Source of the DNA: Phenylobacterium sp.
Lineage (GTDB): Bacteria; Pseudomonadota; Alphaproteobacteria; Caulobacterales; Caulobacteraceae
Length of the DNA: 64,000 bases
Direction: 5' to 3'
Assembly: GCF_013911965.1 (NCBI RefSeq)
Contig: NZ_JACESE010000007.1
Location: 124,001-188,000, forward strand
Part shown: positions 1 through 64,000 of the stretch, piece by piece
Layout of the letters: every line of letters starts with the position of its first letter
Position numbering within the stretch: position 1 is the stretch's first letter
Notes under the pieces: generated by a model
What the model was told of the DNA's origin: nothing
Database searches by the model: none
Seen by the model: only the letters and a program-made list of their open reading frames with translations
Position numbers and translations under genes: made by a program

Positions 1-536
1 TCTTCGGCCAGACCCTGGACTATCGGAAGAACCTGGCCCAGCGCCTGGGCCTGACCGACGTGCGCGACCTGCGTCCGCACTATCAGGACCTGGCCGTGTC
101 GGACCCGGACGCCAAGCTGTGGCAGACCGACACCGACGCCTGCTGCCACATCCGCAAGGTGCTGCCGCTGGACCGCGCCCTGGCCGATTTCGACGCCTGG
201 ATCACCGGCCGCAAGCGGTTCCATGGCGGGGACCGCCTGTCCCTGCCGGTGGTCGAGGCGGCCGAGCACCAGGTGAAGTTCAATCCCCTGGCCAACTGGA
301 CCAAGGACGACCTGGACGCCTATGCGGCGAAGCACGCCCTGCCGGCCCATCCGCTGGTCGCCCAGGGTTTCCCCTCCATCGGCTGCTGGCCGTGCACCTC
401 GCCGGTGGAAGAGGGCGAAGATGTGCGTGCGGGCCGTTGGAAGGGCTCGCAAAAGAGCGAATGCGGCATACATCTGACGCGGGCGCCCGGCGTCGGCGTC
501 GCAGGGTCGCCGGCCAATGTCGGCGGCGACATCTGA
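1..536 (+). CDS. cysH: Assimilatory adenylyl-/phosphoadenylyl-sulfate reductase, 5' end cut off by the window
   Basis: Thioredoxin-dependent reduction of activated sulfate to sulfite in cytoplasmic sulfate assimilation. The frame is open from base 3 with no start in view, so the N-terminal part with the nucleotide-binding loop lies upstream. Visible are the C-terminal CysH features: a CC pair in DACCHIRKV, the GCWPCT pair, and the KSECGIH motif with the catalytic Cys. The CC...CxxC set is the [4Fe-4S] ligand pattern of the APS-type enzymes, so APS is the more likely substrate than PAPS. About 20 residues follow ECGIHL, a slightly long tail. The stop is 30 bp before fpr, so the two are probably cotranscribed; in related bacteria cysI and a DUF934 gene stand upstream (family knowledge, not visible here). 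Confidence 0.93.
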   Translation, partial: FGQTLDYRKNLAQRLGLTDVRDLRPHYQDLAVSDPDAKLWQTDTDACCHIRKVLPLDRALADFDAWITGRKRFHGGDRLSLPVVEAAEHQVKFNPLANWTKDDLDAYAAKHALPAHPLVAQGFPSIGCWPCTSPVEEGEDVRAGRWKGSQKSECGIHLTRAPGVGVAGSPANVGGDI

Positions 537-566
537 CCCGCGCGAACGCAAAGAGTAGACCTGATC

Positions 567-1379
567 ATGACTGACGTGACCGTGGCCGCGCCGGCCAAGA
601 AGGCGTCCGGCGCCTTCAACCTCGAGACCGTGACCTGGGTCCAGCACTGGACCGACAGTCTGTTCTCCTTCCGCACCACCCGCGATCCGGGCCTGCGCTT
701 CCAGAGCGGCCAGTTCGTGATGGTGGGGCTGGAGGTGGACGGCAAGCCGCTGGTCCGCGCCTATTCCATCGCCAGCCCGGCCTGGCACGAGGAGCTGGAG
801 TTCTACTCCATCAAGGTGCCGGATGGTCCGCTGACCTCGCGCCTGCAGAAGATCAAGGTCGGCGATCAGGTTCTGGTCGGGCGCAAGCCCACCGGCACGC
901 TCGTGCTGGACGGCCTGCGGCCGGGCAAGCGGCTCTACATGATCGGCACCGGCACGGGTCTGGCGCCCTGGCTGTCGCTGGCCCGCGACCCGGAAGTCTA
1001 TGAGCGCTTCGACGAGGTGATCGTCACCCATACGGTCCGCGAGATCGCCGACCTGAACTACCGCGAGCTGTTCGAGGAAGAACTGCCCAAGGACGAGATC
1101 CTGTCGGAAGTGATCGGCGGCAAGCTCCGCTACTATCCGACGGTGACGCGGGAGCCGTTCAAGACCCAAGGGCGGATCACCGACCTGATCGCCTCGGGCA
1201 AGATCTTCGAGGACCTCGGCGTGCCGCCGCTGGACCCGGCGGTGGACCGCCTGATGCTCTGCGGCGGCCCCTCCGTCCTGGCCGATCTCAAGGCCATGCT
1301 GGTGGAGCGGGGCTACGAAGAGGGCTCGATCGCCAGCCCCGGCGACTTCGTCCTGGAAAAGGCCTTCGTCGAGACCTGA
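567..1379 (+). CDS. fpr: Ferredoxin--NADP(+) reductase
   Basis: FAD enzyme that moves electrons between NADPH and ferredoxin or flavodoxin in the cytoplasm; beside cysH it may supply electrons to sulfite reductase (inference). The 270-aa length is normal for bacterial Fpr. RAYSIASP at residues 64-71 is the FAD-binding motif, GTGTGLAPW at 127-135 the NADP-binding loop, and LMLCGGPSVL the second nucleotide motif. It ends in the short FVLEKAFVET tail of subclass II bacterial enzymes. About 15 residues precede the FNLETV start of the family core. It begins 30 bp after cysH and is followed by a clear hairpin terminator, so it closes that operon. Confidence 0.96.
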   Translation: MTDVTVAAPAKKASGAFNLETVTWVQHWTDSLFSFRTTRDPGLRFQSGQFVMVGLEVDGKPLVRAYSIASPAWHEELEFYSIKVPDGPLTSRLQKIKVGDQVLVGRKPTGTLVLDGLRPGKRLYMIGTGTGLAPWLSLARDPEVYERFDEVIVTHTVREIADLNYRELFEEELPKDEILSEVIGGKLRYYPTVTREPFKTQGRITDLIASGKIFEDLGVPPLDPAVDRLMLCGGPSVLADLKAMLVERGYEEGSIASPGDFVLEKAFVET

Positions 1380-1407
1380 TCGGCGCCTCTCGCGGGCGCG
1401 CAAACAA

Positions 1408-1436
1408 GAACGGCCGGGCGCACGCCCGGCCGTTTC
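1408..1436 (+). terminator. Rho-independent terminator after fpr
   Basis: Perfect 9-bp stem CGGCCGGGC (1411-1419) / GCCCGGCCG (1424-1432) with a 4-nt GCAC loop. It is followed by TTTCT and preceded by AAGAA, which extends the stem by A-T pairs. It lies 30 bp after the fpr stop and before the convergent 3D-domain gene. Confidence 0.85.
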
Positions 1437-1459
1437 TGATTCTGACGCAGGAGAGGGCC

Positions 1460-1942
1460 TTACTCGGCCGGCGGGCAGCCCTTGAACTGGCCGACCTTGG
1501 TCACGGTCAGCTCCGACAGGTTCAGCGGCATCATCGGCTTCATGGACGAACGGCCGGCGCCGGTGAACAGGTCGATCTTCTCGCCCTTGATCGCGCCGCC
1601 CACGTCGGAGGCGTACCAGTAGCCGTCGTGCGTGCCGCCGTCGGGCAGGGGCATGCCGACCGTTTCCTGGATGAAAAGGATCGTTCTGCGCGGAATGACG
1701 TTCTTGTCGATGGCGGCGGTGCGCATCGCCACGACCTTGCAGCCCAGCGAGTCGAGCGCGCCCACACCCGCCGCGCCGGCGTGATAGAGCGTCGCCTTGA
1801 GCTTGTAGGCCGGGGTCCCGAGCGGAGAACCGGTCAGGGCCGAGACGATCAGATCGCCGATGGGATCGGTGGCCGCCGCCTGCGAACTCGAGGCGAGGGC
1901 CAGCATGGGAAGCGCCGCCAGGGCGGCGAGGGTGCGTCGCAT
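1460..1942 (-). CDS. Exported 3D-domain (MltA C-terminal-like) protein
   Basis: 160-aa protein with an N-terminal Sec signal (hydrophobic residues 6-24, probable cleavage after QAAA). The C-terminal half carries the Asp-rich double-psi barrel signature of 3D proteins: HDGYWYASDVGGAIKGEKID near residues 105-124, with D113 and D124 as the expected acidic residues. In lytic transglycosylases such as MltA this fold cleaves peptidoglycan glycan strands. Here the MltA-specific domain is absent, so periplasmic cell-wall binding or hydrolysis is inference. Two Cys (68 and 156) could form a disulfide. Single gene, convergent with fpr. Confidence 0.75.
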   Translation of the reverse strand: MRRTLAALAALPMLALASSSQAAATDPIGDLIVSALTGSPLGTPAYKLKATLYHAGAAGVGALDSLGCKVVAMRTAAIDKNVIPRRTILFIQETVGMPLPDGGTHDGYWYASDVGGAIKGEKIDLFTGAGRSSMKPMMPLNLSELTVTKVGQFKGCPPAE

Positions 1943-2108
1943 CGCGGCGTCATCCTGCGTCGTGGGTCTGGTGTGTCCGTCCTCTAACCGGGCGATCGGC
2001 GTTCGACAACCCGTTCAATTTAGGCCTTCTTGGGGCGCCCGCAGACGAACTGTCTTGGCGGCGGCGCTGCTTCCGCTAGAGGCGTGACGGCATCAATCGG
2101 AGGCGATC

Positions 2109-2699
2109 ATGGTCCTGCGCATCTTCGGCGATTCGATTTCCGGCAACTGCCTGAAGGTGAAGTGGGTCGCCGACCACCTCGGCCTCGACTACGAGTGGAT
2201 CGAAATCGACATCCTCAAGGGCGAGACCCGAACGGCGGATTTCCTGGCCATGAATCCGGCCGGCCAGGTCCCCGCCGTGGTCCTTCCGGACGGCCGGCCC
2301 CTGGCCCAGTCCAACGCCATCATCCTGCATCTGGCGGAGGGATCCGACCTGGTCCCGGCCGACGCCTATGAGCGGGCCAGGATGCTCGAATGGATGTTCT
2401 GGGAGCAGTACAGCCACGAGCCCTATGTGGCCGTGGCCCGCTTCCTGGTCCGCTACCAGGGCCGCTCGCCCGAGGAACTCGAGGCCAGGCTGGTCGAGCG
2501 CGGCTACGGCGCCCTTCAGCGGCTGGAGGACGGCCTGGCGGGCCGCGACTTCCTGGCCAGTTCCGGCGTCAGCCTCGCCGACGTCGCGCTCGTGGCCTAT
2601 ACCCGCTGGGCGGGCGAGGGCGGGTTCGACCTTGCCCGCTATCCCAGGGTTCAGGCGTGGGTCGCGCGCGTGGAGACGGCGCTGGCCATCACGGACTAG
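2109..2699 (+). CDS. Glutathione S-transferase family protein
   Basis: 196 aa, typical bacterial GST length. The N-terminal thioredoxin fold has the early Ser of FGDSISGNCLKV, the cis-Pro in GQVPAVV, and QSNAIILHL, which binds the glutathione gamma-Glu. The C-terminal helical domain has the SLADVALVAYTRW motif. It conjugates glutathione to electrophiles, or may act as an isomerase; the substrate is not readable. It is not in an operon with the tyrosine pathway genes, so it should not be taken as the missing maleylacetoacetate isomerase, although that enzyme is also a GST. The S1/P1 nuclease gene begins 13 bp after the stop. Confidence 0.9.
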   Translation: MVLRIFGDSISGNCLKVKWVADHLGLDYEWIEIDILKGETRTADFLAMNPAGQVPAVVLPDGRPLAQSNAIILHLAEGSDLVPADAYERARMLEWMFWEQYSHEPYVAVARFLVRYQGRSPEELEARLVERGYGALQRLEDGLAGRDFLASSGVSLADVALVAYTRWAGEGGFDLARYPRVQAWVARVETALAITD

Positions 2700-2712
2700 G
2701 AGTTCGGTTCAG

Positions 2713-3723
2713 ATGCGGATCATCCGGCTATCCCTCGCAGCGGCGCTCAGCCTCGCCCTGCCGGCCCAGGCGCTCGCCTGGGGCGGTCACGGCCACCGGA
2801 TCGTCGGCGTGGCGGCGATGGAGGCCCTGCCGGAGGAAGTCCCGGCCTTCCTGCGCGATCCGACCGTCATCGCCGACGTGGGCGAGTTGTCGCGGGAGCC
2901 GGACCGCTCCAAGGGCGCCGGCAAGATCCACGACAGCAATCGCGATCCGGGCCACTTCGTCGATCTGGACGACGCCCGCCGCGTCATGGGCGGCCCCGTG
3001 TTCCAGGCGCCGCTGCCGCCGACTCGCGCCGATTACGAGACCGGCCTGCGCGCCGCCGGCACGGACAGCTGGAAGGCCGGCTATCTGCAGTACTCCATCG
3101 TCGAGGAGTACCAGCAGCTGACGCTCGACTTCGCCTATTGGCGGGTGCTGAAGGCGGCCGAGAAGCACGCCGCCGATCCCGGCCGGCGCGCCTGGTTCGC
3201 CGAGGACCGCGCGCGGCGCGAGGCGCTTCTGAAGCGCACCCTCGGCTATCTCTCGCATTTCGTCGCGGACGGCTCGCAGCCGCTGCACGTCTCGGTGCAC
3301 TACAATGGCTGGGGCGACTATCCGAACCCGAAGGGCTACACGACCGCCCGCATCCACGGCCCGTTCGAGAGCGAATTCACCCGCGCCAACGTCACCTTGC
3401 CGGGGCTGAAGGCGCAGATGCGTCCGTTCGAGAGCTGCGGCTGCCCCGTCGAAGAGCGTACGGTGGACTACATCCTGACGACCTTCGAACAGATCGAGCC
3501 GCTCTACGCCCTGGAGAAGGCGGGCGGCCTGGAGGCGGCCGATCCCCGCGGCGTCGCCTTCGCGACCGAGCGGGCCGCGGCCGGCGCTTCGGAGCTGCGT
3601 GACCTGATCGTCGAGGCCTGGCGCGACAGCGCCGATTCCCAGGTCGGCTGGAAGCCGGTGAAGGTGTCCGACGTGGAGGCCGGCCGGGTCGATCCCTTCG
3701 ACGCCCTCTACTCGGTCGACTGA
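2713..3723 (+). CDS. Secreted S1/P1-type zinc nuclease
   Basis: 336-aa precursor. The signal peptide ends ALA before WGGHGHRIVG, so the mature protein starts with Trp, the residue whose amino group binds zinc in S1/P1 nucleases. Further zinc ligands appear in KIHDSNRDPGHFVD, LSHFVADGSQPLHVSVHYNGWGD and ARIHGPFESEF. The family cleaves single-stranded DNA/RNA and removes 3'-phosphates, so a role in extracellular nucleic acid scavenging is likely. The start was chosen at the ATG giving a proper signal peptide, 10 bp after GGAG; the frame is also open upstream through the GST gene, which is a shadow. The TGA overlaps the ATG of the Nudix gene. Confidence 0.9.
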   Translation: MRIIRLSLAAALSLALPAQALAWGGHGHRIVGVAAMEALPEEVPAFLRDPTVIADVGELSREPDRSKGAGKIHDSNRDPGHFVDLDDARRVMGGPVFQAPLPPTRADYETGLRAAGTDSWKAGYLQYSIVEEYQQLTLDFAYWRVLKAAEKHAADPGRRAWFAEDRARREALLKRTLGYLSHFVADGSQPLHVSVHYNGWGDYPNPKGYTTARIHGPFESEFTRANVTLPGLKAQMRPFESCGCPVEERTVDYILTTFEQIEPLYALEKAGGLEAADPRGVAFATERAAAGASELRDLIVEAWRDSADSQVGWKPVKVSDVEAGRVDPFDALYSVD

Positions 3724-4175
3724 TGGCCGCCGCCGTTCCGCAGTTCGGCGAGCCCAAGCCGGGCCTGGCCTATCCCGATCGGCCGGTGGCGTTCGGCGTC
3801 GCCGAGCGGGCGGGGCTGATCGCACTCGTTCATGTCGACCCTCCGGAGGGGCCGCCGCGCATCGACCTCCCCGGCGGCGGCATCGATCCGGGGGAGAGCG
3901 CCGGCGAGGCCATGGCCCGGGAATTCCTGGAGGAGAGCGGCCTGGTGGTGCGCGCCCGCGCCGAACTGGTCCGCGCCGACCACTACTTCGAGAACGGCAA
4001 GGGCGAGCGTTTCAACACCCGTGGCGTCTTCTTCGCAGCCGAGGTGCTGGAGGAGCGGCCGGAGGCTAAGGTCGAGGCCGACCACGAGCTGATGTGGCGC
4101 GAGCCTCACGAGGCTCTGCGCCTGCTCAGCCGCGACAGCCACGTCTGGGCCCTGGTGAACTGGCTGCGACGCTGA
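3723..4175 (+). CDS. Nudix hydrolase
   Basis: 150 aa with a complete Nudix box: GGGIDPGESAGEAMAREFLEESG around residues 57-79, including the REFLEE metal-binding core. Such enzymes hydrolyse nucleoside diphosphates linked to another group. The exact substrate cannot be read. Its start overlaps the S1/P1 nuclease stop (TGATG), so the two are translationally coupled; a joint role in nucleotide salvage or clean-up is plausible inference. Confidence 0.9.
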   Translation: MAAAVPQFGEPKPGLAYPDRPVAFGVAERAGLIALVHVDPPEGPPRIDLPGGGIDPGESAGEAMAREFLEESGLVVRARAELVRADHYFENGKGERFNTRGVFFAAEVLEERPEAKVEADHELMWREPHEALRLLSRDSHVWALVNWLRR

Positions 4176-4259
4176 GCGTCCGCCTCATCGCCTCCGTTGC
4201 CTCGCGGGCGGGCAGGGGCTAGTGGCAGGCGCTCCAGACCGGAGTCGCCAGGAGCCGCC

Positions 4260-5153
4260 ATGTCCGAAGCCCAGATCATCGACGGCAAGGTCTTTTCCGA
4301 GCGCGTCCGCGCCGAGGTGGCCCAGGAGGTCGCCCGCCTGCGCGCCGAGCACGACCTGCAGCCGGGTCTGGCGGTGATCCTGGTGGGCGAGGATCCGGCG
4401 AGCCAGGTCTATGTCCGTTCCAAGGGCGAGCAGTCGCTGGCCGCAGGCATGCACTCGGTGACCCACCGCCTGCCGGCCGACACCAGCCTCGACGAGCTCC
4501 TGCTGCTGATCGCCGGCCTGAACGAGGACTCGCGCATCCACGGCATCCTGCTGCAGCTGCCTCTGCCGGCCCACCTCGATCAGCGGCCGGCGCTGGCGGC
4601 CATCCATCCGGACAAGGACGTGGACGGGCTGCATGTGGTCAACGCCGGACGCCTGGCCAATGGCGAGCCGGGCATGGTGCCCTGCACGCCGCTCGGCTGC
4701 ATGATCATGCTGCGCGAGAGCCTGGGCGACCTGTCGGGCAAGAACGCGGTCGTGGTCGGGCGCTCGGTCCTTGTGGGCCGGCCGGTGGCCAACCTGCTGC
4801 TGCAGGCCGACTGCACCGTCACCATCGCCCATTCGCGCACCCGCGACCTGCCCGAAGTCTGCCGCCAGGCCGACATCCTGGTGGCCGCCGTCGGCCGGCC
4901 GCAGATGATCAAGGGGGACTGGATCAAGCCGGGCGCCGCGGTCATCGACGTCGGCATCAACCGGGTGCCGTTCAGCGATCCGGAAAAGGCCGCCCAGGGC
5001 AAGACCAAGCTGGTCGGCGACGTCGACTACAAGGCCGCCCGCAAGGTGGCCGGCTGGATCACGCCGGTGCCCGGCGGGGTCGGGCTGATGACCGTCGCCT
5101 GCCTGCTGCAGAACACGGTCACCGCCGCCAAGCGGTTGAACGGCCTGGACTAG
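4260..5153 (+). CDS. folD: Bifunctional methylenetetrahydrofolate dehydrogenase / methenyl-THF cyclohydrolase
   Basis: 297 aa, the normal FolD length. It interconverts 5,10-methylene-THF and 10-formyl-THF in one-carbon metabolism in the cytosol. Visible are the YxxxK catalytic motif ([12 protein letters not shown]), the folate loop with [15 protein letters not shown], the NADP site [14 protein letters not shown] and the C-terminal [10 protein letters not shown]. That last motif has Leu where the family usually has Pro. The ATG at 4260 opens the family N-terminus; an in-frame upstream start at 4197 would add an Arg-rich stretch unlike FolD. It overlaps the convergent lipoprotein gene by a few bases. 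Confidence 0.97.
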
Positions 5154-5782
5154 GACGCCGGAGCGGCGGTCCGGTTCGTCCAGTCGACGAGTTCGGTCAG
5201 GACCTCCGCGGTCGCCTCATCGAAGGCCTCGACGATTTCGCTGACCCGATTGTCGTCGGCCCGGACGCGCGCCTCGAAGGTCTGTTCGCCCACGAAGCTG
5301 CGGTCGTTGCGGCTGACCAGGATCGCCTGCACCCGGACGATGATTTCCGGCGGCGCCTTCTGGCCGTTGTCGTAGTTCGCCTCGAAACGCCGGACGTCGA
5401 GGCGCAGCGTCCGCTCCGATTGGCGCAGGCCGCCGCGGCCGACCAGACGCGCAGGGCCGGGATTGGCGTCGAAAGCCCGCTCCACAGCCTCCTGGAACAG
5501 CACCTCGGCCGGCGCCACCCAGCGGGCGTTGGCGATATAGGCGGCCTCCGTCCCTGTCGTGGTGAGGAGGCGGTCGCCGCTGCTCGCCTCGGTGAAGCCG
5601 CTGCTCGGCAGGAAGACGCCGAAGGTGGTGCCCGCCCGCGCCGTGGCGCGCTCGCCCTGCAAGGCGCCCTCGAACCTGTAGAGCTGGGACGGATCGGCGT
5701 CCGGGAACACCGAAATGCAGCCCGCCAGCAGGCTGGCGGCCCCGGCGACGGCCGTCAGGCGCAGAAGTTGGCGGGCGATCAT
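5150..5782 (-). CDS. ABC-type transport auxiliary lipoprotein (PqiC/DUF330-like)
   Basis: 210 aa with a lipoprotein signal: hydrophobic segment then LLAGCIS, lipidation Cys near residue 22. The rest resembles the ABC-type transport auxiliary lipoprotein family, with the pattern YRFEG...VFLPSSGF...[33 protein letters not shown]. In related systems such proteins sit in the periplasm with an MCE protein and an MlaE/MlaF transporter. The start overlaps the MCE gene stop by 4 bp (ATGA), making it the last gene of the four-gene operon. Fairly sure of the family, less sure of its exact role. Confidence 0.85.
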
Positions 5783-6717
5783 GGCTGCACCTCGATTTCC
5801 TTGGCGGGGCCCTTGCCGACAACGCCTCGCGGATTGGTGTTCACCTCGTCGGCCAGGCGCGACAGGGAGGTGGCGGCCTCCTGCAGCGCCGTCGCAGCGT
5901 TGGCGATCTGCGGCAGGCCATTGGTGGCGAAGTCGGCGGTGGGGCCTTCCAGGCTCGCCAGCATCTTGCGCAGGTCGGCTGCGGCCGCCTCGGCCTCGGA
6001 AGCGGCGTCGCTCAGGCTGGCCATGGCCTGACGTCCGTCGGTGTCGACGATGGTGTTGGTGGACTCGGCCAGGGCGCGGATCTCCTCGGCCGCCGCGCCG
6101 ATGTTCTGCAGAGCCGTCTGGGCGTCGGCGATGATCTCCTTGCGCTCGCGCAGTTCGGCCGTAACCGCCTGAGCGTCGGAGACGGCCGCGCTGAAGGTCT
6201 GGATATTCTCGTCGGAGAGCACGCGGTTGACGCGATCCAAGGCCTCCACGGTGCGGGAAAGGACCGTGCCGCCGCCTTCGAGCAGGTCGGAGAGGGTGCT
6301 CCGCTGGCTCTGGATGATGGGGATCTTGCCCTCCGGGGCGACCTCCTTGAGCAGAGGCTTGGTCGGCGTGCCGGCGGTGATCTGCACATAGTTGAGGCCG
6401 GTGATCCCCTGGGGCTCCAGGGTGGCGTAGGAATCCACGCGGATCGGCACGTCGGAACCGACGCGGACGCGCGCCAGGACCCGGCTGGGATTGGTCCGGT
6501 CGAGCGAGATCTCGGTCACCTCGCCCACCTTGATGCCGTTGAAGTGCACCTCGCCGCCCTCGGTCAGGCCCCGGACGGGGCCCTGGAAGAGGATGTCGTA
6601 GACGTCGAAGTCCCGGGCGAAGGCCACCCGCGCCAGCCAGACGCTGAAGATCACAAGGCCGATGAACAGGATCAGCGTCGAGAGCCCCACGAGGGCGTAG
6701 TTGGCGTTCTTCTCCAT
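5779..6717 (-). CDS. MCE (MlaD-like) lipid-transport substrate-binding protein
   Basis: 312 aa: one N-terminal membrane anchor at residues 8-30, then the MCE domain at about 38-115 (LFQGPVRGLTEGGEVHFNGIKVGEV, typical MCE wording), then a long helical, Ala/Glu-rich part compatible with coiled-coil or tube-forming helices. It carries phospholipid or another lipid between the inner membrane ABC transporter and the periplasm. It is longer than E. coli MlaD (about 180 aa) and closer to extended MCE proteins of alphaproteobacteria. It starts 2 bp after the ATPase gene and overlaps the lipoprotein gene. Confidence 0.92.
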   Translation of the reverse strand: MEKNANYALVGLSTLILFIGLVIFSVWLARVAFARDFDVYDILFQGPVRGLTEGGEVHFNGIKVGEVTEISLDRTNPSRVLARVRVGSDVPIRVDSYATLEPQGITGLNYVQITAGTPTKPLLKEVAPEGKIPIIQSQRSTLSDLLEGGGTVLSRTVEALDRVNRVLSDENIQTFSAAVSDAQAVTAELRERKEIIADAQTALQNIGAAAEEIRALAESTNTIVDTDGRQAMASLSDAASEAEAAAADLRKMLASLEGPTADFATNGLPQIANAATALQEAATSLSRLADEVNTNPRGVVGKGPAKEIEVQP

Positions 6718-6719
6718 GG

Positions 6720-7517
6720 TCAGGCCTCGCTCGGCGTGCGCGCGGTTCTCGCCGCGGCCCGCCCTCTCGGTCCCAGGAAATACTCCCGGATCCAGGGATG
6801 TTCCGATCGCTCCAGTTCGGCGACCGGAGCCTGGGCGACAACCTTCTTGTCGGCGATCACGGCCACCCGGTCGGTGATGGCGTACAGGCTGTCGAGGTCG
6901 TGGGTGATCATGAACACGGTCAGGTGAAGGCTGTCGGACAGGTCGCGGATGAGCTCGTCGAAGGCGCCGGCGCCGATCGGGTCCAGCCCGGCGGTGGGCT
7001 CGTCGAGGAAGAGGAGTTCGGGGTCCAGCGCAAGCGCCCGGGCCAGGGCCGCGCGCTTTCGCATCCCGCCGGAGAGCTCCGCAGGCTTCAGGGCGCCGGC
7101 GTCGGGCCGCAAGCCCACCAGGGCGATCTTCAGGTCCGCCAGCTCCTCCATCTCCTTGGGCGTCAGGCTCGTATGCTCGCGCATCGGCGCTTCGACGTTT
7201 TCCCGCACGGTCAGGTTGGAGAACAGGGCGCCGCTCTGGAACAGCACGCCCCAGCGGCGCTCGAGCTGCTCGGCGCCGCGCCCCGTGGCTTCGGTGACGT
7301 CCTGGCCGAAGACCCGGACGCTTCCGCCCTCGGGCTCCTTCAGGCCGATGATGGTGTTGAGCAGCACCGACTTGCCCGAGCCCGAGCCGCCGACCAGGCC
7401 GACGATCTCGCCCTGGCGGACGGTCAGCTCGAGGTCGTCGTGGACCACGTGGTCGCCGAACTGGGACCTCAGGCCGCGCACCTCGATGACGGGGGTTTCC
7501 TGCGCCTGGCCCGTCAA
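6720..7517 (-). CDS. MlaF-like ABC transporter ATP-binding protein
   Basis: 265 aa. Walker A GGSGSGKS at residues 43-50, Q-loop in LFQSGALFSNLTVRENV, signature LSGGMRKRAALARAL, Walker B LLFLDEPTAGLDP, switch His in ITHDLDSL. The LSGGMRKR signature is typical of the MlaF/Mkl subgroup that works with MCE proteins. The start is TTG, overlapping the permease stop (TTGA), with GGAG 8-9 bp upstream. Energises lipid transport at the inner membrane with the neighbouring permease and MCE protein. Confidence 0.94.
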   Translation of the reverse strand: MTGQAQETPVIEVRGLRSQFGDHVVHDDLELTVRQGEIVGLVGGSGSGKSVLLNTIIGLKEPEGGSVRVFGQDVTEATGRGAEQLERRWGVLFQSGALFSNLTVRENVEAPMREHTSLTPKEMEELADLKIALVGLRPDAGALKPAELSGGMRKRAALARALALDPELLFLDEPTAGLDPIGAGAFDELIRDLSDSLHLTVFMITHDLDSLYAITDRVAVIADKKVVAQAPVAELERSEHPWIREYFLGPRGRAAARTARTPSEA

Positions 7518-8668
7518 ATGTCCAGCTCCATGTAGAGGAGGGCGAAGGCCGCATCGATCATGATGATGGCGAAGATGGCGTGGACCACGGCGGCGGTGAC
7601 GCGCCGGCCCAGGGATTCGACGTCGCCGCCGACCTCCATGCCCTGGCGGCAGCCGACGCCGGCGATCACCGCGGCCATGACGGGCGCCTTCGAAAGGCCG
7701 ACCCAGAAGTGGGTGGGCCCGACATATTCCAGGATCCGCTGGAAGAAGAAGTTCGGCCCGATGTCGAGGACGCTCCAGGTTACCGCCAGGCCGCCCACCA
7801 GCCCCGCCAGCGTGGCCACGAAGGTGAGCAGCGGAATGGTCACCAGAAGGGCCATGAAGCGGGGAAAGACCAGGGCCTCGAAGGGATCGACGCCCAGCAC
7901 GCGCATGGCGTCGACCTCCTGGTTCATCTTCATCGAGCCGATCTCGGCGGCGAAGGCCGAGGCGGAGCGGCCCGCCAGCAGGATGGCCGTGATGAGGATG
8001 TTGAACTCGCGCAGGACCGCGATGCCGATCAGCTCGACGGCGAAGACCTGAGCCCCGAACTCCCGCAGCATGTTGGCGCCGAGCAGGCCGACGACGGCGC
8101 CGATGAAGAAGGAGGTCGTCGCCACGATGGGAATGGCGTCGAGACCCGCGCGTTCGGCCAGGGAGAAGACGGACGCCCAGCGGATCCGCGCCGGATTGAC
8201 CAGGCTCTTGCCGAAGACGATCAGCAGGTGGCCGGCGAAGACCAGGGTGTCGAAGGCGTCGTAGCCGGTGCTCACCACGCCCTTGCCGATCCGCACCGTC
8301 ATCTCGTGCCAGCCGCGAGGCTCGCGCTTGACCTTGGGCTTCTTGCGCGCGGCCTCGGTCACGAGGCCGATCAGGCGTTCGGATTCGGGCCGGGCCGTCA
8401 CCTGCTCGGGGTCGAACCCGTCGCCGGCCGCCCGGACCAGGGCGAAGGCGCCGGCGGTGTCGAGCCGCTCCACGCCCGTCAGGTCGAAGCGCTGCGCCGG
8501 TTCGCGCTCGAGCATCTGGCGCAGCCGCCGGCCGGTCCCGCCCAGGGCCTGGAGGGTCCAGTCGCCGGTCAGGCGGACGGTCCGCTCAGCGCCGTCGCCG
8601 ACGATCTCGAATTCGGCGGCGCTTTGGTCCTGTGCGGTGGCGGTACGGATGACCCGGCTCCATTTCAA
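7514..8668 (-). CDS. MlaE-type ABC permease with N-terminal STAS-like domain
   Basis: 384 aa. The first 105 residues resemble a STAS domain (FDLTGVERLDTAGAFALVRAAG). The rest is an MlaE permease with about five membrane helices and the family segments FGAQVFAVELIGIAVLREFNILITAILLAGRSASAFAAEIGSM (split here by eye) and VGCRQGMEVGGDVESLGRRVTAAVV. In E. coli the STAS protein (MlaB) is separate; here it is fused to the permease, as in many alphaproteobacteria. The start at 8668 is TTG and is the least certain point. First gene of the operon, with 209 bp to the divergent gene at 8878. Confidence 0.9.
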   Translation of the reverse strand: MKWSRVIRTATAQDQSAAEFEIVGDGAERTVRLTGDWTLQALGGTGRRLRQMLEREPAQRFDLTGVERLDTAGAFALVRAAGDGFDPEQVTARPESERLIGLVTEAARKKPKVKREPRGWHEMTVRIGKGVVSTGYDAFDTLVFAGHLLIVFGKSLVNPARIRWASVFSLAERAGLDAIPIVATTSFFIGAVVGLLGANMLREFGAQVFAVELIGIAVLREFNILITAILLAGRSASAFAAEIGSMKMNQEVDAMRVLGVDPFEALVFPRFMALLVTIPLLTFVATLAGLVGGLAVTWSVLDIGPNFFFQRILEYVGPTHFWVGLSKAPVMAAVIAGVGCRQGMEVGGDVESLGRRVTAAVVHAIFAIIMIDAAFALLYMELDI

Positions 8669-8877
8669 CGGCGGCCAGACTCGCCGCTGCGCCAGACCCT
8701 AGCAGAGGGCGCGTCTGGGCCGAACGCCTTATGGCGCAGGTTGTTCCGTCCACAGCTTCGGCCCCGAAATGGGAAGCTTAACAATGGTCTAGCCTCGCTT
8801 TCGCCCGATTTGACCGTGTAGAGAGAGGTCTCCGCGACGGGCGCGGACACAGCAAGTGCGTACAACAGGCTGGGAGC

Positions 8878-9249
8878 GTGCGTTTGGCCCGCCAACTCGA
8901 TCTCGTCGGCAAGTCCGGAACCGTCTACCGCTACACCACCGTGGAGGAGGATCGGATCCTCCCAACCTCGGGCGCCAACTATGTCATCGCCGGTTTCGGC
9001 GAGGACGGCGAGACCCGCATATTCTATGCCGGGGAGACCGAAAGCGTGATCAACGCCGACTGGCGCGATCCGCTGGAGACGGCCCGCCAGCACTGGTCGA
9101 ACGCGGAGATGCTCCTGCGGCTCAACGTGCTCCGCGCCATCCGCGAGGCCGAACAGAACGATCTGGTGGAAGCCTATCGGCCGCCGCTGAATCCCGAGCC
9201 CAGCCGCCGCACGGAAGGCGAGGACAGCCTGGCGTCGCCGGAAGCCTGA
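8878..9249 (+). CDS. Small protein with a degenerate GIY-YIG-like fold (tentative)
   Basis: About 123 aa, no assigned function. The spacing NYVIAGFGEDGETRIFYAGETESV, then a helix with W and R residues, then EAEQNDLVEAYRPPLNPEP, follows the layout of GIY-YIG proteins (GIY...YIG...E...N near PPLN). The GIY and YIG motifs are altered to NYV and YAG, so nuclease activity is doubtful. The ending EqnDLVEAYRPPLNP is the strongest family-like element. Start uncertain: GTG at 8878 has GGGAG only 1 nt upstream, while the in-frame TTG at 8884 has it at 7 nt, a better distance. Divergent from the Mla operon. Confidence 0.6.
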   Translation: MRLARQLDLVGKSGTVYRYTTVEEDRILPTSGANYVIAGFGEDGETRIFYAGETESVINADWRDPLETARQHWSNAEMLLRLNVLRAIREAEQNDLVEAYRPPLNPEPSRRTEGEDSLASPEA

Positions 9250-9286
9250 GGCTTGCCCGGTCGGCGGCGGGCGTCATCCTGGTGAG

Positions 9287-9805
9287 ATGAGCGTCGCCAT
9301 CGTGATCCTGGGCGCGGCCGTCTGGCCGGGCGGAGCGGCAAGTCCCGCCCTCGCGCGGCGGATCGGCTATGGCCTGGAGGCGGCCGGCCGTTGGCCGGAT
9401 GCGCCCATCTTCTGCTCCGGCGGAGTCGGCGACCACCCGCCGTCGGAGGCCGCCGTCATGGCGGCTCACCTCGGCCGTTGCGGGATTGCGTCTGAACGGA
9501 TCGTCCTGGACGAAGACAGCCGCGACACCCTGGAGAACGTGGTCGCCGCCGCGACCTTCATGCGCCGCAGCGGACTCTCTCGCGCCGTGGTCTGCACGGA
9601 CGCCTATCACGTGCCGCGGGCTCGCATGATCTTTGGCCAGCTGGGCCTGGAGGCGGAGGCCGGGCCGGTCATGCCGGCCGGCCGCGGCATGGCCCCTGGC
9701 GAGTGGCGCCGCATGGTGGCGCGTGAACGCCTGGCCTATCCCTACGACTTCGCGGTCACCTGGCTCCGCCGGCGCGAACTCCTGGAGGCGACGAAGCGGA
9801 CCTAG
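9287..9805 (+). CDS. YdcF/SanA-type DUF218 protein
   Basis: 172 aa DUF218 domain: VILGAAVW near the N-terminus, CSGG at 43-46, SEAAVM, DEDSRDTLENVVAAATFMR, and VCTDAYHVPRARMIF. These are the conserved polar motifs of the family, which binds nucleotides in E. coli YdcF and affects the cell envelope in SanA/ElyC. No membrane helix is seen, so it is probably cytoplasmic, unlike SanA. The molecular role is not established. The stop overlaps that of the convergent small gene. Confidence 0.85.
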   Translation: MSVAIVILGAAVWPGGAASPALARRIGYGLEAAGRWPDAPIFCSGGVGDHPPSEAAVMAAHLGRCGIASERIVLDEDSRDTLENVVAAATFMRRSGLSRAVVCTDAYHVPRARMIFGQLGLEAEAGPVMPAGRGMAPGEWRRMVARERLAYPYDFAVTWLRRRELLEATKRT

Positions 9806-9984
9806 TGGGCGAGACCGCCGTCCTCGGCTTCCTCGTCCTCGTCCTCCGGCGGACCCTCCGCGCCATACTGGGCCAGAACCCCATGGACGCCGAGCAGGGC
9901 GTCCTGGCTGACCACGGCGTGCAGCCAGATCTCGAACCGGCCGTCGGGCAGCTGGCGGTACTTCAGTTCGGGGGGCTTGCTCAT
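9802..9984 (-). CDS. Small acidic protein, unknown function
   Basis: 60 aa: MSKPPELKYRQLPDGRFEIW start, hydrophobic centre, then an acidic tail (PPEDEDEEAEDGG). I do not recognise a domain. The in-frame opening upstream to 10110 would add a low-complexity N-terminus and overlap the oxidoreductase gene, so the shorter ATG is preferred, though no clear Shine-Dalgarno is present. It may be cotranscribed with the quinone oxidoreductase 50 bp upstream. The composition and the Lys/Tyr-rich start look like a real small protein rather than a shadow. Confidence 0.5.
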   Translation of the reverse strand: MSKPPELKYRQLPDGRFEIWLHAVVSQDALLGVHGVLAQYGAEGPPEDEDEEAEDGGLAH

Positions 9985-10033
9985 GGGCGGGGGCGAATCG
10001 TCTGCGGCATGGGCGGAGCCTAGCCCATCGGGC

Positions 10034-10954
10034 TCAGGGCAGGCGCACGACGATCTTGCCGCGGACATGCTCGGTCTCCAGCCGCCGTTCGGCCGCGGCG
10101 GCCTGCTCAAGGGGAAAGACCTGGTCGATGGTCGGCATGACGCGCCCGAGATCGATGAGGCGAGCGATCATGGCCAGCTGCTCGCCGTTGGGTTCGACGA
10201 GGAAGCCGACGCCCTTGGCTCCGGAGCCGGCGGCGGCCTCCGCGTCCGGTTCGCCCAGCGTGGAGACGAGCATCCCCCCGGGGCCGAGCACCTCGAACGA
10301 ACGGCGCTGGGTTTCCCCGCCGACCAGGTCCAGCACCAGGTCGACGCGCGGCACGGCCGCCTCGAACCGTTCGGCCCTGTAGTCCACCACGTGGGTTGCG
10401 CCGAGACTGCGGACGAAGTCCCGGTCCTCGCCGCGGCAGGTCGCCGCCACCGTGGCGCCGGCGACGGCGGCGAACTGCACGGCGAAATGGCCGACGCCGC
10501 CGTTGGCGCCGTGGATCAGGACGGTCTGCCCTTCCTTCAGGCCGCCGTGGTCGAAGAGACCCTGCCAGGCGGTGAGCGCGGCCAGCGGCGCCGCGGCGGC
10601 CTGCACGAAGTCGCAACGTTCCGGCTTTCGGGCGCAGATTCTCGCAGGCGCGCTGACGAACTCGGCATGTCCGCCGCGGTCCCAGGGCAGGAGGGCGTAG
10701 ACGGCGTCGCCGGGTGCGAAGTCGGAGACGCCGTGGCCCACGCGGTCGACCGTTCCGGCCATGTCCCGCCCCAGGGTGAGCGGCAGCTTGTCCTTCTCCA
10801 CATAGCCGCCGTTCCGCATCTTGAAGTCGACCGGATTGACGCTGGACGCCTGCACGCGGACCAGGATCTCGCCGGCGGCGGGTTCGGGCAGGGGCTGGTC
10901 TTCGATCCTCAGGGCTTCGGGGCCGCCGAACTCGTGGATCCGCACCGCTTTCAT
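10034..10954 (-). CDS. NADPH:quinone reductase-like medium-chain oxidoreductase
   Basis: 306 aa, zeta-crystallin/QOR type of the MDR family. N-terminal GroES-like domain (LPLTLGRDMAGTVDRVG), then a Rossmann domain with HGANGGVGHFAVQFA as the NADPH loop. No zinc-binding Cys/His set is present, so it is a zinc-free reductase of quinones or alpha,beta-unsaturated carbonyls. The ATG at 10954 has AGGAG about 6 nt upstream and opens with MKAVRIHEFGGPE, the family N-terminus. Divergent from the aldehyde dehydrogenase (88 bp between starts). Confidence 0.92.
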   Translation of the reverse strand: MKAVRIHEFGGPEALRIEDQPLPEPAAGEILVRVQASSVNPVDFKMRNGGYVEKDKLPLTLGRDMAGTVDRVGHGVSDFAPGDAVYALLPWDRGGHAEFVSAPARICARKPERCDFVQAAAAPLAALTAWQGLFDHGGLKEGQTVLIHGANGGVGHFAVQFAAVAGATVAATCRGEDRDFVRSLGATHVVDYRAERFEAAVPRVDLVLDLVGGETQRRSFEVLGPGGMLVSTLGEPDAEAAAGSGAKGVGFLVEPNGEQLAMIARLIDLGRVMPTIDQVFPLEQAAAAERRLETEHVRGKIVVRLP

Positions 10955-11042
10955 CTGACGCTCCTGGCTTGCGGGACTTTGGCCGCGAACCGGTCGGCGG
11001 GGTTGCGGGTTCCCTGGACGAGCCTTTCGCCAGGAGACACAC

Positions 11043-12578
11043 ATGGACGACGCCGCCAGCCGCGGCCGCCCCGGGCGCGCCCGATCCCCTCTCGACCGCA
11101 TCTTCGTGGACGGCGCATGGCGCGAAGGGCGCGCCAGACGGCGCCCGGACCACAATCCCTACAACGGCGAGGTGATCGCCGAGATCGCGCAGGCCGACGC
11201 CGCCGACCTCGACGCGGCCTACGCGGCGGCGAGCCGCGCCCAGAAGGACTGGGCCGCGCGCCTGCCGCGCGAGCGGGCGGCGATCATGAGCAAGGCCGCC
11301 GCCGTCATGGAAGCCCGCCGCGAGGAGATCATCGACTGGCTGATCGAGGAAAGCGGCTCCACCCGGCTGAAGGCGACCCTGGAATGGACCGCCGTCCAGG
11401 GCGGCATGCTCGAGGCCGCCGCCCTGCCGCACATGGTCGAGGGTCGCATTCCGCCGCCGACCTTCCCGGGCAAGGCGGCCCGCGTCCTGCGAAAGCCGGT
11501 CGGCGTGGTGGGCGTCATCAGCCCCTGGAACTGGCCGCTGCAGCTCTCCAACCGTTCCGTCGCCCCGGCGCTCGCCGTGGGCAATGCGGTGGTGCTGAAG
11601 CCCGCCAGCGATACGCCGGTGACCGGCGGCCTGCTGCTCGCCAGCATCTTCGAGGAGGCGGGCCTTCCGGCGGGCGTGCTGAACGTGGTTCCGGGCCCCG
11701 GCAGCGAGATCGGCGACGCCTTCATCGCCCATCCGGCGCCGCGGGTGATCTCCTTCACCGGCTCGACCGAGGTGGGACGCGGCGTGGCGCGGAAGGTGGC
11801 CGACGCCGAGATCATCAAGCAGCTCGAGCTCGAACTGGGCGGCAACAGCCCGCTCGTGGTCCTGGCGGACGCCGACCTGGACTACGCCGTGGAGGCCGCC
11901 GCCTGGGGCAAGTTCCTGCACCAGGGCCAGATCTGCATGATCGCCAACCGGCTGGTGGTGGAGGACGCCATCTATGAGGACTTCGTCGAGCGTTTCGCCG
12001 CCAAGGTCCGCACTCTCGGGGTGGGCGATCCGGCCAGATCCTCCACCTTCATCGGCCCGATCATCAACGACAGCCAACTGGAGAGCATCCGCAAGACGAT
12101 CGAAGCGGCCCGGGCCGACGGTCTTCGCGAGGTGGTCGGCGGGGACGCCGAGGGCCGCGTTCTGCCGCCCCACGTCTTCGCCGACGTGCCGGAGGATCAT
12201 CGCGAGCTCGCCCAGTCGGAGATCTTCGGCCCTGTGGCGCCCATCATCCGCGCTCGCGACGAAGCCGACGCTCTGCGGATCGCCAACGCGACGGATCGCG
12301 GCCTCTCGGCGGCGGTCTTCACGCGCGACGTGGAGCGGGGCGTCCGCTTCGCCGAACAGATCGAGAGCGGCATGGCCCACGTGAACGATCAGCCGGTCAA
12401 CGACCTGCCGTTCAACCCCTTCGGCGGCGAGAAGAATTCCGGCCTTGGCCGGTTCAACGGGGCATGGGCGGTGGAGGCCTTCACCACCGACCAGTGGATC
12501 ACCGTGCAGCGCGAGCCGCGGTCATTCCCGTTCGCGGCGGAGCAGGAGACGGGCGAGGCGGCCTCGGCGGGCGGCTGA
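11043..12578 (+). CDS. NAD(P)-dependent aldehyde dehydrogenase
   Basis: 511 aa, class of soluble ALDHs. The active site is complete: Glu264 in LELGGNSP, Cys298 in GQICM, the ISPWNWPL Asn loop, the cofactor motif FTGSTEVG and NPFGGEKNSGLGRF near the end. It resembles vanillin/benzaldehyde-type ALDHs, but the substrate is not fixed by the sequence. AGGAG lies 8 nt before the ATG. About 20 Arg-rich residues precede the usual start (FVDGAW), a modest N-terminal extension. Single gene, convergent with the methyltransferase. Confidence 0.93.
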   Translation: MDDAASRGRPGRARSPLDRIFVDGAWREGRARRRPDHNPYNGEVIAEIAQADAADLDAAYAAASRAQKDWAARLPRERAAIMSKAAAVMEARREEIIDWLIEESGSTRLKATLEWTAVQGGMLEAAALPHMVEGRIPPPTFPGKAARVLRKPVGVVGVISPWNWPLQLSNRSVAPALAVGNAVVLKPASDTPVTGGLLLASIFEEAGLPAGVLNVVPGPGSEIGDAFIAHPAPRVISFTGSTEVGRGVARKVADAEIIKQLELELGGNSPLVVLADADLDYAVEAAAWGKFLHQGQICMIANRLVVEDAIYEDFVERFAAKVRTLGVGDPARSSTFIGPIINDSQLESIRKTIEAARADGLREVVGGDAEGRVLPPHVFADVPEDHRELAQSEIFGPVAPIIRARDEADALRIANATDRGLSAAVFTRDVERGVRFAEQIESGMAHVNDQPVNDLPFNPFGGEKNSGLGRFNGAWAVEAFTTDQWITVQREPRSFPFAAEQETGEAASAGG

Positions 12579-12581
12579 ACG

Positions 12582-13388
12582 TCAGACTGTCCGGCGACGC
12601 AGGACGGCGATGGCCTGGACGGGCGCGTCGAGCTGGCCTGGACGGATTTCGCAGACCTCGAGCTGGGCCGGAAGCAGCGCGCGGAAGCCCTGCCGCGTGG
12701 TCCAGCTCGACATGTAGTTGGAGCCCTCCAGCGCGTCGTTGAGAACGAAGTAGCCGTCCAGGGCGATCTGCGCCTGCGCTTCGGGCGGCCCCCAGGCGCG
12801 GGCATAGTCATCGTCATGGAAGGTGACCATGGCGAGGCCGCCGGGCTTGAGGACCCGCGCCATCTCCGCCAGCCAGGCGCGGGCGACGCCTTCGCGCAGA
12901 TGGGTCAGGACCGAATAGGCGTAGATGACCTCGATCGATTCCGGCGCCAGGTCCGAAGGCGGCTTCAAGGGATTGCGGCGGTAGCTCCCGGGCAGATGGG
13001 CCGCACACCATTCCACGAGGCGGGGGTTTATGTCCGTGCCTCGGAACGCGCCGCCGCCGTTCAGCACCACGGGCGCGGTCCACCGGGCGATCCGGCCGCA
13101 GCCGCAGCCGAGATCCCAGACCGAAAGCCCCGACTCGAAGGGCGAGCCGTGCCGGCGCGCCAGGTCCATGAAACGTTCCGCATCGGCGCGTCCGCGATGG
13201 GAGAACCATTTCGGATCGGCGGCCCCGCCGACCAGCACCCGCAGCTCCGCCGGGGGCAGGGGGCGGCCGTCATCGAAGGCCTCGACGTCCGCCTGAGCCA
13301 GCCGGCGCTCCTGCGCGCGGTGCAGGGGCCCGATCAGACCGCTGAGCTCGAGCGCCCGATGTGCGACTTTCCGCCAGCCCGTCCGCAT
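12582..13388 (-). CDS. Class I SAM-dependent methyltransferase
   Basis: 268 aa. Motif I VWDLGCGCGRIAR binds S-adenosylmethionine; the acidic residue at the end of strand 2 is in GTDINPRLVEWC; IYAYSVLTHL and LKPGGLAMVTFHD are motifs II/III. The substrate is unknown. The opening with HRALELSGLIGPLHRAQE precedes the methyltransferase fold. The ATG at 13388 has GGAG 11 nt upstream; the frame is open to 13442 but the added stretch looks non-coding. It ends 4 bp from the convergent aldehyde dehydrogenase. Confidence 0.85.
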   Translation of the reverse strand: MRTGWRKVAHRALELSGLIGPLHRAQERRLAQADVEAFDDGRPLPPAELRVLVGGAADPKWFSHRGRADAERFMDLARRHGSPFESGLSVWDLGCGCGRIARWTAPVVLNGGGAFRGTDINPRLVEWCAAHLPGSYRRNPLKPPSDLAPESIEVIYAYSVLTHLREGVARAWLAEMARVLKPGGLAMVTFHDDDYARAWGPPEAQAQIALDGYFVLNDALEGSNYMSSWTTRQGFRALLPAQLEVCEIRPGQLDAPVQAIAVLRRRTV

Positions 13389-13482
13389 ATGCCTACTCCG
13401 TGCGTTCTCCGCAGGCTTCGGTAGAGCGATTCTGTGGCGCAATTTCCGGTGGCGGACCCGTGCGACGCCTCGCCCGCCGCGC

Positions 13483-14472
13483 TCAGCGGGCGGCGGCCTG
13501 CGTATGGCTCAGAGTCTCGCCAAGCCACCGGGCGCCGTCCTGAAGGGCGCGCGCCGCGAGGTCGGATATGGAGACCGCCTCCAGAAAACTGTGCGACGCG
13601 CCGGCATAGACCTGCGCCTGCGCTGCTACCTTCTCGGCGCGGAGGCGGGCGGCCAGCGTGTGACTCTGGCCGGCCAGCACGTCGCACTCCGGGATGGTCA
13701 GGAAGACGGGCGGAAGACCGGCCAGTTCGGCCCGAGCCGGAACGGCGAGGGGGTTCTGCGCATCTTCCGGCCGCGCCAGATAGGCGTTCCAGTAGACGGG
13801 CATCTCCTCGGCCAGCAGCATGTAGCCGTCGCCGCCGTAGCGGGCGACGTCCTGCGGATCCAGGTCCACGTCGAAGGCGCCGTAGTTCAGCAGCAGGGCC
13901 GAGATCACGTCGGGCCGCCCCTCGTCCCGCAGCTTCACCGCTGCGGCCAGGGACATGTTCCCGCCGACCGAGTCGCCGCCGACGGCGATCCGCGCCGGAT
14001 CGGCCGCCGGGCCGACGCCGCCGGCCGCCACCCATTCGATGGCCGCGACGCACTGGTTGAGGGCGCGGGGAAACTTAGCTTCGGGCGAGCGGTCATAGTC
14101 GACGCCGACCACCACCACGCCCGCCCGCGCCGCGTACTCCCGCATTACGCGGTCGTGCGTCTCCAGGCTGAACAGGATCCAGCCGCCGCCATGGATATAG
14201 ACCAGGACCGGCTTGCCCGGCCGGGGGTCGGGGTCGTGGATGCGCACACGCAACGGCCCCTGGGCGGTGCGGATCATGCGATCGTCGCTGGCGCGCATCT
14301 TCGGCCCGCCGGCGCGCCAGGGCGCGCGCACCTTCTCCGCCACCTCTCGCGCCTCGGCGGGGGAGAGTGTCCGGCCTGCCGCGTAGCGCGCGTGGTCCGC
14401 CCCGGTGCGGGCGATGAATTCGCGCACCGCCGCATCGAGATCGCGACCGGCCTGGCTGAGGATCGGGGTCAT
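13483..14472 (-). CDS. Alpha/beta hydrolase, hormone-sensitive lipase (type IV esterase) family
   Basis: 329 aa. HGGGW at residues 94-98 forms the oxyanion hole, GDSVGGN at 166-172 holds nucleophile S168, the Asp is in PECDVLAGQS and the His in GASHSFLEAV. Cytoplasmic esterase of short acyl esters; the natural substrate is unknown. It is divergent from the AraC-type regulator (143 bp between starts), which probably controls it (inference from layout). Confidence 0.92.
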   Translation of the reverse strand: MTPILSQAGRDLDAAVREFIARTGADHARYAAGRTLSPAEAREVAEKVRAPWRAGGPKMRASDDRMIRTAQGPLRVRIHDPDPRPGKPVLVYIHGGGWILFSLETHDRVMREYAARAGVVVVGVDYDRSPEAKFPRALNQCVAAIEWVAAGGVGPAADPARIAVGGDSVGGNMSLAAAVKLRDEGRPDVISALLLNYGAFDVDLDPQDVARYGGDGYMLLAEEMPVYWNAYLARPEDAQNPLAVPARAELAGLPPVFLTIPECDVLAGQSHTLAARLRAEKVAAQAQVYAGASHSFLEAVSISDLAARALQDGARWLGETLSHTQAAAR

Positions 14473-14615
14473 GAGACGTCCTGGAGAAGGAGATGGTGGC
14501 GACCGGCGCCCAAGGCGCAGGCAAGGCGCCCGCGAAGCGTGCGTCCGGCGCTGCTATCCGGATGCGCGGTGGCTCGCCATCGACTATCGGCCCACGACTG
14601 TCTAGCGTGGGCCAC

Positions 14616-15401
14616 ATGCAGAGGAGCACGCGCGGCGAGGACTACCAGCACGTGCCGCGACCCATCGCGGTGCTGGTCGACGAGTACCCGCCGCACTTCA
14701 TCGACCCGCCCCACAGCCACGAGCGGGCGCAGCTGCTCTACGGCAGCGCGGGGGTGATGTCGGTGATGACCGACGAGACCAGCTTCACCATTCCGCCGCA
14801 GCGTGCGGTCTGGATGCCGGCGGGCGTGCGCCACCAGGCGCTTTGCCGGGGCCACGTGTCGCTGCGGACCCTCTATGTCGAGCCCGGCGCCGATGCGCGC
14901 CTGCCCAAGCGGTGCCAGGTGCTGAAGGTTAGCAACCTTCTGCGCGAGCTGATCCTGGAGGCCTCGGAGCTGCCGGTGGAATACGCCCTGGACGGGCGCG
15001 AGGCGCGGATCATGGCTCTGATCCTGGACGAGATCGCCGTCGCCACGGAACACCCGGTCTCCGCCCTGCAGGTGCCCATGCCGCGCGACGCCCGCCTGCT
15101 TCGCACCTGCCGGGAGGTGATGGACGCGCCGGGCGAGGAGCGAGACCTCGACCACTATGCCGACCTGTCCGGCATGGGGCGTCGCACCTTCACCCGCAGC
15201 TTCCGGCGCGAGACGGGCATCAGCTTCAGCGAGTGGCGCCAGCAGGTGCGCCTGGCCCACGCCCTTTCGCTGCTGTCCCTGGGCGGGTCGGTCACCACGG
15301 TGGCCTTCGAGGTGGGCTACAACAGCCCCAGCGCCTTCACCGCCATGTTCCATCGCGCCTTCGGCGTGGCGCCCAGCCAGTATTTCGACGCCGCGCACTG
15401 A
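14616..15401 (+). CDS. AraC-family transcriptional regulator
   Basis: 261 aa. N-terminal cupin-like sensing half (PPHFIDPPHSHERAQLLYGSAG, then IPPQRAVWMPAGVRHQ) and C-terminal double HTH with the family signature VTTVAFEVGYNSPSAFTAMFHRAFGVAPSQYF (read in two parts). The frame is open to 14493, but the chosen ATG starts just before the conserved HVPRPIAVLVDEYPP. The cupin metal-binding His are present, so a small ligand is expected. Likely regulator of the divergent esterase gene; it may also see products of the convergent amidase operon. Confidence 0.9.
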   Translation: MQRSTRGEDYQHVPRPIAVLVDEYPPHFIDPPHSHERAQLLYGSAGVMSVMTDETSFTIPPQRAVWMPAGVRHQALCRGHVSLRTLYVEPGADARLPKRCQVLKVSNLLRELILEASELPVEYALDGREARIMALILDEIAVATEHPVSALQVPMPRDARLLRTCREVMDAPGEERDLDHYADLSGMGRRTFTRSFRRETGISFSEWRQQVRLAHALSLLSLGGSVTTVAFEVGYNSPSAFTAMFHRAFGVAPSQYFDAAH

Positions 15402-15403
15402 CC

Positions 15404-16024
15404 TCAGCGCCCCGCGCCGTGGCGGGCCATGAGATCGGCGAGCGGAGACTGTCCCTCGCCGCGGAGCCCCTCGAGAATGTCGGCGAAGACGTCGTCGCGC
15501 TCGTCCTGGCCGAGCTTGAAGACGGCCCGGCTGGCGCGAATATCGGCGCGGAACCCCACCACCCCGCGGGACAGGCCGGCGTAACGGGCCCCCATCTCCG
15601 CCACCGTCCAGGCCCTGGGCCGGCCGGCCTCCATGGCCCCGACCAGGTCGGTCAGCAGCGCCGCCGTCTCCTCAGGCGTCTCGGTGAAGGTGAGCTGGCA
15701 GTCGAAGGCCGCGCAGGCATAGTTCCAGGACGGCGCCTGGGTGCGGTCGGCCATCCAGGAGGGGGAGACATAGCCGTGCTCCCCCATGAACAGCACGAGC
15801 GCCCGCGGATCGGCGCGCAGGCGGGCGATCTGCGGGTTGGAACGGCCGAAATGGCCGACCAGGGCGACGAGCCGCCCGTCCGCGTCCAGGCCAGGGCGCA
15901 GGGGCAGGGGCGTGGCGCCGAACGCCTTGCCCGCGCTGACCACCCAGGCGAAGGGGTGGCGGCGGACGAGGTCGAGCACGTCGGCCTCGGACCGGGGCGC
16001 GAACTTTTCCGGGGGCGCGTCCAT
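15404..16024 (-). CDS. PaiB-type FMN-binding protein
   Basis: 206 aa of the PaiB (FMN-binding split barrel) family: HPFAWVVS, GHFGRSNPQ, VLFMGEHGYVSPSWM and the C-terminal KLGQDERDDV, matching the KLSQN pattern of the family. PaiB from Bacillus represses sporulation/protease genes, but most members are uncharacterised and may be FMN or heme enzymes. The start overlaps the amidase stop (ATGA), so it is the last gene of the TonB receptor - peptidase - amidase operon. Confidence 0.88.
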   Translation of the reverse strand: MDAPPEKFAPRSEADVLDLVRRHPFAWVVSAGKAFGATPLPLRPGLDADGRLVALVGHFGRSNPQIARLRADPRALVLFMGEHGYVSPSWMADRTQAPSWNYACAAFDCQLTFTETPEETAALLTDLVGAMEAGRPRAWTVAEMGARYAGLSRGVVGFRADIRASRAVFKLGQDERDDVFADILEGLRGEGQSPLADLMARHGAGR

Positions 16025-17424
16025 CAGGCGCCCCCCGCGACGGAGGCCGCCGGCCAGCGGTCCCGCCAGGGCGCCGCAGCCTCCAGTTCGAAGGCCAGGG
16101 CCAGCAGCCGGTCCTCCTGCCCACGGTCGGCGGCGAACATGACCCCCAGCGGCAGCCCGTCGGCGTCCCAGGCGAGCGGCAGGGTTATGGCCGGCGTGCC
16201 GGAGAGGTTCTGCAGGGGCGTGTAGCCGCACCAGCCGAACATGCGCTCCATCAGGAGGTCCGCGGGCTGGTCGGGCGCCATCTCGCCGATGGGCGGCGGC
16301 GGGGCCGAGAGCGTTGGCGTCAGCAGCACGTCGAACCTGCCGTAGAAGGCGGCGAGCTGGCGCGGCAGGACGGCGAGCTGGCCCAGCGCGGCTTCCAGAT
16401 CCGCGCCCGTCAGCCCGGCGGCGATGTCGCCGAGCGCGCAGGTCCAGGGCTCCAGGCAGGCGGCCGGGTCGCGGCCGCTGGCGCGCACGGCGTCGACGCA
16501 GTCGGCGCCGATATGGCTCCACAGCACGCGCTCGGCCCGGTCGGCGGCGGGGCCGTCGATGTCGGGCCAGGCCTCGACGACCTCATGGCCCAGTCCACGG
16601 CACAGCGCCACGGCCTGCTCGAGGGCGGCCTTCAGGCTCGGATGCGGCTCTGCGCCGGCGAGCGTGCGGGCGGCGTAGGCGATGCGCAGGCGCCGCGGAC
16701 TGGCGGCCGTCACCGGCGGGGCCCGATCCGGCCGCGCCAGGGCGAAGCCGGCGGCCACGTCGCGGACGCTGCGGGCCATCAGGGCGTCGCCCACCAGCAG
16801 GTCCTCCACCACATGACGGGCGCGGACCCGCACCGTCGTCCCGCGCCCGGGCTTCAGGCCGGGGAGGCCGCAGGCGGAGGAGGGGATGCGGATCGAGCCG
16901 GCGCCGTCGCTGCCGTGGGCCAGCGGCACAAGTCCGGCGGCCACCGCCGCGCCCGCGCCGCCGCTGGAGCCGCCGGGCGAGCGGGCGAGGTTCCAGGGGT
17001 TCCGGGTCACTGGTCCGATCTTCGGCTCCGTCACCGGCAGGAGGCCGAACTCCGGCATGGCCGACTTGCCGAGCGGGATCAGGCCCGCGGCGTCCAGCCG
17101 TTCGACATAGGCGAAGGCCGCAGCCTTCGGCTGCTCGTCCCGGCTGGCCGACCCGCCGCGGCTGGGCAGGCCCGGATAGTCCAGCGAATCCTTCAGCAGA
17201 TAGGGGGCGCCGGCCAGCGGATGATCGGGCAGGGGCCCGGCCGCACGGGCCCGGGCGAGGTCATAGGCGCGCCAGCTCACGGCGGCGATGTCCGGGTCCA
17301 GCGCCTCGATGCGCAGGATGGCGGCCTCGACCAGTTCGGTCGCGCTCAGCTCGCCCCGGCGGGCGAGGGCGGACTGGTCGTGGGCGTCGAGGCGGCCGAG
17401 CGCGAGCGCGTCGGAGAGCTTCAT
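16024..17424 (-). CDS. Amidase signature enzyme
   Basis: 466 aa. The Ser-cisSer-Lys triad is complete: K78 in LLKDSLD, cis-Ser 153 in GGSSGG, nucleophile S178 in SDGAGSIRIPSS. Hydrolyses a carboxamide, possibly a peptide amide or aryl amide. It lacks a signal peptide, so it is cytoplasmic and acts after uptake. Flanked by 4-bp overlaps with the S9 peptidase gene upstream and the PaiB gene downstream, so the three are tightly coupled. Not GatA: no GatB or GatC nearby and the surroundings are catabolic. Confidence 0.9.
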   Translation of the reverse strand: MKLSDALALGRLDAHDQSALARRGELSATELVEAAILRIEALDPDIAAVSWRAYDLARARAAGPLPDHPLAGAPYLLKDSLDYPGLPSRGGSASRDEQPKAAAFAYVERLDAAGLIPLGKSAMPEFGLLPVTEPKIGPVTRNPWNLARSPGGSSGGAGAAVAAGLVPLAHGSDGAGSIRIPSSACGLPGLKPGRGTTVRVRARHVVEDLLVGDALMARSVRDVAAGFALARPDRAPPVTAASPRRLRIAYAARTLAGAEPHPSLKAALEQAVALCRGLGHEVVEAWPDIDGPAADRAERVLWSHIGADCVDAVRASGRDPAACLEPWTCALGDIAAGLTGADLEAALGQLAVLPRQLAAFYGRFDVLLTPTLSAPPPPIGEMAPDQPADLLMERMFGWCGYTPLQNLSGTPAITLPLAWDADGLPLGVMFAADRGQEDRLLALAFELEAAAPWRDRWPAASVAGGA

Positions 17425-19574
17425 GCCGACCACGCCAGGCTTTGCTCGGCGAAGGCCCAGAAGAGTCCCATCTGGGCGAACTGCGACGACAGCCCGCCGC
17501 TCGCCTGGTGGCCGGCCGCCATGTCGGTCAGGAAGAGGACCGGCCCGCCGCCGGTCATGCGGTGGCGGATCTCCGAGACCCACTTGGCCGGCTCCCAGTA
17601 GCTGACGCGCGGGTCGCGCACGCCGGCGGTGGCCAGGATCGGCGGATAGGCCTGCGCCTTGACGTTCTCATAGGGCGAGATGGCGGCGATGTAGTCGTAG
17701 GCCTGCGGATCGGCCAGCGGATCGCCCCAGTCGGGGCGGAAGGCTGGGACCAGAGGATGGTCGGCGTCGCTCATCGTGTTCAGCATGTCGACGAAAGGCA
17801 CCTGGGCGATGATCCCGCCCCACAGGTCCGGGCGCATGTTGGCCGCCGCGCCCATGAGCAGGCCGCCGGCCGAGAGTCCGTAGCCGACGATGCGCGTCTT
17901 GGCCGTATAGCCCTGAGCGATCAGGTGCTCGGCGCAGGCGATGTAGTCGGTGAAGGTGTTGGCCTTCTGGAAGCGCCGCCCCTCCAGGAACCAGCGCCGC
18001 CCCTTCTCCGAACCGCCGCGCACATGGGCGATGGCGTAGACGAAGCCTTGCTCGACGAGCGCGATGGCGGGGATCGAGAACTCCGCCTCGCTGGAGACGC
18101 CGTAGGCGCCGTAGGCGTAGAGGAGGAGAGGGCTTGAGCCGTCGAGCCTGGTCCCCTTGCGCATCAGAAGGGTGATCGGGACCTGCTGGCCGTCCTCTGT
18201 CGGGGCGGAAAGGCGGCGGACCTCGAAGGCCTCCGCCGAATAGCCGCCGCCGATGCGGCGCTGCTTCACCACCTCGCGGGCGCCGGTCGCCAGGTCGCAG
18301 GCCAGCCACTGCGTCGGGGTGCGCGGCGACTGATAGGTCAGTCGCAGCACGGCGGTGTCGTATTCCTGCTGCGGCTCCAGCGCGACGGCGTAGGCCGGCT
18401 CGTCGAAGGCGACTTCGGTCTGCGCGCCCTGGCGGTCGACGGCCACGACCTCCAGCCGGCCGTCCCGCCGCTGCAGCCGGACCAGATGGTCGCGCAACGG
18501 ACGCAGGCCCAGGATGTGGCGGCCGGGCTGATGCGGAATCCAGTCCTGCCAGTTCGCCCGGCCCGGCGTCTGCGGCGGTGCGGTCATGATCTTGCCGTCG
18601 ATCGCGCCGTCGGCGTTGGTCAGGATGACCAGCTGGCCGTTCCACGCCTGCACCTGATAGTGCAGGCCGGGCTGGCGCGGCTCGACCAGGATGGGTTCGG
18701 CGGTCGGCGCCTCCGCCGGGATCAGGCGGAATTCGTCGACGTCGGGCCCCTGGATATGGATGGCGGCATAGGCGTTCGAGGCCATGCGCATCAGCGACAT
18801 GAAGAGCGCCGGGTCGCGCTCCTCATAGACCAGCTCGTCGGTCTCGCCGCGTGCGGGCCGGCGATAGACCTTGGCCGGCCGGCCCAGCGGGTCGCGCCAG
18901 ATCCAGAACACCCATTGCGAGCAGGGCGAGACGGTCAGCCCCTCCCACCCGTAGGCCTCGGCCTCGCCGGTGGTGCGGATCTCGCCGGTCTTCAGGTCGC
19001 GGACGCAGACCCGATAGCGGTCGCCGCCCGACAGGTCCTCGGCCCAGACGAAGAGGCTGTGGTCGGGGCTGTGGGCCGCGCCCTCGGTGCGGAAGTAGTC
19101 GCGGCCCGCCGCGCGTTCCTGTTCGTCCAGCAGGATCTCTTCCGGCCCGCCGGCGACCGGACGGCGCGCATGGACGGCATGATCTTCGCCGGGGCGGACA
19201 TAGGTGTAGTAGGCCCAGGGGCCGTCCGGCACGGGCGGCTCGGCGTCGTCGCCGGCGGCCAGGGCCATCATCCGCTCGGCATAGGCGTCCTGACGGGGCC
19301 GGACCGGCGCCAGCAGGGCCTCGGCATAGCGGTTCTCCGCTTCCAGATGCGCCCGGATCTCCGGCTGCATCAGGCTCGTGTCGCGGGAGACCTCGGCCCA
19401 GTTGGGGTCGCGGAGCCAGGCATAGGGGTCGTTGCGCCGCCGGCCCAGCTGCTCGATCCAACGGTCCCGCCGCGGCGGGATCGGCGGCTGGGGCGCCGCC
19501 GGATCGGCGCCCCAGGAAAGTCCGGGCGCAAGGGCGGCGCTCCCCGCCAGCAGCAACAGCCGTCTGCGGTCCAT
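17421..19574 (-). CDS. S9A prolyl oligopeptidase / oligopeptidase B-like, exported
   Basis: 717 aa: signal with RRR then a hydrophobic stretch (MDRRRLLLLAGSAALAPG), Tat-like; an N-terminal beta-propeller (about residues 60-440); a C-terminal hydrolase with nucleophile in GYGLSAGGLLMG (about 567), Asp near VRDPRVSYWEP (about 656) and His in AAGHQASGG (about 688). Cleaves short peptides after Pro or basic residues; the layout RNDPYAWLRD is oligopeptidase B-like. It starts 38 bp after the TonB receptor stop and overlaps the amidase gene, so receptor, peptidase, amidase and PaiB form one operon for peptide-like substrates. Confidence 0.92.
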   Translation of the reverse strand: MDRRRLLLLAGSAALAPGLSWGADPAAPQPPIPPRRDRWIEQLGRRRNDPYAWLRDPNWAEVSRDTSLMQPEIRAHLEAENRYAEALLAPVRPRQDAYAERMMALAAGDDAEPPVPDGPWAYYTYVRPGEDHAVHARRPVAGGPEEILLDEQERAAGRDYFRTEGAAHSPDHSLFVWAEDLSGGDRYRVCVRDLKTGEIRTTGEAEAYGWEGLTVSPCSQWVFWIWRDPLGRPAKVYRRPARGETDELVYEERDPALFMSLMRMASNAYAAIHIQGPDVDEFRLIPAEAPTAEPILVEPRQPGLHYQVQAWNGQLVILTNADGAIDGKIMTAPPQTPGRANWQDWIPHQPGRHILGLRPLRDHLVRLQRRDGRLEVVAVDRQGAQTEVAFDEPAYAVALEPQQEYDTAVLRLTYQSPRTPTQWLACDLATGAREVVKQRRIGGGYSAEAFEVRRLSAPTEDGQQVPITLLMRKGTRLDGSSPLLLYAYGAYGVSSEAEFSIPAIALVEQGFVYAIAHVRGGSEKGRRWFLEGRRFQKANTFTDYIACAEHLIAQGYTAKTRIVGYGLSAGGLLMGAAANMRPDLWGGIIAQVPFVDMLNTMSDADHPLVPAFRPDWGDPLADPQAYDYIAAISPYENVKAQAYPPILATAGVRDPRVSYWEPAKWVSEIRHRMTGGGPVLFLTDMAAGHQASGGLSSQFAQMGLFWAFAEQSLAWSA

Positions 19575-19611
19575 GCCGTACGCCTCCCTTACGCCCGTCC
19601 GTCCTGCTCTC

Positions 19612-21837
19612 TTACAGGGCCCAGTTCAGAGTGATGCCGAAGGTGCGGGGCCGCACAAGGCCCTGGCTCAGGCCATTGGCCTCCGGCAGGGTCCGCGTGA
19701 CGCCCCGCTCGTCGCCGAGATTGGAGCCGAACAGGGTCACCGTCGTCTGGCCGAAGTTCGCCCGCAGACGCAGATCGATCAGGTTGTAGTCGCCCTGGGT
19801 GTTCGGCGTGATGCCCGGAACGGCGGAGTTCAGGTCGCTGATGCCCGAGGACAGGTAGCGGTGCGACAGGATCAGCGTCGGGTCGTAGGCCGTCTCGAAC
19901 CGGTAGGAGAGCGTGTTCGACACCGACCAGTCCGCCGACCCTGGCAGGCGCGAGCCCTCGGGCGCCGTGCCGTACCAGAGGATGAACAGCGGCTCGTCCA
20001 GACGCGCCTCCATCCAGGTGACGGTGGACTGCAGGTCGAGCTGGGGCGTCGGGCTGTAGCTGGCCGACACCTCCAGGCCCTTGATCTTCGCCGCGCCGCC
20101 ATTGGCCGCGTAGTTGTAGTTGTCCGGCGTCAGCAGGCGCAGCTGGATGTCCGACCAGTCGATGTAGAAGGCCGTCGCATCGAGCAGCAGGGCGTCGTTC
20201 AGCAGGTTGGACCGGACGCCCACCTCGTAGTTCTTCAGGCTGTCGCTCTCCGAACCCGACGGCACCGGATAGGACGACAGGCCCTGCATGTTCGGCGTCC
20301 CGAAGCGGAAGCCTTCGGAGTAGAGGCCGTAGACCATGAAGTCGTCATTGGGCGCGTAGGTCAGCGACACCTTGGGCGAGAAGCCGTCCTGCTCGTCGAC
20401 GGTCGCTTCCACGACCGGCGCGCCGGGATAGGTGGAGAAGCCGACCCGGGTCGAGACGCTGTCGATCTCGGTCTTGAAGAGGCGGCCGCCGACCATGAGC
20501 TTCAGCTCCGGCGTGAAGTTGAAGCTCGCCTCGCCGAAGAGGGCGGTCTCCTTGGCCTTCAGGTCCGTGAAGTAGGCGTTGAAGATCTCCCCGTCGGGCG
20601 AGATCACCGCGCCCGATCCCGGCCCGTAGAGGGGCGAGGCGTCGAAGGCCGCGGCCGCGCCGGCCGCGCCGATCTGTTCGTAGAGGAACTTGTCGCTCTC
20701 ATAGTACATGCCGCCGAACAGCCACTCGAAGCGGCCCTCGCCGTTGGAGGCCAGGCGGACTTCCAGGCTCTTGCCCTCCGACTCGCCGCCGCTCTCGATA
20801 TAGAGGGGCGAGGTGAGGTTGAGGCCCAGGTCGGCGTTGTAGGCGCTGCGCCAGGGCGTGTAGTCGAACAGGAAGTCCTGCGACTTCTCCTGATAGGCGG
20901 CCAGCGCCGTCAGGGTGGCGAAGCCGAAGTCCTGGTCGAGGCGAAGGCTGTGCAGCGTGACGTCGGTGTCGTTGGGCTCGGCGAGCGCCGTGGAGCGCGC
21001 CAGGTCGCCGATCGCCGGGTTGCGGTAAGGCGCGTCGTCGGCCTCGGTCTTCTGATAGAGGCTCATCCACGAGAGTTCGGTGGCGTCGCTGGGCGTCCAC
21101 ACGACGGAGAGCCGGCCGCCGGAGATGGTGATGTCGCTCGACCCGTCCTCGCCGATGCCGACATTGTCGAGATAGCCGGGATCGTTGCGGTAGGTCCCGA
21201 CCGCACGCACCGCCAGGGTGTCTTCGATGATCGGGATGTTGATCATCCCCTTCAGACCGCCGCCCAGGTCGGCGTTCTTGGTCTGGGAGAGCGTGCCCTC
21301 GACCTCGGCGTCATAGCCCGAGGCGTCGGCCTTGTTGGCCACGTAGTTGACGGCGCCGCCCATGGAGGCCGAGCCGAACAGCGAACCCTGCGGACCGCGG
21401 AGGATTTCGACGTGATCGACATCGAAGGCGTCGATGTCGGGGATGACGATGGTCCAGCCCGGTTCGGTCAGCGGGACTTCGTTGATGTAGTAGCCGGTCG
21501 TGCCCTGGCCCTGGACGTTGCCCGAGCTGGTGGCGACGCCGCGGATCACCACGTGCGAGGTGCCGGGCTGGAACTCGTTGAACACCACGCCCGGGGTGCG
21601 GGCGATGTAGTCGGCGTAGGACTGGGCGCCGAGCGCCTCCAGCTGCGCGCCGCTGACGGCGCTGACCGAGCCGGAGATTTCGCGCACGCTCTCCTCGCGC
21701 TTGGTGGCGGTGACGATGATCTCCTCCACCAGGGTGGAGCCGCGCGACTGCTGCGCGGTCTGGGCGGCGGCCGGAACGGCCACCAGGCAGGCGGCCCCGG
21801 CCAGAAGCAGGCCGCGGAACGACTTGAGACGCGTCAT
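19612..21837 (-). CDS. TonB-dependent outer membrane receptor
   Basis: 741 aa. Sec signal ending VPAAAQ, TonB-box-like EEIIVTATKREES near residues 36-48, plug domain (VVIRGVATSSGNVQGQGTTG, VEILRGPQGSLFGSASMGGAVNYV in parts) and a beta-barrel ending in LNWAL. Its plug wording is that of the large TonB receptor group of Sphingomonads and Caulobacterales. The substrate is not readable; the downstream S9 peptidase and amidase suggest a peptide or amide. The ATG at 21837 has an AAAGGGGG run 7-8 nt upstream. First gene of the operon. Confidence 0.94.
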   Translation of the reverse strand: MTRLKSFRGLLLAGAACLVAVPAAAQTAQQSRGSTLVEEIIVTATKREESVREISGSVSAVSGAQLEALGAQSYADYIARTPGVVFNEFQPGTSHVVIRGVATSSGNVQGQGTTGYYINEVPLTEPGWTIVIPDIDAFDVDHVEILRGPQGSLFGSASMGGAVNYVANKADASGYDAEVEGTLSQTKNADLGGGLKGMINIPIIEDTLAVRAVGTYRNDPGYLDNVGIGEDGSSDITISGGRLSVVWTPSDATELSWMSLYQKTEADDAPYRNPAIGDLARSTALAEPNDTDVTLHSLRLDQDFGFATLTALAAYQEKSQDFLFDYTPWRSAYNADLGLNLTSPLYIESGGESEGKSLEVRLASNGEGRFEWLFGGMYYESDKFLYEQIGAAGAAAAFDASPLYGPGSGAVISPDGEIFNAYFTDLKAKETALFGEASFNFTPELKLMVGGRLFKTEIDSVSTRVGFSTYPGAPVVEATVDEQDGFSPKVSLTYAPNDDFMVYGLYSEGFRFGTPNMQGLSSYPVPSGSESDSLKNYEVGVRSNLLNDALLLDATAFYIDWSDIQLRLLTPDNYNYAANGGAAKIKGLEVSASYSPTPQLDLQSTVTWMEARLDEPLFILWYGTAPEGSRLPGSADWSVSNTLSYRFETAYDPTLILSHRYLSSGISDLNSAVPGITPNTQGDYNLIDLRLRANFGQTTVTLFGSNLGDERGVTRTLPEANGLSQGLVRPRTFGITLNWAL

Positions 21838-21972
21838 GACAATCCCCCTTTTTGGTTGTCCCAACTCGTGCCGGACCTTCCGCCGGTCACAGGCAGGGAG
21901 GCTATGACGGTCCTGTGACGCGGGCTCGCCAAGCGGGGCCGGATGCTGTCGCGGCCGGGCCACCACGCAAAC

Positions 21973-21999
21973 GGCCGGCGGAGAGGCTCCGCCGGCCGC
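21973..21999 (-). terminator. Perfect hairpin, possible second terminator
   Basis: 12-bp perfect stem CGGCCGGCGGAG (21973-21984) / CTCCGCCGGCCG (21988-21999) with a 3-nt loop. On the minus strand it is followed only by TTTG, so it is a weak terminator, or a leader hairpin of the receptor mRNA. Confidence 0.5.
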
Positions 22000-22069
22000 A
22001 GGTTCCAGGCCCTGGAAAGGGGCGAGCGGGCTCTAGAAGACGGTGGCGCCATGGGCGGGACGGCTGGAA

Positions 22070-22103
22070 GGAAAAGGGCGCCGCGGGGGGAGCCGCGGCG
22101 CCC
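22070..22103 (-). terminator. Rho-independent terminator after the gene at 22154-22660
   Basis: 11-bp perfect stem GGGCGCCGCGG (22076-22086) / CCGCGGCGCCC (22093-22103), 6-nt loop, followed on the minus strand by TTTTCC. It lies 50 bp after the stop of the membrane protein gene. Confidence 0.8.
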
Positions 22104-22153
22104 GGGCGAAGGCGCGTGGGGTGTCCGGGGGCGGGGCGCGCCTTCGCCGGTCC

Positions 22154-22660
22154 TCAGCCGAAGACGAGGGTCGTGCGCGGCTGCTTGGCCTCGCGCGCCT
22201 CGTGCCGCAGGGCGTACTCCGCGGCGATGACCACGGCGGCCATCAGGCCGTTCACCAGGGTCATGACGAGGTGCAGGTCCTCGCCGCGGCTCATGGCCCT
22301 GATCTGCTCGGCGCTCAGGCCGGCGGCCAGGCCGTTGACGAGGGCCTCATGGCTCGGGATGGCCAGGCCCAGCCAGGGCGTGCTGTGCAGCGCCAGGTAA
22401 AAGACCGACAGGGCCGCGGCCAGCAACGCGCCCAGCATCCGGGTCCGGGCGATGAACAGCATCACGATGCTCGCCAGGGTGACGGCGCCGGCCGCCCAGC
22501 GGACATAGGGGTCCATGGCGGAGAACCCGCTCAGAAGCTCGCTCCAGCCGAACACCGGATGCACCTCGTAGCCGGCCCAGAACTTGGGATAGGCCCAGAC
22601 CCAGACCATCAGCAGGGCCAGGATGACCGCGCTGGTCAGGCTCCACATCTTGTTCAACAT
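22154..22660 (-). CDS. Four-helix membrane protein, unknown function
   Basis: 168 aa with about four membrane helices (residues roughly 7-27, 54-74, 76-96 and 130-148) and a short polar C-terminus. I do not recognise the family. GGGAGG 7 nt before the ATG gives a strong ribosome binding site, and a terminator follows, so it is a real single-gene unit. Trp and His are concentrated near the first helices (VWVWAYPKFW), and SRGEDLHLVMTLVNGL is a polar start to the last helix. Nothing in the neighbours fixes a role. Confidence 0.7.
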   Translation of the reverse strand: MLNKMWSLTSAVILALLMVWVWAYPKFWAGYEVHPVFGWSELLSGFSAMDPYVRWAAGAVTLASIVMLFIARTRMLGALLAAALSVFYLALHSTPWLGLAIPSHEALVNGLAAGLSAEQIRAMSRGEDLHLVMTLVNGLMAAVVIAAEYALRHEAREAKQPRTTLVFG

Positions 22661-23010
22661 CTCAGTCCTCCCTTCTCCGCCTCAGATGGCGGTGTCGTGA
22701 GGTTCGAGATTGGAGGCGGGCGCGGCTTTCGCGCCCCCCGCGGCGGCCATGGTCGTCATGAGCGCCGCTGATGATGCGCCCGGGTCTCACGGACGATTCA
22801 TCATGGCCATTGCGGCCGCCAATGACGGTTCGCCTTGAACCGACGCGTCCGGACCCCGAAATTCTCCAGTGCGGGCCGGGCCCCTCTGGCGATCATGGTG
22901 ATCGCGATGTCGGACCGCAGCGGGCGCGTCCGGCTGCGGAGCGGAGATCTCTCCCCCAACAGCCCCTCCGTTTCGGGCCGGGCGCGCCCTCCATTCTTGG
23001 AGGAGCCCAC
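22661..23010. other. Intergenic region, divergent promoters
   Basis: 350 bp between the divergent membrane protein and YdcH-like genes. The frame downstream of 22771 is open into the small gene but starts without a ribosome binding site, so I treat it as non-coding. A short TGATGA...TCATCA inverted repeat near 22770-22805 is the only structure noted. Confidence 0.5.
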
Positions 23011-23193
23011 ATGCATCACATCCGCCTCTATCGCCTTCGGAACGAGCACCGCTGGCTGGATCGCGAGATCCGCCGGGAGGAAAGGCGGCCGAACCGCGAC
23101 GAACTGCGGATCCAGGAACTGAAGCGGCGCAAGCTCAACCTGCGGGACCAGATCTTCCTGGCCGAGGCCGGGCTTTCGCCCGTCCGCTTCTGA
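23011..23193 (+). CDS. YdcH-like DUF465 small protein
   Basis: 60 aa, highly charged and helical: RLRNEHRWLDREIRREERRPNRDELRIQELKRRKLNLRDQI (seen in parts). It fits DUF465/YdcH small proteins, which form a helical hairpin; function unknown. GGAGGAG lies 6-8 nt before the ATG, the strongest ribosome binding site in this stretch. Followed by a 10-bp hairpin. Expected to be cytoplasmic. Confidence 0.8.
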   Translation: MHHIRLYRLRNEHRWLDREIRREERRPNRDELRIQELKRRKLNLRDQIFLAEAGLSPVRF

Positions 23194-23202
23194 GACGGTT
23201 GT

Positions 23203-23230
23203 CCGGGGCGGCCGCCTTGCGCCGCCCCGG
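23203..23230 (+). terminator. Hairpin after the YdcH-like gene
   Basis: Perfect 10-bp stem CCGGGGCGGC (23203-23212) / GCCGCCCCGG (23221-23230) with an 8-nt loop, 10 bp after the stop. There is no T tract behind it, so it may be a rho-assisted terminator or an mRNA-stabilising hairpin. Confidence 0.55.
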
Positions 23231-23488
23231 CCTGCGCCATGCCCCCCTCAGAAATAGCCGCGTCGCTTCTTGGCCTGGAGCGTGTCGTGGCGGCTTCCAG
23301 AACCGGCCAAAACCGGCAGGCTGGCCGTCATCAACCCGGGGTCGACGCCGTCGCCGAGCCTGACGGTCCTGGGATGGTGGCGAGGGCGGGCGTGGAGGTG
23401 CTCAGAAGAGCCGGATCGTCCCGCCCCGGTCTCGCTCGACAATCTGCTTCCTTGATTGTCGCCATCTCATAGATAATGAACTCAAATC

Positions 23489-24391
23489 ATGCCGGCCGCT
23501 GAACGCTTCGACAATCTCGACCTCGACCTCGTCCGCACCTTCGTCACCATCGCCGAGGCGCAGAATTTCACGCGGGCCGGCGAGCGATTGGGCCGCACCC
23601 AGTCGGCGGTGAGCCTGCAATTGCGGCGGCTGGAGGAGCGCCTGGGCGCGACGCTCTTCCTGCGCGATCCGCGGCGGGTGGTCCTGACGGCGGAGGGCGA
23701 GGCCCTGCTGCCGCAGGCGCGGCGCCTGCTGCGCCTTAACGACGAGATCATCGCCGGCCTTCGCGGCGACGAACTGCAGGGCGAGGTCCGCCTCGGCGCG
23801 CCCGAGGACTTCGCCACCCTTTACCTGCCGGAGATTCTCGGCGCCTTCGCGCGCGCCCACCCGCACGTGGCGCTGACGGTCACCTGCGACCTCACCCTGC
23901 GGCTGCTGGACGGCTTGCGCGACGGCGCCTTCGACCTCGTGCTGGTCAAGCGCGAGCCGCTGGGGCCCGACATGGGCGTGCGGGTCTGGCGCGAGCCGCT
24001 GGTCTGGGTGGCGGCCGACCGCGGCGTGCTCGATCAGGCCGCCCAGGTGCCGCTGGTGCTTGCGCCGTCGCCCTGCGTCTATCGCAAGCGCGCCATCGCG
24101 GCCTTGGAGAGCCGCAATGTCGGCTGGCGGGCGGCCTATACCAGTCCGTCCCTGGCCGGGCAGCACGCGGCCCTGCGCGCAGGTCTGGGGGCGACGGTCC
24201 TGCCGCGGGACATGACTCCGCCGGATCTGGAGATCCTGCCGGAGGAGGCGGGCCTGCCGCCCCTGGCCGACGCCGAGATCGCCCTGCTGCGCAGCCGCTC
24301 GGCGGTGCCCCCGGCCGCCGAGGCGCTGGCCGACCACATCCTGTCCGCTCTGGACCGCCGTCTGGCCCACCGGCCGCCGGCGACCGGCTAG
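23489..24391 (+). CDS. LysR-family transcriptional regulator
   Basis: 300 aa. N-terminal winged HTH (LDLVRTFVTIAEAQNFTRAGERLGRTQSAVSLQLRRLEERLG, read in parts) and a periplasmic-binding-like effector domain (GEVRLGAPEDFATLYLPEIL). The 295 bp before it hold no recognisable gene, and the target is not obvious: it is not divergent from a catabolic gene, and the convergent LytTR gene overlaps its stop by 4 bp. The wording resembles LysR regulators of the PecT/LrhA type (inference, low certainty). Confidence 0.9.
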   Translation: MPAAERFDNLDLDLVRTFVTIAEAQNFTRAGERLGRTQSAVSLQLRRLEERLGATLFLRDPRRVVLTAEGEALLPQARRLLRLNDEIIAGLRGDELQGEVRLGAPEDFATLYLPEILGAFARAHPHVALTVTCDLTLRLLDGLRDGAFDLVLVKREPLGPDMGVRVWREPLVWVAADRGVLDQAAQVPLVLAPSPCVYRKRAIAALESRNVGWRAAYTSPSLAGQHAALRAGLGATVLPRDMTPPDLEILPEEAGLPPLADAEIALLRSRSAVPPAAEALADHILSALDRRLAHRPPATG

Positions 24392-25200
24392 AGGCCGGCC
24401 CGCAACCGGCTGAGCGCCTCGGGGAAGCGCCGCGAGATCGGCGCCTCGACCGGGCCCAGCACGACCCGGTAGTCCCCGGAGGACTCCGGCCGCAGTTCGC
24501 GCACCTGGCCGGCGTTGACCAGCCACGAGCGGTGCGTGCGGACGAAGCCGTGGGGCCCCAGTTCGGCCTCCAGGGCCGAGAGCGAGATTCGCATCATCGG
24601 TCGCCGGCCGTCGGCCAGGTGGAACTCCACATAGTTGCCGGCGGAGGTGGCGGCGAGGATCTCCGAAACCGGCGTGCGGATCAGCTTGGCGCCGTCGCGG
24701 ATGTCGAAGCGCGGCGGCTCCTGCGTCGCCTCCGCCGGCGCCCGGGCGGTGTCGTTCCGCTCGGCCAGGCGGGTCAGCGCCCAGAAGGTCGCCACCCCCA
24801 CGGCGTAGCCGACCAGGTCCTTGCGGAACTCGTACGGGAAGTTGGCCAGGGAGCCGAACTCGTAGCTGCGGCCCAGGGCGCCGAAGACCAGCTTCCGCAG
24901 GATCACGAACAGGCTCACGTGGAGCGCCGACAGGGTCACCGCGCCCACGGCGTGGACCAGCAGACTGCGCCAGATCGGGGTGCGGTCCGGCGGCGCCAGG
25001 CGGAAGGCGAACCAGCCCACCAGTATGGCCGGCGGCGCGGCGAGGAAGCTGGTGATCTCCAGCACCACCGGCACGACCGGATCGGTTCCGGGCGCGTCCC
25101 GCAGGATGGAGAAGATGTTCACGGTGTTGAGCAGCAGCACATAGGCGCTGAGCGCCGTCAGCCCCTGCCACAGGACGCGCCGCTCGCCGCTGGTCCCCAT
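24388..25200 (-). CDS. Membrane-anchored LytTR-family transcriptional regulator
   Basis: 270 aa. Four membrane helices in the first 150 residues, then a LytTR DNA-binding domain (VSEILAATSAGNYVEFHLADG, RISLSALEAELGPHGFVRTHRSWLVNAGQV in parts). Such one-component membrane regulators occur in Caulobacterales and Xanthomonads, often beside a membrane acyltransferase, as here. The frame is open to a GTG at 25218, but that start would place one of two 14-bp direct repeats inside the gene; the ATG at 25200 puts both upstream. Those repeats match the LytTR recognition pattern, suggesting autoregulation. Confidence 0.88.
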   Translation of the reverse strand: MGTSGERRVLWQGLTALSAYVLLLNTVNIFSILRDAPGTDPVVPVVLEITSFLAAPPAILVGWFAFRLAPPDRTPIWRSLLVHAVGAVTLSALHVSLFVILRKLVFGALGRSYEFGSLANFPYEFRKDLVGYAVGVATFWALTRLAERNDTARAPAEATQEPPRFDIRDGAKLIRTPVSEILAATSAGNYVEFHLADGRRPMMRISLSALEAELGPHGFVRTHRSWLVNAGQVRELRPESSGDYRVVLGPVEAPISRRFPEALSRLRAGL

Positions 25201-25204
25201 CAGG

Positions 25205-25238
25205 CCGCCGTTCGTCACAGCCGCCCGCCGTTCGTCAC
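25205..25238. promoter_or_regulatory. Paired direct repeats, candidate LytTR binding site
   Basis: Two perfect copies of CCGCCGTTCGTCAC at 25205-25218 and 25225-25238, period 20 bp. LytTR proteins bind paired direct repeats about two helical turns apart with core [TA][AC][CA]GTTN[AG][TG]; GCCGTTCGT fits 8 of 9 positions. They lie just before the LytTR gene start and within 125 bp of the divergent acyltransferase start. Confidence 0.65.
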
Positions 25239-25328
25239 CGGCGGCCGGCCGAACGGCCCCGGCCGCCTTGCGGCGGACGCTCCGGTGCGCACCGTCACGG
25301 CCAAACGCATCTCCATGGGACCCCGACC

Positions 25329-26528
25329 TTGCCCGCCGCCGCTTCCACCGACCGCCGCTACGACCTCGACTGGATCCGGGTCATCGCCTTCGGCCTGCTG
25401 ATTCTCTATCACGTGGGCATGTTCTACGTGCCCTGGGACTGGCACGTGAAGTCGCCGCAGCCGGTCGAGTGGCTCGAGCCGGTGATGGTGTTCACCAATC
25501 CCTGGCGCCTGACCCTGCTGTTCCTCGTCTCGGGCGCGGCCACCCGATTCATGGCGGACAAGATGAGCGCAGGCGCGCTCACCCGCTCGCGCGTGGCCCG
25601 GCTCCTGCCGCCGCTGGTCTTCGCCATGTTCGTGATCGTGCCGCCGCAGAGCTATTACGAGATCGTCGAGCAGATCGGCTATGCGGGGACCTTCGCCGAC
25701 TTCTATCCCAGATATGCGACCTCCAGCGGCCACTGGTGCGACGCCGACGGCTGCCTGATCACGCCCACCTGGAACCACATGTGGTTCGTGGCCTATCTGC
25801 TGGTCTACAGCCTGGCCCTCGGCGGTCTTCTGGCCCTGGCGCGCGGACGGATCGCGGCCGTGCAGAAGGGGTTGGAGCAGGCGCTGGCGGGGCCGGGCGT
25901 GCTGATCTGGCCGGCCGCCTTCCTGATCCTGCTGCGGCTCACCCTGGCCCCGCTCTTCGAGATCACCCACGCGCTTGTGGACGACTGGTACAACCACGCG
26001 CTCTCGTTCAGCGCCTTCCTGTTCGGCTTCCTGATCGCCAAGTCGGAGCGGCTGAAGGCGGGCTTCGTCGCCTGGCGCTGGCCGGCCCTGGCCGTGGCGC
26101 TCGCCGCCTATGGATGCTGGGCCGGCTACGCCTGGGTCTATCGCGGGGAGGGCGCCGTTCCGCCGGAGGCGCTGCGGTGGGCGGGCCGCGTCGCCTATGG
26201 CCTGGACCAGTGGGCCTTCATCGCCGCGGCCCTGGGGTTCGGCGCCAGGCATCTGAACCGGGGCGGTCCGGCGCTCCGCTACCTGACGGTCGGGGTCTTC
26301 CCCTTCTACATCGTCCACCAGACGGTGATCGTGGTCGCGGGCCATCACCTGGCGAGGGCGGGGCTGCCGCAGGCCCTGGAGGCGGCCGTCCTGATCGCCG
26401 TCACCTTCGCCGCCTGCTTCGCCAGCTACGAGATCGTTCGGCGGCTGGGGCCGCTGCGCCCCCTGTTCGGGCTGAAGGGGGGCGTGGCGGCGAACGCCGG
26501 CGCCTCGACCGCCGCAGCTCGCGCATAA
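25329..26528 (+). CDS. Membrane acyltransferase (acyltransferase_3 / OpgC-like)
   Basis: 399 aa integral membrane protein with about ten helices. The RRYDLDWIRVIAFGLLILYH start, with catalytic-type His in the first helix, is the acyltransferase_3 family pattern; later segments HMWFVAYLLVYSLAL and FYIVHQTVIVV also fit. Transfers acyl (acetyl or succinyl) groups to an envelope glycan; the acceptor is unknown. The start is TTG, as no in-frame ATG stands upstream of the conserved part. Divergent from the LytTR gene, which probably regulates it. Confidence 0.88.
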   Translation: MPAAASTDRRYDLDWIRVIAFGLLILYHVGMFYVPWDWHVKSPQPVEWLEPVMVFTNPWRLTLLFLVSGAATRFMADKMSAGALTRSRVARLLPPLVFAMFVIVPPQSYYEIVEQIGYAGTFADFYPRYATSSGHWCDADGCLITPTWNHMWFVAYLLVYSLALGGLLALARGRIAAVQKGLEQALAGPGVLIWPAAFLILLRLTLAPLFEITHALVDDWYNHALSFSAFLFGFLIAKSERLKAGFVAWRWPALAVALAAYGCWAGYAWVYRGEGAVPPEALRWAGRVAYGLDQWAFIAAALGFGARHLNRGGPALRYLTVGVFPFYIVHQTVIVVAGHHLARAGLPQALEAAVLIAVTFAACFASYEIVRRLGPLRPLFGLKGGVAANAGASTAAARA

Positions 26529-26616
26529 GTCATGCAGGAGTTGGGCGAAGGCCTCCTCGATCGAAAGGGATTTTCCGCCCCCAGCAGATAGAGTGGGCTC
26601 CGAACGGGAGGGGCCC

Positions 26617-28323
26617 ATGAAGACGACCTTGCTCTGCGCCATCGCGGCCATCGCCATTGCGATCACCTCACCCTCAGCCGCCCAGGGGCCGCCGCCGAGG
26701 CTCGAACTGAAGCTGGCGCCCCATCCGGCCGCCACGCCGGACGAAGGCTATATCGCCGTCGAGATGCGCATGGAGGCGCCCAGGCTGGCGAAGGGCGAGG
26801 GCCTGGTCCGCCTGCCGCTGACGCTCGTCGGCATTCCCAGCGCCCGCTACGACGGCGAAGCCCTGCAGGCCCGCGACGACGCCGGGCCCCTGCCGCTGAC
26901 GCAGGACGAGGAGCCGCCGACGCCGCAGGGCGTCTATCGCCGCTGGAGCGTCGGCCGCGCCACCCGGGGGGATGTGATCGTCACCTATCGCGCCACGCCC
27001 CGCCACGTCACGGCGGCCACCAACAATGGCCCGCTCTTCGACCTCCGCGCCGAGGGGCAGGCCTTCCTGGGCGCCGGCAACGGCTTCATCGCCACGCCCG
27101 TCGCGCCCGGACCGTGGCGCATCCGTCTGGAATGGGACCATTCGGCCGAGCCCGCCGGCGCCCGCGGCGTCTGGTCCATGGGCGAAGGAACGGTCGAAAC
27201 CGTCGGGCCGTCCCAGCTCCTCGGTTTCAGCTATTACGCCAGCGGCCCGCTGAAGCGGTATCCGGAGGCGGATCCGCACTTCGGCCTCTTCTGGATGAGC
27301 GACCCGCCGTTCGATCCCCAGGTGCTGGGCGAGGGCGTGCGCAAGCTCTACGAGGCCATGTCCGCCTTCTTCGGCGAGGCGGCCGGCCAGTACCGCGTCT
27401 TCATGCGCTCAAACCCCTATGTGGGCACGGGCGGCACGGGCCTCGCCCGGTCCTTCATGTTCGGCTACCACGCGCCGTCCGAGCCGACGGTCGATGACCT
27501 GCAGGGCCTGCTGTCGCACGAGATCGCCCACACCTGGCCCTCCATGGAGGGCGAGCACGGCGACACCGCCTGGTACAGCGAGGGCAATGCCGAGTTCTAC
27601 TCGCTGGCGCTCTCCTGGCGCTCCGGCGCCATCGGTCTCGACCGCGTCGTCGAGACGATGAACGAGCGGGCGGACGCCTACTATTCCAATCCCTATCGCG
27701 GCCTGACCAATCCGGAGGCCGCCAAGATCTTCTGGACCGATCCGGTGGCCCAGACGGTCCCCTATGGCCGCGGCTGGATGTACCTGCTGCAGACCGATGC
27801 GGCGATCCGCGCGGCCACCGACGGCGCCGAGAGCCTGGACGACGTGGTCAAGGAGATGCGCCGGCGTCAGGTCGCGGGCGAGTCCTACGGGATCGCCGAC
27901 TGGCTGCGGCTCGTGGGCGCGCGGCTCGGCGAGGACGAGGCGAAGGCCATGTACGACCACATGGTCTCCGGCGGCCTGCTGATCCCGCCGGAGGAGCTCT
28001 ATGCGCCGTGCCTGAAGGTGGTGAAGCGGCCGGTGCGGGTGTTCGAGCTCGGCTTCGCGCGCGCCTCCCTGAACGACGAGCGTATCGTCCGTGAGCTCGA
28101 TCCGGCCTCCGAGGCGGCCAAGGCGGGCCTGCGCGAAGGCGACCGGATCGCCGAGGTGAAGGACCTGAACACCGCCCGAAAGACGCAGGACGGGACGGTC
28201 ACCCTGGTGGTCGAGCGCGAGGGCGGGCGCCAGACGATCACCTTCCTGCCCCGCGGCGCGGCGGTCGAGGCGTACGGATGGGCGCGCGATCCGGCGACGC
28301 CGGAAAGCGCCTGCCGCTTCTAG
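26617..28323 (+). CDS. Exported M61-like metallopeptidase with C-terminal PDZ domain
   Basis: 568 aa. Sec signal (residues 1-22, ending PSAAQ), an N-terminal beta domain, then a gluzincin core: HEIAHTW with zinc ligands H301 and H305 and E302, third ligand E322 in WYSEGNAEFY. The C-terminal region near 470-545 is PDZ-like (VRELDPASEAAKAGLREGDRI). M61 enzymes (glycyl aminopeptidase type) cut N-terminal residues of peptides; here in the periplasm. Start chosen at the ATG with GGGAGGGG 6 nt upstream. The stop overlaps the convergent LysR gene. Confidence 0.88.
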   Translation: MKTTLLCAIAAIAIAITSPSAAQGPPPRLELKLAPHPAATPDEGYIAVEMRMEAPRLAKGEGLVRLPLTLVGIPSARYDGEALQARDDAGPLPLTQDEEPPTPQGVYRRWSVGRATRGDVIVTYRATPRHVTAATNNGPLFDLRAEGQAFLGAGNGFIATPVAPGPWRIRLEWDHSAEPAGARGVWSMGEGTVETVGPSQLLGFSYYASGPLKRYPEADPHFGLFWMSDPPFDPQVLGEGVRKLYEAMSAFFGEAAGQYRVFMRSNPYVGTGGTGLARSFMFGYHAPSEPTVDDLQGLLSHEIAHTWPSMEGEHGDTAWYSEGNAEFYSLALSWRSGAIGLDRVVETMNERADAYYSNPYRGLTNPEAAKIFWTDPVAQTVPYGRGWMYLLQTDAAIRAATDGAESLDDVVKEMRRRQVAGESYGIADWLRLVGARLGEDEAKAMYDHMVSGGLLIPPEELYAPCLKVVKRPVRVFELGFARASLNDERIVRELDPASEAAKAGLREGDRIAEVKDLNTARKTQDGTVTLVVEREGGRQTITFLPRGAAVEAYGWARDPATPESACRF

Positions 28324-29234
28324 ACCGCCGCGCGCAGGCGGCGCGACGTCTCCCGCGCCAGGGCGTCGAACACCGCCCGCAGGGTTGGGCTGCGGCGCAG
28401 GTCGTCATTGGCCACGATCCACACGCCCATGCGGCCGAAGTCCGCCTGCGGCAGGAGGCGGATAAGGTTCGGGTCGCGGTCGCCGATCCAGGTGTGGCAC
28501 GGGCCGAGGCCGAGCCCCGCCCGCAACAGGGCCAGGCGGTGGCGCAGGTCGTCCGAGCGAAGCGCCCTGAGGTTCGCAAGCGCGTCGTCCAGGCCGGCTG
28601 CGGCGGCGCCGGCCTCCAGGACCGCCTGGTCCAGCGGCGCGATCCACCGATGGCCGAGAAGCTCGCGTCGGGTCTGCGGCGTCCCATGCTCGGCCAGATA
28701 GGCGCGGGCGGCGTAGAGGCCCAGCGTCACCTCGCCGATCCGCCGGGCCACCAGCTCGGGCTGGCGCGGCTCGATCATGCGAAGGGCGATGTCGGCGTCG
28801 CGCCTCAGCAGGTCCTGGACCCCATCGCTGGGCAGGACCTCCAACGCCGCCTGCGGCGCCGCGACCTGCAGGGCCGGCAGCAAGCTCGGCAGCATTTCGT
28901 CGGCCAGCAGTGTGGGCAGGGTCAGCCGGACGGGCCGCGCCTCGCCCGGGTCCTCCGCACGGCCGAACTCGCGCACCAGGCCCGAGACGGCGCGCGAGAC
29001 GTCAAGCGCGCGGGGAAAGAGGGCCAGGGCCCGCTCGGTGGGCGTGAGCCTTTGTCCGCGTCGGAAGAAGAGCGTCACGCCGGACCGACGCTCGAGTTCG
29101 CGAATCTGTCGGCCCAGCGTCGGCTGCGTCGCGCCCGTGCGATGGGCCGCAGCGCTGAGGCTGCCCGTCTCCATGACGGCGACGAAGGCGCGAACGAGTC
29201 GCCAGTCGGCTTCGTCGATCTCGGCGCTTTGCAT
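28320..29234 (-). CDS. LysR-family transcriptional regulator
   Basis: About 304 aa. HTH with DWRLVRAFVAVMETGSLSAAAHRTGATQPTLGRQIRELERRSG (in parts) and a typical effector domain. Several in-frame ATGs lie in a GCAT-rich palindrome at the 5' end; the one at 29234 precedes the conserved part most closely, 29246 is the alternative. Divergent from the Acg-like nitroreductase gene, 86 bp between starts, so it is the likely regulator of that gene. Confidence 0.88.
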   Translation of the reverse strand: MQSAEIDEADWRLVRAFVAVMETGSLSAAAHRTGATQPTLGRQIRELERRSGVTLFFRRGQRLTPTERALALFPRALDVSRAVSGLVREFGRAEDPGEARPVRLTLPTLLADEMLPSLLPALQVAAPQAALEVLPSDGVQDLLRRDADIALRMIEPRQPELVARRIGEVTLGLYAARAYLAEHGTPQTRRELLGHRWIAPLDQAVLEAGAAAAGLDDALANLRALRSDDLRHRLALLRAGLGLGPCHTWIGDRDPNLIRLLPQADFGRMGVWIVANDDLRRSPTLRAVFDALARETSRRLRAAV

Positions 29235-29249
29235 GCATCCATGCATGCA
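29230..29249. promoter_or_regulatory. Perfect inverted repeat at the LysR/nitroreductase divergent promoter
   Basis: TGCATGCAT-CC-ATGCATGCA, 9-bp arms around a 2-bp centre, overlapping the candidate start codons of the LysR gene and 72 bp before the nitroreductase start. Candidate operator; the tetranucleotide GCAT occurs four times in it. Confidence 0.5.
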
Positions 29250-29320
29250 TTGAGACCGCAGACAGTCAATTGGCATGGCTGGCGCGCGGCCATACCGTCG
29301 ACCCATCGAGGGAGGCGACC

Positions 29321-30496
29321 ATGGATCGCAGGCGGTTTCTGGTGACGGCCACGGCCGTCGGCGGCGGCGCCGCCGCCATCGGCGCGGCCGGTGCGGGGTG
29401 GCGGGCCCATGAGGCCGGTCTGATCTATCAGGACCCCGCGCCCTTTGCGCCCTGGTTCAGCTTGGGTCAGTACGGCCCTGGCGAGCGCGAGGGCCTGTGC
29501 GCCGCGGCGATCCTGGCCTCCAATCCGCACAACACCCAGCCGTGGCGCGTCGGCCTGTCCGACGCCGCGCTGGTCGTCGAGGCGGACGAGGCGCGTCACC
29601 TCGGCGCCTTCGACCCCTTCCGGCGCGAAATGTGGATCGGCCTTGGCGGCGCCTTCGGGGCGGCGGAAGTCGCCGCGCCCGGGCTGGGCCTTGCGCTGGC
29701 CGAGCCGCAGATCGCCTGGTCGGGCGCCGCCGGGGCGGGGCGGATCGAGGCGTCGATCGCGCGCGCCGCCGTGGCCCCGCACCCGCTGGCGGCGGCCCTG
29801 GCGGAGCGGCGGACCAACCGCGCGCCCTACGATCCGGCGCCCGTCGCGCCGGATCAGATCGAGCGTGTTCTGGCCCTGACCGGGCCTGTGGCCGGCGCCC
29901 GGATCGTGCTGACCGGGCGGGAGACCGAGGCGGGGCGTCGCCTGGCCGCCATGACGCTGGAGGCGACGGAGGCGATCAACGCCGACGCGCAGATGAGCCG
30001 GGACGGCCACGTGTGGTTCCGCAACACGGCGCGCGAGGTGGCCGAACACCGGGACGGCGTCTCGGTGGCCACGGCAGGGCTCTCGCCGGTGATGACGGCG
30101 CTTGGCCAGATGCTGCCTCCGGTCGACGCCGCAACGTCCGGGCGCTACTGGCTGGCCTCGACGAAGGACCAGCTGGCCGGCGCGGGCGGCTTCGGCTGGA
30201 TCCTGGTGGACGACCTCGACGACCGTGCGGGGCAGATCGCCGCCGGGCGGCTTTGGCAGCGGCTGCACCTGGCTTTCACGGCCGAGGGGCTGGCCGCTCA
30301 GCCCCTGAACCAGGTTCCGGAAATGGCGGATCGCGACCGCCAGCTCGGCCGGGACGGCCCTTGGGGGAAGCGGGTGGCGGAACTCGCCGGCGGCGGGGGC
30401 CGGCTCACCTTCGCCTTCCGCTTCGGCCGCCCGCTCAAGGCCGTGCCGCATGCCGCGCGCCGTCCCCTGGAGTGGGTGGATCTGCAGGGCGCCTGA
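29321..30496 (+). CDS. Acg-like nitroreductase-fold FMN protein with Tat signal
   Basis: 391 aa. Tat signal MDRRRFLVTATAVGGGAAA, then a duplicated nitroreductase fold as in mycobacterial Acg: ASNPHNTQPWRV is the hallmark FMN-loop motif and FRFGRPLKAVPHAARRPLEWV the C-terminal counterpart. Members bind FMN; Acg is thought to sequester it rather than reduce nitro compounds. An exported member is notable. GGGAGG lies 8 nt before the ATG. Divergent LysR regulator; convergent with the Rieske gene of the tyrosine operon. Confidence 0.85.
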   Translation: MDRRRFLVTATAVGGGAAAIGAAGAGWRAHEAGLIYQDPAPFAPWFSLGQYGPGEREGLCAAAILASNPHNTQPWRVGLSDAALVVEADEARHLGAFDPFRREMWIGLGGAFGAAEVAAPGLGLALAEPQIAWSGAAGAGRIEASIARAAVAPHPLAAALAERRTNRAPYDPAPVAPDQIERVLALTGPVAGARIVLTGRETEAGRRLAAMTLEATEAINADAQMSRDGHVWFRNTAREVAEHRDGVSVATAGLSPVMTALGQMLPPVDAATSGRYWLASTKDQLAGAGGFGWILVDDLDDRAGQIAAGRLWQRLHLAFTAEGLAAQPLNQVPEMADRDRQLGRDGPWGKRVAELAGGGGRLTFAFRFGRPLKAVPHAARRPLEWVDLQGA

Positions 30497-30859
30497 TCAG
30501 GCGGTGACGATCATCCCCCCACGCACCTCGAGCGGCCAGGGCGTGAGCCTGGCGCCCACGCACGGCCCACCGACGCAGGCGCCGGTTTCGGGGTCGAAGA
30601 GGGCGCCGTGCCAGCTGCAGGCGATGAGGTCGCCGGAGGGCGTCAGATACTCGTCGAGCGTCTGGGCCAGCGGCAGGCCGGCGTGGGGGCAGCGGTCGAC
30701 ATAGCCGCGAACCTCCTCGCCCAGGCGCACGGCGAAGCCGTGGAAATAGGCCTCGCCGATCTGCAGGACGAAGTTGCGCGCCGCCCCCTCGGCGATCAGG
30801 TCGAGGGGGCCGAGCGTCACGCCTGCGGGCGTCTTGTGGATGCGGGCGGGCGCGTTCAC
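30497..30859 (-). CDS. Rieske-type [2Fe-2S] ferredoxin-like protein
   Basis: 120 aa. Rieske ligands CPHAG and CSWHGALFD (Cys-X-His ... Cys-X2-His) are complete. No oxygenase domain is attached, so it is a small electron carrier or stability factor, cytoplasmic. The start is GTG overlapping the fahA stop (GTGA), so it is the last gene of the Phe/Tyr operon. Its job there is not established; supplying electrons to, or keeping reduced iron in, the iron enzymes PhhA, Hpd or HmgA is inference. Confidence 0.88.
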   Translation of the reverse strand: MNAPARIHKTPAGVTLGPLDLIAEGAARNFVLQIGEAYFHGFAVRLGEEVRGYVDRCPHAGLPLAQTLDEYLTPSGDLIACSWHGALFDPETGACVGGPCVGARLTPWPLEVRGGMIVTA

Positions 30860-32169
30860 GCCTTCGGGGCCGGCGCGACCACGCCTGAGCAGGGACCAAA
30901 GCCGATGGCGACAAGGCCCTCGGCCACAGCGCGGCCGGCCAGGATCAGCTCGTCGCCGTCCTCCAGGAAGGTTCGCGTCTCGCCGTTCGGCAGGGTGAGC
31001 GGTTCCTTGCCGCCGCGGGTCAGCTCCAGCAGGCTGCCCAGGCCGCTGTCGTCGGGCGTGGAGATGGTGCCCGAGCCGAAGAGGTCGCCGGGGCGCAGGT
31101 CGCAGCCGCCGACCGTGTGGTGGGTCACGAGCTGGGCCATAGTCCAGTAGAGGTTGGTGGCCGGTCCCTTGCCCAGCCGATGCGCCGGCACTCCGGCCTC
31201 GCGCATGGCGCGGGTGCGGATCAGCGCCTCCAGCTCCAGGGCGTAGGCGCCGCTCGCCTGGTCGGCCTCGTCCATCAGATAGGGCAGGGGCGCCGGATCG
31301 CCCTCGGGCCGCTTCGGCTGGGCCGTACGGAACGGGGCCAGCGCTTCGGCGGTGATGATCCAGGGCGAGACCGTGGTCATGAAGTTCTTGGCCAGGAAGG
31401 GGCCGAGAGGCTGGTACTCCCAGGCCTGAAGGTCCCGCGCCGACCAGTCGTTGAGCAGGCAGAGGCCGGCGATGTGGGCGTCGGCCTCGCCGATGGGGAC
31501 GGGCTCGCCCAGCGCATTGCCGGGGCCGATCCAAACGCCGAGCTCCAGCTCCAGGTCGAGGCGCCTGGCCGGGCCGAACACGGGGGCGTCGGCCTCGGGC
31601 GCCTTCTGCTGGCCGTTGGGCCTGCGCACGGCTGCGCCAGAGACGCGGACCGAGGAGGCGCGGCCGTGATAGCCGATGGGCACGTGCTTGTAGTTGGGCA
31701 GCAGCGGATTGTCGGGGCGGAACTGCCGGCCGACGTTCAGGGCGTGATGGATGCCGGCGTAGAAGTCGGTGTAGTCGCCGATGGCGCAGGGCAGGCGCAA
31801 CTCGCAGTCGGCGGCGGCGTAGAGCCAGGTCTCCACCTCCGCCCGGTCCGGCGCGCCTTCGGTCAGCAGGTCCGAGAGCCGGCGGCGCAGGGCCCGGCGC
31901 GGTCCGGCGCCCAGGCCGAGCAGGGCGTTCAGCGTCTCGCCCGCGGCGGCCTCGGCCGCGGCCCGGGCCTCTCCGCTGAGCAGGCCCGAACGGGCGGCCA
32001 GAGACAGGTCGAGGATGCGGTCGCCGATGGCGACGCCGCCGCGCGGACGGCCGCCCTTGGGACTGAAGACGCCGAACGGCAGGTTCTGGATCGGGAAGTC
32101 CGAGCCCTGCGCCGAGGCGACCCAGCTTCGGCGGGACGGATCGTGGGTTTCGTCGATCTGGACGCTCAC
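30856..32169 (-). CDS. fahA: Fumarylacetoacetase
   Basis: 437 aa, normal FAH length. Hydrolyses fumarylacetoacetate to fumarate and acetoacetate, the last step of tyrosine breakdown. Visible are the N-terminal SH3-like part ([11 protein letters not shown]), the metal and substrate region [21 protein letters not shown] (in parts), [24 protein letters not shown] and [24 protein letters not shown] (in parts). GTG start overlapping the hmgA stop (GTGA); overlaps the Rieske gene. The maleylacetoacetate isomerase needed just before it is not in this operon. Confidence 0.97.
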
Positions 32170-33476
32170 GGGCGGACCTCCGCCTTTTCGAAGCCGTCCC
32201 AGCAGGCGTCGTAGTCGGCCTGCAGCAGGGGCGTCTCCATGGCGAAGCGGGTCGGGCGGAAGACGAAGCGGCTCTCGAACATGAAGGCCATGGTGTCTGT
32301 GATCTTGTGGGGGGCGAGTTCGGCGGCCGTGGCCTTGGCGTGGCTCTCGCGGTCGGGACCGTGCGCGCTCATGCAGTTGTGCAGGGAGGCCCCGCCGGGC
32401 GCGAAGCCGCCGGCCTTGGCGTCGTACTGGCCATGGATCAGCCCCATGAACTCGCTCATGACGTTGCGGTGGAACCAGGGCGGCCGGAAGGTGTCCTCCG
32501 CCACCATCCAGCGCGGCGGGAAGATGACGAAGTCGCAGTTGGCCGTGCCCGGAACCTCGGACGGCGAGGTCAGGACGGTGAAGATGGACGGGTCCGGATG
32601 ATCGAAGCTGACCGTGCCCATGGTGTTGAACCGGGCCAGGTCGTACTTCACCGGCGCCAGGTTGCCGTGCCAGGCGACCACGTCGAGCGGCGAATGGTCG
32701 AGCGTGGTCGTCCAGAGGCCGCCCTGGAACTTCTGGACCACCTCGACGGGCGCTTCGCGGTCCTCGTACCAGGCGACGGGTGAGAGGAAGTCCCGCGCAT
32801 TGGCCAGGCCGTTGGCGCCGATGGGGCCGAGCTCCGGCAGGCGGAAGGGCGCGCCGTAGTTCTCGCAGACATAGCCGCGCGAGGGGCCGGAGAGCTCGAC
32901 GCGGAAGCGGACGCCGCGGGGGACCAGGGCGATCTCGCCCGGCGACACCTCCAGGCGTCCAAGCTCGGTCGCCAGCCGGAGCAGCCCTTGCTGCGGCGCG
33001 ATCAGCAGCTCGCCGTCGGCGTCATAGAAGACGCGGTCCGTCATGGACCGGTCGGCGGCGTAGAGGTGGACCGCGATCCCGGCCTGGGCCGCCGGATCGC
33101 CCGCGCCGGCATAGGTCACCAGACCGTCCACGAAATCGACGCCCTCGGCGATCTCCGGCGGATCCCACCGCAGCCGGTTGGGCGAGGGCGGGACCTCGTC
33201 GAACGGACCCGACCGCAGGAGGCCGGCGCCTCGGTAGGGGCGATAGGGCGGATGGCCGGCCGAGGGGCGCAGGCGATAGAGCCACGAACGGCGGTTCTCG
33301 CACCGCGGCGCGGTGAAGGCCGCGCCCGAGAGCTGCTCGGCGTAGAGGCCGAAGGCCGGCCGCTGGGGCGAGTTGCGGCCTTCGGGCAGGGCGCCGGCGA
33401 CGGCCTCGGTGGAAAAGCTGTTCCCGAAGCCGCTCTGGTAGGCCAGGGGGGCGTTCGCCCCGCGCGTGGTGCTCAC
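32166..33476 (-). CDS. hmgA: Homogentisate 1,2-dioxygenase
   Basis: 436 aa, normal length. Non-heme iron ring-cleaving enzyme making maleylacetoacetate from homogentisate. Iron ligands lie in [15 protein letters not shown] (His, Glu) and [11 protein letters not shown] (His), and the N-terminal [13 protein letters not shown] is the family start. GTG start, 8 bp after the hpd stop. Middle of the Phe/Tyr operon. Confidence 0.97.
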
Positions 33477-33484
33477 GTTCGTCT

Positions 33485-34543
33485 CTACGCCTCGACCTTG
33501 ATGACGCCGCGCCGGATCTGGTCCAGCTCGATGGACTCGAACAGCGCCTGGAAGTTGCCGTTCCCGAAGCCCTCGTTGCCCTTGCGCTGGATGATCTCGA
33601 AGAAGATCGGCCCGAACAGGTTCTCGGTGAAGATCTGCAGGAGGATGCCCTCCTTCTCCACGTCGCCGTCGATCAGGATGCGGTTCTTCTTCAGCCGCTC
33701 CAGGTCCTCGCCATGGCCGGGCACGCGCTTGTCGACCAGCTCGTAATAGGTCTCGATGGTGTCCTGAAGCTTCACGCCGCGGGCGCGCAGCTTCTCCACC
33801 GTCTCGAAGATGTCGTCGGTGGTCAGCGCCAGGTGCTGGATGCCTTCGCCATTGTACTCGCGGATGAACTCCTCGATCTGGCTCTTGTCGTCCTGGCTTT
33901 CGTTCAGCGGGATGCGGATGGCCTTGTCGGGCGCGATCATCGCCTGGCTGAAGAGGCCGGTCGCCTGGCCCTTGATGTCGAAGTACTTCTGCTCCTCGAA
34001 ACCGAAGATCTGATTGTAGAAGCTCGACCAGGTGCGCATCTGGCCGCGGCGCACATTGTGGGTCAGGTGGTCGAGCAGGTCGAGGCCGACGCTGTTGACC
34101 CGCTCGGCCTCGGCCGCGCCGGGAACGGCCTCCCAGTCGGCGTAGAGGTCGGCCGCGTCGACCAGATAGAGCAGCGAGCCGCCGATGCCTTCCAGCGCAT
34201 AGGAACCCTCGCCCAGGACGCCCTGGGAGGCATCGGCCGCCTTGGCGCCGCGCGCGAGCGCGGTCTCATAGGCGCTCTTCGCATTGGCCACGCGGAAGGC
34301 CATGCCGTTGGCTGAGGGGCCGTGGGCGGCGCGGAACTCGGCGACCTGGCCCGCCTGCTCCTGGTTGACCAGCAGGTTGATGCGGCCCTGCTTGTAGCGG
34401 ACCACGTCCTTGGTCTTGTGCCTGGAATAGGCGGTGAAGCCCATCTGCTCGATCAGCGCCTTCATGCGCGCCGGATCGGGGCTGGTGAATTCGACGAACT
34501 CGAAGCCGTCCAGGCCGAGCGGGTTCTCAGGGGTGATGGTCAT
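33485..34543 (-). CDS. hpd: 4-hydroxyphenylpyruvate dioxygenase
   Basis: 352 aa. Fe(II) enzyme of the vicinal oxygen chelate fold converting 4-hydroxyphenylpyruvate to homogentisate. Two VOC repeats: N-terminal [24 protein letters not shown] (in parts), C-terminal with ligands in [13 protein letters not shown] (His) and [11 protein letters not shown] (Glu). The C-terminal helix with [18 protein letters not shown] gates the active site. It starts 6 bp after the aminotransferase stop. Confidence 0.97.
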
Positions 34544-34549
34544 GACGGA

Positions 34550-35746
34550 CTACTCCTCTGCGCAGGCGCGGAAGGCGCGGACGAAGGCGGGGATGTTGGA
34601 AGGGGTGAGACCGGCCAGGTTGATGCGGCCGTTGCCGAGCATGTAGACGCCGAAGTCCTGGCGCATCCGGCCGACCTGGTCGGGCGTGAGCGGCAGGATG
34701 GAGAACATGCCCTTCTGCTCGCCGATGGCCGCCAGGCGCGGCTCGGCCTCGGCGAGGGCCTGGCGCACCGAGGCCAGGCGCCGCCGGCAGGTCTCCAGCT
34801 CCGCGCGCCACTCGGCGGACAGCGCCTCGTCCTCCAGGATGATGCGGGCGGCCGCAGCGCCGTGGTCGGGCGGCATGGACCAGGCGCATCGGGCGAACTT
34901 CAGCACATTGGTGCGCGCCGCTTCCTGGTGACGGCCGGCGCGGACGAAGAGGGCGCCGGTCCGCTCGCGATAGAGGCCGAAGCTCTTGTCGCAGGAATAG
35001 GCGACCATGGCCGTCTCGCAGGCGGCCAGCACGGCGCGCAAGCCTGCGGCGTCGGGTTCGAGCCCGTCGCCCAGCCCCTGGTAGGCGAGATCGATCAGGG
35101 GGACGAGGCCGCGCTCGGCGACCAGGGTCGCGATCTGCCGCCACTGTTCGGCGCTGGGATCGGCGCCCGAGGGGTTGTGGCAGCAGCCGTGCAGCAGGAC
35201 GACGTCGCCGGCCTCGGCCCGGCCGAGCGCCGTCATCATCTCTTCGAACATCAGACGCTGCTCGAAGGCGTCGTACTGCTCGAAGGTGCGGACGGTCAGG
35301 CCGGCCTCGGCGAAGATCTGGCTGTGGATGGGCCAGCTCGGCGTTCCGAGCCAGATGCGTGCGCCGGGGCGGCCCGCATTGGCCAGCTCCGCGGCCAGGC
35401 GCAGAGCGCCGGTGCCGCCGGGCGTCTGCACGCCGAACATGCAGACGGCCGAAAGGCTCTGGCCAAAGGCGATCGGAGCGATGGCCTCAAGGAAGCCGAA
35501 GTCGCCCTCCGGCCCCAGGTAAGACTTGGTCTCCTGCGTCGCCAGCAGCCGCGCCTCGGCGGCCTTCATGGCGGCGAAGACGGGGGTGCGGCCGGCCGCG
35601 TCCCTGTATACGCCGACGCCGAGGTCGATCTTGCCTTCGCGCGGGTCCTCGGCGAAGGCGCGGATCAGCGACAGCACAACGTCCGGCGGTTGCGGCGTCA
35701 GGCCTTCGAAGAGGGCGTCGGAACGGGCCGCGACAGCGGTGGTCAT
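34550..35746 (-). CDS. tyrB: Aromatic amino acid aminotransferase (tyrB/aspartate aminotransferase type)
   Basis: 398 aa, class I PLP aminotransferase of the AspC/TyrB subgroup: IDLGVGVYRDAAGRTPV, TPGGTGALRLAAE, LLHGCCHNPSGADPS, IDLAYQGLGDG, the PLP-lysine in AYSCDKSFGLYRERTGAL (split), and GRINLAGLTPSNI. It turns tyrosine into 4-hydroxyphenylpyruvate, which the next gene product oxidises. The usual ...SKNFGLY Lys motif reads DKSFGLY here. The start overlaps the phhA stop by 4 bp. Confidence 0.93.
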   Translation of the reverse strand: MTTAVAARSDALFEGLTPQPPDVVLSLIRAFAEDPREGKIDLGVGVYRDAAGRTPVFAAMKAAEARLLATQETKSYLGPEGDFGFLEAIAPIAFGQSLSAVCMFGVQTPGGTGALRLAAELANAGRPGARIWLGTPSWPIHSQIFAEAGLTVRTFEQYDAFEQRLMFEEMMTALGRAEAGDVVLLHGCCHNPSGADPSAEQWRQIATLVAERGLVPLIDLAYQGLGDGLEPDAAGLRAVLAACETAMVAYSCDKSFGLYRERTGALFVRAGRHQEAARTNVLKFARCAWSMPPDHGAAAARIILEDEALSAEWRAELETCRRRLASVRQALAEAEPRLAAIGEQKGMFSILPLTPDQVGRMRQDFGVYMLGNGRINLAGLTPSNIPAFVRAFRACAEE

Positions 35747-36624
35747 CTCGCGGTCTCCTGTTTGGATCGGGCGTAGTGCTGGGTCCCCCGGGTCAGCACC
35801 GCATCGCCCGGCTGCAGCGTGGCGAGGTCGAGGTCCGGGGCGGTTTCCAGCTGGCGGTAGAGCGGGGCGAGGTCGGCCTCCAGCGTCTGGCGCAGGAGGT
35901 CTTCGAAGCTCTCGATGACGAAATAGGTCTGCTGGTAGTCGTCGATGCGGTAGGGCGTGCGCATCACACGGCCGATGTCGAAGCCCACCCGGTTGGGCGA
36001 GGGATCGTCCAGGGCGAAGACGGACTCGCCATAGCTGGAGACGATGCCGGCGCCATAGATGCGCAAGGCCCCGGCCTCGCGCACGAGGCCGAATTCGACC
36101 GTGTACCAGTAGAGGCGCGCCAGTCGGTGCAGGGCCCCCAGGCCCAGGGACTTCAGGCCGCCCTCGCCATAGGCCTGCATGTAGTCGGCGAAGACGGGGT
36201 CTGCGAGCAGGGGCACATGGCCGAAGACGTCGTGGAAGACGTCCGGCTCCTGCAGATAGTCCATCTGGTCGGGACGCCGGATGAAGCGGCCGGCGACGAA
36301 GGTGCGATTGGCCAGGTGCCGGAAGAAGACGTCGTCGGGCACGAGGCCCGGCACGGCGACCACCCGCCAGCCGGTGGCCTTGGTCAGGCGCTCCGACAAC
36401 TCGTCGAAGTCGGGAATGCCGGGCTTGGACAGGCGAAGGACGTCGAGGCCCTTCAGGAAGGCCTCGCTCGCGCGGCCCGGCAGCATCTGCGACTGGCGCG
36501 CGAACAGCCGGTCCCACATGGCGTGTTCATCCGCCGTGTAGTCGGCCCAGCCCTGCGGGATGGTCCAGTCCGCCGCCGCGCCAGCGGGCGGAGTCGTCAA
36601 AGGATGTGCGCTGCCATCGCTCAT
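35743..36624 (-). CDS. phhA: Phenylalanine 4-monooxygenase
   Basis: 293 aa bacterial phenylalanine hydroxylase. Uses tetrahydrobiopterin and Fe(II). Iron ligands are seen in DVFHDVFGHVPLL (two His) and YWYTVEFGLVRE (Glu); IRRPDQMDYLQEPD is the pterin-side motif. First gene of the operon phhA-tyrB-hpd-hmgA-fahA-Rieske. It is divergent from an Lrp/AsnC regulator with palindromic sequences between. No pterin carbinolamine dehydratase (phhB) is in the window. Confidence 0.96.
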   Translation of the reverse strand: MSDGSAHPLTTPPAGAAADWTIPQGWADYTADEHAMWDRLFARQSQMLPGRASEAFLKGLDVLRLSKPGIPDFDELSERLTKATGWRVVAVPGLVPDDVFFRHLANRTFVAGRFIRRPDQMDYLQEPDVFHDVFGHVPLLADPVFADYMQAYGEGGLKSLGLGALHRLARLYWYTVEFGLVREAGALRIYGAGIVSSYGESVFALDDPSPNRVGFDIGRVMRTPYRIDDYQQTYFVIESFEDLLRQTLEADLAPLYRQLETAPDLDLATLQPGDAVLTRGTQHYARSKQETAR

Positions 36625-36631
36625 GCGACAA

Positions 36632-36645
36632 GTTTGCGCGCAAAC
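36632..36645. promoter_or_regulatory. Perfect 14-bp palindrome upstream of phhA
   Basis: GTTTGCGCGCAAAC, 8 bp upstream of the phhA start codon and 82 bp from the divergent Lrp/AsnC gene. Its position over the phhA leader fits a repressor site. Candidate operator of the divergent regulator. Confidence 0.5.
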
Positions 36646-36688
36646 GAGCGAAAAGGGGTTTCAGACTTTAGGCGAACTCGATGATATT

Positions 36689-36712
36689 CGGAATGAGATT
36701 TCTCAAATTCCG
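36689..36712. promoter_or_regulatory. Inverted repeats upstream of the Lrp/AsnC gene
   Basis: CGGAAT (36689-36694) and ATTCCG (36707-36712) flank a second inverted repeat, TGAGA-TT-TCTCA (36694-36705). The stretch is AT-rich for this genome and sits 15 bp before the regulator start, resembling the partly symmetric AT-centred sites of Lrp proteins. Confidence 0.45.
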
Positions 36713-36726
36713 CGAGGGGCGAAACG

Positions 36727-37188
36727 ATGGTCGCCATGGACGAGATCGACCGCAAGCTGGTGCGCGCCCTGCAGGAGGACGCGACTCTCAGCCACGCGGC
36801 CCTGGCCGAGCGGGTCGGCGCCTCGCCCACCTCCTGCTGGCGACGGATCAAGGCGCTGGAGGAGGCCGGTGTGCTGATGAAGCCCGTGCGGCTGGTCGAT
36901 CCGCAGGCCGTGGCCCGGGGCGTCAGCGTCATGCTGCAGATCCGCGCCAAGTCGCACGACCCGGAGGCCCGGCGCGAGCTGGAGACCTATCTGCGCGGCC
37001 GGCCGGAGATCATGGAGTGCTACTCCATGTCCGGCGAGTGGGACTATCTGATGCGCATCGTCGTCGCCGATGTGGCCGGCTACGAGCGGTTCCTGATGCG
37101 CGAGCTGCTGAACCACCCGAATGTGGCGACCTCGGCCTCGCACTTCGCCATGAGCCAGGTGAAGTACACCACGGCCCTGCCGGTCTGA
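36727..37188 (+). CDS. Lrp/AsnC-family regulator next to the Phe/Tyr operon
   Basis: 153 aa. N-terminal HTH (LVRALQEDATLSHAALAERVGASPTSCWRRIKALEEAGV in parts) and C-terminal RAM domain (MECYSMSGEWDYLMRIVVADVAGYERFL in parts) that binds amino acids. Divergent from phhA, so probably the phenylalanine/tyrosine-sensing regulator of that operon (layout inference; compare PhhR-type control in other bacteria, which uses a different protein family). ATG at 36727 or 36736. Confidence 0.92.
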   Translation: MVAMDEIDRKLVRALQEDATLSHAALAERVGASPTSCWRRIKALEEAGVLMKPVRLVDPQAVARGVSVMLQIRAKSHDPEARRELETYLRGRPEIMECYSMSGEWDYLMRIVVADVAGYERFLMRELLNHPNVATSASHFAMSQVKYTTALPV

Positions 37189-37192
37189 GCCG

Positions 37193-38731
37193 CTACTTCG
37201 CCGCCGCGATCAGGGCCCGCACGTCGTCGGAGAAGGCCGCGGCCGTGTCGCCCAGATAGAGCATGTGGCCCGACGGGTAGTCCTTGAAGGTCACGCGGTC
37301 GGACGGAAGGCCGGCCTCCTCGATCTGCCGCCGCGCGGCCGCTGGCGTGGTGACGAGGTCGTAGTGGCCGGAGGCCACCAGCACCCGCAGGTCCGGATTG
37401 CGGCGCATGGCGATGGCCAGGTCCTGGGCGAAGCTCTGGCCCGGCGCGACCTGGGCGCGGTCCCATTTCCAGTTGGCCAGCAGGTCCTTCCAGACGATGG
37501 CGCCATAGGGCCGCTTCATCACAACCTTCAGGTCGTCGCGGAGCATCTGGTGAAACGCGGCGACGAAGCCGGGGACATAGCGGGTCATGGCCGGATCGTC
37601 GGCGACCGGCTCGCCGCCTGTCGGCTCCAGCGGCAGGGTGTAGCGGCCGTCGTAGAGGCCGAGCGCCAGCCCCTGGTCGGCCAGCAGGGTACGGGCGAAG
37701 GCGCCGCTCGGCACGGCCAGGCTTTCGGCGTAGGCGGTGGCCGGCAGCCCCGTATAGCCGGTCAGCGTCCGAACGACGGCGGCGCGCGCGCCGGGGCTCA
37801 GCGCGCCGGACCGCTCGGCGCGCAGGGCGTCCGAATAGGCGCCGCGGGCGAACGCCTCCACCTCGGCCTGGAAGGCGGGCAGGGCGCTCGCCTGATGCGC
37901 GGTTCGCCCGTGCGCCCAGGCGGTGGCGGCCTGGGCGGTCAGATCGCTCGCCGCCGAGGATACGGCGCGGTCCGGATCCGGCGGTCCGCCTCGCCCGCCC
38001 AGCGTCGTGCCCAGCAGCACGACGCCGTTGACGGTGATCCCGCGCATGACGCCCACATAGGTGGGCCCGCCCATCAGGGCGCGGGGCAGGAGGGCGGCGC
38101 GGACGCTGCCATAGCTCTCGCCCATCAGGAACTTGGGCGAGGTCCAGCGGCCGTTTTCGGACAGCCAGAGCTCGATGAACTGGGCGACGGAGTCGGCGTC
38201 CTGATCGACCCCCCAGAAGTCCTCCGGCCTTCCGGCCCCGATGGCGCGGCTGTAGCCCGTGCCGACAGGGTCGATGAAGACCAGGTCGGCGACGTCCAGC
38301 AGGCTGTCGGGATTGTCCGCCACGCCGAACGGCGGGACGTTGGCGGGGTTCACCTCCTGGTCCAGCACGACGCGGCGCGGTCCGACGGCGCCCATGTGCA
38401 GCCAGAGGGACGATGAGCCGGGACCTCCGTTGAAGACGAACATCACCGGGCGGTCGGGCTCGCGGGGGCCGTCCTTCACATAGGAGAAGGCGAAGAGGCT
38501 GGCGACGGGATCGCCCGCGGCGTTGAACAGGTGCGTCTCGCCGGCCGTGGCCACATAGTCGATCGTCTTTCCGCGGATCGTCGTGCGGTGGCGGGTGACG
38601 AAGCGCTGCGGCGCGGGAACCGGCGCCTGCGATCGCGCCGCGCCGTCCGGAGAGGTCACCAGCGTCATGTCCTGGGCGACTGAGGGCGGGGCGGCGCAGA
38701 TGAGGGCTGCGGCGAGAAGGAGCCTGCGCAT
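37193..38731 (-). CDS. Exported S10 serine carboxypeptidase-like protein (paralogue A)
   Basis: 512 aa. Sec signal (MRRLLLAAALICAAPPSVAQ). S10 layout: FNGGPGSSSLWLHMGAVGPR for the oxyanion hole and C-terminal carboxylate recognition, nucleophile S206 in MGESYGSVRA, Asp in ASGHYDLVTTP, His in DYPSGHMLYL. Removes C-terminal residues from peptides in the periplasm. Its start overlaps the stop of the class V PLP gene (ATGA), so the two exported proteins are translationally coupled. One of four S10 paralogues within 17 kb. Confidence 0.92.
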   Translation of the reverse strand: MRRLLLAAALICAAPPSVAQDMTLVTSPDGAARSQAPVPAPQRFVTRHRTTIRGKTIDYVATAGETHLFNAAGDPVASLFAFSYVKDGPREPDRPVMFVFNGGPGSSSLWLHMGAVGPRRVVLDQEVNPANVPPFGVADNPDSLLDVADLVFIDPVGTGYSRAIGAGRPEDFWGVDQDADSVAQFIELWLSENGRWTSPKFLMGESYGSVRAALLPRALMGGPTYVGVMRGITVNGVVLLGTTLGGRGGPPDPDRAVSSAASDLTAQAATAWAHGRTAHQASALPAFQAEVEAFARGAYSDALRAERSGALSPGARAAVVRTLTGYTGLPATAYAESLAVPSGAFARTLLADQGLALGLYDGRYTLPLEPTGGEPVADDPAMTRYVPGFVAAFHQMLRDDLKVVMKRPYGAIVWKDLLANWKWDRAQVAPGQSFAQDLAIAMRRNPDLRVLVASGHYDLVTTPAAARRQIEEAGLPSDRVTFKDYPSGHMLYLGDTAAAFSDDVRALIAAAK

Positions 38732-39993
38732 CACGCCGGCGGCGCCTTGGGCAGGGCGGCGAACAGCCGGTCGAGGTCGTTCATGTCGTTGAAGACGGAC
38801 AGCGAGACGCGGAACCGATTGCGCGAGACGGTGATCCGCACGTCCTTCTCGCGCAGGAGCGGGCCGAGCTTGCCGTAGGCGTCCTTCAGCGCGAAGGCGA
38901 CGAGCGGCGTTGGGCTTCCCATCGGCGTCAGCGGTTCGTAGCCGCGGCCGCGCAGCTCGGTCTGCACGGCGTCCGCCAGGGGCTGCCGCCAGGCCTGGAT
39001 GCGGGCGACGTCGAGCTGGCGGATCCAGGGCAGGGTGGTGGCGAGCTGCACCACGCCCGTCCACGAGGTCGTGCCCATGGCGAAGTAGCCCTCCGCCGTC
39101 TCCGAAGCGGCGTAGTCGGCCACCGTCTCGCCGGGCGGATCGTAGGGCAGGACGTGGGAGGTGAAGCGCGAGACCTGATGATAGCCCCACCACGGCCGCG
39201 CGATTTCGGAGAGCACCTCCTTGCGCGCATAGAGGAAGCCCAGGCCGAAGTCGCCCATCAGCCACTTGTAGGAAGAGGTCGCCGCGAAATCGACGCCCGC
39301 CGCCCGCAGGTCCAGCGGCACAGTCCCGGCGGCGTGGGCCAGGTCGACATAGACGTAGGCCCCGTGGGCGTGAGCCAGGTCGCAGACCGCCTTGAGGTCG
39401 TGCTGAAAGCCGTTGACCGTGGAGACGGCGCTGATCGCCACCAGCTTCGTCTTGCCGTCGATGGCCGCGGCCATGGCGTCCATGTCGGTCTTGCCCTCAG
39501 GCGTCATGGGTAGGGTGACGACGTCCATGCCGGCTTCGCCGAGGCGGCCATAGGTGTAGTAGGAGCCGAAGAAGTGCAGGGCGTCGGTGACGATCCGACC
39601 GCCCGAGGCCGGGATGCCGAGCGCCTGCAGGACCAGGTTCTCGCCCATGGTCGTGGACTGGATGACGGCGATCTCGTCGGCCGTCCCGCCCACCAGGGCG
39701 GCGAAGTTCTCCACCATGGTCTTTTGGAGTTCGCCCATGTCGAGGTCGGGCGCACCCTTCGCCCGGGTCTTGTAGGCGAGGTAGTCGGAAAGCGCCGCCT
39801 TCGCCGCCAATGGCATCGGATGCGTGGCGCCGGAATCCAGATAGACGAAGGGCATCTCGGCGAAGGCCGACCTGGCGGGAAGCTCCGTCGGCAGGGGCGG
39901 CGGCGACGCCGTCTCGGCGCGGGCGGCGCCGGCGCCCAGGGCCGGCGTGGCGGCCGCAGCGGCGACCAGGGCGCGTCGGGTGAAGTCCATCAC
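38731..39993 (-). CDS. Tat-exported class V PLP-dependent enzyme (isopenicillin N epimerase/NifS-like fold)
   Basis: 420 aa. Signal MMDFTRRALVAAAAATPALG with twin Arg, as expected for a cofactor-carrying protein exported by Tat. Class V fold-type I core: FVYLDSGATHPMP, STTMGENLV, AVSTVNGFQHDLKAV, VDLAHAAGT and the PLP lysine K243 in SSYKWLMGDFGLGFLY. Members include epimerases, lyases and desulfurases, so the reaction is open; amino acid epimerisation or lysis in the periplasm is possible. A GCAT-N5-ATGC site lies 79 bp upstream. Coupled to the S10 gene downstream. Confidence 0.88.
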   Translation of the reverse strand: MMDFTRRALVAAAAATPALGAGAARAETASPPPLPTELPARSAFAEMPFVYLDSGATHPMPLAAKAALSDYLAYKTRAKGAPDLDMGELQKTMVENFAALVGGTADEIAVIQSTTMGENLVLQALGIPASGGRIVTDALHFFGSYYTYGRLGEAGMDVVTLPMTPEGKTDMDAMAAAIDGKTKLVAISAVSTVNGFQHDLKAVCDLAHAHGAYVYVDLAHAAGTVPLDLRAAGVDFAATSSYKWLMGDFGLGFLYARKEVLSEIARPWWGYHQVSRFTSHVLPYDPPGETVADYAASETAEGYFAMGTTSWTGVVQLATTLPWIRQLDVARIQAWRQPLADAVQTELRGRGYEPLTPMGSPTPLVAFALKDAYGKLGPLLREKDVRITVSRNRFRVSLSVFNDMNDLDRLFAALPKAPPA

Positions 39994-40071
39994 ACCTCCT
40001 CGGACGGCGGCAGCTTAGCCGCCGGCCACGGGATTATCCTTGCGGAGTGGATCGCGCGGCGTCCGCAGCCG

Positions 40072-40084
40072 GCATTGTTTATGC
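40072..40084. promoter_or_regulatory. GCAT-N5-ATGC inverted repeat, site 1
   Basis: GCAT-TGTTT-ATGC in the gap between the Lrp gene stop (40129) and the class V PLP gene start (39993). First of six identical-arm sites in this locus; candidate Lrp operator. Confidence 0.65.
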
Positions 40085-40128
40085 GCCAGCCCGGAAGGCG
40101 CCGCGGCGTATGATCTGGCGATCGGCGT

Positions 40129-40611
40129 CTATCGGAATTGACGCGCCCGCAGCGGTACGGCCGTCGTGCTCTTGGACTCGGCCAGGGTCACGATCGAGCG
40201 CACGTCGACAACACCGGGCAGCTTCAGCAGCACCGCGAAGATGAAGTCCTGATACCAGGAGACGTCCGGGGCCATGATCTTCAGCATGGCGTCCATCTCG
40301 CCGAACACGGTCCAGCATTCCAGGATCTCCGGGATGTTGTGGATCGCCTTGTAGAAGTTTTCCCGCTCCTCCTCGGTCAGGGTCGTCATCTTCACCTGGG
40401 CGAAGATCTGCATGGTGAAGCCGAGCTTCTGGTGGTCGACGATGGCCACCACGGCCTTGATGTACCCTTCCTCGCGCAGGCGCTGGATGCGCCGCCAGCA
40501 GGGCGATTGCGACAGGCCGACGCGCTCGGCGAGCTCGGCGGTCGACAGCGAAGCGTCGCGCTGCATCAGGTCGAGGATCTTGATGTCGATCGCGTCGAGA
40601 GTGAACGGCAT
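40129..40611 (-). CDS. Lrp/AsnC-family regulator of the peptide-utilisation locus
   Basis: 160 aa. HTH (DIKILDLMQRDASLSTAELAERVGLSQSPCWRRIQRLREEGYI in parts) and RAM domain (ECWTVFGEMDAMLKIMAPDVSWYQDFI in parts), typical of Lrp/AsnC. It stands between oppositely directed gene sets. Inverted repeats GCAT-N5-ATGC occur 28 bp before its own start, before the aminotransferase it diverges from, and at four further promoters of the block, so it is the best candidate for the shared regulator (inference). It is distinct in sequence from the Lrp protein at 36727. Confidence 0.93.
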   Translation of the reverse strand: MPFTLDAIDIKILDLMQRDASLSTAELAERVGLSQSPCWRRIQRLREEGYIKAVVAIVDHQKLGFTMQIFAQVKMTTLTEEERENFYKAIHNIPEILECWTVFGEMDAMLKIMAPDVSWYQDFIFAVLLKLPGVVDVRSIVTLAESKSTTAVPLRARQFR

Positions 40612-40638
40612 ACCTTATGTGCCTCCCAGCTTAGAGAT

Positions 40639-40651
40639 GCATAGCGAATGC
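40639..40651. promoter_or_regulatory. GCAT-N5-ATGC inverted repeat, site 2
   Basis: GCAT-AGCGA-ATGC, 28 bp upstream of the Lrp/AsnC start at 40611. Position suits autoregulation. Confidence 0.65.
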
Positions 40652-40706
40652 GCGCCCCGCCGGTGTCAAGCACCACAAAGACAAGAAAAACCCTGAGCCC
40701 GGATTA

Positions 40707-40719
40707 GCATCGCCTATGC
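40707..40719. promoter_or_regulatory. GCAT-N5-ATGC inverted repeat, site 3
   Basis: GCAT-CGCCT-ATGC, extended by one pair to AGCAT/ATGCT. It lies 53 bp before the aminotransferase start and 68 bp (about 6.5 helical turns) from site 2. Confidence 0.65.
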
Positions 40720-40771
40720 TCTCCAGCGGGCGTTCTGCGCTGCGAGGCATGCAGTAGGGACGGGGGACGGC

Positions 40772-41941
40772 GTGACATTTTCCAGCGCGGCGCAGGGCCG
40801 CGAAGCATCCCCCCGTCCGGCCGACAGCTATCCTCGCTGGGTGCGCTCGGTGCTGGCGCGGGTCGCCGCCGAGCCCAAGGCGGCCCTTCTCTTCGACTCC
40901 ACCATTCGCGAGCCCACCGAGCTCCTGGCGCAGGTCGTCCGCAAGGCCTTCGCCGGTCCGGTGACGGACCGGTACGAGAGCGTCTTCTCGGCCGGCAACC
41001 GCTATGTCGCCCGCGCGGTCGCGTCGCGCCACGGCGTGTCGCCGGGCCAGGTCATCGCCGCCACCGGCGCGACCTCGGCCATGGCCATGGCCATCCGCGC
41101 CTTCGTGCGGCCAGGCGACCACGTGGTGGTCGAGACGCCATGCTTCGACCTGCTGCCGCAACTGGCGCAGGACGCCGGGGCGCGAATTTCCTATGTCAGC
41201 CGCCGTCCGCCCGCCTTCGGGGTCGACCCTGGCGAGCTGGCCGCGGCCATCGGCCCGGACACCCGGCTGATCATCCTGACCCAGTTGCACAACCCCTCGG
41301 GCGCCGCGCTCGACGAGGGCGCTCTGGAGGCGCTGGCGCGCGTGGCCCGCCAGGCGCGCACGCCGATCCTGGTGGACGAGGTCTATGCCGACTTCATCGG
41401 CGGCGGGGCGAGCGCCCTGCGTGTGGCGCCGGAATTCATCGTCGCCGGCAGCCTGACCAAGGTCCAGGGGCTGTTCGCCCTGCGCTGCGGCTGGCTCGTG
41501 GCCGCGCCGGAGCATGTCGCGCGCATCGAGGCGGCCAATCCGCAGGGCGATCTGGGGGTCTCCAAGCTGGCCCATGCCGTCGCCGCCCTGGTGCTGGAGG
41601 CGCCCGAGCCGTTCGAAGCCCACTGGCGCGGCGTGCTGGCCGAGACGCGCCCCGTCATGGCGCGCCACGCCCAGGCGATGATCGACGACGGCCTGCTGGC
41701 CGGCGATCTCCCGCCCTATGGCTGCATGTACTTTCCGCAGGTGGTCGGCGTCTCCGACACCCGGTCACTGGCTGAAGAGCTTTGGTCCAAGCACGGACTG
41801 GTGGTCGCCCCGGGCGAATACTTCGGCCTTCCGGGCCACATCCGCGTCGGCTTCGGGGGCGACGCCGGGGAACTCGATGCCGGCCTTGCCCGGTTGCACG
41901 CCGCCCTGGCTTCGCGGCGGCCGCGTTCGGCGCATAGCTGA
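40772..41941 (+). CDS. Class I/II PLP-dependent aminotransferase
   Basis: 389 aa fold-type I aminotransferase: ATGATSAMAMAIRAF, TQLHNPSGAALDEG, VDEVYADF, PLP lysine K230 in GSLTKVQGLFALRCGW, and the arginine region GHIRVGFGG near the end. No signal peptide, so cytoplasmic. The start is GTG with a G-rich stretch upstream. It is the first plus-strand gene of the Lrp-controlled block and precedes the large TonB receptor. The amino acid used cannot be read. Confidence 0.9.
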   Translation: MTFSSAAQGREASPRPADSYPRWVRSVLARVAAEPKAALLFDSTIREPTELLAQVVRKAFAGPVTDRYESVFSAGNRYVARAVASRHGVSPGQVIAATGATSAMAMAIRAFVRPGDHVVVETPCFDLLPQLAQDAGARISYVSRRPPAFGVDPGELAAAIGPDTRLIILTQLHNPSGAALDEGALEALARVARQARTPILVDEVYADFIGGGASALRVAPEFIVAGSLTKVQGLFALRCGWLVAAPEHVARIEAANPQGDLGVSKLAHAVAALVLEAPEPFEAHWRGVLAETRPVMARHAQAMIDDGLLAGDLPPYGCMYFPQVVGVSDTRSLAEELWSKHGLVVAPGEYFGLPGHIRVGFGGDAGELDAGLARLHAALASRRPRSAHS

Positions 41942-41944
41942 TGC
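41932..41944. promoter_or_regulatory. GCAT-N5-ATGC inverted repeat, site 4
   Basis: GCAT-AGCTG-ATGC, overlapping the aminotransferase stop and 170 bp upstream of the TonB receptor start. It continues into a second inverted repeat, GATGC-GTCT-GCATC (41940-41953). Confidence 0.6.
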
Positions 41945-42113
41945 GTCTGCATCACGACCATTGCATGACCAATCTGTGTCGGGCAGGCCAAGGGCGTGAC
42001 TACGCAAAGAAATGCCGGTCGGACATGACTAGCCTTTCAGGCAAGCCAAGCCCGCGGAGTCGGGCGGCTATTGGGGTTTTGGGCAGTCATCGACAGAGCA
42101 GTTGGGGGATCAG

Positions 42114-45074
42114 ATGGTTGGAAGTTCAGTGAAGGGGCGCCTGTTCGCCTCCAGCGTGATTGGCGGGGCGGCCCTGATGGCGACCTTCGCCGCGGCTCCG
42201 GCCAGCGCCCAGACGCCGGCGGCGGCCGAGCCGCAGGTGGTGGACGAGATCGTCGTCACCGGTTCGCGCATCCGGCGCGCCGAGACGACCACCGAGGCTC
42301 CGGTGACGGTCATCGACGCCCAGTCGATTTCCGAGCGCGGCTTCGTCTCCCCGGGTCAGGCGCTGAACGAAATGACCGCGGTCGTCCCGTCCTATCCGCA
42401 GGCTGACGGTTCGGGGGCGAGCTCGGGCAGCGGTCAGCAGTTCCCCAACCTCTTCGGCCTCGGCCCGGGCCGGACGCTGACCCTGGTGAACGGCCGCCGC
42501 TTCGTGACGTCCTCGCAAGGGCTGGGCGACCGGGTGGTGGACACCAACATCATCCCGACCGGCCTGATCGAGCGGATCGACGTGGTGCAGGCCGGCGGCG
42601 CCGCCGTCTACGGCTCCGACGCCATCGCCGGCGTGATCAACTACGTCCTGAAGGACAACTTCGAGGGGCTGGAACTCGACGCCTACTACGGCATCTCCTC
42701 GCGTGAGGACTATCCGCAGGGCAGCCTGCGCGTCACCGGCGGCAAGAACTTCCTGGACGACCGCGCCAACGTCGCGGTGAACCTGGAGTGGTCGAAGACC
42801 GACTCCCTGCTGAACTACGATCGCCCGATCTCCAACCTGGGCCGCCTGACGGCGACCAATCCGGCGAACACGGGGCCGAACGACGGCATCCCGGCGGTGA
42901 CCGAGGTGTTCAACGCCCGCTTCTGGGAGTTCAACTACAACGGCCTGCTGTTCACGCCCGCGCCGGCGCCCCGTCCGGATTTCATCTTCAGCCGGGCCGG
43001 CGTGCCGCAGCAGTTCAGCGCCGATGGCCAGTCGCTGATCCCCTACGACATCGGGACGCGGTTTGGCGTGCCCTTCGCGTCCGGCGGAGAGGGCTGGGAC
43101 TATCGCGAGATCTCCTCGTTGCGCACGGGCGTCGAGCGCTGGAGCGGCAATGTCATCGGGCATGTCGACCTGACCGACCGCATCCGCCTCTTCGGCGAGG
43201 CCATGTACGCCGAGGTCGAGGGGCGAAATCCGTACGGGACCTACTTCAGCACCACGATCTTGAACGGCGCGGCCACCGGCTTCGGCGCCATCCCGATCAG
43301 CCGCACCAACCCCTACCTCTCCGACTCGGTCCGTGCGGCGCTCGGCCCGGGCGGTCCGCCGCTGTACCTTTCCAAGGTCTGGGGCGATGACCTGCTGCCG
43401 ACGCGGGAAGTCCTCACCAACACCGAGACCTATCGCGTCCTGGCCGGCGTCGAGGGCGACTTCGACATCGGCGAACGCAACTTCTACTGGAGCGTCTCGG
43501 CCAGCCGCGGCCAGACCGAGGGCAAGGAAGAAGGCTGGGGCGTCATCACGGCCAACTTCAACAAGGCGGTCAACGCCGTGCGCGACAGCGCCGGCAACAT
43601 CGTCTGCGCGGTCAACGCCGACGCCGATCCGACCAACAACGACGCCGCCTGCGCGCCGCTGAACCCGTTCGGGGTGGGCAACGCCAGCTTCGAAGCGCGC
43701 AACTACGTGACCACGCCGATCGGCGAAGAGTTCCTGAACACCCAGGATGACTATCTCGCCACCCTGGGCGGCGAACTGTTCGACCTGCCGGCCGGCCCGG
43801 CCCAGTTCAGCGTGGCCTTCGAGCGCCGCGAAGAGTCGGCCAAGTTCACGCCGTCGGAAGCCGAGCAGCGCGGCCTCACGGGTTCGGGTGTGGCCACGGT
43901 CGCCCAGTCGGCCAGCTACAACACCAACGAATGGTCGGCCGAGGTGCTGGTGCCCGTCCTCGGCGGCGACTTCAGCCTGCCGTTCGCGCAGTCGGTCGAA
44001 CTGAACGGCGCCTATCGCTGGGTCGATCACTCCATCGCCGGCGAAGAGACCGTCTGGGGCGCGGGCCTGAAGTGGGAGGTCGTCGACGGCCTGACCTTCC
44101 GCGCCTCGAAGAGCCGCAACTTCCGTGCGCCGACGCTCGAGCAGCTGTTCGCACCCACCCGCGTGGCCCTGGGCTCCGTCGGCCAGGATCCCTGCGACTT
44201 CCGCTATATCAACGCCGGCCCGGCGCCTTCGGTGCGGCAGGCCAACTGCCAGGCCGAATGGACGGCGAACGGCTATGGCGACCTGACGCAGCACCAGAAC
44301 GACTCGACCAACTTCTCTTCGGCCAACGTCACCACCGGCGGCAACCGGGACCTGCAGAACGAGGTCTCCGACACGGTCACCTACGGCGTCGTCTTCCAGC
44401 CGAGCTTCGTTCCGGGCCTGACGATCGTCATCGACCGGGTCGAGGTGGATCTGACCGACGGTCTCTCGGCCTTCGCGCCGGAGAACTTCATGGCGACCTG
44501 CTATGACTCCACGGTTCGTCCGGACGAGATCTGCGCCACCTTCACCCGCAATGCGCAAGGCGATGTGATCTCGGCCCTGAACACCACCTTCAACGCCGGC
44601 CAGATCACCTATCGGGGTGAGGTCTACAACATCAACTACGCCTTCCCGCTGGGCCAGTTCTTCGGCGATCGCGACCTGGGCTCGATCGAGCTCAACGCCG
44701 AGGCCACCCACACGGCCAAGCTCGAGACCTCCGTCACGGGCTTCGACCTGACGCGGACCGACAATACGGTGGCGATCCCGGACTGGAGCGGCCGCTTCGA
44801 CGCCCGCTACCGCCGCGGTCCGCTGCGGGCGACCTACACGCTGAACTACCTCTCCGAGGTGCTCAGCGCCCAGGGCGACACCATCGAACAGCGCGAGCAC
44901 TGGCTGATCGACGCCAACATCCGCCACAGCCTGTCGGCCTCCTACGACTTCGGGACCTACGTGCTGCGCGGCGGGGTGAACAACTTCACCGACGAGGAGC
45001 CGTCCTACCCGACCCGCACCCACGGCGACATCATCGGTCGCTACTACTTCATGGGTGTGACCGCGCGGTTCTAA
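42114..45074 (+). CDS. Large TonB-dependent outer membrane receptor
   Basis: 986 aa. Signal ending AAAPASAQ, TonB-box-like VVDEIVVTGSRIRR at about residues 36-49, plug domain (ALNEMTAVVPSYPQ, GRTLTLVNGRRFV, VDTNIIPTGLIERIDVVQAGGAAVYGSDAIAGVINYVL in parts), then a long beta-barrel ending in YYFMGVTARF. The VDTNIIP...AAVYGSDAIAGVIN wording is that of the large receptors of Xanthomonads, Sphingomonads and Caulobacterales, many next to peptidases. The ATG at 42114 has GGGGG 7 nt upstream. It is followed by a strong terminator just before the cyclodeaminase genes. Substrate inferred to be a peptide. Confidence 0.95.
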   Translation: MVGSSVKGRLFASSVIGGAALMATFAAAPASAQTPAAAEPQVVDEIVVTGSRIRRAETTTEAPVTVIDAQSISERGFVSPGQALNEMTAVVPSYPQADGSGASSGSGQQFPNLFGLGPGRTLTLVNGRRFVTSSQGLGDRVVDTNIIPTGLIERIDVVQAGGAAVYGSDAIAGVINYVLKDNFEGLELDAYYGISSREDYPQGSLRVTGGKNFLDDRANVAVNLEWSKTDSLLNYDRPISNLGRLTATNPANTGPNDGIPAVTEVFNARFWEFNYNGLLFTPAPAPRPDFIFSRAGVPQQFSADGQSLIPYDIGTRFGVPFASGGEGWDYREISSLRTGVERWSGNVIGHVDLTDRIRLFGEAMYAEVEGRNPYGTYFSTTILNGAATGFGAIPISRTNPYLSDSVRAALGPGGPPLYLSKVWGDDLLPTREVLTNTETYRVLAGVEGDFDIGERNFYWSVSASRGQTEGKEEGWGVITANFNKAVNAVRDSAGNIVCAVNADADPTNNDAACAPLNPFGVGNASFEARNYVTTPIGEEFLNTQDDYLATLGGELFDLPAGPAQFSVAFERREESAKFTPSEAEQRGLTGSGVATVAQSASYNTNEWSAEVLVPVLGGDFSLPFAQSVELNGAYRWVDHSIAGEETVWGAGLKWEVVDGLTFRASKSRNFRAPTLEQLFAPTRVALGSVGQDPCDFRYINAGPAPSVRQANCQAEWTANGYGDLTQHQNDSTNFSSANVTTGGNRDLQNEVSDTVTYGVVFQPSFVPGLTIVIDRVEVDLTDGLSAFAPENFMATCYDSTVRPDEICATFTRNAQGDVISALNTTFNAGQITYRGEVYNINYAFPLGQFFGDRDLGSIELNAEATHTAKLETSVTGFDLTRTDNTVAIPDWSGRFDARYRRGPLRATYTLNYLSEVLSAQGDTIEQREHWLIDANIRHSLSASYDFGTYVLRGGVNNFTDEEPSYPTRTHGDIIGRYYFMGVTARF

Positions 45075-45118
45075 GAAGGAACGCAGGAGCCGGGTCCGTT
45101 CGCGCCCGGCTTCCCGCA

Positions 45119-45162
45119 GGGCGGCGCCTCCACCCCACGGCGGCGCCGCCCACGTCTTTTTT
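45119..45162 (+). terminator. Strong intrinsic terminator directly before the cyclodeaminase genes
   Basis: Perfect 10-bp stem GGGCGGCGCC (45119-45128) / GGCGCCGCCC (45142-45151), 13-nt loop, and six T at 45157-45162. The ribosome binding site GAGAGGGGG and the ATG at 45177 follow at once, leaving no room for a promoter after it. A weaker hairpin (AGCCGGG 45088-45094 / CCCGGCT 45105-45111) precedes it. Confidence 0.85.
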
Positions 45163-45176
45163 GAGAGGGGGCCTCG

Positions 45177-46118
45177 ATGACCGGCGCCGTGACCACGGCC
45201 GGCCTGCGGATCTGGGACGCCCAGGCGGTCCGCTCGGCCCTGACCTACGACGCGGCCATCCCGGTTGTGCGCCAGGCCATGGCGGCGCTCTCCTCGGGCG
45301 AGGTGCGCCAGCTTCTGCGCAGCTTCATCGGGCTGGGCGAGGGGCGGACCTTCGCCATCATGCCTGCCGCCCTCGACCGTCCGGCCGTCTTCGGCGCCAA
45401 GCTGGTCTCCGTCTTCGCCGACGGTCGCGGCCGGAAGAGCCATGAGGGGCTGGTCGTGCTCTTCTGCCTGGCCGACGCCGGCGAGGTGACCGCCATCCGC
45501 ACGGCCGCGGCCAGCGCGGCGGCGACCGACGCCCTGGCTCGCACGGGCGCGGCGCGTCTGGCCATTCTCGGGCTCGGTCGCCAGGCCGAGGCCCACATCG
45601 AGGCCATCTCCAAGGTCCGCGATCTGCGCGAGGTGCGCGTCTGGGGGCGCGACGCCGCCCGCGCCGGCGCCTTCGCAGACGCCGTCCGCAGCCGCACCGG
45701 CCTTTCGGTGACCGCCTATGCCGGCGCCCGCGAGGCCGTGGCCGGGGCCGACATCGTCTGCACGGTCAGCGCTGCGGCCGATCCGATCCTGGAAGGCGGC
45801 TGGGTCTCGCCCGGCGCCCACGTCAACCTGGTCGGCTCCAGCGGTCCGGCCCAGGCCGAGGCGGATGCCGAGCTGGTGGCGATGTCCCGCTTCATCGTCG
45901 ACCATCGCGAGCACGTCCTGGTCCATGGCGGCGAGTTCCTTCGCGCCAAGGCCGCCGGTCGGGTGGACGACGCCCACATCGCGGGTGAGATCGGCGAGGT
46001 CTATGCCCGCCGGCTCCCTGGCCGCACCTCGGCCGAGGAGATCACGGTCTACAAGTCGCTGGGTCACGCCGTGCAGGACCTGGCCTGCGTGGCATGGCTC
46101 GACGGGCGGAGGGACTGA
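45177..46118 (+). CDS. Ornithine cyclodeaminase / mu-crystallin family protein (copy 1)
   Basis: 313 aa. Rossmann oxidoreductase: FGAKLVSV with K75, RTAAASAAATDALAR, NAD(P) loop LAILGLGRQAEAH, TVSAAADPIL, and the C-terminal EEITVYKSLGHAVQDLA motif. The family covers ornithine cyclodeaminase, alanine dehydrogenase and ketimine reductases. The catalytic Asp region of true ornithine cyclodeaminase (VGxDxPGK) reads VGSSGPAQAE, so that reaction is unlikely; imine/ketimine reduction is more plausible (inference). It overlaps its paralogue by TGATG. Confidence 0.88.
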   Translation: MTGAVTTAGLRIWDAQAVRSALTYDAAIPVVRQAMAALSSGEVRQLLRSFIGLGEGRTFAIMPAALDRPAVFGAKLVSVFADGRGRKSHEGLVVLFCLADAGEVTAIRTAAASAAATDALARTGAARLAILGLGRQAEAHIEAISKVRDLREVRVWGRDAARAGAFADAVRSRTGLSVTAYAGAREAVAGADIVCTVSAAADPILEGGWVSPGAHVNLVGSSGPAQAEADAELVAMSRFIVDHREHVLVHGGEFLRAKAAGRVDDAHIAGEIGEVYARRLPGRTSAEEITVYKSLGHAVQDLACVAWLDGRRD

Positions 46119-47065
46119 TGCGCGTCATCGATCGCGACGAGGTGCGTGCGCGCCTGACCTATGAGGTCTGCATCCCGCTCGTGCGCCAGGCGATGATCGC
46201 CTTCTCGCGCGGCCAGACGCGCCAGCTGCTGCGTTCGATCATCCCCCTGGGCGAGGGGCGCGCCTTCGGCGTCATGCCGGGCGCGCTCGGGGAGCGCGCC
46301 GTCTTCGGCGCCAAGCTGGTCAGCGTCTATCCGGAGAACTTCGCGAAGGGGCGGCAGTCGCACCAGGGGGTGGTGGTCCTGTTCGACGGCGAGCACGGTC
46401 GCCCCGTCTGCGTCGCCCATGCGGGCGAGATCACCGCCATCCGCACCGCGGCCGCCAGCGCCGTGGCCACCGACGCGCTCGCCCGCCCGGACGCCACACG
46501 GCTGGCCATTCTCGGCTATGGCGAGCAGGCCCACACCCACGCCCACGCCATCGCCAAGGTGCGGCCGCTGTCGTCCATCACCGTCTGGGGGCGCTCGCCC
46601 GATCGCGCCTCGGCCTTCGCCGCGCGACTCTGGCACGAGCTTGGCGTCTGTACGCGGCCCTATGTGACCGCGCAGGAAGCGGTCGCGGACGCCGACATCA
46701 TCTGCACCGTCACCGGCGCCGCCGAGCCGATCCTGATGGGGCGCTGGGTGAGGCCCGGCGCGCATGTGAATCTCGTCGGCTCCAGCTATGCCGGACCGGC
46801 GGAGGCCGACGAAGACCTGGTGGCGGGCTCGCGCTTCATCGCCGACAGCCGCGAGGGCGTCCTGGCCCAGGGGGCGGAGTTCCTGAACGCCAAGGCGAGC
46901 GGCCGGGTGGACGACGACCATGTCGTCGGCGAAATCGGTCAGGTCCTGGCGGGCGACCTTGCCGGTCGGCGTTCGGCGGAGGAGATCACCGTCTACAAGT
47001 CACTCGGCCACATCGTTCAGGACCTGGCGGCCGCCGAGGCCCTCTATCGCAGCGGGGAGAGCTGA
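46118..47065 (+). CDS. Ornithine cyclodeaminase / mu-crystallin family protein (copy 2)
   Basis: 315 aa, clearly a tandem paralogue of the preceding gene: RQLLRSIIPLGEGRAFGVMPGAL, VFGAKLVSVYP, EITAIRTAAASAVATDALARP, LAILGYGEQAHTHA and EEITVYKSLGHIVQDLA align without large gaps (segments shortened here). The Asp site reads VGSSYAGPAEAD. Probably works with copy 1, as a heterodimer or on a related substrate (inference). The TGATG overlap fixes the start; the amidohydrolase begins at once after the stop with GTG. Confidence 0.88.
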   Translation: MRVIDRDEVRARLTYEVCIPLVRQAMIAFSRGQTRQLLRSIIPLGEGRAFGVMPGALGERAVFGAKLVSVYPENFAKGRQSHQGVVVLFDGEHGRPVCVAHAGEITAIRTAAASAVATDALARPDATRLAILGYGEQAHTHAHAIAKVRPLSSITVWGRSPDRASAFAARLWHELGVCTRPYVTAQEAVADADIICTVTGAAEPILMGRWVRPGAHVNLVGSSYAGPAEADEDLVAGSRFIADSREGVLAQGAEFLNAKASGRVDDDHVVGEIGQVLAGDLAGRRSAEEITVYKSLGHIVQDLAAAEALYRSGES

Positions 47066-48439
47066 GTGCTCCGCCTATCGCCCCTGGCCCTGTCGCTGGC
47101 CGCCCTGTCCCTCTGCGCCTGCGCCACGCAAGGTCCGGCGCCGGCGCCGGCCGCCGCGGCCGGCGAGCCGCCCAAGGCGCTGACCCAGAGCGACCCGCCG
47201 TTCGCCTCCAGCTACAGGCCGGCCGACGCGCCGCCGGTGGCCATCGTCAACGCCGTCATCCTGACCGGCGCGGGTGAGAAGATCGCCAGGGGCGCCCTGA
47301 TCGTGCGCGACGGGCGCATCGCCGAGGTCGGCGCGGACGTGACGCCGCCGGCCGGCATGCGGGTGATCGACGCCGGCGGACGCTTTCTGACGCCGGGCAT
47401 CGTCGACCCCCACGCCCATATCGGCGTCGGCTCCAGCCCGACCGAGGCCAATGGCGACGGCTCCAACGAGTCCGGCCCCAATCCTGGCGGCGTCTGGGTG
47501 GAGCATTCGGTCTGGCCGCAGGATCCGATGTTCGAACGCGCCCTGCAGGCGGGCGTCACCACCATCCAGATTCTCCCGGGCTCGGCCAATCTGTTCAACG
47601 GCCGGACGGTGGTCGTGAAGAACGTGCCGGCGCTTTCGCCCCAGCAGATGAAGTTCCCCGGGGCGCCCTACGGCGTGAAGATCGCCTGCGGCGAGAACCC
47701 CACCGGCGGTCCGGGCAAGCCCAGCACCCGCGCCGGCTCCATGCAGGCCTATCGAAAGACGTGGGCCGCGGCGCGCGCCTACGCCGCCAAGCCCGGCGCC
47801 GAGGATCCGGCGATGGAGACCCTGGCCGGTGCGCTCAAGGGCGATATCAAGGTCCACATCCACTGCTACCGCGCCGACGAGATGCTGCAGATGATCGAGC
47901 TCTCCCACGAGTTCGGCTTCAAGATCGCGGCCTTCCACCACGCGCTGGAGGCCTTCAAGATCGCGCCCAGGCTGGTCGAGGAGGACATCGCCGTCGTCAC
48001 CTGGGCCGGCGACTGGTTCGGCTACAAGATGGAGGCCTTCGACTCCATCGTGGAGAACGCCGCCTTCGTCGAGGCCGCGGGCGGGGTCGTGGCCATGCAC
48101 TCCGACAATGTCGCCCTGATGCAGCATCTGAACCAGGAGGCTGCCCGCGCGCTCGCCGCCGGGCAGGCGGCGGGCCTGCCGGTGACCGAGGAAGACGCCA
48201 TCGCCTGGGTGACCTCCCAGCCGGCCAAGATCCTCGGCGTCGACGGCGAAACCGGCTCGCTGGAACCCGGCAAGGCGGCGGACCTCGTGCTGTGGGACAA
48301 GGATCCGCTCAGCGTCTATTCGCGCGCCGATCTGGTCTTCATCGACGGCGTTCTGCTCTACGACCGCAGCGCCGCGCCCGAGACGCCGCGTTCGGACTTC
48401 GAGCTCGGCGTCCGCAAGCCGCCGGAGTTCCAGCCGTGA
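47066..48439 (+). CDS. Exported lipoprotein amidohydrolase (imidazolonepropionase-like/dipeptidase type)
   Basis: 457 aa. Signal with LSLCAC lipobox (lipidation Cys near 17-19), so membrane-anchored in the periplasm. Amidohydrolase barrel with metal ligands: HAH in DPHAHIG, candidate Lys in YGVKIACGEN, His in VHIHCYRADEM and AFHHALEAF, Asp in AMHSDN. The C-terminal LEPGKAADLVLWDKDPL is the family ending. Related exported proteins of Caulobacter cleave Xaa-Pro or Xaa-Arg/Lys dipeptides. GTG start directly after the previous stop; overlaps the next gene by GTGA. Confidence 0.88.
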   Translation: MLRLSPLALSLAALSLCACATQGPAPAPAAAAGEPPKALTQSDPPFASSYRPADAPPVAIVNAVILTGAGEKIARGALIVRDGRIAEVGADVTPPAGMRVIDAGGRFLTPGIVDPHAHIGVGSSPTEANGDGSNESGPNPGGVWVEHSVWPQDPMFERALQAGVTTIQILPGSANLFNGRTVVVKNVPALSPQQMKFPGAPYGVKIACGENPTGGPGKPSTRAGSMQAYRKTWAAARAYAAKPGAEDPAMETLAGALKGDIKVHIHCYRADEMLQMIELSHEFGFKIAAFHHALEAFKIAPRLVEEDIAVVTWAGDWFGYKMEAFDSIVENAAFVEAAGGVVAMHSDNVALMQHLNQEAARALAAGQAAGLPVTEEDAIAWVTSQPAKILGVDGETGSLEPGKAADLVLWDKDPLSVYSRADLVFIDGVLLYDRSAAPETPRSDFELGVRKPPEFQP

Positions 48440-49725
48440 TCGCCCGCCTGCTGGCTGTACTGATCCTCGCCGTCGCGGCGCCGGCCGCCGCCGAGACCCT
48501 GGCCATCGTCGATGCGCGCCTCGTCACCCTCGGGCCGGCCGGCGACATCGCCAAGGGGACGATCGTCCTGCGCGACGGGCGCATCGCCGCCCTGGGGCGC
48601 GACGTGCGGCCGCCGGCGGGGGCGAGGATCATCGAGGGCGCAGGTCTGACCGTCACCCCCGGCCTCGTCGCGACCGTCACGCCGCTCGGCCTGAACGACC
48701 TGATCGGCAGCGGCTGGCCGGGCCTGACCTCCAGCGCCGACCGCCTCAGCGCGGGTTTCAGCATTGCGGCCGACTACAACCCCGACAACGTCCAGATCCC
48801 CGAGGCGCGGGTGGAGGGCGTCACCCGCGCCGTCGTCACGCCAAATCCGCCGCCGGCCTCCAAGAGCGGCGGCCGCAAGGCGTTCGCCGGCCAGGCCGCC
48901 CTGGTCAGCCTGGGCGAGGGGCGGCCGCCGATCCTGGACGCCGCCGTCGCCGTCGTCGCTTCCGGCGGGGACGCCGGCGCAGCTGCGGCCGGGGGCGGGC
49001 GAGGGGCCTGGCGCACCCTGGTGTCCGAACAGCTCGCGCTCGCCCGGCTCCACGCCCGCACGCCGGGCGCCGTCACCCCCGACAGGCTGGAGGCGCTCTC
49101 CCTCTCGCAGGCCGATCTGGAAGCGCTCAGGCCCGTCGTCGCCGGTCGCGCGCCCTTGCTCGTGGAGGCCAACCGCGCGGCGGACATCGCCATGGTGCTG
49201 GACCTGGCGCGCGCCGAGAAGGTCCGGGTGATCCTGTCGGGCGCCGCAGACGCCTGGCGGCTGGCCGACGAAATCGCCGCCGCCGGCGTTCCCGTCGTGC
49301 TCGACGCCGAGGAGAACCAGGCCTTCACCTTCGAGACGGTCAACGCGACCTACGAGAACGCCGCCATCCTGCACGCCGCCGGCGTCAAGATCGCCTTCAA
49401 GCCCGGCATCGCCCGCATCGTCTTCCTGATCCGCACGCCGCGGTTCCTGGCCGGCCGCACCGTCCGCTACGGCCTGCCGTGGGAGGCCGCCCTGGCGGCG
49501 ATCACCCGCAACCCGGCGGAGATGTTCGGCTATGCCGACGAAGCCGGAACCCTGGAGGTGGGCAAGGCCGCCGACCTCGTCGTCTGGAGCGGCGATCCGC
49601 TGGAGACCCGCACGGTGGCCCGCCACGTCGTCATCGGCGGCGAAGTCCAGCCTCTGACCTCGCGCAGCCGCCTGCTGCGTGACCGCTACATCGAGGATGT
49701 GCGCGCAGCCGCCGCCGCACGTTAG
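48436..49725 (+). CDS. Amidohydrolase-fold protein lacking metal ligands (probable pseudoenzyme)
   Basis: 429 aa with signal peptide (LILAVAAPAAAET). N-terminal composite beta domain and C-terminal GTLEVGKAADLVVWSGDPLE are as in amidohydrolases, but the HxH site reads TPGLVATVTPLG and the only three His (in LHART, LHAAG and RHVVI) are not at ligand positions; the usual Lys, two His and Asp also cannot be found. It follows an intact homologue with a 4-bp overlap. A partner or scaffold role is inference; a catalytically altered enzyme is the alternative. Confidence 0.82.
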   Translation: MIARLLAVLILAVAAPAAAETLAIVDARLVTLGPAGDIAKGTIVLRDGRIAALGRDVRPPAGARIIEGAGLTVTPGLVATVTPLGLNDLIGSGWPGLTSSADRLSAGFSIAADYNPDNVQIPEARVEGVTRAVVTPNPPPASKSGGRKAFAGQAALVSLGEGRPPILDAAVAVVASGGDAGAAAAGGGRGAWRTLVSEQLALARLHARTPGAVTPDRLEALSLSQADLEALRPVVAGRAPLLVEANRAADIAMVLDLARAEKVRVILSGAADAWRLADEIAAAGVPVVLDAEENQAFTFETVNATYENAAILHAAGVKIAFKPGIARIVFLIRTPRFLAGRTVRYGLPWEAALAAITRNPAEMFGYADEAGTLEVGKAADLVVWSGDPLETRTVARHVVIGGEVQPLTSRSRLLRDRYIEDVRAAAAAR

Positions 49726-49738
49726 AGGGACCTGCATC

Positions 49739-51211
49739 ATGAGACTGACCCGCCGCGCCCTCACAGGCGGCCTGACGCTCGGCCTGGCGACCACGAGCCT
49801 CGCCGTCGGGCGCGCCTGGTCGGCCGAGCCCCTGGCGCCTGAACCGGCCGTGATCCGAGGCGAGGCGAAGGCCGGCGGCCGGACGGTGGCCTACCGCGCC
49901 GTGGCCGCCGAGACGGTGCTGCCCGGTCCGGACGGAGCGCCGGAGGCGACCCTCTTCTCCACCGCCTATTTCGCCGAGGGCGAGGATGCGGCGGCGCGGC
50001 CGGTGACCTTCTTCTTCAACGGCGGTCCGGGCGCCGCCACCATCGACCTGCGCGAGGGCCTGGCGCCGGTCCACACCCGCAACGCTGCGGGCCGGGGCTT
50101 CCGGCTGGCCGACAATCCCGACACCCTGATCGACGCCAGCGACCTCGTCTTCGTCGATCCCGGCGGCATCGGCTACAGCCGCTTTCTGAAGCCTGGCGTC
50201 GCCGCCCGCTACTGGGGCGTCGACGAGGACGCCCGCGCCGTGGCCGATTTCATCGCCATCTGGCTGAAGGCCAACGGCCGCGAGGCCTCGCCGAAGTACC
50301 TGGTGGGCGAGAGCTATGCCGGGATCCGCGTCGGCATGGTCGCCGAGCGGATGGCGCGGCTGCCGGAACCGGTCCGTTTCGACGGCGTCGTCCTGGTTTC
50401 GCCCTCCACCGGCACGCGGGGCGCGAAGGATCTCGCCGCCGCCGCCGATCCGGCCGTCCGCGCCCTGCCGAGCCAGGCGGCGACGGCGCTCTACTACGGC
50501 AAGTCGGCCCATGCGGGCGCAGAGCCGGCCGTCCTGGCCGAGGCTGCGCGCGGCTGGGCCGAGGGCGACTACGCCCGCGCGCTTGCGAAAGGCGAAACGA
50601 TCTCCCCGGCTCTGAGCGCCAAGGTGGCGCGCGAACTCTCCGGCTATCTGGGCCTGCCGGAGGCCCAGATCCTCGCCGCAGATCTGCGGATTCCCATGGA
50701 CCGCTTCATCCGCGAACTCCTGGCCGAACGGGAGGCGCGTATCGGCCTGTCGGACGCCCGCGCCCACGCGCCGTACTTCGTCACCGACGTGCAGCGGCCG
50801 CCCTATGACGATCCGTCCACCTCGCCCTATACGCTGACCTACAACCTGACCGAGGCGGTGGAGCATCTCTATCGTCAGGTCTTCGGCTACAGGCCGCTGG
50901 GCCCCTATGTGCGGCTCTCCTACGAGGCCAACGGCGGCTGGAACCACGAGGTCGAAGGCGGCCCCCGCGCCATGCCGCTCGTCTTCAAGGAGCTGATGGC
51001 GGCCGACCCGGACCTGCGGGTCAGCCTGATGCTGGGCTGCTACGACCTCAACATTCCCTATGCCGGGCCGCTGAACGAGTATCTGGCGGCCGACCTGCCG
51101 AGCGACCGGTTCGCCCACCGCCTGTTCGAGGCGGGCCACTCCATCTTCTCCGACCCCGTCGGCCGGCGCCAGGCGAGCGCCGACCTGCGGACCTTCGTTC
51201 AGGCGGGGTGA
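49739..51211 (+). CDS. Exported S10 serine carboxypeptidase-like protein (paralogue B)
   Basis: 490 aa. Signal MRLTRRALTGGLTLGLATTS with twin Arg, Tat-like. FNGGPGAATIDLREG at the oxyanion loop (usual GSS replaced by GAA), nucleophile S192 in VGESYAGIRVG, Asp in GCYDLNIPYAG, His in EAGHSIFSD. The frame is open to 49679, but the ATG at 49739 gives the signal peptide. Starts 13 bp after the amidohydrolase; last plus-strand gene before the convergent paralogue C. Confidence 0.9.
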   Translation: MRLTRRALTGGLTLGLATTSLAVGRAWSAEPLAPEPAVIRGEAKAGGRTVAYRAVAAETVLPGPDGAPEATLFSTAYFAEGEDAAARPVTFFFNGGPGAATIDLREGLAPVHTRNAAGRGFRLADNPDTLIDASDLVFVDPGGIGYSRFLKPGVAARYWGVDEDARAVADFIAIWLKANGREASPKYLVGESYAGIRVGMVAERMARLPEPVRFDGVVLVSPSTGTRGAKDLAAAADPAVRALPSQAATALYYGKSAHAGAEPAVLAEAARGWAEGDYARALAKGETISPALSAKVARELSGYLGLPEAQILAADLRIPMDRFIRELLAEREARIGLSDARAHAPYFVTDVQRPPYDDPSTSPYTLTYNLTEAVEHLYRQVFGYRPLGPYVRLSYEANGGWNHEVEGGPRAMPLVFKELMAADPDLRVSLMLGCYDLNIPYAGPLNEYLAADLPSDRFAHRLFEAGHSIFSDPVGRRQASADLRTFVQAG

Positions 51212-51223
51212 GACGGGCCGGCC

Positions 51224-52705
51224 TCAGGCCGGCTTGCCGCCGGTCACGAAGACGCGGATGTCGCCGTTGAAGGCCTTCAGCGTCCGCTCGTCGGTATAGG
51301 CCATGTGGCCGCCGACATATTCGCGCTGGATCACCCGGTCGCGGGGATAGTCGCTGCGGGCGACCATGTAGCGGGCCGGTCCCACCGTGGTGGTCAGGTC
51401 GTAGACGCCGGTTCCGATCATGAGCCGGAAGTCCGGATTGGCCGCGAACGCCTTGGAGATCTCGGCCGGATAGTCGAAGTCGAGGAACGGTCCGCCGGGG
51501 CCGAGCGTGCCGTTCCATTCCCAGTCGCCGGTCTCCGGGGCCGAGGGGCGATACTCGGCCGCCGACCAGGGGACGTTCAGGAACCGGGCGTAGTGCTCCA
51601 GCATCATCGGCTGGATGGCCTGCATGGGCTTGGCCGAAGGATCTGGGATCCGCTCTCCGTCCGCCGGGACGGGCCCCACATAGCGGGCGTCGTATGTCCC
51701 CAGCCGCAAGCCCTTGTCCTTCAGGAGCTCGCGGGCGAAGGCGATCTTGGTGATGGCGAGATCGTTGGCCAGGTAGTAGTCGGCGCCGACGCCGGTCAGA
51801 GCTTGCAGCCGGGCCGCGATCTGCGCCCGTTCGGCCTGCGGCAGGTCGTAGCCGCGCACCAGGGCCATCAGATAGGGGCCCATGCCCCAGGTCCAGGCCT
51901 CGTCGATGATCTCGCCCACCGGCCGGTCGCTGCGTTCGGCCCGGCCGTGATAGGCGGCGATGGCGGCGAGCGCGGTGAGGTTGGTGGCGTAGGCCAGGGC
52001 GTTCTTCGCCCGCTGGCTGGTCTCGATCATGTTGACCGCCTGGCCGAACAGGAAGACGCCGTCGAGCGGCGCAGTCTCGGCCAGCAGGCCCGCCATCATC
52101 GCCGCCCGGATGGTGCCGTAGCTCTCGCCCAGCACGTATTTCGGCGAGGCCTCGCGGCCGTTGGCCCTGCTCCAGGCGAGGACGAAATCCGACACCGCTC
52201 GCGCGTCGCCATTGACGGAATAGACATCTTCCCGGCTGCCGCCGGCCAGGACGCGGGAGAAGCCCGTCTCGGGCGGGTCGATCATGACGATGTCCGCCAC
52301 GTCCAGAACGCACTCGGCGTTGTCCACCGTCTGCGGCGGGGGTTCGGGCGCGTCGAGGTCTTGAGCTACCAGGATCCGCTTCGGTCCGAGCGCGACCATG
52401 TGCAGGGTGGCCGAGGAACTGCTGGGCCCGCCGTTGAAGGCGAACAGGACCGGGCGACGGGCCTTGTCCACGCCCTCGCGGACATAGGAGGTGGTGACGA
52501 AACGCACCGCCGGCGCACCGGCCGGGTTCGTCACTACGGTCTCGGCCACCGTGGCGACGTAGCGCACGCGCTCGCCGTTGAAGACGCCCTGATGACGCGT
52601 CACGAAGGGCGGTGCGGCCGGCTGGGCCATGACCCTTCCCGCCGCCGCCAGGCCTGCGGCCGCCGTGGCCGCGGTGAGCACTTGCCGCTTGGTGATCAAC
52701 GCCAT
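51224..52705 (-). CDS. Exported S10 serine carboxypeptidase-like protein (paralogue C)
   Basis: 493 aa. Signal MALITKRQVLTAATAAAGLA with Lys-Arg in place of twin Arg. FNGGPSSSSATLHMVALGP at the oxyanion loop (GPG to GPS), nucleophile S195 in LGESYGTIRAA, Asp in GTGVYDLTTT, His in YVGGHMAYTDE. GGGGGCGG stands before the ATG at 52705; the open frame to 52798 is not used. Divergent from paralogue D, with two GCAT-N5-ATGC sites in between, so both are probably under the same regulator. Confidence 0.9.
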   Translation of the reverse strand: MALITKRQVLTAATAAAGLAAAGRVMAQPAAPPFVTRHQGVFNGERVRYVATVAETVVTNPAGAPAVRFVTTSYVREGVDKARRPVLFAFNGGPSSSSATLHMVALGPKRILVAQDLDAPEPPPQTVDNAECVLDVADIVMIDPPETGFSRVLAGGSREDVYSVNGDARAVSDFVLAWSRANGREASPKYVLGESYGTIRAAMMAGLLAETAPLDGVFLFGQAVNMIETSQRAKNALAYATNLTALAAIAAYHGRAERSDRPVGEIIDEAWTWGMGPYLMALVRGYDLPQAERAQIAARLQALTGVGADYYLANDLAITKIAFARELLKDKGLRLGTYDARYVGPVPADGERIPDPSAKPMQAIQPMMLEHYARFLNVPWSAAEYRPSAPETGDWEWNGTLGPGGPFLDFDYPAEISKAFAANPDFRLMIGTGVYDLTTTVGPARYMVARSDYPRDRVIQREYVGGHMAYTDERTLKAFNGDIRVFVTGGKPA

Positions 52706-52794
52706 ATCCGCCCCCAATTCTGTCCGTCTGCGCCAGATTAGCGGCGGCGGCCCGGCATTTCTTTTCGAACAGCCGCGTCGCATCGGCGGGGCTC

Positions 52795-52807
52795 GCATAG
52801 CCTATGC
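52795..52807. promoter_or_regulatory. GCAT-N5-ATGC inverted repeat, site 5
   Basis: GCAT-AGCCT-ATGC between divergent S10 genes, 90 bp before the minus-strand start (52705) and about 135 bp before the plus-strand start (52942). Confidence 0.65.
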
Positions 52808-52826
52808 CGGACCCTCGCGCAGTCGT

Positions 52827-52839
52827 GCATCAGCCATGC
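52827..52839. promoter_or_regulatory. GCAT-N5-ATGC inverted repeat, site 6
   Basis: GCAT-CAGCC-ATGC, 32 bp (three helical turns) from site 5, so both sites face the same side of the helix, as expected for an oligomeric Lrp protein. Confidence 0.65.
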
Positions 52840-52941
52840 GGCCGATCGGAGGCGCCGCTGGCAGTTCGAATAGAAATGCCTGGTCTGGAAGGTAGGATGA
52901 TGCGCAGTGGGTTGTCGTCTCGGGCGGGGGAAGTTCGAACC

Positions 52942-54417
52942 ATGTCGATGCGCAGTTTCGCCCTGGCCGCGGCGCTTGTCCTGGTCGGACCGGGGGCCAT
53001 CGCATCCGCCGAGCCCGCGGCCGCCGTGGCCGCTCGCGCGCCGCAGGTCGCCGAAACGCGTCATACCGGCCGCTTCAACGGCAAGGAGGTGCGCTACCGC
53101 GCGCTCGTCTCGGAGACCTTCCTGACCGATGAGGCCGGCGCGCCGGCCGCCTCGGTGGTGACGACGGCCTATCTGCGCGAAGGCGCGGACGCCGCCTCCC
53201 GCCCGATCATGTTCATCTTCAACGGCGGTCCCGGCGCCTCGACCACGCCGCTGCACTTCGGCGCCTTCGGCCCGAAACGGCGGCTGGGCGAGGGGGCGGC
53301 CCAGGTGATGGTCGACAATCCCGACAGTCCGCTGGACGCCGTCGACCTCGTCTTCATCGATCCCGTCGGCACCGGCTACAGCCGGCCGCTGCCGGGGCAT
53401 GAGGGCCAGCCGTACTGGAGCCGCTCAGGCGACGCGGCCTCGGTGTCCAAAGTCATCGAGACCTGGCTCGCCGCCAACGGCCGCGAGGCCTCGCCGCGCT
53501 ACCTGCTCGGCCAGAGCTACGGCACCACCCGCGCCGCCCTGATCGTGAAGCTGGGTGAGGTGAAGTTCGACGGCGTCCTGCTGTTCGCCCTGGTGGCGAG
53601 CCCCGAGGGACTGGAGATGCCCTATGTCACCAGCCTGCCGAGCTATGCGGCGGTCGCCTGGTGGCACCGGAAGATCGACCGCGACGGCCGCACCGCTCAG
53701 CAGATCTATGACGAGGCGGTGGAGTTCGCGCGAACCGACTATGTCAGCGCGCTGATCCGCGGCGCCAGCCTGCCTGCGGCGGAGAAGCGCCGGATCGCGC
53801 AGCGCATGTCGGACCTGATCGGCCTGCCCGCCGACTATATCGAGTCCAAGGATCTGCGGCTGAAGAACGAGGACTTCATGTTCCAGCTTCTGGCCGACCA
53901 GGGGCTGCGCACGGGCCAGCTCGACGGCCGCGCCACGCGTCGCCTGGATGCGCCGGCCCAGCGCCCGCCCTATGACGACCCCGGCCTCAACTTCAGCCTG
54001 GAACCGCCGCCGGCCGCACCGCCGGCGCCGCCGAAGGTCGAGGGCGTGGCGGCGACCAGCGACGAGCCGCCGGCGCTGGAGGCCTACTACCGCCAGACGC
54101 TCGGTTTCGAGAGCGCCGAGACCTACAACTCCCTGAACCTGGACGTGAACTCGGCCTGGGACTTCGAGGGCGGGGGCGACGCCAACGGCTTCCTGGGCCA
54201 GGCCATGCAGGCCGATCCGAACCTGCGCCTCTTCTGGGTCTCGGGCCTCTACGACCTGACCACGCCCTCCTATCGGGGCCGCTACATCCTCGACCAGTCG
54301 GGCGTCCCGCCCGAGCGCCTGGTCGCCGCCCAGTTTCCCGGCGGGCATTCGGTCTTCACGGAGGAGACCAACCGAAAAGCCCTGGCCGACGCCGTCCGCG
54401 CCTTCGTGCGGCCGTGA
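52942..54417 (+). CDS. Exported S10 serine carboxypeptidase-like protein (paralogue D, GQSYG variant)
   Basis: 491 aa. Sec signal MSMRSFALAAALVLVGPGAI. FNGGPGASTTPLHFGAFGPK, nucleophile S192 in LGQSYGTTRAA, Asp in SGLYDLTTPSY, His in FPGGHSVFTEE. The residue before the nucleophile is Gln instead of the Glu of the family GESY motif; in carboxypeptidase Y that Glu helps to bind the substrate C-terminal carboxylate. A Pro/Ala-rich insertion lies near residues 355-370. Start chosen for the signal peptide, with GGGGGAAG upstream; the ATG at 52897 is possible. Ends just before the amidohydrolase gene. Confidence 0.9.
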   Translation: MSMRSFALAAALVLVGPGAIASAEPAAAVAARAPQVAETRHTGRFNGKEVRYRALVSETFLTDEAGAPAASVVTTAYLREGADAASRPIMFIFNGGPGASTTPLHFGAFGPKRRLGEGAAQVMVDNPDSPLDAVDLVFIDPVGTGYSRPLPGHEGQPYWSRSGDAASVSKVIETWLAANGREASPRYLLGQSYGTTRAALIVKLGEVKFDGVLLFALVASPEGLEMPYVTSLPSYAAVAWWHRKIDRDGRTAQQIYDEAVEFARTDYVSALIRGASLPAAEKRRIAQRMSDLIGLPADYIESKDLRLKNEDFMFQLLADQGLRTGQLDGRATRRLDAPAQRPPYDDPGLNFSLEPPPAAPPAPPKVEGVAATSDEPPALEAYYRQTLGFESAETYNSLNLDVNSAWDFEGGGDANGFLGQAMQADPNLRLFWVSGLYDLTTPSYRGRYILDQSGVPPERLVAAQFPGGHSVFTEETNRKALADAVRAFVRP

Positions 54418-54428
54418 AGGAGTATCCC

Positions 54429-56456
54429 ATGCGCATGTCCCTCCTGGGCGCGAGCCTCGCCGCCCTGATCAGCCTGGCCGGTCCGGCCGCCGCCGAGACG
54501 GAGAGCTACGTCGTCATCGCCAATGGCGAGCGCGTCGGCCATCTGACCGCCGAGGTCGAAGGTTCGCAGGTCGAGATCGACTACGCGGTCAGCAACAACG
54601 GGCGCGGCCCCAAGGCGCAGGAGAGGATCACGCTCGGTCCGGACGGCGTTCCCGTCGAGTGGTCGATCAAGGGCTCGTCTCTGTTCGGCAATGCGGTGGA
54701 CGAACGCTACGCCTGGAAGGATGGCGAGGCCGCCTGGAAGAGCGCGCCGGACGAAGGCGAGGTGGAGGCCGCGGCGCCCATCTTCTACGTGCCCGCCGAC
54801 GCCAGCCCCTGGATCGAGGGGCAGTTCGCCCGCGTGCTGCTCAAGGCGCCGGGCCAGACCCTGCCGGTCCTGCCGTCCGGCTCGCTGAAGCTCGAGAAGG
54901 TGCGCGACGTGACCCTGGGGGAGGGGAGCCGCGCGAAGGCGCTGACCATCTACGAGATGAGCGGCATCGACCTGGAGCCCGGCTATGTGGTGCTGGAGGC
55001 GGACGGCGACCTCTTCGCCCTGCCGGGCGCCGGCGTCGTGCGCGAGGGCTACGAGGCCGAGCTGCAGGCGCTTCGCGACATGAACCGGGACCTGGCGATG
55101 GACCGCGCCAAGGCCGCGCGCGACAAGCTGGCCCACAGCTTCGACGGGCCGGTGCGCATCGCCGATGTCCGGGTCTTCGATCCCCTGACCATGAAGCTCG
55201 GCGCGCCTTCGGACGTGCTGATCGAAGGCGACAGGATCGTCTCCGTCACCGCCCACGGCGCGGCCAGGCCCGCCGCCGGCGAGACGGTGATCGACGGGCA
55301 GGGCGGGGCGCTGCTGCCCGGCCTGCACGACATGCACCACCATACGAGCCTGTCCTCGGCCCTCTTCAACCTTGCGGCCGGCGTCACCGCCGTGCGCGAC
55401 CAGGGCAATGAGAACGAGGCCCTGCTGGAATGGACGAAGCTCTTGGAGGCGGGCGAGATCGCCGGCCCGCGGATCGTCCGCAACGGCTTCCTGGAGGGGC
55501 GCAGCCCTTACTCCGCGCGGCACGGCTTCATCGCCGACAGCCTGGAGGAGGCGTTGAAGGACGTGGAGTGGTACCACGACCACGGCTACTGGCAGATCAA
55601 GATCTATAACTCCTTCAATCCCGACTGGGTGGCCCCGGTCATCGAGAAGGCGCACGCCCTGGGCATGGGCGTCACCGGCCACGTGCCGGCCTTCTCCAGC
55701 CCCGACCGGGTGATCTTCGAGGGCTATGACGACATCGCCCACGTCAACCAGCTGATGCTGGGCTGGATCCTGGAGGCGGGGGAGGACACCCGTACGCCCC
55801 TGCGCCTGACCGGTATGGCCCGCGGCGCGAACCTCGACCTGTCTTCGCCGCGCGTGCGCGAGACGGTGGAGGCGATGAAGGCTAACGAGGTCGCGCTCGA
55901 CACCACCGCGGTCATCCTGGAGCGCCTGATGCTGTCGCGTTCGGGCGAGGTGAACCCCGGCGACGCGCCCTACCTGTCGCACGTGCCGATCGGCTATCAG
56001 CGCTACCGCAAGCGGGGTTTCGTCTCGCTCTACGGTCCGGACGACGACCGCGCCTATCGTCAGGGATTCCAAAAGGTGCTCGACACCCTGAAGCTGCTGG
56101 ACGACGAGGGCGTGCTGCTGCTTCCGGGCACCGACGACGGCACCGGCTTCACCCTGCTGCGCGAGCTGGAGCTCTACGTGAAGGCCGGTATTCCGGCGGG
56201 CAAGACCCTGCGGCTGGCCACCTACGACATGGAGGCCTATTTCGGCCGTGAGGACGAGCTCGGCTCCATCGAGGCGGGCAAGCTCGCCGACCTGATCCTC
56301 GTCGCCGGCGATCCGACCGCCGACATCAGCGACATCCGCAAGACGCGCATGACCATGGTGGGCGGCGTCGCCTACTTCCCGGCCGAGATCTACGAGCATT
56401 TCAGCATCGAGCCCTTCGCGCCGCCGCCGCCGGTGCGTCCGGCGCAGGCCGACTAG
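54429..56456 (+). CDS. Exported amidohydrolase with N-terminal beta domain (periplasmic dipeptidase-like)
   Basis: 675 aa. Sec signal (residues 1-21, ending PAAAE). Residues 22-215 form a beta-rich domain of unknown role, then an amidohydrolase barrel: HDMHHHTS, candidate carboxylated Lys in WQIKIYNSF, His in VTGHVPAF and DIAHVNQ, Asp in PGTDDGTG. It ends SIEAGKLADLILVAGDP. Metal-dependent hydrolysis of a peptide-like or lactam bond in the periplasm. AAGGAG lies 7 nt before the ATG; 11 bp after paralogue D and 13 bp before the permease, so it belongs to that operon. Confidence 0.88.
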   Translation: MRMSLLGASLAALISLAGPAAAETESYVVIANGERVGHLTAEVEGSQVEIDYAVSNNGRGPKAQERITLGPDGVPVEWSIKGSSLFGNAVDERYAWKDGEAAWKSAPDEGEVEAAAPIFYVPADASPWIEGQFARVLLKAPGQTLPVLPSGSLKLEKVRDVTLGEGSRAKALTIYEMSGIDLEPGYVVLEADGDLFALPGAGVVREGYEAELQALRDMNRDLAMDRAKAARDKLAHSFDGPVRIADVRVFDPLTMKLGAPSDVLIEGDRIVSVTAHGAARPAAGETVIDGQGGALLPGLHDMHHHTSLSSALFNLAAGVTAVRDQGNENEALLEWTKLLEAGEIAGPRIVRNGFLEGRSPYSARHGFIADSLEEALKDVEWYHDHGYWQIKIYNSFNPDWVAPVIEKAHALGMGVTGHVPAFSSPDRVIFEGYDDIAHVNQLMLGWILEAGEDTRTPLRLTGMARGANLDLSSPRVRETVEAMKANEVALDTTAVILERLMLSRSGEVNPGDAPYLSHVPIGYQRYRKRGFVSLYGPDDDRAYRQGFQKVLDTLKLLDDEGVLLLPGTDDGTGFTLLRELELYVKAGIPAGKTLRLATYDMEAYFGREDELGSIEAGKLADLILVAGDPTADISDIRKTRMTMVGGVAYFPAEIYEHFSIEPFAPPPPVRPAQAD

Positions 56457-56469
56457 GAAGGGCAGGGCC

Positions 56470-57795
56470 ATGACCGAACCCTCCGTCACCGCGGCCGGGC
56501 TGAAGCGCGGCGTCCGACTGATCGACGTCATCATGCTGGGGGCCGGCACCGCGATCGGCGCGGCCATCTTCACAGTGCTGGGCCCGGCGGCCCAGGTCGG
56601 CGGGTCGGGCATCCTCATCGCCACCGCGCTCGCCGCCGTGCCGATGGGGCTCTTCGCGCTCGTCTACGCCTACCTCTCCTCGACCGCGCCCCGGACGGCG
56701 GCCTCCTACGAGTGGCAGCGGCAGTTCACCAGCCCGTCGCTGGCCTTCGCCATCGTCTGGATGCGGGTCCTGTCCAATGCGGTGGTGATGATCGTGCTGG
56801 CCCGGGTCCTGACCAACTACCTCTCCATGGTCGTCGACTTCCCGGCCACGCCGGCCATCCTGGCCATGTTCGCCGCCATCTTCGCCCTGAACTATGTGGG
56901 CGTCGCGGTCGCCGCCCGCGCTCAGACCATCCTGATGTTCCTGCTGCTCGGGGCGCTCGCCGTCTTCGTGGCGGCCGCTGCGCCGTCCTTCCGGCCAGCC
57001 CTGTTCGTCGAGGCGGCGGAAGGGGGGCTCCTGCCCATCGTCGCGGCCCTGCCGCTGATGATCCAGCTCTTCCTCGGCATCGAGACCGCCACCGAGGTCG
57101 GCGAGGAGGTGGCCGACGCCAAGCGCGTGGTCCCGCTCGGCATGGCGGGCGCCCTGGCGCTGACCGTCTTCGTCTATCTGACCGTCACCTTCGCGGCGCT
57201 CAGCCTGGTGGGGCCGCAGGTGCTGGCCGGCAGCACCGCGCCCCTGCTCGACGCCGCCAAGGTCGCGCTCGGCCCGTTCGCCACGCCGCTGATCGTCACC
57301 GCGGCCGTCTTCGCGCTCGCCAAGTCGATGAACGCGGTCTTCCTGGTCTATGCGCGCTTCCTGTTCGCCATGGGCCGGACCGGCGTGCTGCCGTCGGCGC
57401 TGGGCGCGGTGCACCCGCGCTTCGGCACGCCGCACGTGGCCACCATCGTCGCCTTCTGCGCCTGCGTGGCGGCGGTTTTCCTGCCGTCGAGCCTGCTCTT
57501 CCTGCTGCTGGCGGTGAACGTGCCGACCATGATGAAGTACATGGGCACCTGCCTGGCCGCCTTCAGCGTGGCGCGGAACCATCCGGAGGTTCACGCCGAG
57601 GCGCGCCTGCGGTTCAGCCGGGCGACCGTGCAGGTCCTCTCCGCCCTCGGCGTCCTGGCGGCCGTCGGCATCGCCGCCCTTGGGCTGGAGACGGACAGGC
57701 GGCCCTACGCCCTGCTGCTCGCCTGGCTGGTGATCGGCCTGCTCTGGTACGCCTGGACCACCCGCAAGGGGCGGGGCGCCGCAGCGACGGCCTGA
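56470..57795 (+). CDS. APC-superfamily amino acid permease
   Basis: 441 aa with about 12 membrane helices. The first helix has the APC substrate-binding loop LGAGTAIGAAIFTVLG; FLGIETATEVGEEVADAKRVVP is the helix 6 region. Takes up amino acids or amines with protons at the inner membrane, here probably the products of the periplasmic peptidases and amidohydrolases. The substrate is not fixed by the sequence. GGAAGGG lies 9 nt before the ATG; it follows the amidohydrolase gene by 13 bp. Confidence 0.92.
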   Translation: MTEPSVTAAGLKRGVRLIDVIMLGAGTAIGAAIFTVLGPAAQVGGSGILIATALAAVPMGLFALVYAYLSSTAPRTAASYEWQRQFTSPSLAFAIVWMRVLSNAVVMIVLARVLTNYLSMVVDFPATPAILAMFAAIFALNYVGVAVAARAQTILMFLLLGALAVFVAAAAPSFRPALFVEAAEGGLLPIVAALPLMIQLFLGIETATEVGEEVADAKRVVPLGMAGALALTVFVYLTVTFAALSLVGPQVLAGSTAPLLDAAKVALGPFATPLIVTAAVFALAKSMNAVFLVYARFLFAMGRTGVLPSALGAVHPRFGTPHVATIVAFCACVAAVFLPSSLLFLLLAVNVPTMMKYMGTCLAAFSVARNHPEVHAEARLRFSRATVQVLSALGVLAAVGIAALGLETDRRPYALLLAWLVIGLLWYAWTTRKGRGAAATA

Positions 57796-57900
57796 TCTCT
57801 TCCGTCCTCCCTGGGAACAGCATCGGCGACTGACAAGTTGCCGGCTTGCTCAGCGCCCGGCGCATCCGACGGCCGGGCCGGAGGACAGGGGACTAGGAAG

Positions 57901-58269
57901 ATGAGGCGCAGCGCGGCCCCGGCCGCCGCCCTCGGGCTGGCGGCCTTGGCGGTCGTCGGCCTGGCGGCGGCGGTCTACAGCTATTTCACACCCGCGACCG
58001 GCATCGACGGCACGCCCGGCGCGCTCCTGGTGATCGTCTCCACGACGCTCCTGGCCGGCGCAGCGCTCCTGATCGGCTTCGTCGCGGCCCTGCCGGGCTG
58101 GGGCTGGGTCACGCTGCTGGCGCTCTGCCTGCTGGACGTGCTGGGCACGGGCCTGGCGGCCTATTTCCTTCAGGCCTGGGTGCTGCTGGCCGCCATGGCC
58201 CTGGCGCTCCTGGCTTGGCTGGTTCTCGCCTTCGGCGGCGGGGCTCGACGGGAAGGAGCCTTCGCATGA
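57901..58269 (+). CDS. Small four-helix membrane protein, probable membrane partner of the PQQ dehydrogenase
   Basis: 122 aa: helices at about residues 6-27, 42-66, 68-92 and 93-114. Its stop overlaps the start of the quinoprotein gene (ATGA). In membrane-bound glucose dehydrogenase a similar bundle of N-terminal helices is part of the same chain and holds the ubiquinone contact; here the bundle is a separate gene directly before a quinoprotein without membrane helices. That it anchors the enzyme is inference from this arrangement. GGAAG lies 4-5 nt before the ATG. Confidence 0.72.
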   Translation: MRRSAAPAAALGLAALAVVGLAAAVYSYFTPATGIDGTPGALLVIVSTTLLAGAALLIGFVAALPGWGWVTLLALCLLDVLGTGLAAYFLQAWVLLAAMALALLAWLVLAFGGGARREGAFA

Positions 58270-60251
58270 TCGCCCGCGCCGCCCTGATCGCCGCCCCCGT
58301 GGCGGCGGCCCTCGTCGGCGTCGCCGCCCTGGCGCAGTCGCAGGCGCCCCCGTCCGGTCCGTCGCCGCAGGCTGCCACATCGGCGGCCAACCGGACTCCC
58401 GAAGGCGCCTGGGCGAGCTTCAACGGCCAGCCGAACGGACAGAAGTACTCACCCGCCGCACAGATCACGCCCGACAATGTGGACGAACTGGAGGTCGCCT
58501 GGGAACTGCACACCGGCGACGTTTCCGACGGCGAGGGCGACCTGCCGTCGACCGTCTGGTCGGCCACGCCGCTCTTCGTCAATGACACGGTCTATGTGGG
58601 CACGCCCTTCTACCGCATCTTCGCCGTCACCCCGGACACGGGCGAGGTGAAGTGGATCTACGACTCCAAGGCCGAGCTCAAGGCCGTCACCCAGCCCTCG
58701 CTCAAGAACCGCGGTCTCGCCTACTGGCAGGCCGCCGAGCCCGTGGCCGGGGCGGCGTGTCAGAAGCGCCTCTACCTCGGCACCATGATGGGCGAACTGC
58801 ATGCCGTCGACGCCGACACCGGCCGACCGTGCGCCGAGTTCGGCGTGAACGGCGTCCTCGACGTCAATCAGTGGAACGCCCCCGACGCCAAGTGGCCGCT
58901 GTCTCAGCTCCAGCCGCCCACCGTCTATCGCGACACCCTGATCCTCGGCTGGGCGGGCAAGGACTGGGAAAGCCAGGAGACGCCTCCGGGCAGCGTCTTC
59001 GGGGTCGACGCCCGCACGGGCGAGCGCAAGTGGACCTTCCACACCCTGCCGCCGGAGGTGGCGGCGACGTCGGGAACGGCCAACGTGTGGACCGCCATGT
59101 CGGTCGACGAGGAGGCCGGGCTCGTCTACCTGCCGGTCTCCTCGCCCAGCCCCAACTTCTATGGCGGAAACCGTCTGGAGCGGGCCCCGCACGCCACCTC
59201 GATCACCGCCCTCGACGCCGAGACGGGGGAAGAGGTCTGGGCCTACCAGATGGTCCACCACGACATCTGGGACTATGACGGCACCAGCGCGCCCACGCTG
59301 GTGGACATCCGCCGCGGCGGGGAGACGATCCCGGCCCTGATCGAGGCGACGAAGCAGGGCCATTTCTTCGTCCTCAACCGCCTGACCGGCGAGCCCATCT
59401 ACCCGATCGAGGAGCGCCCGGTTCCGGCCTCCGACGTGCCGGGCGAGCGGGCCTATCCGACCCAGCCCTACGTCCCGCGCCCGGAACCGGTGATCGCCGA
59501 CCGCTGGCCGGGCGTCTCGAGGCTCGCCGACATACTGAGCCTCGGCTACTGCAGCCGGAAGGCTGAAGCCCTGCGCCATGACGGCCTTTTCACGCCGCCG
59601 AGCCTGGGGGAGGGGAGCCTCGTCTTTCCGGGCACGCCGGGCGGGGTGGAATGGGGCGGCGGAGCGCTCGACCCGCGCACCAACACCTATGTGGTCAACA
59701 GTTCGCACGTGGCGATGATCTATCGCCTGCTCACGCGGGAGGACTACGAGCGCGAGACGAGCGGACAGGAGAAGCTGACCGGCTATCACCCCCAGACAGG
59801 GTCGCCCTACGGCCTGCGGCTGACCAACTTCCTCAATCCGCTGGGCATGCCCTGCTGGAAGCCGCCCTACGGCTCGATCTCGGCCTACGACATGGATACG
59901 GGCGAGCTTCTGTGGCGCAAGCCCTTCGGCGTCGTCCAGAAGTGGGGCTTCTACATGCCCAAGTCGTGGGGCTCGGTGACCATCGGCGGTCCCGCCGTCA
60001 CCGCCTCGGGCCTCATCTTCATCGGCGCGTCCATGGACGCCCGGGTGAGGGCGCTCGACATCCGCAACGGAGAGGTCCTGTGGAAGGCGCAGGTCGACGC
60101 GCCGGCCGTCGCCAATCCCGCCGTCTACACCTATCGCGGCCGCCAGTACGTGGCCTTCGTCGTCGGCGGCAACTCGATCCTCAAGCCGGAGGTCAGCGAC
60201 CAGCTCATCGCCTTCGCCCTGCCGGCGGAGGGACCGGACGCGGGCGGGTGA
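58266..60251 (+). CDS. PQQ-dependent dehydrogenase (membrane glucose dehydrogenase-like quinoprotein)
   Basis: 661 aa. Sec signal (residues 1-23), then an eight-bladed quinoprotein propeller with tryptophan-docking repeats (ITPDNVDELEVAWELHTGD, TGEVKWIYDSK, TGEELLW-type segments) and the PQQ-site motif MVHHDIWDYDGTSAP. The order of motifs is closest to membrane-bound glucose dehydrogenases, but the substrate (sugar, alcohol or other) is open. It oxidises a substrate in the periplasm and passes electrons to the quinone pool. Coupled by a 4-bp overlap to the small membrane protein before it. No PQQ synthesis genes are in the window. Confidence 0.9.
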   Translation: MIARAALIAAPVAAALVGVAALAQSQAPPSGPSPQAATSAANRTPEGAWASFNGQPNGQKYSPAAQITPDNVDELEVAWELHTGDVSDGEGDLPSTVWSATPLFVNDTVYVGTPFYRIFAVTPDTGEVKWIYDSKAELKAVTQPSLKNRGLAYWQAAEPVAGAACQKRLYLGTMMGELHAVDADTGRPCAEFGVNGVLDVNQWNAPDAKWPLSQLQPPTVYRDTLILGWAGKDWESQETPPGSVFGVDARTGERKWTFHTLPPEVAATSGTANVWTAMSVDEEAGLVYLPVSSPSPNFYGGNRLERAPHATSITALDAETGEEVWAYQMVHHDIWDYDGTSAPTLVDIRRGGETIPALIEATKQGHFFVLNRLTGEPIYPIEERPVPASDVPGERAYPTQPYVPRPEPVIADRWPGVSRLADILSLGYCSRKAEALRHDGLFTPPSLGEGSLVFPGTPGGVEWGGGALDPRTNTYVVNSSHVAMIYRLLTREDYERETSGQEKLTGYHPQTGSPYGLRLTNFLNPLGMPCWKPPYGSISAYDMDTGELLWRKPFGVVQKWGFYMPKSWGSVTIGGPAVTASGLIFIGASMDARVRALDIRNGEVLWKAQVDAPAVANPAVYTYRGRQYVAFVVGGNSILKPEVSDQLIAFALPAEGPDAGG

Positions 60252-60263
60252 GCCTCGGCGCCC

Positions 60264-60683
60264 TCAGACGCCGTCCTCCTCCGCGCCAGGCTCGATCGCG
60301 CTTTCGACCAGCGCCCGCCAGGTGGGATCGGTGTCGTCGACCAGGTCGACGTCCTCCATCAGGGCCACCGCCGCGCCGCCGTCCGGCAGGATGAGGCCCA
60401 GGACCTCCATCTCCTCGCCGTCGGAATTGACGTGGACCTCGGCCTGGACCGCGACCGCCGCCTGCTCGCCGTCATCCTCCCACCAGATCACAGGCTGCGG
60501 CAGGGGCAGCGCCATCGGACGCGGGTCGTGCGTGTCGGCGAGGGCGAAGACGGCGCGCCTGGCCTGCACGTCCGCCAGGTCCGCCACCGCCCCGGCGAAC
60601 GGCTTCAGCCGCGCCCAGTCGTCGGCGTCGAACCCGCCGCCGTCTTCGGCATCTTCGTCTTCGGGGCCCATGGCGTTTCCCAT
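60264..60683 (-). CDS. Acidic hypothetical protein
   Basis: 139 aa, strongly acidic at both ends (MGPEDEDAEDGGG, AIEPGAEEDGV) with a mixed centre (PVIWWEDDGEQAAVAVQAEVHVN). No domain recognised. Start at 60683, or at the internal ATG 60671, which has GGGAAA upstream. It lies downstream of the RTX protease on the same strand, with a 20-bp palindrome between. Could be cotranscribed with it, but nothing else links the two. Confidence 0.55.
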   Translation of the reverse strand: MGNAMGPEDEDAEDGGGFDADDWARLKPFAGAVADLADVQARRAVFALADTHDPRPMALPLPQPVIWWEDDGEQAAVAVQAEVHVNSDGEEMEVLGLILPDGGAAVALMEDVDLVDDTDPTWRALVESAIEPGAEEDGV

Positions 60684-60691
60684 CGGAGGAG

Positions 60692-60711
60692 GCGGGAGGC
60701 GCGCCTCCCGC
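60692..60711. repeat. 20-bp perfect palindrome between the RTX protease and the next gene
   Basis: GCGGGAGGC-GC-GCCTCCCGC, 19 bp downstream of the RTX gene stop. No T tract follows on the minus strand, so it is either a rho-assisted terminator/processing hairpin or an operator of the downstream gene. Confidence 0.5.
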
Positions 60712-60729
60712 AGCGGTTCGCGTCCGGCG

Positions 60730-63063
60730 TCAGGCGAACACGAAATCGGTGGCGGTGAGGCTGCCCAACTGGACGTCGACGAGGACGATCGTCTGGTCGT
60801 CCAGCGTAATGACCGTGTCGGCGCCCACGGTGGCGGCGTTCTGCATCAGGGCGGCGAAGTCCGGCGCGTCGGCGATCGCAATCCTCAGGCGGTCCCCGCC
60901 GGCGACGTCGAAGTCGGTGACCACGTCGCGGCCCTGGCCGCCGACGAAGTTGAAGACGTCGGCCTCGGCGCCGCCGGTCAGGACGTCGTCGCCCATGTCG
61001 CCGGAGAGCCAGTCGGCGCCCTCGCCGCCGAGCAGGCGGTCCGCGCCCTGGCCGCCGTGAACCGTATCGGCCCCCAGGTCGCCGGACACGATGTCGTCGC
61101 CGGCGTTGCCGTGGACGAAGTCATCGCCCTGACCCCCATGGGCGGTGTCGGCCCCGTCGCCGGCCGAGGCCCAGTCGTCGCCGCTGTTGCCCTGCAGGAA
61201 GTCGTCGCCGATCCCGCCGTACAGCAGATCGACCCCGCCGCCGCCTTCGAGGCTGTCGGCCCCCTGGTCGCCGAACAGGTTGTCGTCGCCGTCCTCGCCC
61301 AGCAGGCGGTCGTTGTCCTGGCCGCCGAGCACGGTGTCCGATCCGCCGCCGCCGTGCAGGGTGTCGTTCCCCTGATTGCCGTGGAGCCAGTTGGCTTCGC
61401 TGAAGGCGATCACGACGTCGCCGCCCGGGCCTGCGGACAGGGGCTCCGGACCCGCGGTCAGGTTGTCGGCGCCCGCCGTCGGCGCCGGCGGCGCCGGCGG
61501 GCTGGGAATCGGCTCCAGAATGATCTCTCCGCCGGCCTTGAGGCTCACCTGGAGCCCGGCCGGGACGCCGCCGTCCAGGGTGACGGAGATGGCGGCCCCC
61601 GCGGCCGGACCGTCGGCGTCGATGGTCAGGACCGAGGCGGCGTAGGTCGCGGTGGCGGTCGCCGGATCGAGACCGGTCACGAGGATGCGGTCGCCGGCTT
61701 CAAACCCGATGATCACGTCTCCATCGCCGACGCGCAAGGTGTCCGCGCCCGCGCCGCCTGCGAGCGTGTCGGCGTCGCCGCCGCCCGTCAGGTCGTCGTC
61801 GCCGTCGCCGCCCTCCAGCCGGTCCGCGCCGAGACCGCCGGTCAGCTGGTCCGCGCCCGATCCGCCGCTGAGGGTGTCGGCGCCTGCGCTCCCATCAAGG
61901 GTGTCCGCGTCGGCTCCGCCGCTGAGGCTGTCGACGCCGGCGCCGCCGGTCAGGCTGTCGGCGCCGGCATCGCCCTGCAGGGTGTCGGCGTCGTCGCCGC
62001 CCGAAAGCTCGTCCGCGCCGTCCCCGCCCGCGAGGCTGTCCTGGCCCGCACCCCCCAGCAGGGTGTCGGCTCCGGCCGCGCCCTGCAGCGTGTCGTCGCC
62101 GCCGGCGCCTTGCAGCCGGTTGTCGGCCTGGTTGCCCTGCAACAGGTCGTCGCCGCTCCCCCCGTTGGCGTTCTCGATCAGCGAGCGCACGTCGTCCTGA
62201 TAGAGGTGGGACATGCGGACATTGCCGCTGGCGTAGGTCGGGGCGACATTGTCGAGAACGGCGAACTGTCCGCCCAGGTCGCTCCATGCGCCGGGCCGAA
62301 GGTCGATCTCCAGGTCCGTCGTGAAGCTGGCGAAGTTGAGGGTGTCGACGCCGCCGCCGTCCCATAGCGTCAGGAAGATGACCGACGCCGAAGGATCGAA
62401 GCTGTAGGTCGTGTCGCCGGCGTTGGTGGTCCAGTTGGCCCCGTAGAGGTACTGGATCGCGGCGATGTCGTCGGCCATCGGACTGGTCGGGTAGGAGCCG
62501 GACGCGATCGTATAGGCTCCGGTCGACCCGCCCAGGACGCTCCGATAGCTCATGACGGAGTTCTCGACGCCGTCGGTGGCGGCGTCGGCGGCCGGGAAGC
62601 CGTTCGCCGTCATGTTCGGGTGCTTCAGGCCCAGCGCGTGGCCGATCTCGTGGACGAGCGTGAAGAACTGGAACCGTCCCGGGGTGAAGTCGCCGGCGAC
62701 GGCGGCGCCGATCTGGATGTCGCCGCCCTCGGGCGACGCGCCCGGATAGCTCACCACCCGGGCGGTCAGGTTGCCGCCGTCGTCATAGCGATAGAGGCGG
62801 AGGTCCGACGTCTCGGCCGTGGTCTCGGTGAACGTGATGTTCGCCACGTCCGCCCATTCCCGCAGGGCCGCCCGGAAGGCGGCTATCTCTGTTGCCGTCA
62901 GAGCCTGGAAGTGGGACGGATCGGGCGGCGTCGTATAGCCGGTGACCTCGCTCGCCAGGGCAGGGAAGCCGTAGGTGAGGGCGGTCCCGTCCCACTTCGT
63001 ACCGTAAAGCAGGGAATCGATCGACGAGGAGCCACTTGCTCCGACAACAACGCCACTGGCCAC
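60730..63063 (-). CDS. RTX serralysin-like secreted zinc metalloprotease
   Basis: 777 aa from the GTG at 63063, which has AGGAG at 8 nt; an in-frame GTG at 63081 adds six residues. N-terminal metzincin domain: HEIGHALGLKHP with zinc ligands H138, H142 and H148, Met-turn at M171 in NSVMSYRS. Two blocks of GGxGxDxLx calcium-binding repeats (about residues 301-447 and 560-694) are separated by a beta domain and a Pro-rich linker (IPSPPAPPAP). The last 80 residues are a type I secretion C-terminus ending in DFVFA. No N-terminal signal, as expected. The secretion genes are not in the window. Confidence 0.92.
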   Translation of the reverse strand: MASGVVVGASGSSSIDSLLYGTKWDGTALTYGFPALASEVTGYTTPPDPSHFQALTATEIAAFRAALREWADVANITFTETTAETSDLRLYRYDDGGNLTARVVSYPGASPEGGDIQIGAAVAGDFTPGRFQFFTLVHEIGHALGLKHPNMTANGFPAADAATDGVENSVMSYRSVLGGSTGAYTIASGSYPTSPMADDIAAIQYLYGANWTTNAGDTTYSFDPSASVIFLTLWDGGGVDTLNFASFTTDLEIDLRPGAWSDLGGQFAVLDNVAPTYASGNVRMSHLYQDDVRSLIENANGGSGDDLLQGNQADNRLQGAGGDDTLQGAAGADTLLGGAGQDSLAGGDGADELSGGDDADTLQGDAGADSLTGGAGVDSLSGGADADTLDGSAGADTLSGGSGADQLTGGLGADRLEGGDGDDDLTGGGDADTLAGGAGADTLRVGDGDVIIGFEAGDRILVTGLDPATATATYAASVLTIDADGPAAGAAISVTLDGGVPAGLQVSLKAGGEIILEPIPSPPAPPAPTAGADNLTAGPEPLSAGPGGDVVIAFSEANWLHGNQGNDTLHGGGGSDTVLGGQDNDRLLGEDGDDNLFGDQGADSLEGGGGVDLLYGGIGDDFLQGNSGDDWASAGDGADTAHGGQGDDFVHGNAGDDIVSGDLGADTVHGGQGADRLLGGEGADWLSGDMGDDVLTGGAEADVFNFVGGQGRDVVTDFDVAGGDRLRIAIADAPDFAALMQNAATVGADTVITLDDQTIVLVDVQLGSLTATDFVFA
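60982..61386 (-). repeat. RTX nonapeptide repeats, C-terminal block
   Basis: About 15 tandem GGxGxDxLx-type repeats of 27 bp coding for Ca-binding beta-rolls, e.g. LHGGGGSDTVLGGQDNDRLL. Part of the protease gene. Confidence 0.9.
61723..62163 (-). repeat. RTX nonapeptide repeats, central block
   Basis: About 16 tandem repeats of 27 bp coding for GGAGADTLx-like units, directly after the metzincin domain. More regular than the C-terminal block, which suggests recent expansion. Confidence 0.9.
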
Positions 63064-63203
63064 TGAGACACTCCTGAACACCCCGCCGGCCTTCGCCGGA
63101 GGCGCGAAACCCGATCGCGGGCGTGCCTTACCACGACAGCGCCACCTTGGCGTGCGGCGGCATCAGAAAAATTGCGGGCGATGATCGCGGGTCGGCTCGC
63201 CGG

Positions 63204-63830
63204 TCAATCGCGGCCCGGAGACCTCTTTTGGATCAATTGGAGCACCGCCTGCGGATTGTCATCCAGCAAGACGTGCCCGCCGGCTATCTCGCCGTAGTCG
63301 ACGTTCGGGTGGGCGGACAGGCGGTCGCGGGCGGCCTGGGGAAGGATGCCATTCGATGCGCAGACCGCCTCGACCCGCTGGTCCTGGCTGTCGAGCAGGG
63401 ACCAGTAGTCGCTCGTGATCAGGGGCTGGAGCCAGGGCGCGACATTGCCGCAGCGGATCTCGTGCGCCACGGCCGGGGTCGGTTCCATGGGGGGATCGAG
63501 GAGGATCCGGCGCTCGGCTTCCATATGGAGGGCGATGACGCCGCCCAGGCTCTCGCCGACGAGAGTTATCGGCTGGGCCGCCCAGAGCTGCCGCAACGCG
63601 GCCTGAAACGCCGCGGCCCAGACCTCGACCTTGGCCTCGATCATCGGCGCCTGTCCATGCCCCGGCAGCTCGACGAGCACAGCGCTCCGCTCCGCCCACG
63701 GCTTGAGCTGCAGCGATCGCCGGGCCGCGCCGTGGATGATGGCGAGCACCTCGGCGCGCGCCAGGCGATCGAAGACGAGGCTCACCTCGCCGTGGGGCGC
63801 CGGAACGAAGTACCGTCTGAGATCATCCAT
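63204..63830 (-). CDS. Alpha/beta hydrolase
   Basis: 208 aa, compact. Nucleophile Ser in LVGESLGGVIAL, oxyanion region IIHGAARRS, His in AGGHVLLDD near the C-terminus; the Asp is probably in LLDSQDQRVE. ELPGHGQAP is the usual loop of this fold (hydrolases of the MhpC/BioH type). Hydrolyses an ester or similar bond; substrate unknown. No signal. It lies between the tRNA and the RTX protease with 120-140 bp on each side. Confidence 0.82.
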   Translation of the reverse strand: MDDLRRYFVPAPHGEVSLVFDRLARAEVLAIIHGAARRSLQLKPWAERSAVLVELPGHGQAPMIEAKVEVWAAAFQAALRQLWAAQPITLVGESLGGVIALHMEAERRILLDPPMEPTPAVAHEIRCGNVAPWLQPLITSDYWSLLDSQDQRVEAVCASNGILPQAARDRLSAHPNVDYGEIAGGHVLLDDNPQAVLQLIQKRSPGRD

Positions 63831-63949
63831 GCGGAGGCGTTCAACGGATCACCCGCGCCTCGGTTTCGCGCCGTGCGCCGAGACCTTCAGGCCCTGAGGC
63901 GAATTCCAAGGCGGCGCTCAGCCCGCAACGCCAATTCAATCGGAAGGAA

Positions 63950-64000
63950 TGGTGGATGCGACAGGGATTGAACCTGTGACCCCCTCGGTGTGAACGAGGT
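63950..64000 (-). tRNA. tRNA-Val (anticodon CAC), 3' half, cut by the window edge
   Basis: On the minus strand the window ends inside the anticodon arm: stem CCTCG / CGAGG around loop TTCACAC gives anticodon CAC. The T arm is ACAGG-TTCAATC-CCTGT, the acceptor strand CGCATCC, discriminator A, and CCA is encoded. The 5' half lies beyond base 64000. Confidence 0.93.

Follow-up and report, generated by a model that had tools for sequence, protein, structure and literature searches.

A predicted local Lrp-type regulon with fixed operator-to-core spacing in Phenylobacterium

The Lrp protein of E. coli is a global regulator with degenerate sites. Its consensus, YAGHAWATTWTDCTR, is a short dyad like the operator described here, and its outer half-site bases can be aligned with ours at the same separation, but the arm sequence is different and the regulator considered here is predicted to be a local one. 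Lrp-family sites have been described as degenerate and hard to predict, in the context of archaeal proteins, and as lying two or three helical turns apart, with tight placement of activating sites (PMC2995911). Three-turn spacing with DNA wrapped round an octamer is described in PMC10201364, and periodicities of 7-8, 18 or 30-31 bp, along with local, divergently encoded regulators, in PMC8707732. Among the described systems BarR of the Sulfolobales resembles the present locus in that its sites lie in the DNA separating an aminotransferase gene from the divergent regulator gene; these are 15-bp semi-palindromic sites with three-turn spacing (27-29 bp spacers) and octamer wrapping. BarR differs in working with the archaeal basal machinery, in its beta-alanine effector and in having several sites with mixed spacings (PMC10201364). 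BkdR, MdeR and PutR are, as here, small local Lrp/AsnC proteins divergent from a target, and BkdR is described as an activator, the role that we propose below. Their targets are different, and within the available part of the source a sharp operator at a fixed distance from a private core has no counterpart among them (PMC8707732). In the literature searched, which covers few subscription journals, the string GCATNNNNNATGC did not occur; searches on Lrp in Caulobacter, Alphaproteobacteria or Phenylobacterium, or on Lrp with TonB receptors, returned nothing on the present system.

The window, the whole 64-kb stretch of Phenylobacterium DNA analyzed here, had been given a first-pass annotation listing six copies of the inverted repeat GCAT-N5-ATGC, at 40072, 40639, 40707, 41932, 52795 and 52827, each placed in or at the edge of a promoter region. 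The coordinates were right and the 4-bp arms perfect in all six. The features of the cluster are given below; operators and core promoters are predictions, and the core patterns are defined later.

38731..39993, minus strand: class V PLP-dependent enzyme gene (profile match; N-terminus twin-arginine-signal-like by eye)
40012..40040, minus strand: core promoter of the class V PLP gene (related and relaxed core patterns)
40072..40084, no strand: operator (about -73) of the class V PLP promoter (exact copy and core distance)
40129..40611, minus strand: lrp, Lrp/AsnC-family regulator gene, 160 aa (Pfam domains; same-genus orthologues)
40608..40620, no strand: distal operator GCATACCTTATGT, one mismatch, on the lrp start codon (the aminotransferase core has its AGAAA 63 bp further on)
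40639..40651, no strand: operator GCAT-N5-ATGC, autoregulatory for lrp and proximal (about -72) in the aminotransferase promoter (exact in 31 of 32 lrp upstream sequences)
40664..40669, minus strand: TTGACA, predicted -35 of lrp, with the predicted -10 region under the operator (TTGAC spacing; inferred promoter role)
40683..40710, plus strand: core promoter of the class I/II aminotransferase (core pattern and operator distance)
40707..40719, no strand: sixth reported copy, overlapping the predicted aminotransferase -10 (not conserved; role doubtful)
40772..41941, plus strand: class I/II aminotransferase-like gene (profile match; true start uncertain)
41932..41944, no strand: distal operator (about -104) of the TonB-receptor promoter (exact copy and core distance)
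41963..41975, no strand: proximal degenerate operator GCATGACCAATCT, two mismatches, of the TonB-receptor promoter (position conserved in the receptor alignment)
42007..42035, plus strand: core promoter of the TonB receptor (narrow, related and relaxed core patterns)
42114..45074, plus strand: TonB-dependent receptor gene (profile match)
51224..52705, minus strand: S10 carboxypeptidase-like gene (profile match)
52735..52763, minus strand: core promoter of S10 gene 51224-52705 (narrow, related and relaxed core patterns)
52795..52807, no strand: operator, proximal for the minus-strand and distal for the plus-strand S10 gene (exact copy and core distance)
52827..52839, no strand: operator, proximal for the plus-strand and distal for the minus-strand S10 gene (exact copy and core distance)
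52872..52898, plus strand: core promoter of S10 gene 52942-54417 (narrow core; first base departs from the relaxed form)
52942..54417, plus strand: S10 carboxypeptidase-like gene (profile match)

Two ornithine-cyclodeaminase-like proteins, two amidohydrolases and a further amidohydrolase were also seen among the cluster neighbours, and S10 carboxypeptidase-like proteins number three in this neighbourhood.

Two further copies of the motif were found in the window, at 9017 and 26523. The total of 8 compares with a mean of 0.79 and a maximum of 4 in dinucleotide shuffles of the window, and none of 100 shuffles reached it, which confirms the earlier judgement that so dense a group is unlikely by chance; the shuffled mean replaces the initial estimate of about 0.5 per 64 kb. 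A genome-wide scan had been named at the outset as the result that could tell against the proposal, and it did return the motif at background frequency, with 41 copies in the whole genome (3,863,399 bp). This amounts to about 0.14 copies per 12.8 kb, as against 6 observed in the 12.8-kb cluster. The local cluster is real, and the genome-wide frequency is ordinary. According to a rough codon-based gene caller, used for all gene and intergenic site counts here (window, genome and 25 loci), 93% of the window is called genes. The copies at 26523, 40072, 40639, 40707, 52795 and 52827 are intergenic and that at 9017 is intragenic; the copy at 41932 overlaps the final bases of the aminotransferase ORF, 191 bp upstream of the next called start, that of the TonB receptor. 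The 33 exact copies outside the window divide into 25 intragenic and 8 intergenic, and none of the 33 has a core promoter at the expected distance, so that no remote members of the regulon were found.

The lrp product contains both domains of its family, scoring 67.0 bits against PF13404 (HTH_AsnC-type; cut-off 27) and 60.7 bits against PF01037 (AsnC_trans_reg, the ligand-binding domain; cut-off 25). It scored below the named NCBIfam equivalogs, the best model being PRK11169 (117 bits; cut-off 233), and appears to be related to the E. coli-type Lrp but to fall outside its equivalog. The gene is divergent from the class I/II aminotransferase gene, and the operator at 40639 is common to both. 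Among 32 distinct lrp upstream sequences this operator lies 26-28 bp from the start codon and is exact in 31, the sole exception (locus L074) having one mismatch. Read towards lrp, TTGAC is found 13 bp beyond the operator in 30 of the 32, and in loci with tandem lrp genes the operator precedes the second copy too. GCAT arms with a spacer of 5 ranked first among 3,328 arm and spacer combinations in the lrp upstream set (32/32, where the L074 tally derives from its receptor operator). In alignments of relatives the centre of the operator is conserved at lrp and variable in the receptor promoter, where the arms stay; a conserved centre at lrp is expected if the operator overlaps the -10 element. 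Its position over the -10 region makes autorepression of lrp likely. For an Lrp paralogue in the same genome (44% identity), the 1.5 kb examined held no GCAT-N5-ATGC, even with one mismatch allowed.

A core promoter was noticed from conserved alignment columns beyond the operator; this element, the degenerate second operators and the site at 26523 had been missed in the first-pass annotation. The target core is approximately ARGAWWDDCC-N12/13-TANNNT; its operators precede it by a single step of 31-32 bp or by a double step of 62-64 bp. A narrow form, AGAAAWRCC-N11..14-TANNNT, matches the genome at 4 places, every one of them within the cluster: in front of the aminotransferase gene, the receptor gene and each of the two divergent S10 genes. 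A reversed-pattern control had 0. The related form ARGAWWDDCC-N13-TANNNT also has 4 matches, 3 of them in the cluster and the fourth elsewhere; two promoters are common to both lists, and the related form adds the class V PLP promoter. When relaxed to RRGAWWDDCC-N11..14-TANNNT, the core is found 5 times in the window, each time with an operator in place, and 0 times in the reversed window. Counting the plus-strand S10 promoter, which differs from the relaxed core in its first base, there are 6 composite promoters in the window. The core promoter is thus almost private to the regulon. Pairwise agreement among the six is 92% in the proximal operator arms, 70% in the core and 34% in the other columns, so shared ancestry of whole promoters fails as an explanation. 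The strings AAGAAAAACC and AAAGAAANNCCG were considered as separate genome-wide elements and rejected, having 3 copies each, of which 1 and 2, respectively, are in the cluster. ORFs at the three loci outside, judged by eye, are ParA-like, alkaline-phosphatase/TonB/ExbD-like and superoxide-dismutase/metallophosphoesterase-like.

The distance between operator and core is narrowly distributed. For the narrow cores of 25 loci (n=39), operators with at most one mismatch lying 16 to 110 bp upstream were found at gaps of 63 bp (35 cases), 32 bp (20), 64 bp (2) and 25 bp (1); one narrow core of L074 has a sole operator with two mismatches, at 32 bp. A second scan, limited to gaps of 26-35 and 57-67 bp, found 60 relaxed cores with an operator in 24 relatives, at gaps of 31 bp (27), 62 bp (45), 63 bp (3) and 30 bp (1), with 0 in the reversed control. 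Gaps 31/62 and 32/63 denote the same places, since the two scans count from neighbouring bases. From this distribution the unit appears to be a pair of operators spaced by about 31 bp, at least one of them close to consensus, followed by an equal step to the core. With TANNNT set as -12 to -7, hand calculation relative to predicted start sites puts proximal operator centres at -72 or -73 and distal centres at -103 to -105. These are helically phased positions upstream of the -35 region, as in class I promoters, again as judged from predicted start sites. In CRP-type class I promoters the activator binds near -72 or whole turns further up, on the same face of the helix; CRP is an unrelated protein, and contact with RNA polymerase in the present case would be by analogy. 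The pair at 52795/52827 is symmetric for the two divergent S10 promoters, and its 32-bp spacing, remarked on from the start, matches the conserved geometry. The 68-bp spacing of 40639/40707 does not recur in aligned relatives, and half-turn pairing at that distance was dropped. Of the six copies first placed at promoter regions, five fit the conserved layout and would serve an activation/autorepression switch, whereas 40707 is not conserved and lies on a predicted -10. It is probably no activator site and may be either a second, repressing site or a chance occurrence.

Comparison of orthologous intergenic DNA, proposed along with the original motif, bore it out. The footprint set comprised 25 orthologous loci, those of 24 relatives, mostly labelled Phenylobacterium, and the window; one relative record is labelled Caulobacter segnis FS and some others have different or wider names. 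The orthologous locus is also present in P. kunshanense (L073). Between genes these loci hold 71 copies of GCAT-N5-ATGC against 1.16 expected (largest 4 in 100 shuffles); within genes they hold 4 against 3.8 expected (5 shuffles), and 1 more is at a gene end. Locus L079, a near copy of L078, was left out of the footprint and both geometry counts and kept in the upstream alignments, the arm/spacer rankings and the lrp operator/TTGAC tally; identical upstream sequences were merged in the alignment of lrp and receptor promoters. Loci L046-L057, which largely duplicate L063-L087, were not added. In the receptor upstream set, GCAT with a spacer of 5 again ranked first of 3,328 combinations (14/25), and the other 11 sequences show a one-mismatch operator when aligned by eye.

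Orthologues of the Lrp protein (69-89% identity; E 1e-50 or better) were found in 32 of 100 other genomes of the genus. The receptor, at 61% identity or more, was found in at least 30 genomes, all with lrp, when the best 8 first-look candidates per genome were scored. The narrow core is present in 32 of 33 genomes with lrp (68 copies) versus 20 of 68 without it (26 copies), reversed controls giving 16 and 48 copies, respectively (Mann-Whitney p 3e-13, a value that ignores kinship among genomes). Of the 68 copies, 50 (from 32 genomes) are no more than 20 kb away from the lrp or receptor gene; the remaining 18 are elsewhere, at about 0.5 per genome, near the rate of 0.4 in genomes lacking lrp. 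The count of the bare motif was rejected as a marker of the regulator, mean values with (35.4, n=33) and without lrp (30.8, n=68) hardly differing.

Outside the genus, Lrp relatives of about 57-65% identity retain the recognition segment GLSQSPCWRR, and exact operators precede PLP, aminotransferase, S10, receptor or lrp genes at several loci. Three Brevundimonas-type loci have the lrp operator at the same place with one mismatch, and the distant MAG L106 shows, by eye, a similar operator-core layout. GCAT with a spacer of 5 ranked first in two distant sets, g14 (6/23 upstream regions, some of which divergent genes have in common) and a mixed one (5/23). It ranked second in the pooled distant set (11/114), behind GCGG with a spacer of 5 (13), and was outside the best 15 combinations listed for the Brevundimonas, Sphingomonas and Novosphingobium sets. 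The operator-core composite is near-absent from the 23 distant loci scanned, with 1 case (reversed control 0), which suggests a core that is either diverged at those loci or peculiar to close relatives.

One further composite promoter is located outside the cluster, at the site 26523.

26523..26535, no strand: operator (about -72) before the M61-like gene (exact copy and core distance)
26567..26594, plus strand: core promoter of the M61-like gene (relaxed core pattern)
26617..28323, plus strand: M61-like peptidase gene (HEIAH motif by eye; Pfam just below cut-off)

The product is called M61-like only, since its match to PF05299 (20.7 bits, E 0.00059) is under the 22-bit cut-off, although the HEIAH motif is visible in the translation. 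The gene is present in 18 of 101 genomes of the genus, 17 of them with lrp. For 17 orthologues in relatives no exact site occurs within 300 bp; stretches further upstream, three of them shorter than 3 kb, contain composites in 7 cases and none in 10, one of the ten coming from a genome without lrp. These orthologues are a weak independent test, since several relatives have other genes directly ahead of this one.

We consider it likely, from sequence comparison, that the 40129-40611 product is a local Lrp-type activator of a peptide-scavenging regulon, acting from operators near -72 and -104 and repressing its own gene; binding, start sites, effector, substrate and the direction of control are the inferred parts. 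GCAT-N5-ATGC would be its operator, and Lrp dimers would sit on operators about 31 bp, or three helical turns, apart on one face of the DNA. From -72/-104 Lrp would assist RNA polymerase in engaging a core promoter that departs from TTGAC in its -35 region (approximately AARGAWWDDCC). At its own gene the operator would cover the predicted -10, at a fixed distance from a TTGAC-type -35, and so bring about self-repression; the operator at 40639 would do both jobs, lrp repression and aminotransferase activation. The effector is probably an amino acid or small peptide. Predicted targets are the TonB receptor, the S10 carboxypeptidases, the PLP enzymes and, through 26523, the M61-like peptidase. 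The link of the operator to Lrp is strongly supported by the comparison, given the sites before lrp and like targets in relatives, the fixed core distance and the co-occurrence of core and lrp. Several observations count against the model: the motif alone is at genome background, 40707 has no place in it, the M61 orthologue upstreams fit imperfectly, the composite is near-absent outside close relatives, and simple activation does not account for how strongly the -35-like element is conserved. A private two-part code is worth stating as a tentative extension, one that we would not bet on: a dedicated -35-like element (approximately AARGAWWDDCC), itself specifically recognized, would follow the Lrp operators at a fixed distance of one or two three-turn steps, and neither half would work alone. 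The recognizer could be RNA polymerase only with Lrp docked, an extra contact by the Lrp oligomer, or a further partner.

That the cluster is a chance gathering of a common palindrome has almost nothing left to recommend it: the genome-wide count is indeed at background, but chance does not produce 71 intergenic sites against 1.16 in 25 loci or a fixed operator-core distance. Chance is refuted for the conserved sites and may account for 9017 and 40707. Conservation by itself cannot name the binding protein, and some other regulator could bind GCAT-N5-ATGC with lrp merely a target. This is quite improbable, in view of the operator that precedes lrp in 31 of 32 sequences, and also the second copy in tandem loci, of the core in 32 of 33 genomes with lrp and near chance levels in those without, and of a dyad length and three-turn spacing that fit Lrp habits as described in PMC2995911, PMC10201364 and PMC8707732.

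Two other possibilities keep the operators and concern how they work. The core might be an ordinary promoter type of the genus, only the operators being specific; its -10 part does resemble a usual Caulobacter GCTA-type element. The 4 narrow and 4 related matches in 3.86 Mb, 7 of the 8 in the cluster, make this unlikely, and a general promoter class was dropped, the cluster holding 4/4 narrow and 3/4 related matches. Alternatively, with the same operator and regulator, Lrp could repress its targets until an effector relieves it, the -72/-104 operators wrapping or looping the DNA. Proteins of this family are capable of both signs and of DNA wrapping, according to PMC2995911 and PMC10201364, and the operator does cover the -10 region at lrp. 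At the targets, conserved operators lie well upstream of a poor -35, one or two fixed steps away, an arrangement that suits activation better, and the one copy lying on a target core, 40707, is not conserved; repression of the targets is accordingly an outside prospect, if not a negligible one. Class I activators work at such upstream positions, and operators placed there before a core with a poor -35 make activation the likelier sense.

The early proposal of a new operator with a readable local regulon is thus strongly supported by comparison, with the correction that the regulon cannot be defined from the motif by itself. What emerges appears to be a real, sharply defined local Lrp-type regulon, whose operator, spacing and core are sharp enough for target promoters to be recognized from sequence in two dozen related loci. 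It would offer a clean bacterial system for studying how an Lrp oligomer activates from a fixed distance and represses its own gene through the same site. Judging by its genes, the regulon may serve to take up and degrade peptides or modified amino acids, and it points to an uncharacterized peptide- or amino-acid-scavenging pathway in Phenylobacterium and its relatives.

Several related loci carry two tandem copies of lrp (L050, L052, L053, L075, L077 and L084-L087; the first three belong to a series that largely repeats L063-L087), and these copies are 76-82% identical to the window lrp. A separate GCAT-N5-ATGC operator lies upstream of every lrp copy in these loci, and several of the first copies have another one, spaced about 31 bp from it, that covers the start codon.

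Other ORFs were also seen in the window:
28320-29306, minus strand: putative LysR-type regulator
36681-38416, plus strand: two ORFs of 192 and 383 aa, adjoining the lrp cluster

The minus-strand ORF, whose translation was read by eye, looks like a LysR-type regulator and follows the M61-like peptidase gene on the opposite strand. At E 0.001, neither of the adjoining ORFs matched any Pfam entry.

Five lrp-carrying genomes of the genus (G156, G159, G172, G123 and G098) have in common one additional match to the narrow core (the predicted core promoter), of the type AGAAAAGCC ... GCATAGCAT, situated outside the lrp locus. Of the three AAGAAAAACC copies in the phenylobacterial genome itself, one lies elsewhere (L155, C11:24691), flanked by ORFs that by eye are alkaline-phosphatase-like and TonB/ExbD-like. 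The operator motif with an identical centre (GCATTACGAATGC) was found outside the lrp locus in three genomes, namely the same genome (L006, C5:111800) and, from the listed motif sites, G151 and G148; judged by eye, its surroundings look like a candidate structural RNA gene.
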